A stretch of 39,736 nt of DNA from a virus. Below, piece after piece: positions 1 through 39,736 of this stretch. How positions within the stretch are numbered: the stretch's first letter is position 1; every line of letters starts with the position of its first letter. The position numbers were made by a program, and so were the translations under genes. The notes under the pieces are model-generated. The model had not been told where the DNA came from and did no database searches. It saw only the letters and a list, made by a program, of their open reading frames with translations. The stretch spans positions 1 to 39,736 of IMG/VR virus record IMGVR_UViG_3300047320_000250, one strand, 5' to 3'.

Positions 1-58
1 CTGGAAAGTGTGTATACAGGAAACTGTATCGAGAGTTCGAATCTCTCCTTCACCGCCA
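1..58 (+). tRNA. tRNA-Ser (GGA), 3' part only
   Basis: The window opens inside the anticodon loop. Bases 1-7 read CTGGAAA, giving anticodon GGA at 3-5. A long variable arm follows (ATACAG-GAAA-CTGTAT, 14-29), which marks a class II tRNA. Then come a T arm (GAGAG-TTCGAAT-CTCTC, 31-47), the acceptor strand, the discriminator G and an encoded CCA ending at 58. The 5' half lies outside the window. The gene is the integration site of the prophage: the phage supplies the last 23 bases of the tRNA, so the gene stays functional. Confidence 0.93.
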
Positions 59-62
59 CATT
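36..62 (+). other. attL core (27-bp repeat, tRNA side)
   Basis: The 27 bases starting at TTCGAATC in the tRNA T loop and ending CCACATT are repeated exactly at 39018-39044. The identity starts after GAGAG on the left and GTGCT on the right, and ends where the left continues with C and the right with T. It lies within the 3' end of the tRNA plus four bases beyond the CCA, the usual crossover region for tyrosine integrases that use tRNA genes. Confidence 0.92.
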
Positions 63-69
63 CTGCAAA

Positions 70-116
70 CACAAACCCCTGATTTTCCTAGAGAAAGTCG
101 GGGGTTTGTGGTTTTT
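70..116 (+). terminator. Phage-borne terminator behind the tRNA
   Basis: A ten-base-pair stem, CACAAACCCC (70-79) with GGGGTTTGTG (101-110), is followed by GTTTTT. It comes from the phage arm, not the host. The original tRNA terminator now sits beyond attR at 39049-39080. The phage therefore supplies both the tRNA 3' end and a replacement terminator, which also shields the prophage from tRNA readthrough. Confidence 0.8.
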
Positions 117-134
117 GGCGTCTGAAAAAAGGCG

Positions 135-156
135 ATATGGGAACGGTATGGGAATA
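135..156 (+). repeat. Left-arm tandem 11-bp repeats (putative integrase arm sites)
   Basis: Two abutting 11-mers, ATATGGGAACG (135-145) and GTATGGGAATA (146-156), share TATGGGAA. The right arm carries a matching pair (38923-38944) with the same 11-bp step and the same orientation. Tandem direct repeats flanking the core on both arms are the usual form of arm-type integrase sites; assigning them this role is inference. Confidence 0.6.
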
Positions 157-426
157 CGAGTTGCCTTTTCTCCGTCTAGGCGTCCTCGAAAACAATCAGC
201 ATTTATCGGATGTATCTAGCTAAACAAGCACTGACAGCGCCCCGACCCCTCATCGCAGAAAACACCGACAATGTTCTGCTAATGGCAACCCCTTTGAGTT
301 TCGGGAGTTTCCACCGGCGCTGAACTCCAAGTTTGACGTCCCATTGTCGACGAAATTGAAATCTCATGATCTGACCCATTCCCCGTCTTGTAGTGTCGCT
401 TGGCTGGCTCGCGGTTCGCCACACTG
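157..426. other. Non-coding stretch beside attL
   Basis: Between the arm repeats and the end of the DUF4157 gene I see no convincing gene. The short minus-strand frames here run through the end of the DUF4157 gene, lack clear ribosome binding sites and have unconvincing composition. No strong hairpin or repeat stands out. Confidence 0.5.
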
Positions 427-1590
427 TCAAGGAACTTGTCCCCAAACGGGCCCGCTATATGTCGGGCAGTAACACCTGTCCCCAGAAAATAACGGAGCGC
501 CAAGCGGGCACGTCCCAGCCATAGTCGAACATATGTTATTGATTGGCTTTTGCTGAGCAACGCCAGGAAAGTTTCCATTCTGCGAAAAGCAAGTACATTG
601 GGAGCCGACTCCAAGCCCTGCATTTAGAAAGCACGATCCTGCAGATGTTGAGCAAGCATTTGCTGGTGGGGGTGGGGGGGGCGGTGCGGGTAGGGGATCA
701 CTTGCTGAACCAGGTAGTTGGCGAGGACGTGAAACCCACCCATCTGCTCGATCAGGAATCAACGATCCGATTGCTGCGCCTCGCGGAGTGTTGCACCAGC
801 ACGGTGTACCTACCGGCGCGGATCCATCTACTTTACAAGCAGTTACCATTGTTCCGCAGGTACTTGACGCGTCAGTAATGGGTAAACGAAAGAGCGGGCG
901 ATTGAAGTCGGAGCTCTGAACTGAGGGGCTGGATGTAGCGAGTCGCTCTTGGCTTTGGACTGCCACCCAAGCCAAGTATCGACTCTGGGCATCGTACGCT
1001 TCTCTTTCTACTGCTGCTGAGTCCCTTGTATATCTGACAGCGAAATCATGAAGTCCCCAGCGTTGGTACTGATCCACATGGGTGAGTTCATGGGCCCATA
1101 GACTTGCGTTATATTGGGCATCGTTACCGTAAGCAAACACAATTACATGATCGAGAGTAATCGCTGCGGCTTCACCGTAGCGGATCGCATTGACTTGCAA
1201 TGACATATCACCGCCACCTCGCACCCGATAAACCGCCGTATCAAGGATGGCGTCTGAGATAAATCCGCGAAGGTTTTTCCGAATATCCGGCGGAATTGGG
1301 TTTACACCGCTATTTAGCGCATCGTCCCGAGAGCGGGCGATGGCTTCCTGTAATGCGGGCGCAGCTGCTTGCACTAGAGACTCATTAACCATATGGCTGC
1401 CGGCTTCTTCCGCTTGCTTATATATCGGCAGTGCATCCTTGACTCTACGATTGGCGTCATCCAGAGATGTGCCAACGCCCGGCGCTACTTGGTTGACGAT
1501 ATCACCCAGTAGCCCGCCTCCTGAGGCCGAATAAGTGACGTTTAAACTAATAATCAGGATCAGAATGTCAGTGAGCTTTATTCTTATCAT
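427..1590 (-). CDS. Secreted DUF4157 (eCIS-core-like) protein with three Cys repeats
   Basis: A 387-aa protein, started at ATG 1590 with AGGGG six bases upstream. Residues 1-22 look like a signal peptide. The centre holds a DUF4157-type motif, HELTH at 167-171 followed by DQY and, about 25 residues on, VEREAYDAQ. HExxH plus downstream Glu is a zinc metallopeptidase-like arrangement. After a proline run (301-309) the C-terminus has cysteine repeats. The three copies, at about 245-266, 313-334 and 354-375, share the form C-x5/6-C-x(11-12)-C-x-C with an AGTC-like core. It stands alone between integrase and attL, a lysogenic-conversion position. The motif is seen; secretion, zinc binding and any role at the cell surface are inference. 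It is not recognisable as a virion protein. Confidence 0.75.
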   Translation of the reverse strand: MIRIKLTDILILIISLNVTYSASGGGLLGDIVNQVAPGVGTSLDDANRRVKDALPIYKQAEEAGSHMVNESLVQAAAPALQEAIARSRDDALNSGVNPIPPDIRKNLRGFISDAILDTAVYRVRGGGDMSLQVNAIRYGEAAAITLDHVIVFAYGNDAQYNASLWAHELTHVDQYQRWGLHDFAVRYTRDSAAVEREAYDAQSRYLAWVAVQSQERLATSSPSVQSSDFNRPLFRLPITDASSTCGTMVTACKVDGSAPVGTPCWCNTPRGAAIGSLIPDRADGWVSRPRQLPGSASDPLPAPPPPPPPANACSTSAGSCFLNAGLGVGSQCTCFSQNGNFPGVAQQKPINNICSTMAGTCPLGAPLFSGDRCYCPTYSGPVWGQVP

Positions 1591-1994
1591 TGAATCCCCT
1601 GTACGCTTTCGCGTCTCCTGGCATGAGTCGTCATTCTTTGCTTTCTAAAAGCATCTCGAAGAACACCATCACATCAAGACGAACGCTGAAAACCCAAGGG
1701 CGGTCGTGGTGCCTGTCGAAAGCACACTAATGCAGTAAAGTCGCTTGCAGCCAACTCACCAATGTAAGTTTATTGAGCGTAGCGGCTCGCTGAGTCAAGT
1801 CAAGATCATTGGCTATTTCCGGTTAACGGTGCTGGATTTGATTGATGAGGCCGTACCGCCGGGTTAGTTTTGGGTGGTATGACTGATGCGTGAAGAAGAA
1901 ACTCGTCTGTCGAATATTCACATCGTAGTGTTATCAAAGAAGTGGAAAGCCACGTTATGCGAATCTTGATCGAGGACGGTTGCGTAACGGGTGA
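1591..1994. other. 404-bp gap between the DUF4157 gene and integrase
   Basis: No complete gene is visible. On the plus strand one frame stays open for about 35 codons and ends at TAG near 1868, without a start or ribosome binding site, so it may be a worn gene fragment. No clear terminator hairpin follows the integrase stop. The promoter of the minus-strand DUF4157 gene should lie near 1600-1700, but I cannot fix its hexamers. Confidence 0.4.
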
Positions 1995-3161
1995 CTAGAG
2001 GTTCAGAGCATGCTGTAAGATCCCGATGACATCCGGCCCATCCTCATTAATCCAAGTCCCATAATGCTGCCGGATCATGTTCCCATTCGTATGCCCCATC
2101 TGCTCCGCAATCCAGTCAATCGAGGCCACCCCCGTCGTCAGCAACTGACTGGCGTACGTATGCCGACACTGCCCCGGCCCCCGATACCTCACCCCAGCCG
2201 CATTCAAATGCGCCTTAAAAAACCGATCCCGCACCACAAAATCGCTCACATGCGGCAATCCGCTTTTACTGTTCAAAAAAACAAAATGCAGTGTGTGCTG
2301 CCGCACCGTCTTGTTATCCCGCTCAACGACATCCACCGTCTCCGCTTTTTTCTTCGGGTTGATCGCATCGATCTTGCGTAGCGCGTCCCAAGCCGGCCCC
2401 AGCAGCCGTACCTTCCGCGTTGAGCGCCGGGTTTTCGTCACCCGATAAGCCCCGCGCACCTTCGACCGGCGAAAAATCACCGTCCCTTTCTCTAGGTCCA
2501 CATCTTCCCAAGCCAGGGCAATCGTTTCTGAAACCCGAGGCCCAGCCCAAATCATGAACTGCACCATCAACAGCTCCTGCGTGCGGCTGGTCGGCGTTTC
2601 CAGGATCTGCTTGATTTCCGCCCGGGTGAACGGGTCCGGCGCTTCAGGATCGGGCAGGCGCACGAACAGTCCCTCAGTCGGGTCATGAGCAACCTTCTTG
2701 CGGGTACGGTACAGCCTGAAGACTTGGCGCACATTGCTGATGATGTCGCGAATGGTCTTGTTCTTCAGCCGCTTCGACAGCGTGTCCTGCACCCACTCCT
2801 GCAAATCCAGGTGATCAATCTGATCGACCTGAACCTTGCCCCAGCGCGGCCGCACATGAACCTCTGCCTTGTTGGCGTAACCCCGGTAAGACGTGGCGGC
2901 CACGCTGTTGCGCTTGATCTTCAGCCACAGGTCCAGGTAATGGCCAAAGGTGTTTTCCACCAACCTGGGCGAGTTGGGAAAATGCCGGCTGTACTCGAAG
3001 GTACCGGCCTGAATCTCGTACTCGATGATGTTCACCAGGCGCGCGGCATGCTCCCGGTTGGCCGCGGTGTTGCCGCCGGGTACCAGCTCCCGGCACAACT
3101 CACCATTGAAACGAAAATAGACCCGTACTGAATTGCCCCGGGCCTCTACGCCATCTGCCAT
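1995..3161 (-). CDS. int: Tyrosine-type phage integrase
   Basis: A 388-aa site-specific recombinase that would join attP to the tRNA-Ser 3' end. The start is placed at ATG 3161, preceded by GGGGA, where the typical N-terminal arm-binding domain begins (MADGVEARGNSVRVYF). A longer open frame to 3386 runs through a terminator and is not used. Residues 68-160 form the SAM-like core-binding domain. The catalytic set is visible: R209 (GPRVSE), a lysine near 243-250, R333 (CRHTYAS), H357 (GHTN) and the nucleophile Y367 (QHYGTW). The first His of the canonical HxxR box is replaced by Gly, a variation known in this subfamily. It lies about 1.9 kb from attL because the DUF4157 gene is interposed. Confidence 0.95.
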   Translation of the reverse strand: MADGVEARGNSVRVYFRFNGELCRELVPGGNTAANREHAARLVNIIEYEIQAGTFEYSRHFPNSPRLVENTFGHYLDLWLKIKRNSVAATSYRGYANKAEVHVRPRWGKVQVDQIDHLDLQEWVQDTLSKRLKNKTIRDIISNVRQVFRLYRTRKKVAHDPTEGLFVRLPDPEAPDPFTRAEIKQILETPTSRTQELLMVQFMIWAGPRVSETIALAWEDVDLEKGTVIFRRSKVRGAYRVTKTRRSTRKVRLLGPAWDALRKIDAINPKKKAETVDVVERDNKTVRQHTLHFVFLNSKSGLPHVSDFVVRDRFFKAHLNAAGVRYRGPGQCRHTYASQLLTTGVASIDWIAEQMGHTNGNMIRQHYGTWINEDGPDVIGILQHALNL

Positions 3162-3206
3162 GTGCGTCCCCACGCGATGAATTGAAAAACCGACCAACCT
3201 CCAGAA

Positions 3207-3234
3207 AGAAGAAAGGCCCGTTGCCGGGCCTTTC
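3207..3234 (-). terminator. Terminator between early operon and integrase
   Basis: GAAAGGCCCG (3211-3220) pairs perfectly with CGGGCCTTTC (3225-3234) around a four-base loop. On the minus strand the stem is followed by TTCTTTC. It ends the minus-strand early operon just after the 69-aa gene and 50 bp before the integrase start, so int needs readthrough or its own promoter. Confidence 0.8.
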
Positions 3235-3252
3235 AGAGTCAAGTGTTGCCGA

Positions 3253-3462
3253 TCATTCCTGGCGAAGTAACCAGAACAATCCTGCGCTTTTTCTAGGTCT
3301 TGGTGCGATTCCCGCCCGTTCTTCTTCAGCCCTGCGTCGTGCATTGATCGCCTGGCGCACCTTGCTGCACTTGCGGTGGTTGCCATGGGCGCGGGATCTA
3401 CCGCATTGGTCGCAGGTGCCAGTCAGGTCAAGGTTCCATGGGAAGGATTTGCCATTGTTCAT
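3253..3462 (-). CDS. Small putative zinc-binding protein
   Basis: A 69-aa basic protein with CDQCGRSRAHGNHRKC at residues 17-32, which offers a C-x2-C and a H-x3-C pair that could bind one zinc ion. GGAGG lies four bases before the ATG. The ATG overlaps the TGA of the 28-aa ORF upstream, so the two are probably translated together. It is the last gene of the early operon, 20 bp before the terminator. Function unknown; DNA or RNA binding is a guess from the cysteine pattern and charge. Confidence 0.7.
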   Translation of the reverse strand: MNNGKSFPWNLDLTGTCDQCGRSRAHGNHRKCSKVRQAINARRRAEEERAGIAPRPRKSAGLFWLLRQE

Positions 3463-3545
3463 ACCGCCTCCCGTTTCTCATCACCGACTTCAAAAGCGTT
3501 CGTGATAGCCTCTGTCCCGCTACCGCTTGGGTGTTGTGCTTGCAT
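3459..3545 (-). CDS. 28-aa small ORF coupled to the zinc-binding protein
   Basis: A short frame, MQAQHPSGSG... ending KREAV, has the same ribosome binding sequence as the DUF7673-like gene: AGGAGAAGCACC directly before ATG in both. Its stop overlaps the next start in an ATGA junction. The duplicated translation signal and the coupling argue that it is translated. No similarity recognised; it may be a translational leader or a tiny phage protein. Confidence 0.5.
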   Translation of the reverse strand: MQAQHPSGSGTEAITNAFEVGDEKREAV

Positions 3546-3602
3546 GGTGCTTCTCCTTGGGGTGGTGGGTGTCGGGGAGTTGCCGCTCCTCGACACCGTC
3601 TT

Positions 3603-3809
3603 TCAGGCCTGCTTGGCCAGGTCTTTCTGAATCATCTCGATCACTTCATCCCGGTCTTTCGCATACGCGAAGGGCAGGGTGGCGTCTGGTCGGGTGATGG
3701 GGTATCGCCTGTCCGGTAACCGGCACTCGGCGACGGTGTAGCCGCTTTCAGTTACCCAACAGTGCGGGATGACCTTTCCAGCACGGTCACGTTTTGAAGC
3801 CCACTTCAT
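3603..3809 (-). CDS. Conserved small phage protein, unknown function
   Basis: A 68-aa protein starting MKWASKRDRAGK. This start is chosen because its ATG overlaps the TGA of the upstream gene (ATGA, 3806-3809) and has AGGAG seven bases upstream; the frame is open nine codons further up without such support. It has a mixed charge pattern, no membrane segment and no cysteine cluster (a single Cys pairs with nothing visible). It is part of the early operon, downstream of the primase. I do not recognise a domain. Confidence 0.65.
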   Translation of the reverse strand: MKWASKRDRAGKVIPHCWVTESGYTVAECRLPDRRYPITRPDATLPFAYAKDRDEVIEMIQKDLAKQA

Positions 3810-4144
3810 GCCCAGCTCCTGCGCAGGTTTTCCCATATGGCCTCGCCGTTGTGTACGTAGGTGTGCACCTCCTGTTCAGGGCTGTTGTCCAGCCGCAGGA
3901 CGGCAATGCAGTCGTCGAACAGCCCCGCGTCCAGGCGGCGTAACTCGGTCAGATCGAACGGAAATGCTGGGCCGTTGTACAAACCCAGCAGAAAACGGGC
4001 GATGACTCCGCTCTGGCCGGTATCGCGTTGAGCGACGGGCACCAAGCGCAGCAAGGCATCAATGCCTATTGCGCGAATAGCAGGGCGTTCTGCCCGGCAC
4101 TGAAACAACTCATCAAAAAATTCTCGTGCAGCGGGATTGGGCAT
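3806..4144 (-). CDS. DUF7673-like early protein
   Basis: A 112-aa protein starting MPNPAAREFFDELFQ with AGGAG upstream of the ATG. It is largely helical, with repeated hydrophobic heptads and the stretch DLTELRRLDAGLFDDC followed by a region ending in EIWENL-like sequence. It resembles a family found in Pseudomonas P2-like phages downstream of the primase gene. The assignment is by general resemblance only. It overlaps the next gene by four bases, so translation is coupled. No enzymatic motif seen. Confidence 0.6.
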   Translation of the reverse strand: MPNPAAREFFDELFQCRAERPAIRAIGIDALLRLVPVAQRDTGQSGVIARFLLGLYNGPAFPFDLTELRRLDAGLFDDCIAVLRLDNSPEQEVHTYVHNGEAIWENLRRSWA

Positions 4145-4193
4145 GGTGCTTCTCCTTGAGTTGCTGAATTCAGGCGTTGCCGCGCCTGGTTCT

Positions 4194-6908
4194 TTACGCG
4201 CCCTGGAACACCCAGCAGCGCACGGTTAACGGTTTGTTGAACATCGCGTTGCCCGCACTCTGCGAGGCGCGTACGGCGCTGTAGGTGGGCTTGTTAGTGT
4301 CCAGCAGCTTGCGGCTACGGCTCTCGGTCAGCAGCGTGCGCAAGGTCTTCAGGTCGGCGAGGTTCTGCCGGTGCTCGCTGGCCTTCTCGGCGAACTCGTT
4401 GAGGTTGATGGCGATGAATTTCGGGTCTGTGCTGTGGTTCACCTGCGGGCCTTCGCCCAGGCTCTCCAGGTACTCGTAGACTTCCCAGAACTCAGCCACC
4501 AACGGGTGATCCGCGCTGATCGCGGCCTGACGCTCCAGGGCCATGACCGTCAGCGCCTGTTGCGTCGTCACCACCTGGTTTTCATCCAGCGGGCACACCA
4601 GGCGCAGACAATCCACCAGGGCCATCAACTGGCTGTGGTTCTTGATAATTCGCTCGACGCGGATTTCCTTGAGCGTGCGCAATTGCCGTTCATGAACCAG
4701 CACCCGTTCGGCGAGCTTCGCCATCACCTGCGCCTCAGCGCGCACAGCCAGCAGCAGGAAGTGGCTCAGGTGTTCCACCGGGATCAGGTTCAGGTTGTCC
4801 GCGGCTGCGCGGCTCTCTGTGGTGACTTCCGGGCGCGCAAAGTGCGATTTGATAATCCGGGTCAGGATGGCTTCTGAGGCGTTGACGTCGGCGTTCTGGC
4901 TGATGGCAATGGCGCCGCGAAATGGTGGTTCGTAGGTTTCGTTACCGCTGGTCTTCATGCCCTTGGTACCGAGGGTGCCGCCGCCGTAGAAGTCCTTCAG
5001 CTCGTCCCAGTCGAAGCCTTTGGCGTGCGTTTTATCCGGCTCGTTACGGTCGCCCTCGATCAGCACCACCGGCATGTTCGACACCTGACCCATGGCCCGC
5101 TGCCGGCCGGCACGGGTCGATTTCGACGGGTCGAAACCTTCATGTTCGCGACCCAGCAGTTTCCACAAAAAGGTCAGCAGTGTGGTCTTGCCGGCGCCGG
5201 CTTCACCGGTGACCTCGAGGAACGGAAACGACTTGTACTGCGCGCGAATCTGCTCGGCGAACAGCGCGCCAAACCAGAACGCGAGGGCAACGATGCCCTT
5301 GGCTCCAAAGCACAACCACAGCATCGGCAGCCAGTCGCTGCGGTACACCTTGCTGTCGCGCTGAATGTGCATGGCAATCGACTTCTGCAGCGTCTTGAGG
5401 CGCAGCTTGCCGAACTCGAAAAAGTCCTCCTTGTTCACCTGGCTGACGATGCCGTTGCGCACGGCAATGTCACCGAACACGTAGCAGCTGTGCTGTTTGC
5501 TGTAGCCAATGAAATCGATGGTCTCCACGGTTTTCAGGCCGAAAAGCTGGTCTTTCATTATCTTGTCGAGCTGCTGGCCACTGCCGGTGAACACGGCGCC
5601 GGCGGCCATGCTGAGCAGGCGCTTCTTGAACTCACTGGCGGCAGCGACCTGGCCACCGGTGAACGTGTTTTTGACGCTGCCGCTGTCGTGCGGGAAGTCG
5701 ACGCGGAAGTAGTACCAGGATTCGTCGGTGACTTCGTTGCGCTGGAAATACAGCGCTTGCGGGTAGCAGTTGGCGATTTCGACCACGCCGCCGCATTGGC
5801 GCAGGGCCTTTTGACGGCGCTGCTCTTCATTGAGCAATTGGTCTTCATGACGGTCGGATGTATCAAGCGCTTGCATCGCCTTGTTGAATTTCTCCAGGTC
5901 CATCTTGAACCAGTACAAGCGGCTGTCGAAACCGAAGTGAAATTCATGTCGCTCGCGCCAGTCGTACATCAGCACGCCTTTCTCTGACGCGCTTTCCGCG
6001 ATCAGGAGGGAGCCGTGGTAGCGAGCAGTGGCCAGGTCTTTTTTAACCTGCTCGGCGCGCAGGGTTTCGTCATCGATGAAGGCCCAGCGCTGATGCAGAT
6101 CATTCCAGTCAACCTTGCGACTGTCTGGCTGAGGAATCTGAGCCGCCTCGCACTCATAGCCCAGGGCTCGCGCCTGCCGCACCCAACGTCTGGTGTACTT
6201 GTGCGCCCCCGGTTCGTTATCCAGAGCCCACACCAGTTTAGGCAGTTTGCCACCTCGCAACCGAGACAGCTCTTTCAACGATTCTTCCGGAAAGGCACCG
6301 GACGACATCGCCGACACAGCCACAATGCCGTTATGCACCAGGGCAATGGCGTCGAAGATCCCTTCGACAATCCACAGCTCTTTAACGTCCAGCAGCTCGA
6401 CACAGGGCGGGCACCACCAAACACCCCGCGGGCTGTCACCGGGCTTGAACCGCGCCTTCATCTTGCCGAAACGGTGCGGCCGATCGATCAGCCGCTCCCA
6501 GTACCCACCCTTGTCCAGAGCAAAGCGCACCGTCGCACTGCCGGCATTCAACTCGCCGGAGAAATACGTCTCCTGTGTGAACCAACCCTGAATCAAATCC
6601 AGACGAAAGCCGCGCGCAAATTCCAGATACGCCTGGGCCGTCGCATTGGGATGCTGTTCGGTCGCCGGCGCACGTTTGCTCCAGTCGTCGAACAGGTCTT
6701 CGTAGATTTCCTTCACATGCCAGGCCTGGCCACACTTGCCCCGGCCGCAGCGGATCATCCACGGGGCATCGTGGAAGGCGTACAGCTCCTTCTTCTTGCA
6801 TGCCGGGCATTCGCCTTCGCGCATGTACCTGCCGGCCTTGTGCTTGAGGCCGTAGTCGGCCTGAAGCCGTTGTAGAAGGTCGGCGCGTAGCTCGTGTTTC
6901 ATGTTCAT
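4194..6908 (-). CDS. Phage DNA primase/helicase (zinc finger, Toprim, P-loop ATPase)
   Basis: A 904-aa replication protein. The N-terminus has a primase-type zinc finger (CPAC at 34-37 with C54 and C59). A Toprim-like segment follows (VEGIFDAIAL, E182; WALDNE, D230). The C-terminal half carries a helicase-type ATPase with Walker A GEAGAGKT (568-575) and an acidic strand PVVLIEGD (613-620). The domain order is that of P4 alpha-like or DUF927-type primase-helicases. Such a protein opens the origin and primes DNA synthesis. No P2 gene A-like nicking protein is present, so the phage probably replicates by this protein. A second ATG is two codons downstream; neither has a strong Shine-Dalgarno sequence. 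Confidence 0.88.
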   Translation of the reverse strand: MNMKHELRADLLQRLQADYGLKHKAGRYMREGECPACKKKELYAFHDAPWMIRCGRGKCGQAWHVKEIYEDLFDDWSKRAPATEQHPNATAQAYLEFARGFRLDLIQGWFTQETYFSGELNAGSATVRFALDKGGYWERLIDRPHRFGKMKARFKPGDSPRGVWWCPPCVELLDVKELWIVEGIFDAIALVHNGIVAVSAMSSGAFPEESLKELSRLRGGKLPKLVWALDNEPGAHKYTRRWVRQARALGYECEAAQIPQPDSRKVDWNDLHQRWAFIDDETLRAEQVKKDLATARYHGSLLIAESASEKGVLMYDWRERHEFHFGFDSRLYWFKMDLEKFNKAMQALDTSDRHEDQLLNEEQRRQKALRQCGGVVEIANCYPQALYFQRNEVTDESWYYFRVDFPHDSGSVKNTFTGGQVAAASEFKKRLLSMAAGAVFTGSGQQLDKIMKDQLFGLKTVETIDFIGYSKQHSCYVFGDIAVRNGIVSQVNKEDFFEFGKLRLKTLQKSIAMHIQRDSKVYRSDWLPMLWLCFGAKGIVALAFWFGALFAEQIRAQYKSFPFLEVTGEAGAGKTTLLTFLWKLLGREHEGFDPSKSTRAGRQRAMGQVSNMPVVLIEGDRNEPDKTHAKGFDWDELKDFYGGGTLGTKGMKTSGNETYEPPFRGAIAISQNADVNASEAILTRIIKSHFARPEVTTESRAAADNLNLIPVEHLSHFLLLAVRAEAQVMAKLAERVLVHERQLRTLKEIRVERIIKNHSQLMALVDCLRLVCPLDENQVVTTQQALTVMALERQAAISADHPLVAEFWEVYEYLESLGEGPQVNHSTDPKFIAINLNEFAEKASEHRQNLADLKTLRTLLTESRSRKLLDTNKPTYSAVRASQSAGNAMFNKPLTVRCWVFQGA

Positions 6909-6915
6909 CGGGGGC

Positions 6916-7149
6916 TTACTTCATTTCGCCGAGGCTATGTTTGAGGGCGCCAATCAAGCGCTTTTGCGCAGCCATCACTGGGAAGGCCGCGAGCAACGAG
7001 CCATGCCGCAAACCCTCGGGCACCAGGCGAAACCGATCGTCGTACCAATGCTCGTTGAACTGCATCGCGTATTGGCTGCGCAGCGTTTCGAGCAACGCCT
7101 CGGCCTGCGAACGGCTCAGTTTTGCGGTGATGGCGACGTCGATTTCCAT
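6916..7149 (-). CDS. Small early protein, unknown function
   Basis: A 77-aa protein starting MEIDVAITAKLSRSQAEALLETL. The start at 7149 has AGGTGG six bases upstream and is preferred over an ATG ten codons earlier that lacks one. It ends seven bases before the primase gene, so both are likely on one message. The sequence suggests one strand followed by an amphipathic helix. No recognised domain; context makes a replication-accessory role possible. Confidence 0.65.
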   Translation of the reverse strand: MEIDVAITAKLSRSQAEALLETLRSQYAMQFNEHWYDDRFRLVPEGLRHGSLLAAFPVMAAQKRLIGALKHSLGEMK

Positions 7150-7224
7150 GGTCCACCTCGGATTTCGGGCAAAGCTCACCCAAACCCACGGGAAGTAGGG
7201 CAGGGCGGGAGTTTTAGAAAGGGC

Positions 7225-7596
7225 TTACTGAGGGTGTTGCTTGAGCGCGGACTCGCGCTGGGCGAGCAAGGTCTGCGGCAGCAGCCTCGCCGGGACCGGG
7301 TAACGCAGGTCTGCACGCGTGTCGATCAGGTGCACTACGGTACTGCCGGGGGAATTGCCCCAGTCCACACCGATCCACTTGCGCTGGTTGATCACCTGCA
7401 ATTCAGTCCAGGCGTTGTGCACCAGCTGCTGCGCCAGGAACACCGGCACCTCCAGGGCGGTGGTCATGTGCCGCACGCAGCTTTCGTACAGCAGGTCGGA
7501 ATCCACCAGGTGCTGCGCCTCATGCCGTTGCAAGTAGGCGAACGCCGCCCGCTGCATGCTGCTGCGATAGTCGTGATCAAGCTGTTCGTGATTCAT
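7225..7596 (-). CDS. Early operon protein, unknown function
   Basis: A 123-aa protein starting MNHEQLDHDYRSSMQRAAFAYLQ. The start is set by an ATGA overlap with the upstream Ogr-like gene and GGAG eight bases before it. It is rich in helices and His/Gln in the first half (RHEAQHLVDSDLLYESCVRHM). The end is basic. I do not recognise the family. It stands between the late activator and the replication genes of the early operon. Confidence 0.68.
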   Translation of the reverse strand: MNHEQLDHDYRSSMQRAAFAYLQRHEAQHLVDSDLLYESCVRHMTTALEVPVFLAQQLVHNAWTELQVINQRKWIGVDWGNSPGSTVVHLIDTRADLRYPVPARLLPQTLLAQRESALKQHPQ

Positions 7597-7883
7597 TGCG
7601 CACACTCCATTTCCATTTGGTCGAGCAGGTCGGGTTGATCGTTGGTGGTCTTCATCGCGGCGCGGCGCAGGGCGATGTCGGCGACAGGCAGGCGCACCGA
7701 CGGGTTGGCCATGCCGCTGGGGCTCATCTCATGAGTCATTTCGAACTGGGCACGCACCGACCAGCCGCAGGCTTCGTTGGTGCATTGCAGGTAGGCCACA
7801 CGCAGAAAGATGTGGGTGCCTTCGCTGGTACGGATGCGCATTCGGCCGAAGCAGTGGGGGCAAACGAGTTTGTAAGTGCTCAC
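7593..7883 (-). CDS. ogr: Ogr/Delta-type late gene activator
   Basis: A 96-aa protein with the zinc-binding pattern of P2 Ogr and P4 Delta: CPHC at 8-11, then CTNEACGW beginning at residue 34 (C-x2-C ... C-x4-C), followed by the RAQFEMTHEMSPS stretch typical of the family. Ogr proteins bind a dyad near -55 of late promoters and contact RNA polymerase alpha. Here the gene is inside the early operon and not beside D as in P2, so it should be made at early times. The likely targets are the TGTA-N11-TACA palindromes at 21205, 25770 and 33220. It overlaps both neighbours by four bases. Confidence 0.85.
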   Translation of the reverse strand: MSTYKLVCPHCFGRMRIRTSEGTHIFLRVAYLQCTNEACGWSVRAQFEMTHEMSPSGMANPSVRLPVADIALRRAAMKTTNDQPDLLDQMEMECAQ

Positions 7884-8353
7884 CTGACAGCCCCTCGAGC
7901 GTGTAGCTGGATGGTGGCCAGCACCTCGGCATAGCGGGCGGACATGTAGTTCATCAAGGCCGTGATAATCGCTTGGGCCTCACCGGGTTTGATCACCCCG
8001 TCATCCAAGGCCGCGGCAATAATCAGATCAACCTTGCCGCGCTTGGCGGCAGCCTTGACCGACCGGTTGTACAACTCGACGTTGTCCAGGTCTGCCGCAA
8101 CGGTCAGTGGGACGAAAATACCGCCGTATTTGGCTGCGATGTAGCTCGGCAAATAAGCTGTACCTGCAATCTGCTCAAGCCGGTGAATGTGGTCGTCACT
8201 CAAGGGGCGGCTACCTGCGCTCTCATACGCCTGGTTATCAAACTTCTTCACCAGCATACCCAGTTCGGCAGCGGCATAGAGGCGACCGCCTGGGAAAGCG
8301 CAAATGACGGCGCTGACAACATCTTTCCGGTTGGCTAGAACTGGGCGTTTCAT
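7880..8353 (-). CDS. YmfL/CII-like phage regulatory protein
   Basis: A 157-aa protein. The first 70 residues (KDVVSAVICAFPGG...YAAAELGM) form a helix-turn-helix-like unit, followed by SRPLSDDHIHRLEQIAG, a pattern known from YmfL-family regulators of P2-like and e14 prophages. The C-terminal half is helical and may oligomerise. GAGGAAACC precedes the ATG. As second gene of the early operon, directly behind the Cro-like gene, it is placed like CII or Apl-type regulators. DNA binding is expected from the family; its target is unknown. Confidence 0.7.
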   Translation of the reverse strand: MKRPVLANRKDVVSAVICAFPGGRLYAAAELGMLVKKFDNQAYESAGSRPLSDDHIHRLEQIAGTAYLPSYIAAKYGGIFVPLTVAADLDNVELYNRSVKAAAKRGKVDLIIAAALDDGVIKPGEAQAIITALMNYMSARYAEVLATIQLHARGAVR

Positions 8354-8383
8354 CTTCTGGTTTCCTCCCTGGCATCACTGCCC

Positions 8384-8656
8384 CTACAGTTGATTCACAG
8401 CCTCAGTTTCATCAGGTAGCTCAGCAGAATCCACAAGGATCCCGGGTAGCACTTCTTTCCCAATCAGCCTTGAAATGTCGCGCAGGATGCAGAACGAGAG
8501 CCGCCCTCGTGGCAGCGTGTCGTGTCCAGCCCAACGCTGGACGACTTGCGTCACGGTCCGCGGCTCGTAGCCGTGGCTGAGGGCGAATTGGCGGAAGTTG
8601 CTTCCGTGCTCAATCAACCGCGCCTGTATATGGCGCTTTTCCATGGCCTGGCTCAT
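8384..8656 (-). CDS. Cro-like DNA-binding protein, first early gene
   Basis: A 90-aa protein with a helix-turn-helix around residues 20-45 (FRQFALSHGYEPRTVTQVVQRW). It is divergent from the repressor and is transcribed from the promoter at 8701-8728. AGGAA lies ten bases before the first ATG; a second ATG four codons on is possible but has a poorer site. Position and size fit a Cro or Cox-type antirepressor that turns off the repressor and may direct excision. No separate excisionase gene is visible, so this protein could also serve as one. Confidence 0.72.
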   Translation of the reverse strand: MSQAMEKRHIQARLIEHGSNFRQFALSHGYEPRTVTQVVQRWAGHDTLPRGRLSFCILRDISRLIGKEVLPGILVDSAELPDETEAVNQL

Positions 8657-8700
8657 GGTTGATGTGTTCCTAGTTGGTTAATATGTACCTGTTTGTTCGC

Positions 8701-8728
8701 AGTATACGCACCAAAATAGGTGCGTCAA
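8701..8728 (-). promoter_or_regulatory. Early promoter with embedded operator
   Basis: On the minus strand TTGACG (8728-8723) and TATACT (8706-8701) stand 16 bp apart, a near-consensus sigma70 promoter reading into the Cro-like gene. The spacer is filled by a perfect palindrome, ACGCACC (8706-8712), six A/T-rich bases, GGTGCGT (8719-8725). A repressor bound there would cover both hexamers. The half site recurs inside the repressor gene. Confidence 0.85.
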
Positions 8729-8744
8729 CCGGATCTATGAAAAA

Positions 8745-9152
8745 ATGAGTATAGCCACGCGTCTACGCAGCGTTCTGGACCTTAAGGGCCTTTCGATCAA
8801 GGAGGCTTCTGAGATTGTAGGAATTCCTTACCGAACCCTTCAGAACTATCTCCTTGATGAGAGGGAGCCGAACGCCAAGGCCATGGGTGCGATACGCACC
8901 AATTTAGGTGTAAGTGTCGATTGGCTACTCACGGGCGAAGGCACCATGTTTCATGGTGTGTCGACCGAAGGTTCGGACCCTGCGACCGAAAACATGCAGG
9001 AAAAGGCCATGCTTGAGCTCTTCCGCTCCCTGGGAGAGGCGGGAAAGCGAGAGATCCAAAGTGCCGCCGAAGAAAAAAAACGCCTGATGGACGTGGAGCA
9101 ACGCCTCAAGGATCTGACCGAAGCCCTTGCCGATTCTAAAAGGCCAGCATAA
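8745..9152 (+). CDS. CI-type phage repressor without peptidase domain
   Basis: A 135-aa protein with an XRE-type helix-turn-helix at residues 1-62 (IKEASEIVGIPYRTLQNYL) and a C-terminal charged helix (EKKRLMDVEQRLKDL), likely for dimerisation. At 135 aa it has no S24/LexA-like autoprotease domain, so RecA-stimulated self-cleavage is not expected; P2 C repressors are likewise not SOS-cleaved. No good Shine-Dalgarno precedes the ATG. It probably binds the palindrome at 8706-8725 and the related half sites at 8886-8913 inside its own gene. Confidence 0.85.
   Translation: MSIATRLRSVLDLKGLSIKEASEIVGIPYRTLQNYLLDEREPNAKAMGAIRTNLGVSVDWLLTGEGTMFHGVSTEGSDPATENMQEKAMLELFRSLGEAGKREIQSAAEEKKRLMDVEQRLKDLTEALADSKRPA
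8886..8913. promoter_or_regulatory. Intragenic repressor half-site cluster
   Basis: Inside the repressor coding region, GGTGCG (8886-8891), ATA, CGCACC (8895-8900), AATTTA and GGTGTAA (8907-8913) give three copies of the operator half site. The right pair has the same six-base A/T spacer as the promoter operator. The two clusters are about 190 bp apart, which could allow looping or a roadblock on repressor transcription. The role is inference. Confidence 0.55.
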
Positions 9153-9417
9153 TCTGTACCCATTAAGAACGGATTAGTCAGGCAGGGTTTCCAATGGCCC
9201 AATTCGCTAGCTTCATTTTAGTGCTAGCAAGGCCTGAGAACACCCTATCCTCAAGTCGAACACAAGGGATCTGTTCGAACTCACCAAGAATAATCAACTT
9301 TAACGGTGGTTTTAAAGGCGTTTTGTTTGTGAGCGCTTCACATTAAGTTAATTAATATTTAATTCTGAGTTTGATGCTCGTGAAGTGCAAACTTTAAAAG
9401 GCGCAAGAAGGGGTTGT

Positions 9418-10917
9418 ATGAGCATTGATAGTATCAAAATCGAAGGTTTTAAAAAGTTTTCGAACTTAGAGCTTAATTTAGAATGCCCTATAACTCTGAT
9501 CTATGGTGAGAATAGTTCGGGCAAGACCTCAATGCTTCGGGCGTTATTAGGGTTGGCTCAAACTTTTTCACAGAAAAATAAATTCCAAAGTTGGAATGCT
9601 CAAGGTGAGTATGTTGATCTTGGTTTGTATAAAGACTATATAAAAAATCATGATGTAAAAAATAAATTTAGTATTGCTATTCGTAGTTCTCTATATCGTC
9701 CTTATGAGTTTAATTATAAAAAGGGCGAGGCGCCGAGGCATCAGACGGAGCATAAGTTTACTTATGAATTTAATAGTCTTACTGATCAGGCGAGGCTTAA
9801 TTCTTTCACGGAAAGCACGCGGGTCCCGAAGAGGGATGAACTACTTTCTGATTTGATATACATTGGGCCAAAAGGGGTCAATTACTCCTTGGATGAATCA
9901 TATGTTTCTATAAAGATAGTAAAACCAAGGACGCGCAGTTATTATCACATTTCTGCGGATCCTAATGCAGTATGTTGGTGGTTTGGTGCTTATGATGAGA
10001 TTGATGATAACTGGAAGAAAACTATTGATAGTGTAAGCCTTCCGACGAAAATCGTTTTTGATGATAGGTTTGTAGTTGAATCTGCTCGTGAACGACGAGG
10101 GCTTAATGCTCCACGAATGAAGAAAGAGCTTTTTCAACGTGCTATTAAGCAGACTGAGTTGATATTGTCGAAATTGCATTATATGGGCCCGTTAAGAATG
10201 AGTCCGTATCGGAGTTATAAGCTTTCAGCTCACACTCCTTATGTGGGTCCAAATGGCGAAACTACTCCGCTGGCTTTGTCTTATCTGTACAAGAAGTCTT
10301 TAGAGGATCGTACCAAAAATAAAATCCATAAGGAAAAATATGACAACTTTTCCTCATGGTTTTCAATGATATTTCCTGACTGCAAAATAAGCGTTGAGCA
10401 AAACGATGATGTCGTTCGCCTAAAAACGACAAGCGCTGGTCGAGTTGATTCTATTTCTGATGTGGGTTTCGGGTTTTCGCAAGTACTGCCAATCCTTGTA
10501 CAGGCGGCAGCGATGGCTCCAGGTGAAACACTTATTATTGAACAACCGGAATTGCATCTCCATCCTAAAGCGCAAGTGGCATTTGCTAAATTTTTGACTA
10601 AAGCTGCAAAGCGCGGGTTGAAGTTCATTATTGAAACTCATAGTGAGCATATTTTAAAAGGGCTGCAACTTCAAATCTCTAATCATGAAGTGGATGAAAA
10701 TGAGGGGATTTTAGCCTCGGCTGTAAAAATTTATTATTTTCATAAAGATGATAATGTTACTGAGATGGCATTGAATCATTGGGGGGAAATTGAAGGTGGT
10801 TGGCCAGCTGGATTTTTTGATGAGAGCTATAATATATCAAGCAAGATATTGAAGAACAAAATTACAGCGATGAATGAAAGACAGTCTAGTGTTTCTTCTG
10901 AAAAGAGTGAGTTGCTA
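9418..10917 (+). CDS. OLD/AAA15-type ATPase, candidate defence sensor
   Basis: A 500-aa ATPase. The start at 9418 has AAGGGG upstream; an in-frame start 11 codons earlier lacks a site. Walker A is GENSSGKTS (30-38), a signature-like stretch is SDVGFGFSQVLPIL (347-360), Walker B is LIIEQPELHLHP (372-383), and a His-switch-like IIETHSEHIL follows (404-413). The C-terminus, with GGWPAGFFDE (460-469), resembles DUF3696. This is the fold of OLD, AbiL and AriA-type ATPases that sense phage infection. The coding region is AT-rich, unlike the phage core. It overlaps the effector-like gene by four bases (ATGA), so the products should be made together. The ATPase call is firm; defence is inferred from context. 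Confidence 0.85.
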
Positions 10918-11837
10918 TGAGATTGGCGGTCGATGCTGAAGCCATTCTATCTATTTTTTCTGGTGTCAATAATGCGCTTGAGGATATACTCAGACCATCA
11001 ATACTAGGACTAACCACTCTGATAATGGATGACTATCAGTCGAAGGTGCTCAGTGAAGGCAGTGGATTTGGTAAAGATTGGTTGAATAGAGTGTTTTCTG
11101 ATGCGTCTAAATACAGAATAGTCACTGATGATGAGATGAAACATTACGATCTTGACGGTGCAACGGATCTTGATGACTCATATTTAGGTGCAGCCTATTT
11201 GAATGGTCATCGGCTTATTAGAGAGTGTGTTACATCAGATTTTTTGGAGCACGCGAAAAAATACGGTGTAAATGTTGTTGATTCTTCATGGTCTATTGAG
11301 CTTGGGTCAATGCCTGGGCATTCATTGGTGTTTAGCCTTTTATTGAGTTCTTCGACAAATTATAATCATTCAGTGCTCAGAGGGTTTTTCTCCAAAGAGC
11401 GAAAAATTGTAATTTATGATCGGTATTTGAAAGACTCGTCATTGCGTTTTTTTGAGAATGTATTGCGAGCGGCACACGATGATGTTGAACTTGTCGTAAT
11501 TAGTAAGTTTGATCAGGGTGGCGCTTCTTTATTGTCAATGGTGGAGGTCGAGCGGGTGCTTAGGAAGGTTAAGCCTAAAGCTAATATTAGTTGCTATTAT
11601 CCGGATGATAAAAGTCAGGCGGACAAACATGATAGACATGTGCATTTAGGTGCGAGGCTTCAATTGTCTTTTTCAAGTGGGACAGATTGCTTTGGAACTC
11701 ACCCTGACTGGAACAATAGTGAGTGTGAGATTTCTGTTCACTATTTGACTTCTGCATCTCCAGTGCGTAGTTATGCAGTTTTCAAAGACAAAATGAATAC
11801 GCGGGGGCAGTCAGTTCGGGTGCATGCCAAGATATGA
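10917..11837 (+). CDS. Putative PLD-like (MIT_C-like) effector paired with the ATPase
   Basis: A 306-aa protein of unknown family. Residues 1-125 could be PIN-like: VDAEAIL at the start, DLDDSYLGAAYLNGH (84-98) and YGVNVVDSS (116-124) carry spaced acids. Residues 130-280 recall phospholipase-D-type domains of the MIT_C kind: IVIYDRYLKDSSLRFF (164-179), ELVVIS, then HDRHVHLG (238-245) with SFSSGTDCFG (251-260). The usual PLD HxK is not present; DRH stands in its place. Strict coupling to the ATPase gene suggests the two act together, the ATPase sensing and this one cutting nucleic acid or modifying a target. Both domain calls are by eye and weak. Confidence 0.5.
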   Translation: MRLAVDAEAILSIFSGVNNALEDILRPSILGLTTLIMDDYQSKVLSEGSGFGKDWLNRVFSDASKYRIVTDDEMKHYDLDGATDLDDSYLGAAYLNGHRLIRECVTSDFLEHAKKYGVNVVDSSWSIELGSMPGHSLVFSLLLSSSTNYNHSVLRGFFSKERKIVIYDRYLKDSSLRFFENVLRAAHDDVELVVISKFDQGGASLLSMVEVERVLRKVKPKANISCYYPDDKSQADKHDRHVHLGARLQLSFSSGTDCFGTHPDWNNSECEISVHYLTSASPVRSYAVFKDKMNTRGQSVRVHAKI

Positions 11838-11867
11838 CGCTTTAGATATGAGTTAAGTCTTAAAAGG

Positions 11868-12180
11868 ATGATCAGAGTTGACCCGTGTCCAGGGTAACTG
11901 AGAGTCGCGCTGCCGCGTTGCAGAGGGTGGAACTCGGCGCGGGCTGCGCATAGGGCTGATTGACGGTCGCTGTACGTGTGCCGCAAATCCTTGAAGTTTT
12001 CCCCGCCACCGGCAATGGCTTCCTCTTTCATGGCGCTGTTTAGTCGTAGAGGCAAGCGCACGCCGTTGTAACTTGCGGGTAGCGGTGCTGATCACCGTCG
12101 GTGCGGGTGAGAGTGATGTGAGGGAATTCGGCGCCGTTGGCAGATTTGCCATCGTCGGCCGGCACAGCGCTGCAGCAGTT
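11868..12180 (-). pseudogene. Remnant of a second tail gene D
   Basis: The minus strand keeps a degraded copy of the D gene segment found intact at about 14865-15175. The encoded words EAIAGGGENFKDLRHTYSDRQSAL and LQRGSATLSY recur with changes, the frame is broken several times, and there are small deletions. The copy ends abruptly 30 bp after the effector stop, and at about 12180 before the hairpin of the DUF3077 gene. It is thus a scar between two cargo modules, left by recombination with another P2-like phage or by tandem insertion. Confidence 0.85.
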
Positions 12181-12190
12181 CTCCAAAGCA

Positions 12191-12213
12191 AGGCCCCGAA
12201 AATCTCGGGGCAC
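12191..12213 (-). terminator. Hairpin after the DUF3077 gene
   Basis: GCCCCGA and TCGGGGC pair closely around a short A/T loop, 14 bp behind the stop of the minus-strand DUF3077 gene. Only a broken T run (CTTGCTTT) follows on that strand, so it may be a weak terminator. Confidence 0.5.
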
Positions 12214-12226
12214 AGTCAAGCAACCG

Positions 12227-12511
12227 CTAATCGCCGGTCTTCACCGGCGGCCATCGCATAACCACCTTCACCACATCATCGATCACCGCCTTGCCCATCG
12301 ACGTCAAATAGTGCGCCGCCCAGGCATGGCGGTCGCTGTCTTTGGCGTAAGCCGCATCGGCAGCTAACATCTTCGCTAAAAACAGCAGGTCTGACGCTTG
12401 GGCCAACGCGACCCCGACAGGCACGCCGCGGTTCACTCGGAACAGGGCGTCGTTGGAGCAATAGTGAAAAGGGGTGAGCCCGATGGTCGTCAGTTCGGGG
12501 TGGTTGCTCAT
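12227..12511 (-). CDS. DUF3077/DUF6124-like Pseudomonas protein
   Basis: A 94-aa protein with the pattern of a small family spread through fluorescent pseudomonads (TPFHYCSNDALFRVNRG, then VGVALAQASDLLFLAKML and AWAAHYLTSMGKAVIDDVV). It is soluble and helical, function unknown. GGGGGTGG lies before the ATG, and the ATG overlaps the stop of a 39-aa ORF upstream. It is cargo, not a phage structural gene; it may have been taken from a host chromosome. Confidence 0.65.
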   Translation of the reverse strand: MSNHPELTTIGLTPFHYCSNDALFRVNRGVPVGVALAQASDLLFLAKMLAADAAYAKDSDRHAWAAHYLTSMGKAVIDDVVKVVMRWPPVKTGD

Positions 12512-12627
12512 TTGCCACCCCCATTCAAGGAGGAGAAGCGGGAGAAATTGAGCGATGGTGTATTACGCGACTCTGGAGAAGGTGGAAGGTGAGGCCGGAT
12601 TTTGAACGTATTTATAGTGCGCATCAT
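12508..12627 (-). CDS. 39-aa ORF coupled to the DUF3077-like gene
   Basis: A short frame beginning MMRTINTFKIRPHLPPSPES and ending NGGGK, with AGGAA four bases before the first ATG. Its TGA overlaps the ATG of the next gene. The proline- and serine-rich tail suggests a disordered peptide. Good ribosome site and exact coupling support translation, perhaps as a leader or as a partner of the DUF3077-like protein. Confidence 0.5.
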   Translation of the reverse strand: MMRTINTFKIRPHLPPSPESRNTPSLNFSRFSSLNGGGK

Positions 12628-12646
12628 TCAGTTCCTTGATTTGAGG

Positions 12647-12737
12647 AGCTGCCGCATCCGATACCAAGTGAATGGGTGGCAGCTATGCGCAGGTTGGTAA
12701 ACCGGGGAATCAAGGAAACCGGCACGTCCGAAGACGT
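12647..12737 (-). promoter_or_regulatory. Structured leader upstream of the 39-aa ORF
   Basis: On the minus strand ACGTC-TTCG-GACGT (12737-12724) is a five-pair stem with a UUCG tetraloop, a hallmark of structured RNA. GGTT-TACC-AACC follows, and AGCTGCC pairs with GGCAGCT (12684-12678 with 12653-12647) about 20 bases before the ribosome site of the 39-aa ORF. A similar arrangement upstream of DUF3077 genes in Pseudomonas is my recollection, not a search result. Confidence 0.45.
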
Positions 12738-13127
12738 CCCACGCACAGCCGCCATAACACTGAGTCGCAGTTGATAGAAGCTGTCTGCATTAGTGTTGGA
12801 GGCGCTGTTACGCCATATTCCGCCGGGTTACCAAGCCCGGTCGCTGAATGTGCAGCGACGCTTGGAGAGTATCCCGCGGGATGTAAGGCCAACAAGGCAG
12901 TAACCAGCCAAAAAAGCAGCAAGCGTAGCGCCTTACGCAACTCTCGGAGTTTGCCTACAACTTCAGCGAGAGTCACCGGATATTCTTGTAACCGTCCCAA
13001 GCACAATCTGAACCTCAGATACGAAAACGCCGCTCTCCTATTGCTGGATAAGCGGCGTTTTTTTAGCGCGTGTTGGAGGGGCGCTCCACGCATCAGCGAT
13101 GTCATTCGCGGTTGCTAAACCTTTCAC
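12738..13127. other. Hairpin-rich stretch without a convincing gene
   Basis: Open frames exist on both strands, but none has a good ribosome site. The minus frame ending at 12710 would encode one membrane segment (LLLFWLVTALLAL). Strong inverted repeats dominate: GGCG/CGCC (12801-12814), and a nested stem CCAAGC, GTCGCTG / CAGCGAC, GCTTGG (12831-12865). A terminator-like hairpin closes the stretch at 13024-13063. I favour RNA structure over protein, with low confidence. Confidence 0.35.
13024..13063 (+). terminator. Strong plus-strand terminator
   Basis: AAAACGCCGCT pairs with AGCGGCGTTTT around a 16-base loop and is followed by a run of T. It is the best terminator of the cargo zone, yet no protein gene precedes it on the plus strand. 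That hints at an unannotated transcript from the hairpin-rich stretch before it. It also separates that stretch from hicA. Confidence 0.75.
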
Positions 13128-13146
13128 GGTATCATGATATAATACC
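13128..13146 (+). promoter_or_regulatory. hicAB operator / -10 region
   Basis: GGTAT (13128-13132) and ATACC (13142-13146) form an inverted repeat that touches the hicA ATG. TATAAT at 13138-13143 lies inside it. Toxin-antitoxin operators usually overlap their own promoter. If TATAAT is the -10, transcription would start just after the first ATG, so either the message starts upstream or translation starts later. Confidence 0.5.
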
Positions 13147-13401
13147 ATGAATAATAAACAGCTCAGTACGCTCAAAGCCGTGTTCTCAAGGCCTACCCCG
13201 GCCACGCTGGAGTGGACTCGTATCGAGTCCTTGTTCGGCGCAGTGGGCGCCAGAACCATTGAAGGCAACGGATCGCGAGTACGTTTTGAACTCAATGGCG
13301 TGGTGGCCACCTTTCACCGTCCCCACCCCGACAAAGAAGCCAAGCCCTACCAGGTGCGTGACGCTCGGGCTTTCCTTGAACAAGCAGGAGTTACCCCGTG
13401 A
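13147..13401 (+). CDS. hicA: HicA-family mRNA interferase toxin
   Basis: An 84-aa protein with the HicA pattern: LKAVFSRPTPATLEWTRIESL, GARTIEGNGSRVRFEL, then ATFHRPHPDKEAK with the family's catalytic His. HicA cuts translated mRNAs and is blocked by HicB. The gene overlaps hicB by four bases (GTGA). No Shine-Dalgarno is visible before the ATG, which is also unusually close to a TATAAT. It is a prophage-borne stability or abortive-infection module. Confidence 0.85.
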   Translation: MNNKQLSTLKAVFSRPTPATLEWTRIESLFGAVGARTIEGNGSRVRFELNGVVATFHRPHPDKEAKPYQVRDARAFLEQAGVTP

Positions 13402-13730
13402 ACGTGATGAATTACAACGGCTACGCAGCCAGAATTGAGTACAGCGACGAAGACGGCCTGTTTGTCGGCCACATCGCGGGCATCAAGGATGTCGTTGGCT
13501 TTCACGGCGAGTCAGTTCAAGAGCTTCGAGCTGCGTTTGAAGAGGCCGTCACTGACTATCTGGAGACGTGCGCCAAGCTCGGACGTGCACCGCAGAAACC
13601 CTATTCGGGCAACCTCAGTCTGCGTTTAGCCCCCGCACTCCATGCAACGGTCGCAGTGAAAGCGCAGTTAGCTCACAAGAGTATCAATCAGTGGGTAGCG
13701 GACGTTCTTGATCGTGAGGCGCATGCCTAA
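13398..13730 (+). CDS. hicB: HicB-family antitoxin
   Basis: A 110-aa protein, GTG start at 13398 with GGAG seven bases upstream. The N-terminal half has the HicB partial RNase H-like fold (GYAARIEYSDEDGLFVGHIAG, then FHGESVQELRAAFEEAV). The C-terminal half, LSLRLAPALHATVAVKAQ to INQWVADVL, is a ribbon-helix-helix that should bind the operator before hicA. It neutralises HicA and represses the operon. An ATG three codons downstream is the only alternative start. Confidence 0.85.
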   Translation: MNVMNYNGYAARIEYSDEDGLFVGHIAGIKDVVGFHGESVQELRAAFEEAVTDYLETCAKLGRAPQKPYSGNLSLRLAPALHATVAVKAQLAHKSINQWVADVLDREAHA

Positions 13731-13814
13731 GGCAGCGTTACTCATTCATTGCGGTACATGGTTAGGTGTGGCTGTGGTACCGGACTGCAGTATTGAATAA
13801 GGCTTGTCGCGCGA

Positions 13815-14468
13815 ATGAGCATTGGAATAAAGAACATTATCAAAGCTGCGCTGTTGATTTTTGCGGTGTGGCTTGCGCAGTTTCTTGAGCATGAAACTCT
13901 GACGGTTTTAATTTTTACGACTGTATTTTCATGTGGTGCGTATTTTGCTGTTCGCAACCGCAAAAGCATCAGTACTTTTGCAAAGAAATGGCCAAGCTCA
14001 CTGGCCTACACAGCATTCATTTTTTACATGTGTAAAATCTTGGCAGAGAAAACCATCAACGCTACCACTGGCATTGAAGTCGAAAATATTAGATACGCCT
14101 CGACAATCGGCGGCTTCATTTTATCTGTACCCATATCACTGCTTGTGATCAGCATTTGCATGCTCGTCCGTTGGCAGATAAAAGAGCTGTTTGGTGTGCG
14201 GATGTGCGAGTCTGCTGAAGAGCACGTTCCAGGGCTGAAGATATTCTTCATTGGGACCCTGATGGGAGCCGGCATGCTCGTTTCATCACAAGTTGACCCT
14301 TTAATACGGTATGCGGTTCTTGCTGACGCATCGAAGGTCACGACCTGCGGACCAGTGGAAAATGACGTTGTCTACATCCGAAAAAATCCGGAGACCTGTT
14401 CCAGGATTCACGTGAATCTTCGTAAGGGCATCTATGACTTTACCGACGTACCTTTGAAATCTAATTGA
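13815..14468 (+). CDS. Multi-pass membrane protein, phage cargo
   Basis: A 217-aa protein with about five hydrophobic segments (near residues 6-24, 29-46, 63-77, 94-117 and 139-157). The end (160-217) is soluble, with two cysteines (CGPVEND and ETCSRI) that could form a disulfide if exported. It reads against the late operon and ends 22 bp from the stop of D, a typical moron position. No family recognised. Superinfection exclusion is possible for an inner-membrane moron, but nothing in the sequence proves it. Confidence 0.6.
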   Translation: MSIGIKNIIKAALLIFAVWLAQFLEHETLTVLIFTTVFSCGAYFAVRNRKSISTFAKKWPSSLAYTAFIFYMCKILAEKTINATTGIEVENIRYASTIGGFILSVPISLLVISICMLVRWQIKELFGVRMCESAEEHVPGLKIFFIGTLMGAGMLVSSQVDPLIRYAVLADASKVTTCGPVENDVVYIRKNPETCSRIHVNLRKGIYDFTDVPLKSN

Positions 14469-14490
14469 AGCTCATCAGCGTGCAGGCTAC

Positions 14491-15762
14491 CTAGCTCGCG
14501 TTTTTCGCCTCCATCTTCTTCCACTCGCGATCCGTCGCCTGCTTCGCCGTTCTCTCTGTGGCATATAACCACCTCAACCGCCGGGGCTTGCGCTGATCCC
14601 CAACCGTCACCGTCTTCTCTTTCCCGGTCTTCTTGTCGCGGTAGTACGCGATGATCCCCGTAAAGTCCCCTTGGTGCTCTTCGACCAAATCTTCAACGGT
14701 GTCCTCCGGCAGCTTGCTCTCCAGCTCGAGGCTGACGATATAGCCGTTTTCCGCACTGAAGCTGTGCTGCACATTCCCGCCATACCAGATGATCTCGTCA
14801 ATCTCCGACTTCACACCTTGGAGCGTGTAGGTCAGCTCCGGGATCAGATTCGGCCGACCCATGGCCAGGGTATAGCTGAGCGTCGCGCTACCGCGTTGCA
14901 GCCGATTGAACGCGGCCCGGGCGGCGCGTAAGGCGGATTGTCGATCGCTGTAGGTGTGTCGCAAGTCCTTGAGGTTTTCCCCGCCACCAGCGATGGCTTC
15001 TTGTTTCTTGGCGCTGTTCACGTCGTAGAAGTAAGCCCGCACACCGTCATAGCTGTCGCGATCGGCATGCAGGTATCGATGCTGGTCGCCGTCAGCGCGG
15101 GTCAGGGTGATGTGGGGCAGTTCGGTGCCGCTGGCGGTCTTACCGCCGCCCGCCGGCAGACTCAGCAGGCAACCAGCCTTGACGGTGACCACCGCATCAA
15201 ACTCTTCACCAATACGGCTGAGCAGGTTGGCATCGGACTCATTGGCCTGGTCGAGCTGCAAGATGGGCAATCCGTCCAGGGCATTGGCGATGGTCGCGGT
15301 CAGGCCATTGCCCAGGGCGATGTCACCCAACACGTCACCGAGTGTGGTGTTGCTCCAGCTGCGTTCACGTTTGGTCTTCAACCCCTTGCGCAGGTCCGCC
15401 GAACGGGCGCGGATGCTCAGTACATCGGGCGCGCCGCTGTGTTCGGTTTCGTCGACGGTGTAGGTGCCTTTGTCGACCAGGCCGGTGTCGCTCCAGCCGA
15501 GCCATAGCCGGATCACCGCACCCGTGGGCGGGATGGCCAGCAGGCCGTCGTGGTCGCTGAGGGTGAGGCTGAGTTGGTCGGCCTCGATGCCGCGGTTGTC
15601 GGTCAGGTCCAGGCTCATCAGCCGCGGGCTGATCAACTGGGCAATGTCATTGCCATCGACGGTGATGCGGAATGCCGGTACCGGGTAGGCGGCATCCCGT
15701 CGAAAGCGCTCGGCGCTGTCGCTCAGGTAACCGGTGACGCGGGAGAGGGTGGCATCGATCAC
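14491..15762 (-). CDS. D: Tail protein D (hub / late control protein)
   Basis: A 423-aa homologue of P2 gpD, the baseplate hub that caps the tail tube. It has the expected opening (FRITVDGNDIAQLISPRLMSLDLTDN), the DQLSLTLSDHDG-type strand and the conserved GGGENLKDLRHTYSD segment near residue 260. The start overlaps the stop of U (ATGA). It is the last gene of the FI-to-D late unit. A degraded partial copy lies at 11868-12180. Confidence 0.92.
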   Translation of the reverse strand: MIDATLSRVTGYLSDSAERFRRDAAYPVPAFRITVDGNDIAQLISPRLMSLDLTDNRGIEADQLSLTLSDHDGLLAIPPTGAVIRLWLGWSDTGLVDKGTYTVDETEHSGAPDVLSIRARSADLRKGLKTKRERSWSNTTLGDVLGDIALGNGLTATIANALDGLPILQLDQANESDANLLSRIGEEFDAVVTVKAGCLLSLPAGGGKTASGTELPHITLTRADGDQHRYLHADRDSYDGVRAYFYDVNSAKKQEAIAGGGENLKDLRHTYSDRQSALRAARAAFNRLQRGSATLSYTLAMGRPNLIPELTYTLQGVKSEIDEIIWYGGNVQHSFSAENGYIVSLELESKLPEDTVEDLVEEHQGDFTGIIAYYRDKKTGKEKTVTVGDQRKPRRLRWLYATERTAKQATDREWKKMEAKNAS

Positions 15763-16199
15763 AGCAGCGATCTCATGATGCCAACGCCCGCGCGGGTGCC
15801 GGCGCCGATCAGGTCGATGCGGTCGTCGTCGATGCGCTTGAGGGTGAGGGTGAACTCAATGCGCCGTGGCGTGCCGTCGCGGAAGAAAATCGTCTTGGTT
15901 TCACTCAGGCTTTCGATGATCCACAGCCCATAAATCCGGCCGCTGCCTTCGACCATGGGCCAGGCCTTGCCGGTGTTGGCCATCAGGCGCAGGGCGTCGA
16001 GGCTGAGGGCGCTGCCGGCCAGTTCGGGCAGGATGATGCCGGGGAGGGTGATGGCGTCGTCTCCACGACCGGTGAACTGCCTGGCCGGTGCCGCGCCGAC
16101 GCGGTTGTTGCTGGCGTGGCGCCATTCGGTTTGGCGTTGCAGCTCCTGGTAGGCGGCAGTGGAGAGGCTGAAGACGAACATGCCGAGGGCCAGCATCAT
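15759..16199 (-). CDS. U: Tail protein U
   Basis: A 146-aa homologue of P2 gpU, the tail terminator protein. It starts MMLALGMFVFSLSTAAYQELQRQ and contains WPMVEGSGRIYGLWIIESLSE, both characteristic of the family. Two adjacent ATG codons are possible starts, with GGAG upstream. It lies between T and D as in P2. Confidence 0.92.
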   Translation of the reverse strand: MMLALGMFVFSLSTAAYQELQRQTEWRHASNNRVGAAPARQFTGRGDDAITLPGIILPELAGSALSLDALRLMANTGKAWPMVEGSGRIYGLWIIESLSETKTIFFRDGTPRRIEFTLTLKRIDDDRIDLIGAGTRAGVGIMRSLL

Positions 16200-16205
16200 G
16201 GTTGT

Positions 16206-18917
16206 TTACTCCAGGTCCGACAATCTGCTGCGCGTGCGGGCGCCTTTTTCGCGCTCGATGCGGGTGAGCTCGGTGCGCACGGCACGGGCAATGGCGTGTG
16301 CATCCATGCCGGGGGCGGGATGAATGTTGATTTCATAGTTGTCGTGGCTGTCGTAGGCCGGCGAAGTCATGCTGCTGATCGGCGGTCGGTCATCGATGGC
16401 CAGGGCAGGCATGGAAGCCGCGCCGAGTGCCAGGGTTCCGGCAGCGGTGAGTTGTTTGCCCATGTGGGCGATGGCGTTGAGTGGGCCTTTTGCAGCACCT
16501 TCCAGGCCGAGAGTCAGGCCTGCCATGGTGAAACCACCCAGCTCGGCAAACACCCGTGAGGGGCTATGGATATCGAGTTTTTCCTTGAACCAGCCAATGG
16601 TCGAATCACCGATTGAGGTGATGGCGCTCTTGATCTGACCCATGCCGGCAAACAGCCCGTTAGCCAGGCCGTTGACGATCATGTTGCCGAACTCGGTAAA
16701 GCGGCTGGGCAGATCCACGCCCAGGTAACTCAGTACGCCGGCGAACGCCTGATAGATCAATCCAATGGGGCTGAAGTTGGCCAGTGTCGTGAGGATGCCG
16801 CCGATTCCGCTGTTGAACCCGGCTTTGATTTCGGCCCAGGCGCTGGTGAAGTACAGCTTTACCGCGTCCCAGTTTTGGTAAATCAGGTAGGCCGCGCCGG
16901 CGAGGGCGGTCAAGGCCAGGCCAATAGGGTTGAGCATCAGCGCGCGGCCGATCATGAGCAGGGCCTTGCCGACAAAGGGCAACACGGTTTTACCGAGCTT
17001 CCATAGGAGTCCTATCAAACTGGGCAGTCGTATGCCCAGTTGAGCGAACACCAAGCGCAGGGCGGCGAAGGGCAGTAGCACGCTCGCCACGGTCACTAGG
17101 AGTCCACCGATGGCCATGGTCAGGCCGGCCACAATGGCGACGGTTTTGACCAGCCCCGAAACGAGTCCGGGGTTTTCCCGGGCCCATGTTTTAACGCCGC
17201 GAACGATGTCGATGACCGACTGCACTAACCCCCGCAGCGGGCCATCCTGCTGCTCTTGCAGTTCGATACCCAGATCTTGCCAGGCACTGCCGAGGGTAGT
17301 CAGGTCACCCTTGAGATTGTCGGCCATCACCTTGGACGTTTTGGCTGCTTCGCCTTGGGTCTCACGCAGAGTTGCAATGAGTTTTTGCAGCTCGCCGATC
17401 CCGGCTTGTTCGACCAGTTGCGCCATACCCTTGACCGCCTCTTCACCGGCGATGGCGTTGAACAATCCACCTTTTTTTGCGCTGCCCAGATTTTTGGTTT
17501 TGTCGTAGATCTCTTTGAGGATGTCGGGCATTTGCCGCAGATTGCCGTTCGCGTCTGCGGTTTTGATGTTGAGTTGTTCAAGGGCCTTTTGCGCGGCTTT
17601 GGGTGGTGCGGCCAAGCGGTTCATGATGGAGCTGAGCGCGGTACCGCCCATGCTGCCCTGTAACCCGGCGTCCCCCAATTTGCCGGCCATGGCGGCCGCC
17701 ACTTCCAATTCGACGCCGTAGGTTTTCGCCATGGGTGCGGCATATTTCATGGTGTCGCCGAGCATCTGCAGGTTGGTATTGGATCGCGTGAAGGTGCCCA
17801 CCAATACATCGCCCAGTCGGTCCATCTGATCGGCCGACATGCCCAAACCGGACATGATGTTTGAGGCGATGTCGGCCGTCTGCGCAAGGTCAGCGCCACC
17901 GGCTGCCGCAAGGTCGAGCATGCCGGGCATCGCGGCCTTGATGGCCTTAGGGTCGAACCCCGCCATGCCGAGAAATCCTTGGGCATCGGCAGCCTGGCCA
18001 GCGGTGAACATTGTCGAACCGCCTAGTTCACGGGCTTGATTGCGCAACGCATCAAGTTGCGCGGCCTTCTCTGGATCGTCCTTGTCCAGTCGAGTAATGG
18101 CCTGTACCCGACTCATGCTGGCATCGAATTCCAGACTTGGTGCAAGAACACGCGCTCCACCGTAGAGCGCAGCACCACCGGCGGTCATCCCGGCAGCACC
18201 TTTGGCAGCCATCACCTGAGCGCTCTGCTTACTTCGTTGATAGCTTTGATTCGCCTTGTTCAGCGCTTGCAGCTTGGCCTTCTGTTGGTCCATCGAGGTG
18301 TTCAGCAGGTGCTGTTCGTTGCGCAGCTGCCGTACTTTTCGACTCAAGCCATCAGTACCAATGCCGGCTTGATCCAGTTTGGTTTTGTACCGTTCAAGTT
18401 TGCTATGGCTGGCGGTGTGCTGGGTATTCAGTAGACCGAGTTGAGTCTTGGCGGCACGCAGTCGGTCCTGGTACGTCTTGATACTGCTGCTGGATCGTGT
18501 GAATGCCTGTTGGCTTGCTTGCAGCTTGATCTGGGCTTTTTCCAGCTCACGCATGAACCCCGCGCTATCGCCTTTGCCATTGACCAACGCCCTGGAGAGT
18601 TTGTTGTACTGGGTCTGGGCAGCCTTCAGATTGCCCTTGAGGTTGACGTGTGCGGTGCGCTGTTTATTCAGCAGCTCGGTGTTGTCACTGGTTTTACGGT
18701 TCAATTCGCGAAGGGCGCGGCCCTGTTTGACGATCTCGATGTTGGCAAGGCGATAGGCGCTGATGTCGCGTTGTTGTTGATTGAGCTGCGCCGATTGTTC
18801 CCGCGCCGCTTTCAAGGCTTTAGCGGTTGCGGTACTGCCGCCAGCGATGCGCTTGAGCGGCCCGCTGGCTTTATCGATGGCGTTGAGCAGCACCTTGAGC
18901 TTTAAATCATTGGCCAT
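16206..18917 (-). CDS. T: Tail tape measure protein T
   Basis: A 903-aa tape measure, which sets tail length and is ejected during infection. Residues 1-240 are long coiled coil rich in Gln, Lys and Ala. Residues 270-480 match the phage tail tape-measure core (TMFTAGQAADAQGFLGMAGFD, later GGTALSSIMNRL). Hydrophobic segments at about 585-640 and 645-685 could cross a membrane. The start overlaps the end of E' by 11 bases. Confidence 0.92.
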   Translation of the reverse strand: MANDLKLKVLLNAIDKASGPLKRIAGGSTATAKALKAAREQSAQLNQQQRDISAYRLANIEIVKQGRALRELNRKTSDNTELLNKQRTAHVNLKGNLKAAQTQYNKLSRALVNGKGDSAGFMRELEKAQIKLQASQQAFTRSSSSIKTYQDRLRAAKTQLGLLNTQHTASHSKLERYKTKLDQAGIGTDGLSRKVRQLRNEQHLLNTSMDQQKAKLQALNKANQSYQRSKQSAQVMAAKGAAGMTAGGAALYGGARVLAPSLEFDASMSRVQAITRLDKDDPEKAAQLDALRNQARELGGSTMFTAGQAADAQGFLGMAGFDPKAIKAAMPGMLDLAAAGGADLAQTADIASNIMSGLGMSADQMDRLGDVLVGTFTRSNTNLQMLGDTMKYAAPMAKTYGVELEVAAAMAGKLGDAGLQGSMGGTALSSIMNRLAAPPKAAQKALEQLNIKTADANGNLRQMPDILKEIYDKTKNLGSAKKGGLFNAIAGEEAVKGMAQLVEQAGIGELQKLIATLRETQGEAAKTSKVMADNLKGDLTTLGSAWQDLGIELQEQQDGPLRGLVQSVIDIVRGVKTWARENPGLVSGLVKTVAIVAGLTMAIGGLLVTVASVLLPFAALRLVFAQLGIRLPSLIGLLWKLGKTVLPFVGKALLMIGRALMLNPIGLALTALAGAAYLIYQNWDAVKLYFTSAWAEIKAGFNSGIGGILTTLANFSPIGLIYQAFAGVLSYLGVDLPSRFTEFGNMIVNGLANGLFAGMGQIKSAITSIGDSTIGWFKEKLDIHSPSRVFAELGGFTMAGLTLGLEGAAKGPLNAIAHMGKQLTAAGTLALGAASMPALAIDDRPPISSMTSPAYDSHDNYEINIHPAPGMDAHAIARAVRTELTRIEREKGARTRSRLSDLE

Positions 18918-19083
18918 CAGTGGAACTCCGCACCCTGGCGCGCTCGCGCCAGTTCATCAGTTCTTGCAGGCCCAGCTGGTCCATGTCAGCTGGCGCCCAG
19001 TGAAAAACCACGGCCAAGTCGGCCATGGCGTCCTCTACGCATCGAGGGATGCATCCGTTTTCGCCGACTTCTGCAACAAAAAA
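18907..19083 (-). CDS. E': Tail protein E' frame (read by -1 frameshift from E)
   Basis: This frame carries FFVAEVGENGC... to WRERARVRSSTDGQ, the GpE+E' extension found in all P2-like tails. It is entered from E by a -1 shift at T-TTT-TTG, the same heptamer used in P2. The open frame extends a few codons upstream of the slip site but has no plausible start of its own. E and E-E' act as tail assembly chaperones that coat the tape measure. Confidence 0.88.
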   Translation of the reverse strand, partial: FFVAEVGENGCIPRCVEDAMADLAVVFHWAPADMDQLGLQELMNWRERARVRSSTDGQ

Positions 19084-19364
19084 CCGGCAATCTTGCTGCC
19101 GCACGCGAGCAAGTCGGCCGGGTCCATGCCGGCGGCTTCCGGCGCGGTAATGCCCGGGCTGGTGATGCGCGGCAGGATCTTGATCAGGGTGGTCACATCC
19201 ATGTTCAGCAGTTCGACCAACTGGATGCCGCGTAGCTCGCCGGAGGTGGGTTTACGCAGGGTCAGGCTGGTGAAGTAGCTCTTGCCGCGAACGATGGGCG
19301 TATCCAGGTGCACGGTGTTGTCGTCGACCGGAGGCAGTGTTTCGACGGTGTCTTCAGGCTTCAT
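19035..19364 (-). CDS. E: Tail assembly chaperone E
   Basis: A 109-aa homologue of P2 gpE. The body LTLRKPTSGELRGIQLVELL and IKILPRITSPGITA is typical of the family. It contains the slippery stretch GGT-TTT-TTG (slip site at 19083-19077), where some ribosomes shift to the E' frame and make a longer protein ending at 18907. The zero-frame product ends DASLDA at 19035. Confidence 0.9.
   Translation of the reverse strand: MKPEDTVETLPPVDDNTVHLDTPIVRGKSYFTSLTLRKPTSGELRGIQLVELLNMDVTTLIKILPRITSPGITAPEAAGMDPADLLACGSKIAGFLLQKSAKTDASLDA
19077..19083 (-). promoter_or_regulatory. Programmed -1 frameshift heptamer in E
   Basis: The minus strand reads T-TTT-TTG in the E frame as GGT TTT TTG. Slipping back one base joins I-A-G-F to F-V-A-E-V. 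The overlap of the two frames and the heptamer match the shift described for P2 gene E. Confidence 0.88.
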
Positions 19365-19418
19365 ATGTGGCTCCAGATTTCAAGGTTGGCCGGTCTCGGT
19401 TGAGCGCGGCGGGATGGG

Positions 19419-19934
19419 TCAAATGCCGAGGGCGGCGCGCTGTTTTTCCAGCATGTCGACGCCGTTGACCTTCTCGATGAAGTTGAGCAAATCGATCTCG
19501 ATGATTTCCTCGTTGTCGACGATCAACTTGTAGTAGGTGCAGGTGGTGGTGATCGCATGCTCGGTGTCTTCTCCCGGTGCTGCGTCGCCCATCTCGATGG
19601 TTTCGTGACGGCCACGCAGGACGACCTCCACGGTGCTGACTTCACCGGTGTCGTCCTGCTGGAACGGGCCGGAGAAGCGCAGGCCAATGCCGGCGGCGTT
19701 GACGGCGCCGAACTGGCGCAGGGAAATCAGGTCCAGGCCGCCGGTCTTCCATTCGAACTGGATGCCGTCGTCGGAGAAGCCCAGGTCAACCTTGACCGGG
19801 CCGTTCATGCCGCCGCCGCGATAGGCTTCCATCTTGCGACCGAGCGGGGGCAGGGTGACTGACTTCACCACGCCGACGTAGCTGTGGGCGTCGTTGAACA
19901 GGTTGAGGTTTTTCAGTTTGCGAGGCAGGGCCAT
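19419..19934 (-). CDS. FII: Major tail tube protein FII
   Basis: A 171-aa homologue of P2 FII. It has the family opening (MALPRKLKNLNLFNDAHSY), GVVKSVTLPPLGRKMEAYRGGG and the central HETIEMGD segment. It forms the inner tube of the contractile tail. It follows FI by 23 bp in the same late unit. Confidence 0.95.
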   Translation of the reverse strand: MALPRKLKNLNLFNDAHSYVGVVKSVTLPPLGRKMEAYRGGGMNGPVKVDLGFSDDGIQFEWKTGGLDLISLRQFGAVNAAGIGLRFSGPFQQDDTGEVSTVEVVLRGRHETIEMGDAAPGEDTEHAITTTCTYYKLIVDNEEIIEIDLLNFIEKVNGVDMLEKQRAALGI

Positions 19935-19957
19935 GGCGGTGTTCTCCGGTACACGGG

Positions 19958-21127
19958 TCAGCTATTGATCTTGTTGGCGAAGTTGATCAGGTAGCGGTCA
20001 GTGATGCGCTGCCGCAGGGTGAGGTCTTCGAGCGGTGGCACTGGCGTGTAGTCGTAGTCGAGGAACAACTTGCCGGCCTTGAGGGTGTCCTTGTCGTTGA
20101 TGTCTTCCGGGTACCAGCAACTGCCGCCAATCAGGTAACCGGCGGCGACCAGCTCGCGAAACTTGGCGTTGATGCTCTCGATCATGTCGCGCACCAGGGA
20201 GGCGTGCATCGGCTTGTCGATGGCCCACATCTGCGCCTCGGCCATGGTGTCGGCGAGGATCTGCGCGGTGCGGGTGTAGTTCTCGAAGGCGAACAGCGGA
20301 TCGTCGCTGCAAGTTCGGCTGCCCCAGAAGCGGAAGCCGCTCTCGTTGATCAGCGTGGTGACTTCGTTGCTGTTGAGGTAGTTGGCATCTGTGGCCGGGT
20401 TTTGCAGATCCCAGAACACGTCGGCGCTGATCCCGGTGACGCCGTTGACCGCCACGTTGGACAGGGTCTTGTGCCAGCCCACTTCCTGGTCAATTTTGGC
20501 TCGCAGGCCCAGGGCGCGGGCGACGGCCGAAGCGTTAACGGTGGCGTCGGTCACGGTGTCCCAATTCTGGAAATCCGGCCAGATCACCATCACTTCACGG
20601 GCGCCGAAGTTCTCGCGGTAGGCGACCGCTTCCTCTTTGGTCTTGCAGTCCCAGGCACTGACGTAGTTGAAGGCGCGCAGCTGCTGGCCGATGCTGACCA
20701 GGGCGGTGGCCACCGGCTGACTGTCGAGACCTGGCACGCCGAGGATACGCGGCACCATGCCGACTTTGGCCTTGGCGGCGAGCAGGGCTTTCATGCCGGT
20801 GTATTTGCCGTCGGCGGTGGTGGTGCCGATCAGGGCGCTGGTGGTCTCCGCCTCTGTGGCACCTTCCTTGACCCGCACGACGATGGTGTAGGGTTTGGTC
20901 TGGTCGGCGATGGCTTGCAGGCTCACCGCCAGGGTGCCATTCACGCCGGCTTTGCCGACAGCGGTCTGCACGTTGGTTAACAGCACCGGGGTGTCGAGCG
21001 GGAAGACGGCGGCGTCGGCATCGTCGGCGGTGCAGACCAGGCCGATGACTGCGGTGGGGATGGTGCGGATGGGGCGGGTGCCGTCGTTGAGTTCGAGCAC
21101 CCGCACGCCGTGAAGATAATCGGCCAT
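19958..21127 (-). CDS. FI: Major tail sheath protein FI
   Basis: A 389-aa homologue of P2 FI, the contractile sheath subunit. It starts MADYLHGVRVLELNDGTRPI and ends with the TLRQRITDRYLINFANKI handshake region. AGG lies eight bases before the ATG. It is the first gene of the FI-FII-E-T-U-D unit. Its late promoter (palindrome 21205-21223, -10 at 21170-21165) predicts a leader of roughly 30 nt. Confidence 0.96.
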   Translation of the reverse strand: MADYLHGVRVLELNDGTRPIRTIPTAVIGLVCTADDADAAVFPLDTPVLLTNVQTAVGKAGVNGTLAVSLQAIADQTKPYTIVVRVKEGATEAETTSALIGTTTADGKYTGMKALLAAKAKVGMVPRILGVPGLDSQPVATALVSIGQQLRAFNYVSAWDCKTKEEAVAYRENFGAREVMVIWPDFQNWDTVTDATVNASAVARALGLRAKIDQEVGWHKTLSNVAVNGVTGISADVFWDLQNPATDANYLNSNEVTTLINESGFRFWGSRTCSDDPLFAFENYTRTAQILADTMAEAQMWAIDKPMHASLVRDMIESINAKFRELVAAGYLIGGSCWYPEDINDKDTLKAGKLFLDYDYTPVPPLEDLTLRQRITDRYLINFANKINS

Positions 21128-21164
21128 GGGTTTTGCCTGTGCAGTGATTGGGATGACAGTGCAC

Positions 21165-21223
21165 AGGCTGCCGCGCGTGTGTTGGTTGGGCGAGCGCCTG
21201 GGGTTGTACAGAAACTCACTACA
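21165..21223 (-). promoter_or_regulatory. Late promoter of FI (Ogr-type site)
   Basis: TGTA (21205-21208), 11 bases, TACA (21220-21223) form the palindrome shared with the V and O/P upstream regions. On the minus strand CAGCCT (21170-21165) lies 44-49 bases from the palindrome centre, the same distance as in the other late promoters. P2 Ogr binds TGT-N12-ACA near -55; here the spacer is one base longer. Confidence 0.72.
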
Positions 21224-21256
21224 GTGCGACTGGACAAAAATTGCTTGGATAGGGCG

Positions 21257-21682
21257 TCATGAGCGAGGAGGCATGAGCCAAATAGGAGGGATTGGACGAT
21301 GATCCACAAGCGGGAATTCAGCGCCTTGCGGCCAGTCGCGTAACACTCGGCGGTAAGCCTGCAATTCGCGATAGTGCTCACCCGTAAGCGTGGTCGCGAT
21401 ACCTTCCTCGAGCTCGTCACGGTGCCGAGCCACGACGCCATCAGTTACCAAAAGCAGGGTGTCTCGCCATACCCGTTCTATTTCAGCCAATTGCTCAACG
21501 GGCAACGCTGGCCGCTCAATTAACGACGGCGGGCAAGTGGAAAAGTCGATGATTTTCCCCGCAACCTGTCCTTCCAGGTACAACAGGTGCTCATCTGATG
21601 TCAGGGGGTGTGCGTCCTCCGGCAGCGGATTGATACGATCATCCAAAAAGCACTGTTGCGAACAGCTTGAATAAACAGCCAT
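21257..21682 (-). CDS. Tail fibre assembly / tail chaperone protein
   Basis: A 141-aa protein with the pattern of small chaperones encoded after tail fibres in Pseudomonas phages: EIERVWRDTLLLVTDGVVARH, then YRELQAYRRVLRDWPQGAEFP. It takes the place of P2 gene G. It probably helps fold or attach the fibre encoded just upstream at 21737-23287. An N-terminal CSQQC pair is odd but of unclear meaning. Confidence 0.78.
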   Translation of the reverse strand: MAVYSSCSQQCFLDDRINPLPEDAHPLTSDEHLLYLEGQVAGKIIDFSTCPPSLIERPALPVEQLAEIERVWRDTLLLVTDGVVARHRDELEEGIATTLTGEHYRELQAYRRVLRDWPQGAEFPLVDHRPIPPIWLMPPRS

Positions 21683-21736
21683 TTTTCATCCCTTATGAAT
21701 TTGAGCCAGCAACACTCGCTCGTTTGGTCTCGACAG

Positions 21737-23287
21737 CTAGAAGCCAATGGCGAGGTAGTTGTGACCGTTACCGGTGCCGGTCGCATTCCAGACAAAACTG
21801 CTCAGCGAATTTGCGCTTGCGCAGGCGTAGCCCATCGAGTTCGAACCCGCCGTGTAGCCTTGGGAAATCACAACTGTGGCAAACGCAGTGGGAAACGCGA
21901 TTGGTAATGATGTGGTCACATCACCGGCTGTTGCTACTGGGGTCTGGCCCCATTGAAGAATCAGCCCGCTCGGCAACTTCTGCCAGCCACTGGTGCCCAG
22001 AGAGGCGCCGAATGGTCGGGTTTTGCCTTGCACGCCGGTGCCTGTTAGCAACCACCGGCCGGTGCCGATGTATAAGCAATCCACGTAGCTGTCTGGTGGA
22101 ATCGAGCGAGTCGTTGCTGACCACGTACCGTCGATGTTTTCCTGCATTTTGTCCGAGCCTTGAATCGCCAGGCCCAAGCTGGTGACACCCCAATTCTGCA
22201 CACGAACGTTAACGCCTAATGGCAAGTTGTTGGCGGTGGAGTCGGGAAGGCTGTACGAATTTGCTGTTGCGCCAGAACAATGGACCACCCCACCCACATG
22301 GGAAACAATCCCGAGCAACGCACCACTGAACGAGAGAAAACCGGCGTATTGGAGTCCGCGAGCCTGAAGCGCCGCCATGGTGGCGATCTTGGTGCTCACG
22401 TCAAACCGGGCCGGCGTCGGAGCGGTCGGGGTGCCCATGAATGCCGGGGAGTTGATCGGCGCCAACCCCTGCGTAATGTTCTGGAACGTCAGGGCCGTGG
22501 TGCCCACGACAATCACTCCGTCGGTGACGAGTTGCCAACGGGTGTCCGCTTGCGTGGCACCTTGCTCCACCGAAACCAGCAGCGCTGAGCTGACTTTTGC
22601 ATGGGTGTCGGCATCCGGCGCACGAGGCCAAGCACCTGCGGCCGCGACATACAGCCCATTGTCCTTGGCAGACGTTTGGTTCTTGACCAATACCCGGTCG
22701 CCGGCGACCAGGGCGATACCGTCGAGGGTCTTGAGGTCTGTCAGCGTGATGTTGGCTGTGGTGGCCACCCGCACAGACTGCTTGCTGTCGAGTTTATTCA
22801 GCTCCTCCAAGACCTTGGAGTCGACGTAGGCACGGGTCGCGAGGACCACGCTGGGGTCGATCTTCAGTTCGACGTTGCTGGAGTTGCTGACGATCATGTT
22901 CATGCGCACGACTTGCGTACGGCCTGAACCTTGATTGAGTAACGGCTTGAACGAGGGGGCGCAGTTGGCGACGGCGATCATGTCGCCGTCCGAGTCGTAC
23001 AGGCTGATTTCGCGAATCCACCAGCCGCCGACGTTTTCCGGGATCACCTGTTCCGCGACGATGACGGCGGCGTTCGCGGGGTCGACCTTGAGCTGGTTCA
23101 GCGGTGCTCGGCGGCGTTCATTGATGAGCCTGGTTTGTGTGGCTGATGGGATCGGGTCAGTTCCATTGGCATCACCGACGCCCATGTGGGTGATTTGCCA
23201 CGGGATACCCAGGGCATCGGCGTTCGCCTGTTTGGCGACCCCGATGTTGGTGAGGATGGCGAAAAACTGCGAGTTCTGGTCGATCAT
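21737..23287 (-). CDS. H: Tail fibre protein (H-like)
   Basis: A 516-aa fibre. Residues 1-160 match the P2 gpH-type N-terminus that docks on the baseplate (DQNSQFFAILTNIGVAKQA, MGVGDANGTDPIP, GWWIREISLYDSDGDMIAVA). Residues 160-280 hold two strand-rich repeats (VRVATTANITL, DGLYVAAAGAWPRA). The end, RPFGASLGTSGWQKLPSGLILQWG with NYLAIGF at the C-terminus, is a receptor-binding domain of the kind seen in R-type pyocin and P2-like fibres. It sets host range. It overlaps I by four bases. Confidence 0.9.
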   Translation of the reverse strand: MIDQNSQFFAILTNIGVAKQANADALGIPWQITHMGVGDANGTDPIPSATQTRLINERRRAPLNQLKVDPANAAVIVAEQVIPENVGGWWIREISLYDSDGDMIAVANCAPSFKPLLNQGSGRTQVVRMNMIVSNSSNVELKIDPSVVLATRAYVDSKVLEELNKLDSKQSVRVATTANITLTDLKTLDGIALVAGDRVLVKNQTSAKDNGLYVAAAGAWPRAPDADTHAKVSSALLVSVEQGATQADTRWQLVTDGVIVVGTTALTFQNITQGLAPINSPAFMGTPTAPTPARFDVSTKIATMAALQARGLQYAGFLSFSGALLGIVSHVGGVVHCSGATANSYSLPDSTANNLPLGVNVRVQNWGVTSLGLAIQGSDKMQENIDGTWSATTRSIPPDSYVDCLYIGTGRWLLTGTGVQGKTRPFGASLGTSGWQKLPSGLILQWGQTPVATAGDVTTSLPIAFPTAFATVVISQGYTAGSNSMGYACASANSLSSFVWNATGTGNGHNYLAIGF

Positions 23288-23901
23288 AGAAATACATCCA
23301 GGGTGTCGATGGTGTGGTCGCGACCGCCTCGGCCCATTACGCCGCTGACTTCGATGTCACGCTGGGCAGGCGGGTAAACGCTGATTTCGTCGCCCTCATA
23401 CAGGGTGGCGCCCAGGTACACACGACCGGTGGTTGCCAGGCTGATGGTCAGGCCAGTGAGATGACGGCTGCGTGGTTTGGCGTCATCGATGAGGAAGCTC
23501 AGTTCCTGGTACATCTCATCAGTGATGCCGGTTTCCAGTACCCCAACCTTCAAGGCGAAGGTGCCGGGGACGCCTTCGGGATGAGTCTGAAACCACTCAA
23601 CCACCTCGATCAGGTATCCAAGCGGCTCGACCACGCGGCGCAGGGCGCCGATGGTGCCTTTGCGTGAGTGGATGTAGTACGCCGAGCGAATGGCGGCGCG
23701 CTTGGTGGCTTCGCTCCACTGGGTATCCCATCGGTCCACGGAAAAAGCCCAGGCCAGATAGGGCAGCATTTCGAGGGGGCATTGCGATGGGCTCCAGAGT
23801 TGGCGCAGGGGGATGGGCGTGCGTTGAATCTGCGACAGCGCCTCGGCCGCCAAACGCTCCAGCTGGGTGGCATTACGCGGTAAAAGCGAAACGCTGCCCA
23901 T
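23284..23901 (-). CDS. I: Baseplate protein I
   Basis: A 205-aa homologue of P2 gpI: LLPRNATQLERLAAEALSQI, then LPYLAWAFSVDRWDTQWSE and the HSRKGTIGALRRVVEPLGY segment. It joins the tail fibre to the baseplate wedge. Starts in a TAATG overlap with J and ends in an ATGA overlap with the fibre gene. Confidence 0.94.
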   Translation of the reverse strand: MGSVSLLPRNATQLERLAAEALSQIQRTPIPLRQLWSPSQCPLEMLPYLAWAFSVDRWDTQWSEATKRAAIRSAYYIHSRKGTIGALRRVVEPLGYLIEVVEWFQTHPEGVPGTFALKVGVLETGITDEMYQELSFLIDDAKPRSRHLTGLTISLATTGRVYLGATLYEGDEISVYPPAQRDIEVSGVMGRGGRDHTIDTLDVFL

Positions 23902-24812
23902 TACTCAACCCCCTGTGTCAGGGTGATGCCAGTGCAATACGGTGCCTGGTACGGCGTCGCGCGGATGTCCACCCAGTTCTCCAGCTCGACTTTGCGCACG
24001 CCCTCGACGTGCAGCGCGGCGTGGATCGCAGATTCGGACACGTCTATGGCCAGGCGCCGACGTTGGTGGACGAACGCTAACAAGCGTTGTTCGGCAGCGG
24101 CAAGGATGGGCTCCGACTCGGGGCCGCTGGTTTTCAAGAACAGCTTGGCTTTAACCAGGTAGGGAACAACAGCGGCGCTTTGCACCGTCAAGCGATCCGC
24201 CACGGGGCGGCGGTCGTCGTCGCTGAGGTAGGCATTCACGATGCTGAGCAATTCCGGTGCAGCGCTACCGTCACCCAATAGCGCCTGAACCGTCACCACC
24301 ACTACGGCCGGGGACGGGCTTTCCGCCGTGGCATCGGCCACACGTCCATCTGCCGCGCGGGCGTGAAAGATGTAGCTGTTGCGTGGGCCAGCGGTGCTCA
24401 GGCCTTCCCAGGCCATTTGTGCGCGTTCGCGCAGGCTGTCGTCGCTTTCCATCAGCCTTGGCATCGGCGGCACGGCCGATGGATTGCCGGGCTGTATGAC
24501 CAGCCGTTTGACGTTGTAGTTGGCGGCGAGGTTTTCGAGGTCGGTGCCTTTGGCCAGAGCGAGCATGTTGGCGACGGACGCCTCGTTGACCCGCTGCCGC
24601 CACACGGTTTCGCGGTAGGCGTTTTCCTCGAGCAATTTGGTCAGAGGCTCGGACTCCATTTCCAGGCGAGCAGCAATCTCTTCCTGTTGCTCGGCCGGCC
24701 AGAGGCTGATGGTGTAGGCCTTGCGCTCGGCGAGGATCTGCTCGTAATCGAGCTGCTCGACGATCTGCGGTGCCGGTAGTTGGCTGAGGTCGATGGCCAC
24801 GAAGGTGTTCAT
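23901..24812 (-). CDS. J: Baseplate wedge protein J
   Basis: A 303-aa homologue of P2 gpJ. Typical words are AIDLSQLPAPQIVEQLDYEQ, ANMLALAKGTDLENLAANY and STAGPRNSYIFHARAADG. It builds the baseplate wedge with W and I. ATGA overlap with W. Confidence 0.94.
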   Translation of the reverse strand: MNTFVAIDLSQLPAPQIVEQLDYEQILAERKAYTISLWPAEQQEEIAARLEMESEPLTKLLEENAYRETVWRQRVNEASVANMLALAKGTDLENLAANYNVKRLVIQPGNPSAVPPMPRLMESDDSLRERAQMAWEGLSTAGPRNSYIFHARAADGRVADATAESPSPAVVVVTVQALLGDGSAAPELLSIVNAYLSDDDRRPVADRLTVQSAAVVPYLVKAKLFLKTSGPESEPILAAAEQRLLAFVHQRRRLAIDVSESAIHAALHVEGVRKVELENWVDIRATPYQAPYCTGITLTQGVE

Positions 24813-25153
24813 GCGCTGCCCCCCAATTGCAGAGGTACGCTCAGGCTCAACGGCTGATTGCTGTCCACGAGGGTGCCCTCAAGGTCCAGCGATGCTTGGC
24901 CTTGGAGGTTCGCCCCGACGAGCTGCACACGACTCAGGCTGATGCGCGTTTCCCAGCGCATCAAGGCCATGACCGTGGCGGCATACACCTGCAGGCGGGT
25001 GAAGTCGTTGAACGGCTGATCCACCAGCTCGGGCAGCAGGCTGCCGTACTCGCGGCGCATGACGCGGGTGCCGAGGCGGGTGGTCAGGATGTCGTTGATG
25101 GATTGGGCGATGTGTTCGACCAGGTTGAGGGCGGCGCCGGTTTCTCGGTTCAT
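24809..25153 (-). CDS. W: Baseplate protein W (gp25-like)
   Basis: A 114-aa protein of the gpW/gp25 family, shown by IAQSINDILTTRLGTRVMRR and YGSLLPELVDQPFND; the EPR-like signature region is present in variant form. The start at 25153 is set by an ATGA overlap with V; a much longer open frame upstream is a shadow of V. It starts sheath assembly at the baseplate. Confidence 0.93.
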   Translation of the reverse strand: MNRETGAALNLVEHIAQSINDILTTRLGTRVMRREYGSLLPELVDQPFNDFTRLQVYAATVMALMRWETRISLSRVQLVGANLQGQASLDLEGTLVDSNQPLSLSVPLQLGGSA

Positions 25154-25722
25154 TCCGGTTTCCCTGTTTTGCCACTGCCTGGCATTACGCTGCCGTGTGG
25201 GTGGTTGACCAGGCTGATGCCGGCGGCGACCACGTCCTCCGACACGGCGACCTTGCCGGTGATGGTCTGGTTGCCGGTTTGCGTGTAGTCGCCTTCGTGG
25301 GTGATCGGGCCAACGATGTGGATGCCGCCGGTGCTGGTCAGGTTTGTGGTGCCGCCTTCGGCCAGCGTGGCATTGAGGTGGTGCGCGATGCTGTCGTACT
25401 CGATCACCGTGCCGTCGCGGTAGGTACAACGGTGTAGGCCTTCGCGGTCGCCGTTGGCCGGGATGTGATCGCTGAACAGGCCGGTCAGGACGATGCCGTT
25501 GCCGAGTTGGCCGGAGGGGCTGAACAGGATGACTTGCTCGTCGACGGTGGGTGGATTCCACTCGCGGTCGGCGCCGGCCTGTGGGGCGATCCATGGGAGC
25601 CAGCCGGTGGTCAGTGATCCGGTTTTGATCTGGACGCGCGGGGGCTTCATCTGGACGGCGGCGATGGTGCCGAGACGGATGAGGTTTTCGATCAGGCGGG
25701 CGAGGGTGGCTAGGTCGTTCAT
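25150..25722 (-). CDS. V: Baseplate spike protein V
   Basis: A 190-aa homologue of P2 gpV, the central spike that pierces the outer membrane. The start MNDLATLARLIENLIRLGT matches the family start; the 15 codons before it are not needed. An OB-fold part (VQIKTGSLTTGWLPW) precedes a beta-helix-like C-terminus with repeated short strands. No Shine-Dalgarno sequence precedes the ATG. The late promoter elements place the transcription start on the ATG, so the message is probably leaderless. Confidence 0.92.
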   Translation of the reverse strand: MNDLATLARLIENLIRLGTIAAVQMKPPRVQIKTGSLTTGWLPWIAPQAGADREWNPPTVDEQVILFSPSGQLGNGIVLTGLFSDHIPANGDREGLHRCTYRDGTVIEYDSIAHHLNATLAEGGTTNLTSTGGIHIVGPITHEGDYTQTGNQTITGKVAVSEDVVAAGISLVNHPHGSVMPGSGKTGKPE

Positions 25723-25729
25723 GACGCCG

Positions 25730-25788
25730 ATGGTGGTGCTATGCGCGTGTGCTTGCAGCCTTAGCAATTTGTATAGCTTTGAGTTACA
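25730..25788 (-). promoter_or_regulatory. Late promoter of V (Ogr-type site)
   Basis: TGTA (25770-25773), 11 bases, TACA (25785-25788). On the minus strand CACCAT (25735-25730) lies 44-49 bases from the palindrome centre, followed after seven bases by the V ATG. Spacing and hexamer agree with the P promoter, base for base in position. Confidence 0.72.
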
Positions 25789-25918
25789 TGCTCAGATCAA
25801 TGTGATGTCTGGATTGGAGGTAATTTAATTCCGGCTCTTCCTAGCATAATGGCTATTCGCTGCTATACATTTGTCAAGGGTGACAAGAAGTCATTAAAGG
25901 CGGGTTAGGGAGTCGGGA

Positions 25919-26815
25919 TTGAAAAGAACAGTATGTATATCCGGATTATCGGGTTCTCATCGAGTAGGGCGGGGGTTCTTAATCTCTATGGTGGTATTTA
26001 CCGCCGCTTGCTCCAATCGCCCCACTCATTTCATACCACCTAATCGTGCTGATCCGATTATGGAAGTCTCCGAAGTCAAAATCGAAGAGACTCGAGATAT
26101 TCTTAAAAGAATCAATAGCACTTCAACTCGGAACGCTGAACAGCTTAAATTACTTTCAATGTCAGATATTTATTGCGGTGACTTTATTTCCTCGATTTAT
26201 GGACGGCGGGCTGTGACAAATGTTTGGTACAGTACCATTACAACGGCTACAGCGGCGGCGGCTGCAATTGTAGGCGGCAGAGCGGCGCAAAATTTGGCGG
26301 GCACATCTGCTGTGACCAATGAAATGCGTTCATCCATAAACAACGAAATGTACGGAGGTGAGCTTATACCTACAGTCGCTAAAGAGATACAAGGCATGCG
26401 CAAAGCCGAGATTACTCGCATTAACAGTTGGCAAGCGAAAGGCCTGGACCTATATAGCGGTTCCGCAGCGGTCTCAGATGCGATCGGCTACCACGAAATG
26501 TGTTCAATCCCTATCGCGATTTCTAGAATTTTGAGTCGGGCCAATGAAAAATATGGAGTCGAGACCCTTGATCTTGATAGTTCAGTTAAAAAAATAGATG
26601 ACGCGATTACTGCTAACAAAACCTTGTTGAATGATAAAAATTTTTCGAGTGATCCATTAAAGAAAAAAGAACTTACTACGGCAATCCTCGAATTGGCGGA
26701 GCGCCGGAACGCATTAATAAAAACGTTCGCAATACCCGGTTATAAGACTATTTCCGACGATGGGGGGAAACCCGGAGTTGCTTCCGGATCATCTGGAGAT
26801 TCCACGCCCAAATAA
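25919..26815 (+). CDS. Putative lipoprotein moron between V and S
   Basis: A 298-aa protein with a TTG start at 25919 preceded by GGGAG. After a basic start, a hydrophobic run ends in FTAAC, a lipobox-like site with Cys at 31, which suggests export and lipid anchoring. A small hydrophobic Ala-rich stretch (about 107-128) follows, then a long helical domain with many charges and a Ser/Gly-rich end. It is transcribed against the late genes and has higher AT content. No family recognised. Position and lipobox suggest lysogenic conversion, perhaps surface modification or exclusion. An alternative ATG at about 25989 would shorten the signal peptide. Confidence 0.6.
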   Translation: MKRTVCISGLSGSHRVGRGFLISMVVFTAACSNRPTHFIPPNRADPIMEVSEVKIEETRDILKRINSTSTRNAEQLKLLSMSDIYCGDFISSIYGRRAVTNVWYSTITTATAAAAAIVGGRAAQNLAGTSAVTNEMRSSINNEMYGGELIPTVAKEIQGMRKAEITRINSWQAKGLDLYSGSAAVSDAIGYHEMCSIPIAISRILSRANEKYGVETLDLDSSVKKIDDAITANKTLLNDKNFSSDPLKKKELTTAILELAERRNALIKTFAIPGYKTISDDGGKPGVASGSSGDSTPK

Positions 26816-26865
26816 TCGGCCGCTTGAGCTAGGTTTTGAGTCAAGTAATTAGTTCTTGACCTTGG

Positions 26866-27324
26866 CTATGACCGCAAATGTACGAGTAGTTCATCGCGGA
26901 TTAAGTCTATGTCGGCCTCAGAGAGGCCAAGTATCTCCCGTTGCTCATAATTGACAGAGGGTGCACCCAGTTCGGCGCGGTCTTTTAGCCCGAACTGGTG
27001 CACTCTCGCAATCCGGGCAATGCGCCCCACATAACCAACGCTGATCGCGTTACTGTCACCCCGAACCTTCAGAAAACTTGCGTTCCGAATTTTTTTGAAC
27101 ATCTGAATCTTGCGCTTCACCCTTCCTTTCTTACCACGGAGGTTGCGCTGTTTGCGCGGTGCGTACTTGCTCCCGTCCGGATTACGCTGGGCAATGATTC
27201 GTTGCTGCTGGCTGCGCCGCAATGCTTGACCGAGGCTGCGGGCGAGCTTGTTGCGCGAAGCAGGCTCAAGCTGCCCGAGCAGACCGGCCGCCCAGTCTTC
27301 CAGCACTTCCAGGCGGTTGGTCAT
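26866..27324 (-). CDS. S: Tail completion protein S
   Basis: A 152-aa phage virion morphogenesis protein, homologue of P2 gpS. Family words are ARSLGQALRRSQQQRIIAQRNPDG, YAPRKQ and VGRIARIARVHQFG. The start MTNRLEVLEDW is chosen by its ATGA overlap with R. It helps finish the tail. Confidence 0.92.
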   Translation of the reverse strand: MTNRLEVLEDWAAGLLGQLEPASRNKLARSLGQALRRSQQQRIIAQRNPDGSKYAPRKQRNLRGKKGRVKRKIQMFKKIRNASFLKVRGDSNAISVGYVGRIARIARVHQFGLKDRAELGAPSVNYEQREILGLSEADIDLIRDELLVHLRS

Positions 27325-27797
27325 TTTGGCAGCACCCATTCGCTACCGGTGCCCTGGGTACCAGGTATCCAGTTCGGGTCGAGGAAGTCGGCAGCCCGTT
27401 GTGGTTCCCCAGGATGGCGGATGGTGGTATTGCCCTGGTCATCCTTACCCACTACCACTCGTTCGGTCAGGGGCAGCGTCAGGCTCAAATCGACTTTGCT
27501 GTTGTCCAGAATGTCGGCCTCGAACTGGATGCCGTCAGCCGCCTTACTTAGGTTCTCCAGCAACTCAGATTGATGGACACTCAGCCAGCCGAGTAGCGGC
27601 AGCATGACGCTGTCGGGGTGGCCGGCGAAGTCGGTGAGGATGACTTGCAGGTCGAAGCTGTACTCGAACGACAGTGATGCAGCGGCGGTGCAGCGGATCT
27701 TGCCGTTGTCGATGAAAATCAGCAGCCGGTCAGGGTTGTGCTTGAGTTCCGCGACGGTGGCCAGCAGGTGAGCTTTCAGGCTGTCGGGTTTGTTCAT
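27321..27797 (-). CDS. R: Tail completion protein R
   Basis: A 158-aa homologue of P2 gpR: MNKPDSLKAHLLATVAEL with NPDRLLIFIDNGKI and the YSFDLQVILTDFAG segment. The start at 27797 is set by an ATGA overlap with the outer spanin gene and agrees with the family start. Confidence 0.93.
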   Translation of the reverse strand: MNKPDSLKAHLLATVAELKHNPDRLLIFIDNGKIRCTAAASLSFEYSFDLQVILTDFAGHPDSVMLPLLGWLSVHQSELLENLSKAADGIQFEADILDNSKVDLSLTLPLTERVVVGKDDQGNTTIRHPGEPQRAADFLDPNWIPGTQGTGSEWVLPK

Positions 27798-28051
27798 GGT
27801 TGGGCCTGCTGATGTTGGTAAACCATATCGACTTGGCCAGCGCATTCTGCCCAGGCAGCTTCGACGCGATCCTGATCGGTGAGTTGGTCGCCGTTACTGC
27901 GTGGGCTGGTCGCCGGCAGGGTGCAGGGCACCACGGCCGGACAGCCACTGACGATAAGCGTCGGCGCCGGTGAGGGCGGGGTGCTCGCGCAGCCGGCGAG
28001 CAGCATCAGGCATAGGCTGGGCAGCCCAATTGCGTAGTTCGGTGTTTTCAC
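27794..28051 (-). CDS. lysC: Outer-membrane spanin lipoprotein (LysC/Rz1-like)
   Basis: An 85-aa lipoprotein with lipobox LLAGC (Cys 21) followed by a proline-rich start (ASTPPSPAP), as in Rz1-type o-spanins. More than half of it overlaps the inner spanin gene in another frame. With its partner it fuses inner and outer membranes at the end of lysis. Confidence 0.85.
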   Translation of the reverse strand: MKTPNYAIGLPSLCLMLLAGCASTPPSPAPTLIVSGCPAVVPCTLPATSPRSNGDQLTDQDRVEAAWAECAGQVDMVYQHQQAQP

Positions 28052-28337
28052 GTTTCAGTGCCTCGATGGTGAGTTCGCGCTTTGCCAGGCCTTGGCGCAA
28101 TTGATCTTGCTGGGTGCGCAGGGTGGCCTGGGCGGTGCGTTCCTGGTGCAGAGTGGCGCGCAACGCGTGGGCATCCGCGAGGTGGCGCTCGGCGTGTTCC
28201 CGGGCGGTGTTGGCGTCTTGGGTGGCTAGCTTGGTGTTCTGGTTTGCCACGTTGATGCGCAGTGCCTGGCTCCAGACCAGCAGCACCAGGGACGCGAGCA
28301 GGGCGATGCCAAGCAGGGTCTGGCGAACAGTTGTCAT
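27894..28337 (-). CDS. lysB: Inner-membrane spanin (LysB/Rz-like)
   Basis: A 147-aa protein with one N-terminal membrane segment (LLGIALLASLVLLVWS, residues 8-23) followed by a long coiled coil (ATLHQERTAQATLRTQQDQL) and a DAARRLREH-like end. This is the i-spanin design. The lysC frame starts inside it, at 28051, an overlapping Rz/Rz1 arrangement. Confidence 0.87.
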   Translation of the reverse strand: MTTVRQTLLGIALLASLVLLVWSQALRINVANQNTKLATQDANTAREHAERHLADAHALRATLHQERTAQATLRTQQDQLRQGLAKRELTIEALKRENTELRNWAAQPMPDAARRLREHPALTGADAYRQWLSGRGALHPAGDQPTQ

Positions 28338-28540
28338 GCGCGGTACCAGCCGAGCTTATTCATGGCGTCGACGTCCAGCTGCTGCACCGGGCCGCGGATG
28401 ATGATGACCTTGCGGTCCGGCATCTGGACGTACAGCGCATCGCAGAGCAGTTCCATGTCGTATTGATCGCTGTCCGGTGGCACCACCAGCAGATCACCGT
28501 CTTGCACGTTCAAACGTTGCACGGCATCGAAGTCGATCAT
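28334..28540 (-). CDS. Small protein in the lysis cassette
   Basis: A 68-aa acidic protein, MIDFDAVQRLNVQDGDLLVV followed by DALYVQMPDRKVIII. It overlaps endolysin and i-spanin genes by four bases each, so it is translated with them. No membrane segment, no signal. It occupies the place of P2 lysA but does not look like it. Function unknown. Confidence 0.65.
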   Translation of the reverse strand: MIDFDAVQRLNVQDGDLLVVPPDSDQYDMELLCDALYVQMPDRKVIIIRGPVQQLDVDAMNKLGWYRA

Positions 28541-29379
28541 GCGGCCACCGCCTGACCGCAGCCGCAGTCTTCGTGTCGTTCGTAGGCGCGCTGGAGTTTG
28601 ATGTCATACAGGTTCCGCTGATAGTGCGGCCCGTTGTAGAGCTTGGCGAACTCGGCCCATTTGCGGCCTTTCAACGCCTTGTGCAGTGCCGGGTCGGTCT
28701 CAATGAAGCGCACGAAGGCATCGAGTTGCTGCGACTCGCTCGCGCTCATGGCCGCGACGAAGTCTTGCACGCTGCCGTAGCCCAGGCGCTGCCAGTGAAA
28801 ACCCATGATCTGGAAGGCGCCCCAGGAGGCGGATTCGAGTGCTGCGGTGTCGTCGATCAAGCGTGCTGTGGCCAGGCGCTGATGTTCGGCGGTGCCGCCG
28901 GCATAACCACCCGACCTAGGGTTGACGATGGCCGGGTTGGTGGCGGCCAACTGGTCGGCGTGGCGCTTGAGTGCCGTGGCATCGTCGCCTTCGTGCCGAA
29001 CCGTCAACAGTTGGCGGTACATGACATGCCGCTCGAACAGGATCACTGGCTTGCCGTTGTCGAGGAAGCCGGCGCCTTTCGACTCAACTTCGTTGACCGC
29101 GTAGACGCTGGCCAGCGGCACGCCGAGGCGTTCGGCGGCGTTCACCAGGTCGACGTTTTTCAGCAGACGCTGGCAGTCAGCGCCGGCGAGTGCGGCCTGC
29201 GTCTTGCTGCTGGCGATGCCATCGGCAACCAGGCCAACCTTGAGTTGGTAGGCACGCACGGCGGCTTCGGTGACGTCACCGTAATCGCCATCGATGATCA
29301 GCCTGGCGCCGTGCTGGTTGAGGTTCTTTTGCAGGATACGCACTGCTTGCGAGCGGTCGCCGTGGCGAAGGGTGGTCAT
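28537..29379 (-). CDS. Endolysin: N-acetylmuramidase with PG-binding domain
   Basis: A 280-aa lysin. Residues 5-62 are a peptidoglycan-binding module (HGDRSQAVRILQKNLNQHG, DGDYGDVTEAAVRAYQ). Residues 75-265 match the DUF3380 muramidase (ASVYAVNEVESKGAGFL with the likely catalytic Glu at 97 or 99, and ASWGAFQIMGFHWQRLGY). There is no signal peptide, so release depends on the holin. The start is set by an ATGA overlap with the holin gene. Confidence 0.92.
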   Translation of the reverse strand: MTTLRHGDRSQAVRILQKNLNQHGARLIIDGDYGDVTEAAVRAYQLKVGLVADGIASSKTQAALAGADCQRLLKNVDLVNAAERLGVPLASVYAVNEVESKGAGFLDNGKPVILFERHVMYRQLLTVRHEGDDATALKRHADQLAATNPAIVNPRSGGYAGGTAEHQRLATARLIDDTAALESASWGAFQIMGFHWQRLGYGSVQDFVAAMSASESQQLDAFVRFIETDPALHKALKGRKWAEFAKLYNGPHYQRNLYDIKLQRAYERHEDCGCGQAVAA

Positions 29380-29699
29380 AGCTGATCTACCTTGCGAGTG
29401 AAGAGCCTTTTCGCCGCGGCACGAGTGCCTTCGACGCCCAGCAGGCCGATGACGCCGCCGAAGAAGGGGGCGGTCGAGGCCGGAATCCCCACCAACGACA
29501 AGCCATGGCTCACCGCAAGGGCCAGTGCACCGCACAGCGGCGCCTCGCTCACCATCCGGCGCAGGGTGCCGCCGCCGTAGATGACCCGCAGACCTGCGAT
29601 GGCCAGGGCAAGTAGGCCGGCGTAGAGGGTCGGCCAGTGCTGTTCGAGCCAGGCGGCGAGCCAGGCCCAGGTTTCGTGACGGTCAGGCATGCGTTTCAT
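29376..29699 (-). CDS. Holin, lambda S family
   Basis: A 107-aa holin with three hydrophobic segments (about residues 25-41, 55-72 and 76-92) and a basic tail. It starts MKRMPDRHETW, so translation may begin at Met 1 or Met 4, the layout of the lambda S105/S107 dual start (MKMPEK); an extra Lys/Arg on the longer form would make it an inhibitor of early lysis. Total length equals lambda S107. No strong Shine-Dalgarno is visible for either start. Confidence 0.82.
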   Translation of the reverse strand: MKRMPDRHETWAWLAAWLEQHWPTLYAGLLALAIAGLRVIYGGGTLRRMVSEAPLCGALALAVSHGLSLVGIPASTAPFFGGVIGLLGVEGTRAAAKRLFTRKVDQL

Positions 29700-29744
29700 T
29701 CCAGGGTCCAGGGTGGTTGGGTTCAAGGGCGCGGTGCGGACGGG

Positions 29745-29957
29745 TCAGTCCCATAGGTTCACCCTCTGCCGTTGCGGGGCTGCGGTTTGGGTTTCGGGCA
29801 TCTCCACCAGGAGGCCTTGCGGGAGTGTCGGGCCGTGGTCGGCCAGGCCCGGGTTGGCTTCAAGTACGGCTTCGGTAACGCCGGCGGTGCGGCCGTAGTG
29901 ACGCCAGCACAGGGCGTCGACGGTGTCGCCTTGCTGGGCGCGGACGGAGACGGCCAT
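29745..29957 (-). CDS. X: Tail protein X
   Basis: A 70-aa LysM-like protein, homologue of P2 gpX (RAQQGDTVDALCWRHYG, TEAVLEANPGLADHG). It starts in a TGATG overlap with L. It is thought to bind near the tail terminator or baseplate. Confidence 0.92.
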   Translation of the reverse strand: MAVSVRAQQGDTVDALCWRHYGRTAGVTEAVLEANPGLADHGPTLPQGLLVEMPETQTAAPQRQRVNLWD

Positions 29958-30418
29958 CAGATCAACTCCACGGTTGTGCGGCCCAGACCGAGGAAGTCGC
30001 GCACGGCCCAGCGCTGGTCGCGGCGCAGTTCGTCGATACTGGGGCTGAGGTCGTCGGCGTTCTGATTGCCATTGTTGGTGCTGTCGAACGAGCGGTAGCG
30101 CTCGCATATTTCCGCACCGGTCGCGGCATAGATGGCGCGCTGGTAGAGGTGGACGAGTTGAGAAACGTCTTTGACCATTTCGGCCGGGACGTCGGCGAGC
30201 GTGGCGTAGCCTTCGGCTTGCCTGGCGCGGCGCCACTCGGTGAACTCGCGATTGACGCTGATGGCGGCGGCGATGGTTGCAGTTTCCAGGCGGATGGCGG
30301 TGACACTGGAGTCGATCCGCAGCGTGCCACGCACGTCGTCGAGTTCAATCGACGGCCAGAAAGGGTCGGTGTTGATATGGCCGGCAGGGGCCGTGCTGCC
30401 GGCTACGAATCCACTCAT
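29957..30418 (-). CDS. L: Head completion protein L
   Basis: A 153-aa homologue of P2 gpL: DPFWPSIELDDVRGTLRIDS, then FTEWRRARQAEGYATLADVP and the basic RRDQRWAVRDFLG end. It joins the packaged head to the connector. Confidence 0.93.
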   Translation of the reverse strand: MSGFVAGSTAPAGHINTDPFWPSIELDDVRGTLRIDSSVTAIRLETATIAAAISVNREFTEWRRARQAEGYATLADVPAEMVKDVSQLVHLYQRAIYAATGAEICERYRSFDSTNNGNQNADDLSPSIDELRRDQRWAVRDFLGLGRTTVELI

Positions 30419-30522
30419 GTCGGTGCGCTCTGCGTTAGGTCGCCGGTGGTCGGGGCTTCACGTTCAGGAGGAGTGGCCTGGCCGATCCGCCCCGAGCCGG
30501 CGGGGTGCGTGGGGACGCTCGG

Positions 30523-31221
30523 TTAGCTACCGGTGGTAGCGTGTTTTTTGAGCAGGCGTTCGGCCCGCTCCAGATCCTTTTTGCCGCCGCAGGCGTCGTG
30601 CAGGTCAATCGCCTTCTTCAGCAGGTCGATGCCGGCTTGCACCTGACCGGGTTGACCGGGTTGCTCTTCGGTGAGGCCTTCCAGCGTTGCGCGGCCCATG
30701 GCGAGGAACAGCTTGGCGCGGGCCTGATCGGGCATGTCTTCGGCGTCGGTCAGTTCGGCGGTGCGGTGCAGGATGGCCAGGTCGAAGGGTTCACCGACCT
30801 TCTGCGCCTTGAACGCGGCGGTGGCGACTTCTTCCGCCACCAGGCAGCCCAAGGTGCGAGCGAAGCGATCGGGCATGATCATCTTGTGCTGCAGCACGTA
30901 TTGGGCAATGTCCAGGCCGCCGGTGAAGTCGCCGGCATCGAAGCGCCAGACCATGACGGTGGTCATCACTTCGTCCTGGGCGCCTTGGCCGGCTTCCAGC
31001 ACGCCTCGCACATAGGGCACGTAGTCGGGCAGCAGCTGGCGTTTGAGTTCGGCTTTGCCCTGGTTCGATTGCACCTGTTTCAGGCGCAGGCGGTCTTGCA
31101 GCAGCTGGTTGAGCTGATGCTCGTAGGCGGTGGCACCGGCCATGGTTTGGGTCGGTTCGGCCGCTGCCGCCTCGATGGCGGCAGTGACCCGTTGGAAATG
31201 GCGGCGGCAGGGGTTGGTCAT
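30523..31221 (-). CDS. M: Terminase small subunit / endonuclease M
   Basis: A 232-aa homologue of P2 gpM. Family words: TNPCRRHFQRVTAA, LPDYVPYVRGVLEAGQGAQD and MTTVMVWRFDAGDFTGGLDI. With P it recognises and cuts cos. A 104-bp spacer without features separates it from L. Confidence 0.93.
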   Translation of the reverse strand: MTNPCRRHFQRVTAAIEAAAAEPTQTMAGATAYEHQLNQLLQDRLRLKQVQSNQGKAELKRQLLPDYVPYVRGVLEAGQGAQDEVMTTVMVWRFDAGDFTGGLDIAQYVLQHKMIMPDRFARTLGCLVAEEVATAAFKAQKVGEPFDLAILHRTAELTDAEDMPDQARAKLFLAMGRATLEGLTEEQPGQPGQVQAGIDLLKKAIDLHDACGGKKDLERAERLLKKHATTGS

Positions 31222-31231
31222 GGTCGGCCCC

Positions 31232-32242
31232 TTACGACGCGATTTCGATGTTTTCAGCGAGCGAGGCGCATTCCAGATCCTCGATCACGTAGGCATCGTT
31301 CACCGATTCATAGTTCTCGATGCGGTCACGTTTGGCGTTGTCGAGGACGGTGCGACGGCGGCTGCCTTCCTGCCAGTAGATCGATAGGTTTTCCAGTTTG
31401 GTGACCAGCAGCCCGCGCGCGGGGAAGTACGGCACGCGCACCGCCGGCAAGTTGCCCAGGCGTTTCTGGCTGGTGACGATGTCGGCGGCCAGCATCTCGG
31501 TCGGGGCGTTGTCTTTGTTGATGATTGGGAAGTACTTGTCGGCCAGCAGTTGGCGGCCGCAGATCACCACCAGATCCGGGTCTTCCTGGTACCAGGGCGC
31601 AATGAATTCCTCGACCATGCTGAAGACCAGGGCGTCGAGGTTGGTGAAGTCCTTGCCGGCGCCGATGGTGATCGTGCCCGAGCCTTCAACGACTTCCGTC
31701 ATGACGCGGGCGGCGTTTTCGGTGCGCATCTTTTGCAGCCAGCCGACGTTGACGTCCTGGCGCAGCGGGTTGGTGGCAGGGTTGGAAGTGGCGGCACGGT
31801 TGATGCCGTTCCAGCCGATCAGGATGCGGTCCAGCGCCTGGCGCTTGAGGATGGCGTCGCGGATACGTGCCTGAAAATCGGGAAACTTGGCCCAGGCATC
31901 CAGCTTGCTGTAGCGCAGGTGGGTGTCGAAGTTGGTTTGCGAGCAGAAGTAGCCACGGTCGTCGAGGGTGGTGATGTCGCTGGTTTCGCGGTCTTTCAGG
32001 GTGGTGTCGGTGGTGCCGGCGTTCGGACCGCCGATGCCCATGCCGATCTTTTCGCCCATCTGCTCGGTCACGCCGTAGATGTTGATCGCGCTGAGGAATT
32101 GACTGGATTCCTGCATGCGGGTTTCCAGGGTTTGGGTGACGCTGGGCGCAGTGGCGAATTTGGTGGTCACGTTCGGCACGCCGTGCAGCTTGGCCAACTG
32201 GCCGAGGTAGGCGTTGAAATGGTTACGGGTATCGTTGCGCAT
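31232..32242 (-). CDS. N: Major capsid protein N
   Basis: A 336-aa homologue of P2 gpN (MRNDTRNHFNAYLGQLAKLHGV; GMGIGGPNAGTTDT; SIYWQEGSRRRTVLDN). The N-terminus of P2 gpN is trimmed by the O protease during head maturation; the same is likely here. Confidence 0.96.
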   Translation of the reverse strand: MRNDTRNHFNAYLGQLAKLHGVPNVTTKFATAPSVTQTLETRMQESSQFLSAINIYGVTEQMGEKIGMGIGGPNAGTTDTTLKDRETSDITTLDDRGYFCSQTNFDTHLRYSKLDAWAKFPDFQARIRDAILKRQALDRILIGWNGINRAATSNPATNPLRQDVNVGWLQKMRTENAARVMTEVVEGSGTITIGAGKDFTNLDALVFSMVEEFIAPWYQEDPDLVVICGRQLLADKYFPIINKDNAPTEMLAADIVTSQKRLGNLPAVRVPYFPARGLLVTKLENLSIYWQEGSRRRTVLDNAKRDRIENYESVNDAYVIEDLECASLAENIEIAS

Positions 32243-32285
32243 GGAGGTCGTCCTTCGTTGTTCGGGGCTTTGGGTGGGCCGGCTG

Positions 32286-33116
32286 TCAGCAGTCGGTCAT
32301 GACCTGGTTGTCGCCACCGGTGACCGGAGGGCGCTTCGTTTGGTTGTGGTCCTGGGTGTTGGAGAGCCTGGTTTTCAGCTCTTTCAGGTCGGTACTGACC
32401 TGTTCGATTTGCGTTTTCAGTTCTGCGGAGAACTGTTTCTCGGCAGCCAGTTGATCGGGCAAATCCTTGACGTGTTCGGCGACGGCTTCGACCGCATCGC
32501 TGATATGAGCGAACTCGGTGTCGTCCTTGGTTTGCTTGCCTTTGAGCAGGGTTTGCACCTTGCTGAACAACTGGGCGCCGAGGCTGGGCTTGTCTTCGAT
32601 TTCCTCGAACGTCAGTTCGGTCTCGAGCGCCTCGGTGAACATTGAGGTCGCGGAGTAGTGGCGATCCTTGAACGGACTGGCGTCAGGTTTCTGGGCTGAG
32701 AACGACAGCACGTCGGTGCCGAGGCTGGCCGGGGAATCGGTGATGCCAAGGCCGACGATGTAGGCCTCGCCGGTATCGGCGAAGCTATCGTCGATTTCAA
32801 TTGAGGTGTAGACCTTCTGCTTGGCCTTGTTCAGGGCGATCAGTTCGGCGGTCGGCTCGACCTGGGCGAACAGCGCCAGTTTCTTTTGGCCACCGATGTC
32901 CACTTCTTCGGTCTTCACTGCCAGCACGTCGCCGTAAGCCTTGAACGGGCCATCGGGCAGCACGCTGCGGTAGTGTTCCAGCCAGATGCGTGCGCCGTAG
33001 GTGGACGGGTTGAAGTTCTTCGCGGCTTGTTCCAGCCAGTTGCGTTTAATGGTGCGCTTGTCCGAGGTCGCGCCCTCGACGGCGACGCGGAACCAGTTGC
33101 TGCGGAATTTCTTCAT
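32286..33116 (-). CDS. O: Capsid scaffold / protease O
   Basis: A 276-aa homologue of P2 gpO: protease domain in residues 1-150 (KKFRSNWFRVAVEGATSDKR, RIWLEHYRSVLPDGPF, VGLGITDSPASLGT) and a scaffold part rich in coiled coil (FSAELKTQIEQVSTDLKEL). GAGGA lies about eight bases before ATG 33116; longer frames upstream are not needed. It is transcribed from the shared O/P late promoter. Confidence 0.94.
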   Translation of the reverse strand: MKKFRSNWFRVAVEGATSDKRTIKRNWLEQAAKNFNPSTYGARIWLEHYRSVLPDGPFKAYGDVLAVKTEEVDIGGQKKLALFAQVEPTAELIALNKAKQKVYTSIEIDDSFADTGEAYIVGLGITDSPASLGTDVLSFSAQKPDASPFKDRHYSATSMFTEALETELTFEEIEDKPSLGAQLFSKVQTLLKGKQTKDDTEFAHISDAVEAVAEHVKDLPDQLAAEKQFSAELKTQIEQVSTDLKELKTRLSNTQDHNQTKRPPVTGGDNQVMTDC

Positions 33117-33179
33117 GCCGGGAATCCTCATTGCGTGGGGCGCCTGCCGGTGGGTGAGCAGTGCATTGCGATGAGGGGC

Positions 33180-33278
33180 ATGGTCGTGACGCGCGCGGGT
33201 TGCGGCAACGAGGTGGGACTGTAGGGAAGGGCGGTACAAAGGGCGGCGCTATTGAGTCGCGGGCGCGGGCGGCAGCAT
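33180..33278. promoter_or_regulatory. Divergent O and P late promoters sharing one palindrome
   Basis: TGTA (33220-33223), 11 bases, TACA (33235-33238). Rightward, CAGCAT (33273-33278) and, leftward, GACCAT (33185-33180) both lie 44-49 bases from the palindrome centre. The P start codon follows the rightward hexamer after seven bases. One activator dyad thus seems to serve both directions. The predicted O leader is about 56 nt; that of P is nil. Confidence 0.7.
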
Positions 33279-33285
33279 CGCGGCC

Positions 33286-35043
33286 ATGACTACGACCGAA
33301 CTGTTGCCCATCGATCCCCGCCGCCAATCCAAATTTCTGTATTGGATGGGGTGGCGCGTCTGCGAGATTGCCGAGGCTACGGGCGAAAAGGAAAAAACGC
33401 TACACAGCTGGAAGGCCCGTGATGAATGGGATCGGGCCGACAACGTCGAGCGCATTGGCGGGGCGTTGGAGGCGCGGCTGGTGCAGTTGATCCTCAAGGA
33501 AGGCAAGAGCGGTGGCGACTTCAAGGAGATTGATCTGTTGCACCGGCAGTTGGAGCGGCAGGCGCGGATTCAGCGTTTTCAGGGCGGCGGTACCGAGACT
33601 GAGCTCAATCCGAATCTAGCCAAGCGCAACGCCGAGCCGAAGAAGAAGGCCGTCAAAAACGAGATCGATGAAGACCAGGTCGAGCTGCTGCGCGAGGCGT
33701 TTCTCGACGGTTGTTTTGACTATCAGAAAGACTGGTACCGGGCGGGCAATCAGCGTACTCGCGTCATCCTCAAGAGCCGGCAGATCGGGGCGACTTACTA
33801 CTTCGCTCGCGAGGCATTTATCGATGCCCTGGATACCGGGCGTAATCAGATTTTTCTCTCGGCCTCGAAGAACCAGGCTTACCTGTTCCGCGGTTACATT
33901 CAGGCGTTCACCCGCGAGGTAATCGGCGTTGAGCTGACCGGTGACCCCATCGTGTTGCCCAACGGTGCCGAGTTGTTTTTCCTCGGCACCAACGCCCGCA
34001 CCGCCCAGGGCTACCACGGCAATTTCTACTTCGACGAATTCTTCTGGACGTTCAAGTTCGAGGAGTTGAACAAGGTCGCCTCGGGCATGGCGATGCACAA
34101 GAAGTGGCGCAAAACTTACTTTTCGACGCCGTCGAGCATGGCCCACGAGGCCTATACCTTTTGGACTGGCGAGCGCTTCAACAAGGGCAAGCCCGCCACG
34201 GAGCACACGAAGGTGGACGTGTCTCACGGGGCGCTTCAGCAGGGGCGGTTTTGTGAGGATCGTCTGTGGCGGCAGATCGTCACGATCCTGGATGCGGAGC
34301 GGGGCGGTTGTGATCTGTTCGACATCGAAGAGCTACGCCGCGAGTACAGCCCCGAGGCGTTCGCCAACCTGTTGATGTGTGAGTTTGTCGATGATGGGGC
34401 GAGCATTTTCCCACTGACGCTGTTGCAGTCGTGCATGGTGGACAGTTGGGTCGAGTGGGCGGAGGACTACAAGCCGTTCGCCATGCGCCCGTTCGGCGAT
34501 CGGCAGGTGTGGATTGGTTATGACCCGGCTGAGACCGGCGACTGCTCGGGGATGGTGGTGGTTGCGCCGCCGCTGGTACCGGGCGGTAAGTTCCGGATTC
34601 TGGAGCGTCACCAGTTTCGCGGTATGGACTTTGCCGCGCAGGCCGCGTTTATCAAGAGCGTCTGCGACCGCTACTGGGTGACCTACATCGGCATCGATGT
34701 CACGGGGCTGGGTAGCGGCGTGGCGCAGCTGGTGCGCCAGTTCTTCCCGGCGGTTACCACTTTCAGTTACTCGCCTGAGGTTAAGACCCGCCTGGTGCTC
34801 AAGGCCTATGACGTTATCCACAAGGGACGGCTCGAATTCGACGCCGGCTGGACAGACATGGCCCAGTCGCTGATGGCGATTCGCAAGACGGTCACCGCTG
34901 GCGGACGGCAGTACACCTACACCGCTGGGCGCAACGACAACACCGGTCACGCCGATCTGGCGTGGGCGCTCTTTCACGCATTGCACAACGAACCGCTTGA
35001 GGGGCAGACCGCTGCCAATACCGGGCGGATGGAGATTTATTGA
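33286..35043 (+). CDS. P: Terminase large subunit P (ATPase)
   Basis: A 585-aa homologue of P2 gpP. Residues 15-50 hold a helix-turn-helix-like start (GEKEKTLHSWKARDEWD). The packaging ATPase has the variant Walker A KSRQIGAT (163-170) and Walker B NFYFDEFF (246-253). The nuclease-like part begins GYDPAETGDCSG. It packages DNA from cos. No Shine-Dalgarno is visible, and the predicted transcription start lies on the ATG. Confidence 0.95.
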   Translation: MTTTELLPIDPRRQSKFLYWMGWRVCEIAEATGEKEKTLHSWKARDEWDRADNVERIGGALEARLVQLILKEGKSGGDFKEIDLLHRQLERQARIQRFQGGGTETELNPNLAKRNAEPKKKAVKNEIDEDQVELLREAFLDGCFDYQKDWYRAGNQRTRVILKSRQIGATYYFAREAFIDALDTGRNQIFLSASKNQAYLFRGYIQAFTREVIGVELTGDPIVLPNGAELFFLGTNARTAQGYHGNFYFDEFFWTFKFEELNKVASGMAMHKKWRKTYFSTPSSMAHEAYTFWTGERFNKGKPATEHTKVDVSHGALQQGRFCEDRLWRQIVTILDAERGGCDLFDIEELRREYSPEAFANLLMCEFVDDGASIFPLTLLQSCMVDSWVEWAEDYKPFAMRPFGDRQVWIGYDPAETGDCSGMVVVAPPLVPGGKFRILERHQFRGMDFAAQAAFIKSVCDRYWVTYIGIDVTGLGSGVAQLVRQFFPAVTTFSYSPEVKTRLVLKAYDVIHKGRLEFDAGWTDMAQSLMAIRKTVTAGGRQYTYTAGRNDNTGHADLAWALFHALHNEPLEGQTAANTGRMEIY

Positions 35044-36068
35044 TGACTGAACAACTTGCCGGCCAGACGCTGTTGCCTGCATCCACACCCGCCACCGGCG
35101 CAGGGACTCAGGTGTTTTCCTTTGGCGAGCCGACGCCGGTGTTGGGCGGTCGGGAGGTGTTTGATTACCTGGAGTGCTGGTTTAACGGGCGCTGGTATGA
35201 GCCGCCGCTTTCCCTCGATGGCCTGGCGCGTTCGGTGGGGGCGAGTGTGCATTTGCATTCGGGGTTGATGTTCAAGCGCAACTTGTTGAGCAAGACGTTT
35301 ATTCCGCATCCGTTGTTGTCGCGGGCGGCGTTTGAGCAGTTTGCTTTGGATTTTTTGTGTTTGGGGAATGGATATCTAGAGGCTCGGCGGTCGGTACTGG
35401 GCAATACGCGGCAACTGGTGCCGCCTTTGGCCAAGTACATGCGTGTTGGGCCGGAGGGGCAGTTCTACCAGGTGCGTGGGTGGAAGGATGAGCATGCGTT
35501 TGAGCAAGGCAGTGTTTTTCATCTGCGGGAGGCGGATCTGCACCAGGAGATTTATGGGCTGCCGGAGTGGATCAGTGCGTTGCAGTCGGCGTTGTTGAAT
35601 GAGTCGGCGACGTTGTTTCGGCGTAAGTATTACGAGAATGGCAGCCATGCGGGGTTCATTCTGTATATGACGGATGCAGCGCAGACTGAGGCTGACATTG
35701 ATGCGTTGCGCAAGGCGCTGAAGGAGTCGAAGGGGCCGGGGAATTTTCGCAACCTTTTTGTCTATTCGCCGACTGGGAAGAAGGATGGGATTCAGTTGAT
35801 TCCCGTGAGTGAGGTGGCGGCGAAGGATGAGTTTAATTCGATCAAGAATCAGACGCGGGATGACGTATTGGCCTGCTTGCGGATTCCGCCGCAGTTGATG
35901 GGTATTGTGCCGCAGAATGCGGGTGGATTTGGATCGATCAGGGAGGCGGCGCAAATCTATACGGCGAATGAGCTGGAACCCATTCAGACGCGGATGTTGC
36001 AGCTGAATGACTGGGTGGGCGAGGATATTATCCGATTCAAGTCATATGAGTTATTAGGTAAAGAATGA
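35043..36068 (+). CDS. Q: Portal protein Q
   Basis: A 341-aa homologue of P2 gpQ, the portal through which DNA is packaged. Family words: DYLECWFNGRWYEPPLSLDG, LGNGYLEARRSVLG and IRIPPQLMG-like LRIPPQLMGIVPQNAGGFG. The ATG overlaps the P stop in TGATG. Its end marks the boundary of the phage core; the following genes are cargo. Confidence 0.95.
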   Translation: MTEQLAGQTLLPASTPATGAGTQVFSFGEPTPVLGGREVFDYLECWFNGRWYEPPLSLDGLARSVGASVHLHSGLMFKRNLLSKTFIPHPLLSRAAFEQFALDFLCLGNGYLEARRSVLGNTRQLVPPLAKYMRVGPEGQFYQVRGWKDEHAFEQGSVFHLREADLHQEIYGLPEWISALQSALLNESATLFRRKYYENGSHAGFILYMTDAAQTEADIDALRKALKESKGPGNFRNLFVYSPTGKKDGIQLIPVSEVAAKDEFNSIKNQTRDDVLACLRIPPQLMGIVPQNAGGFGSIREAAQIYTANELEPIQTRMLQLNDWVGEDIIRFKSYELLGKE

Positions 36069-36121
36069 AAATCGATCCGATTGAAATTGGCTAAATTTTC
36101 GCAGATGCGGCAGCTTCTCCC

Positions 36122-36607
36122 TTAGGTCTTCGAGTTGTCTTCCGCTTGGTACTGTTCCACGTAGTCAGATAGTGTGATTAAGTTCTGAAGAACTGGTAGC
36201 AACAACATCTTGGCCTTTTTGTAGTAAGAAGGTCCTTTACTTGTGTCTGTACATAACAGGCTCACATGGGCCTGGTTCGCCTTTATGTTGTGCTCAATAT
36301 TTTCAGTGACCGGGCTGTAGAAAATATTGAAAGCCAGAATGTCGTCGTATTTAATAGATGCTGCATCCCCGCAAAGGAAGCGCGAAATATGAGGGGACTT
36401 TCTTTCTTCAGGTTTTTTTGCTGACTGAGATGCCGCTCTTTCAGTCAAAGTCTCGATCGACATCAAAGTTTCTGTATCAAGGCTGTAACCGCGGCGTTGC
36501 AAATCTTCAGTGCTGATGGCAGAAGGAATGACTTTTCCGTCTATAATGTGCTGCGGTGCAAAGTTGAGGCGAAGAAGATGGTGTTGTACTTCAAGTTTAT
36601 AGTCCAT
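36122..36607 (-). CDS. Third gene of the TIGR04255 operon, unknown function
   Basis: A 161-aa soluble protein. The opening, LRLNFAPQHIIDGKVIPSAIS, precedes a polar linker (AASQSAKKPEERKSPH) and a helical end (KAKMLLLPVLQNLITLSDYV). I recall similar small proteins beside TIGR04255 genes, but cannot search. It starts 14 bp after the stop of the middle gene and is the last gene of the operon, convergent with Q. Base composition is clearly lower in GC than the phage core. Confidence 0.6.
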   Translation of the reverse strand: MDYKLEVQHHLLRLNFAPQHIIDGKVIPSAISTEDLQRRGYSLDTETLMSIETLTERAASQSAKKPEERKSPHISRFLCGDAASIKYDDILAFNIFYSPVTENIEHNIKANQAHVSLLCTDTSKGPSYYKKAKMLLLPVLQNLITLSDYVEQYQAEDNSKT

Positions 36608-36621
36608 TACTACTGTTTTCC

Positions 36622-37257
36622 CTAAGCTCTTTGAAGGTGTTCAAATACCTTTGGTGGCAGCTCAGAATCTATACTGTAGTTGTCACCGAAAAACTCTTCA
36701 CCATCCTCCGTTTTTGCGTAAAAAGAAAAAGAACCATCACCATAGAATCCTAGATCTAGTGTTATATGGCAATTTTCCCAGAAAAAACTTACCTCGCCAT
36801 CAGTTGCCGGACTAATGATAGGTTCAAGTATGGAGGGTACGTTCAAAATCCTGAGGGCGAATGCTTCCGCCTCTTGTATAGAGCGATCGTCAGGTTTCCT
36901 AGACTCGTAGCCGGCCCAGCCATCTGTTAGCTGCTTCAAGCTAGCCAATGTGCTCAGCGCTCGTTGCATGATTCCTCCGTGAAGCGTCCATGCCGATGAG
37001 TCTGGAGTATGTACCGTTTTTTCAAGGTTGCAAGCGACAGCAGACCAGATGATACGGAGATTTACACTCGGATTTGTTGCTCTTATCCGAGGCGTCCAGC
37101 CGTCGCACCGTCTTGCTGATTTTGGTTGAGGCAGCTCTTGAGTAACTAATGATGTCGAAAAACGCTTGAGTAAGGCAATTGTCGATGCCAAAGTAGAATT
37201 TTGCAAAATTCTAATATTGGCACTTGCGCTACTAGAGTACACGCTGGTGAGATTCAT
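36622..37257 (-). CDS. Middle gene of the TIGR04255 operon, unknown function
   Basis: A 211-aa protein starting MNLTSVYSSSASANIRIL four bases after the TIGR04255 stop; a GTG start at 37302 inside the upstream gene is also possible. The first 110 residues lack features. The second half has LASLKQLTDGWAGYESRKPD (one residue pattern L-x2-L-x6-GW-GY), then EVSFFWENCHITLDLGFYGD, an alternation of strands and helices seen in many uncharacterised bacterial proteins. No catalytic motif is evident. No good Shine-Dalgarno, so coupling to the first gene is likely. Confidence 0.6.
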   Translation of the reverse strand: MNLTSVYSSSASANIRILQNSTLASTIALLKRFSTSLVTQELPQPKSARRCDGWTPRIRATNPSVNLRIIWSAVACNLEKTVHTPDSSAWTLHGGIMQRALSTLASLKQLTDGWAGYESRKPDDRSIQEAEAFALRILNVPSILEPIISPATDGEVSFFWENCHITLDLGFYGDGSFSFYAKTEDGEEFFGDNYSIDSELPPKVFEHLQRA

Positions 37258-37261
37258 TGCG

Positions 37262-38011
37262 TTATTCAAAGGACGGCTCCAGCACTGCCAATCCCTTTTC
37301 ACTCAAACAATCAAAAAACATTTTTTTATTAATGGCGTGTAGGGAGGTGAGATTTACTTTTGCAGAGGCTATGAAATCAGCTAGCGGCGTATTATCGATT
37401 TGGCGTATTGAGTCAATGTCAATAAGTAATCCGGATTTCGGCTCGCCAGTTTCTAATATTTGAGCGTCCACTCTTCCGGCGATCTGCAACAGGTTAATAG
37501 CTTCGCCTTCCTGTATCTCTGTTTGGAAATTGACTTTTGCAATATCAATATCTCTACCCCCGATTGCTATCTTGGCGTTCAGATAATCTGAAGGGTATTC
37601 CATCAGTTCATTTGGTAATACGTCCGTGTACTTGAGAGAGTATCGAACTACCGGTCCGACTAGATTTATTGAATTAGTGGTATTCAAGGTTTTTAATATT
37701 TTTTCCTCAAATAGCGCCCAACCAGGGTAGGGGTATCTGCACGACACCTGAAGAGATCTATCACTAATCGAAATAAAAAACTTATCGAATTTAAGTCTAA
37801 TTAACGGTGCATATTGTAAGTTTGGATCATTATTTCTAATCTGTTCGGGTATGTCAGCCTGTGGCAATCGTTCAATAGAACTACCTCCCCACTGACTATA
37901 GAGATGACCGGGCAAGATAGTAGACAGCGGTATGGCGCCCTCAAATCGAATCTCAAAAGCAGCATCCACCAAAGGTCCTTTCAGAAGCTTTGTTGGGAGT
38001 TTCGAACTCAT
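37262..38011 (-). CDS. TIGR04255-family protein, candidate defence component
   Basis: A 249-aa protein. The start MSSKLPTKLLKGPLVDAAFE at ATG 38011 fits the family opening; longer frames begin with TTG. Typical parts are LVDAAFEIRFEGAIPLSTIL, the FISISDRSLQVSCRYPYPGW strand region and a YSLKYTDVL segment. The family is sporadic in distribution and its biochemistry is unknown to me. It heads a three-gene unit placed between portal and cos, where P2-like phages keep anti-phage or toxin genes. GC content is low, which points to separate acquisition. Confidence 0.7.
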   Translation of the reverse strand: MSSKLPTKLLKGPLVDAAFEIRFEGAIPLSTILPGHLYSQWGGSSIERLPQADIPEQIRNNDPNLQYAPLIRLKFDKFFISISDRSLQVSCRYPYPGWALFEEKILKTLNTTNSINLVGPVVRYSLKYTDVLPNELMEYPSDYLNAKIAIGGRDIDIAKVNFQTEIQEGEAINLLQIAGRVDAQILETGEPKSGLLIDIDSIRQIDNTPLADFIASAKVNLTSLHAINKKMFFDCLSEKGLAVLEPSFE

Positions 38012-38186
38012 TGATAGTCTCACTCTATTGCTACGCTTCCCGCGTAGAAAAAACAAATAACCCGGCGTGTGCCAAGTCTATCCATTGCCGTCACCTTGAC
38101 TCTAGTTGTGGAGAAGTCGTAACGCCACTACATCTCGGCGTCGCAGCATACTCAATCCCCCTTCAGTTGACTATCGCGGAGGATAA

Positions 38187-38258
38187 ATGGTCATGCGCGA
38201 AAACACTTTGTTACGAAGCCTCGGCTGGAGCTTGTATGGCTGTCTTCGCGTCGATTAA
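38187..38258 (+). CDS. Possible 23-aa small ORF
   Basis: GCGGAGG stands five bases before ATG, a strong ribosome site, followed by a 23-codon frame (MVMRENTLLRSLGWSLYGCL...) ending TAA. The peptide is hydrophobic and basic. No similarity recognised. The ribosome site is the only argument for it. Confidence 0.3.
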   Translation: MVMRENTLLRSLGWSLYGCLRVD

Positions 38259-38379
38259 GACGGTAGATGCAAGCGGGGCATGTTGGAGTACGGGCGAATC
38301 TGACTGCCATACCGAAACGATTTGTTGGGTAGGGGTAATGCTTGCTGTGCCTAGGAGAAACTGGCGCTTGGTGCGCGCC

Positions 38380-38398
38380 GTCGTCCCCCCACCTCGCC
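38380..38398 (-). other. cos: Putative cos site
   Basis: On the minus strand the 19 bases begin GGCGAGGTGGGGGGACGAC. P2 cos, as I recall it, is GGCGAGGCGGGGAAAGCAC: 14 of 19 positions agree, including the GGCGAGG start. The place also fits: between the end of Q and the genome end, on the same side as in P2 and phiCTX. Confidence 0.65.
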
Positions 38399-38577
38399 TG
38401 CGGCCTAAATAGGTCTTTTTTTCTGCGTTTCTGCGCTCGGCTCGGTCCCCGTCAGGCTGGACGCAGGATTGGCGTTTTGAAAGGTGCTGAATCCTGCGAA
38501 ACCCTGCATGGCTGCGTGGTGGGGCAGATATCCTGGAACGCCGGGCGGGGGCTTTTTCAGGAACGCCGTCGGAAAAA

Positions 38578-38852
38578 GGTAATTTTGGTAATTTGGGGTG
38601 CTAAAGCGGCTGAGAGCCCCGTATCTACTGGGTTTCACGAATTACTCGGATAGGTAATTTTTAGTAATGTAGAAGGTAATTTTTACGTAACCTATTGATT
38701 TATAAGGTCTGGATGATCAAAGGTGATTACCTTGAAGAAGAGTAATTTCATTACCTAAAAATTACTTCAATATTACCTTTCCCGCTTCGCTTGAAACCCT
38801 TGAAAACAAAGGCCTGTAGCCAATCGTCGCGCTTACATTACCTAAATTACTC
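38578..38852. repeat. Cluster of GGTAAT(TTT) repeats, iteron-like
   Basis: About ten copies of GTAATT-type words in both orientations occupy 275 bp. GGTAATTT appears at 38578 and 38587; AGGTAATTTTTA twice, exact, at 38652-38663 and 38674-38685 (22 bp apart, two helical turns). Inverted forms are at 38750-38757, 38756-38767, 38772-38778 and 38838-38852. The segment is AT-rich and has no gene. It could be a replication origin for the primase/helicase, or excisionase/integrase sites of the right arm. Confidence 0.7.
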
Positions 38853-38922
38853 TTTTCCGATGGCTCACCCGAAAAACGCATCAGGTCCTGCGAGTCGAGT
38901 CAATTTCCGCTGCCGCACAAAT

Positions 38923-38944
38923 CCATGGGAACGCCATGGGAACG
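38923..38944 (+). repeat. Right-arm tandem 11-bp repeats (putative integrase arm sites)
   Basis: CCATGGGAACG occurs twice in a row (38923-38933 and 38934-38944). The left arm has a related pair with the same step and orientation. In the excised circle both pairs flank the 27-bp core as direct repeats. Confidence 0.62.
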
Positions 38945-39017
38945 CTTGCGCGCTAACTATCGCCGCAAAGCCCTTATAAACCGGGGCCTGATTTTCCGAA
39001 AAGCGCGATCGGGTGCT

Positions 39018-39044
39018 TTCGAATCTCTCCTTCACCGCCACATT
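39018..39044 (+). other. attR core (27-bp repeat)
   Basis: Exact copy of 36-62. Here the repeat is preceded by phage sequence (GTGCT), so no tRNA is formed. Host sequence continues at 39045. Confidence 0.92.
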
Positions 39045-39048
39045 TATA

Positions 39049-39084
39049 CGAAAAAGCCCTGATTATTCAGGGCTTTTTCGTTTC
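39049..39084 (+). terminator. Original host tRNA terminator
   Basis: CGAAAAAGCCCTGA and TCAGGGCTTTTTCG form a perfect 14-bp stem with loop TTAT, followed by TTTC. It must have followed the tRNA-Ser gene before integration; the prophage now separates them by 39 kb. Confidence 0.85.
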
Positions 39085-39195
39085 TGCGTTTCTGAATAAA
39101 CTCCGGCCCGGCAAATCATTCCATCAGGGATGAAATGGATTGTCGCCCCGTGCCCAATATTTGCCTCACATCCTGGTAGCGATCCGCGAGAATGT

Positions 39196-39462
39196 TTACC
39201 CTGGCATTGCCCAGGATTGCAGCGTGTAGCCCCCCTGGCTCAACTCGGCGCGTACCTCTTCCAGCAGGTTTTCCAGCTGCGCCGGGTCGGAATAGGTACT
39301 GCTTGGAATCTGTTTGCGACAAATACGAGTGGCTGCCCGGTCGATGACGGTCAGGCTCAGTTCGCCGTTACCGTCTTGCGCGGCCCAGGCGACGCATTGA
39401 AAAGGTTCGAATGCGTGCCCGGCAATCAAAAGTGCTTCGTTGATGCGCAACGCGGTGCTCAT
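39196..39462 (-). CDS. Host hypothetical protein
   Basis: An 88-aa protein starting MSTALRINEALLIAGHAFEP, with GAGG before the ATG. It is soluble, with a basic middle (RAATRICRKQIP) and an acidic helix (AQLENLLEEVRAEL). It lies outside the prophage, downstream of and parallel to the PHA synthase-like gene. I recall similar small proteins in Pseudomonas; function unknown. The open frame extends upstream without a ribosome site. Confidence 0.7.
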   Translation of the reverse strand: MSTALRINEALLIAGHAFEPFQCVAWAAQDGNGELSLTVIDRAATRICRKQIPSSTYSDPAQLENLLEEVRAELSQGGYTLQSWAMPG

Positions 39463-39504
39463 GGGGCCTCTTTCCTTGTACCGAAACAAATGATCCGCAG
39501 TTGA

Positions 39505-39530
39505 CCTGCTGCATGAAGTCATGCAGCAGG
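39505..39530. repeat. Perfect 26-bp palindrome
   Basis: CCTGCTGCATGA is followed directly by its inverted copy around a two-base centre. It stands 14 bp after the stop of the minus-strand PHA synthase-like gene and before the 88-aa gene. There is no T run, so it may be an mRNA-end stabilising hairpin or a protein site instead of a plain terminator. Confidence 0.6.
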
Positions 39531-39543
39531 GCATTTCAGTTTT

Positions 39544-39736
39544 TCATTGCTTTACATAACTGCCTGGCGCCGGCTCCAGAGGCGGGAATTTGTCATTCCC
39601 TATGTGCGCAACCGCTGGTTGGCGCTCGCCGGAGTGTCCCGCCAGCCAGTTGAACCAGTCATTCCACCAGCTACCGGGTTGCTGCTCAGCATTCTTGAAC
39701 CAGGTCTCCGGGTTTTTCGTGACCCGATTATTGGTC
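39544..39736 (-). CDS. PHA synthase-like protein, C-terminal 63 codons only
   Basis: A minus-strand frame is open from the window edge to TGA at 39546-39544. It reads NPETWFKNAEQQPGSWWNDW, then HSGERQPAVAHIGN and the end EPAPGSYVKQ. This closely follows the C-terminus of Pseudomonas polyhydroxyalkanoate synthases (WFDHA...PGSWW, SG, LGN, APGTYV). Those enzymes polymerise hydroxyacyl-CoA into storage granules. The 5' part is outside the window. Identification rests on a short segment. Confidence 0.62.
   Translation of the reverse strand, partial: TNNRVTKNPETWFKNAEQQPGSWWNDWFNWLAGHSGERQPAVAHIGNDKFPPLEPAPGSYVKQ

What the first reader, a model, noticed from the sequence alone, without database searches (positions are those of the whole stretch)
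21165..33278. Late promoter code: TGTA-N11-TACA with a CASCMT-like hexamer at fixed distance
Palindromes at 21205-21223, 25770-25788 and 33220-33238 stand before FI, V and O/P. In all four directions of use, a hexamer (CAGCCT, CACCAT, CAGCAT, GACCAT) lies exactly 44-49 bases from the centre. P2 Ogr sites are TGT-N12-ACA near -55; here TGT to ACA is 13 bases. An Ogr-type gene is in the early operon. The motif was found by eye three times, each at an expected late promoter.
Basis: partly seen in the sequence, partly recalled or inferred. Interest (0 to 1): 0.72.

Follow-up and report, generated by a model that had tools for sequence, protein, structure and literature searches.

The report
Ogr-type late promoters of a prophage
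The three paired DNA signals are real, strongly conserved switches that turn on a P2-like Pseudomonas prophage's virion genes late in infection; this switch type is already known, but its fixed geometry predicts that two of the messages start right at the first codon, with no leader.

Summary
Confirmed. TGTA-N11-TACA occurs exactly three times in the window (0.13 expected), each before a late operon of a P2-like (Citexvirus-like) provirus: FI, V, and the divergent O/P pair. In about 80 relatives per operon the half-sites are essentially invariant, while the N11 spacer and, at V, most surrounding DNA are randomised. The hexamer at +44..49 is also real. Its general form is xAxxxT (A-11/T-7 of a -10 element), not strictly CASCMT. 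A composite pattern scan of viral contigs recovered P or V start codons in 81 of 89 hits. An Ogr/Delta zinc-finger gene lies in the early operon (7593-7883). This is a known kind of promoter. The 13-base TGT-to-ACA spacing is not new either: TGTTGT-N13-ACAACA is published for Ralstonia phages RSA1/RSY1. Spacing is lineage-specific: N13 in Pseudomonas and Burkholderia relatives, N14 in Halomonas relatives. P2's record maps its V start site to the first base of the V codon. Binding, transcription starts and leaderless translation are inferred.

The parts
21205..21223 (.). Ogr-type activator site of the FI operon (TGTACAGAAACTCACTACA)
   Evidence: pattern; conserved in 80/80 FI relatives with at most 1 mismatch
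21165..21170 (-). -10-like hexamer CAGCCT of P_FI, +44..49 from centre; predicted TSS about 21158, leader about 32 nt to FI ATG at 21127
   Evidence: CAGCCT in 71/72 unique relatives
25770..25788 (.). Ogr-type activator site of the V operon
   Evidence: 79/79 V relatives with at most 1 mismatch
25730..25735 (-). -10-like hexamer CACCAT of P_V; predicted TSS at or 1-2 nt before the V ATG (25722)
25150..25722 (-). V (baseplate spike); start codon 57 bases from the site centre, no Shine-Dalgarno: predicted leaderless
   Evidence: identity; geometry, SD
33220..33238 (.). single activator site shared by divergent O and P promoters
   Evidence: 78/79 P relatives with at most 1 mismatch; P2 and 186 records also annotate one shared site
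33273..33278 (+). -10-like hexamer CAGCAT of P_P; predicted TSS about 33284-33285
33286..35043 (+). P (terminase large subunit); ATG 57 bases from the site centre: predicted leaderless
33180..33185 (-). -10-like hexamer GACCAT of P_O; predicted TSS about 33173
   Evidence.A...T in 97% of relatives
32286..33116 (-). O (head scaffolding protein), leader about 57 nt with SD (GAGGA)
19958..21127 (-). FI (tail sheath)
7593..7883 (-). Ogr/Delta-type zinc-finger activator, 96 aa, in the early operon between a CII-like gene and the primase gene
   Evidence: PF04606, phrog_603, CX2CX22CX4C

Best explanation
The three sites are the Ogr-dependent late promoters of a P2-like provirus. Early transcription makes the 96-aa zinc-finger Ogr protein. 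Ogr binds TGTA-N11-TACA, probably as a dimer, one subunit per half-site, centred near -55, and recruits host RNA polymerase to a weak -10 element (xAxxxT, A-11/T-7) 44-49 bases away. The O/P site serves both directions; the FI and V sites serve one each. The TSS falls about 55-57 bases from the centre. This gives leadered FI and O mRNAs and leaderless (0-2 nt) V and P mRNAs. Shown: motif, geometry, conservation, presence of the Ogr gene, lack of an SD before V. Inferred: Ogr binding, dimer, -10 identity, TSS, leaderless translation.
For: Three exact sites against 0.13 expected, all at late operon heads. Near-invariant half-sites with random spacers in relatives: information content 2.0 bits in TGT/ACA against 0.07 in N11 and 0.10 in the flank at V. 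Hexamer at fixed distance in all four directions. Blind composite scan: 81/89 viral hits and 33/80 genome hits start P or V; the remaining genome hits look like chance, mostly in unrelated AT-rich genomes. P2 record: one shared O/P site, TSSs 111 bases apart (55.5 each side), V TSS equal to the V start codon. The 186 record gives the same layout for its activator B. Ogr homolog with PF04606 and CX2CX22CX4C in 80/80 relatives.
Against: No direct binding or TSS data for this phage. The published P2 spacing is N12; here it is N13. P2's own sites do not fit an exact TGT-N12-ACA either, and N13 is reported elsewhere. P in P2 has a 23-nt leader, so leaderless P is not universal. Weak SD-like pairing is computed upstream of P, but from bases that would lie upstream of the predicted TSS.
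Confidence: 0.9

Rival explanations
1. The palindrome is bound by another phage or host regulator (the CII-like protein, the Cro/C-type repressor, or a host factor) rather than Ogr.
For: CII-like and HTH regulators are encoded next to ogr; no binding was tested.
Against: Sites occur only at late operons and not at the early switch. Position (-55), the shared O/P site and the operon set match the Ogr/B sites annotated in P2 and 186. No candidate site near ogr survives comparison with relatives.
Confidence: 0.06
2. The hexamer before V and P is a translation-initiation signal, not a -10 element; V and P mRNAs have ordinary leaders from a start further upstream.
For: Hexamer and ATG are separated by a fixed 6-7 bases at V and P.
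Against: The same hexamer at the same distance from the site occurs before FI and O, where no ATG follows at 6-7 bases. V has no SD (0 of 72 with dG at or below -4). The P2 V TSS is annotated at the start codon.
Confidence: 0.12
3. Chance palindromes kept by common descent of the surrounding sequence.
For: P, O and FI flanks are partly conserved among relatives.
Against: At V the spacer and flanks are randomised (0.07-0.10 bits) while TGT/ACA stay at 2.0 bits. The geometry recurs in the Burkholderia and Halomonas lineages with other half-sites and spacings.
Confidence: 0.01

Closest known systems
P2 late promoters PP, PO, PV, PF and activator Ogr (186: B protein)
   Same: Same four operons, one shared O/P site, centre about -55, C4 zinc-finger activator with CX2CX22CX4C, V start codon 57 bases from the site centre with a CAATCT hexamer at +44..49
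   Different: Half-sites TGTA/TACA with N13 between TGT and ACA instead of the published N12; ogr sits in the early operon rather than after D; P is predicted leaderless (23-nt leader in P2)
Ralstonia phages RSA1/RSY1 late promoters (PMC5694545)
   Same: TGT-N13-ACA spacing, upstream of the four late operons, Ogr homolog
   Different: Extended arms TGTTGT/ACAACA instead of TGTA/TACA; hexamer and TSS not described in the passage read
Stenotrophomonas phage Smp131 (PMC3931495)
   Same: P2-like late operons and an Ogr homolog with the same cysteine motif; by the rule found here, TGTA-N11-TACG sites lie before V and P
   Different: The published coordinates fall inside or at the start of coding sequence; the better sites lie about 56 bases upstream of the V and P start codons
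Citexvirus phages of P. aeruginosa (Dobby, Sirocco, D14A)
   Same: Same genome plan; in Dobby, TGTA-N11-TACA at O/P and V, one mismatch at FI, and ogr in the early operon
   Different: Only sequence divergence (about 74% identity)

Membership tests
Ogr-dependent late promoters of P2-like phages | Inverted TGT...ACA half-sites upstream of the late operons (P/Q, O-S, V-G, FI-D) | tested here: met
Ogr-dependent late promoters of P2-like phages | Site centred about -55 from the TSS, -10 at the matching distance | tested here: inconclusive
   -10-like hexamer at +44..49 in all four directions; the TSS itself is only inferred from the P2 record
Ogr-dependent late promoters of P2-like phages | Exact P2 spacing TGT-N12-ACA (a sub-type feature, not family-wide) | tested here: not met
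   N13 here; N13 published for RSA1/RSY1; N14 in the Halomonas lineage; P2's own sites deviate
Ogr-dependent late promoters of P2-like phages | Shared site for divergent O and P promoters | tested here: met
   single site 33220-33238 with hexamers both ways
Ogr-dependent late promoters of P2-like phages | Transcription requires the cognate Ogr protein | not testable with these tools
   needs reporter or binding assays
Ogr/Delta zinc-finger activators | PF04606 domain with CX2CX22CX4C | tested here: met
   PF04606 5.4e-16; motif in the window and 80/80 relatives
Leaderless mRNAs (V and P) | 5' end within about 3 nt of AUG | not testable with these tools
   predicted from geometry; shown only for P2 V by record annotation

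The most novel reading that the evidence does not exclude
Across Peduoviridae the Ogr site, -10 hexamer and start codon form one rigid unit (site centre, 44-49 to YANNMT, 6-7 bases, AUG). The spike gene V, and outside enterobacteria also terminase gene P, are therefore expressed from leaderless mRNAs in most lineages, while FI and O from the same activator have ordinary leaders. The half-site spacing (12/13/14) is retuned lineage by lineage together with Ogr.
Probability: 0.6. Interest if true: 0.55.

Novelty: new member of a known kind. Interest (0 to 1): 0.38.

Why it matters
It gives a reliable signature for the late promoters of a large group of Pseudomonas prophages and shows that the textbook N12 rule is one lineage's variant (N13 and N14 elsewhere). 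It points to better site coordinates for Smp131. It also makes a sharp, cheap prediction: V and P mRNAs of these phages begin at the AUG. If so, virion assembly in a large phage family depends on leaderless translation, which behaves differently from SD-led translation under stress and with some antibiotics such as kasugamycin (general knowledge).

Tried and rejected
A fifth site near ogr at 7871-7889 (one mismatch) is not conserved in 80 relatives. A recurrent exact site 190 bases upstream of ogr in 9 of 80 relatives looks like a by-product of conserved codons in the CII-like gene: most relatives have 2 or more mismatches there, and the examples inspected carry no xAxxxT hexamer. Divergent use of the V site towards the + strand gene at 25919, or of the FI site, is unsupported: ATTTAA and CATGAG at the -10 position. 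A search for satellites or other genes using the composite pattern found only P and V plus scattered chance hits. A solved structure of an Ogr relative was sought and none found. Records under the accessions tried for phiCTX and RSA1 are not held.

Full report
What the window is. The 39.7-kb window is a virus record carrying a P2-like provirus with gene order D-U-T-E-FII-FI / G-H-I-J-W-V / ... S-R-lysis-L-M-N-O / P-Q. Its closest annotated phages are the P. aeruginosa Citexvirus-type phages D14A, Dobby and Sirocco at about 74% identity. The identity of P, O, V, FI, the CII-like gene, the primase and the Ogr-type gene was checked with Pfam and PHROGs.

Observation. TGTA-N11-TACA occurs exactly three times (0.13 expected; 0 of 100 shuffles reach 3), at the stated coordinates. 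TGT-N13-ACA alone is not significant (9 against 6.8).

Conservation. About 80 contigs each were fetched for P, V and FI. The site is present with at most one mismatch in 78/79, 79/79 and 80/80. Information content at TGT/ACA is 2.0 bits at every operon. The outer A/T pair scores 1.3-1.8. The N11 spacer scores 0.07 bits at V and about 0.5 at P, O and FI. At V the flank (0.10) and linker (0.38) are also low, so common descent does not explain the conserved letters. Hexamers: CAGCAT (P), GACCAT (O), CACCAT (V), CAGCCT (FI). The shared letters are A at position 2 and T at position 6 (88, 97, 81 and 100% against 4.5% background), which is what sigma-70 reads most strictly in a -10 element (general knowledge).

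Blind test. A composite pattern (site, 34 bases, CANCAT, 7 bases, ATG) was scanned against all viral contigs. Of 89 hits examined, 48 precede P and 33 precede V. In bacterial genomes 33 of 80 hits precede P or V; the other 47 look like chance, mostly in unrelated AT-rich genomes.

Comparison with P2 and 186. P2's record annotates one activator site for O and P with TSSs at 3127 and 3016, i.e. 55.5 bases either side of the midpoint, and the V TSS at 10308, the first base of the V start codon. P2 V reads TTGT-N11-ACAA centred at 10251, CAATCT at +44..49, ATG at +57: the same geometry as in the window. The 186 record shows the same layout for activator B.

Spacing is lineage-specific. In Burkholderia Mana-like phages nearly all P and V promoters have TGT-N13-ACA, mostly with GTTGT/ACAAC arms. 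In Halomonas 4908-like phages it is N14 in 21/21 P and 4/4 V promoters, and never N13. Ralstonia RSA1/RSY1 are published as TGTTGT-N13-ACAACA (PMC5694545). P2 is described as TGT-N12-ACA (PMC3931495). So N13 is not new. For Smp131 the published coordinates fall in or at coding sequence; the rule found here points to TGTA-N11-TACG sites about 56 bases before V and P.

Leaderless prediction. The start codons of V and P lie 56-58 bases from the site centre and 6-7 bases after a [CTG]ANN[AC]T hexamer: Citex-like P 64/68 and V 70/72, Mana P 25/42 and V 29/29, Halomonas P 21/21 and V 4/4, P2-clade V 29/29 (hexamer only), against 4.1% of all ATGs in a control. V has essentially no Shine-Dalgarno (0/72 with dG at or below -4, against 24% of random 15-mers); most other late genes do. 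P shows some GGCGG pairing, but from bases upstream of the expected TSS. With the site centred at about -55, V and P mRNAs would start at or within 2 nt of the AUG. FI and O would have leaders of about 32 and 57 nt.

Activator. The 96-aa protein (7593-7883) matches Ogr_Delta PF04606 with CX2CX22CX4C, as do 80/80 relatives and the P2, 186, Dobby, Mana, Halomonas and Smp131 proteins. It lies in the early operon between a CII-like gene and the primase gene, the same position as in Dobby. No solved structure of a relative was found.

Verdict. It is a well-supported new example of a known promoter class. The leaderless V/P geometry is the most interesting addition and is directly testable.

Noticed in passing
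L793 (G019:C1:22304-22322): A second copy of the V promoter with CACCAT hexamer and what looks like an out-of-frame remnant of the V 5' end lies about 1.2 kb upstream of the intact V promoter, as if an insertion had come in with a partial duplication.
   Followed up: partly
window 11771-12191 (-): Open frames here repeat part of tail gene D (EAIAGGGENFKDLRHTYSDRQSAL..., compare 14491-15762), a partial duplication beside inserted accessory genes.
   Followed up: no
window 9385-11837 (+): A 511-aa AAA/OLD-like ATPase (by eye) and a 306-aa partner stand next to the repressor gene, a possible anti-phage defence pair.
   Followed up: no
window 13147-13730 (+): A HicA/HicB-like pair by eye (84 and 110 aa), a possible toxin-antitoxin module.
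   Followed up: no
window 25919-26815 (+): A 298-aa lipoprotein-like accessory gene inserted between S and V on the opposite strand, without Pfam or PHROG match.
   Followed up: partly
L324 (Smp131) 4381-4398, 10964-10981, 14928-14946: Late promoter coordinates published for Smp131 fall in or at coding sequence in the RefSeq record; better sites for V and P lie about 56 bases upstream of the start codons.
   Followed up: partly
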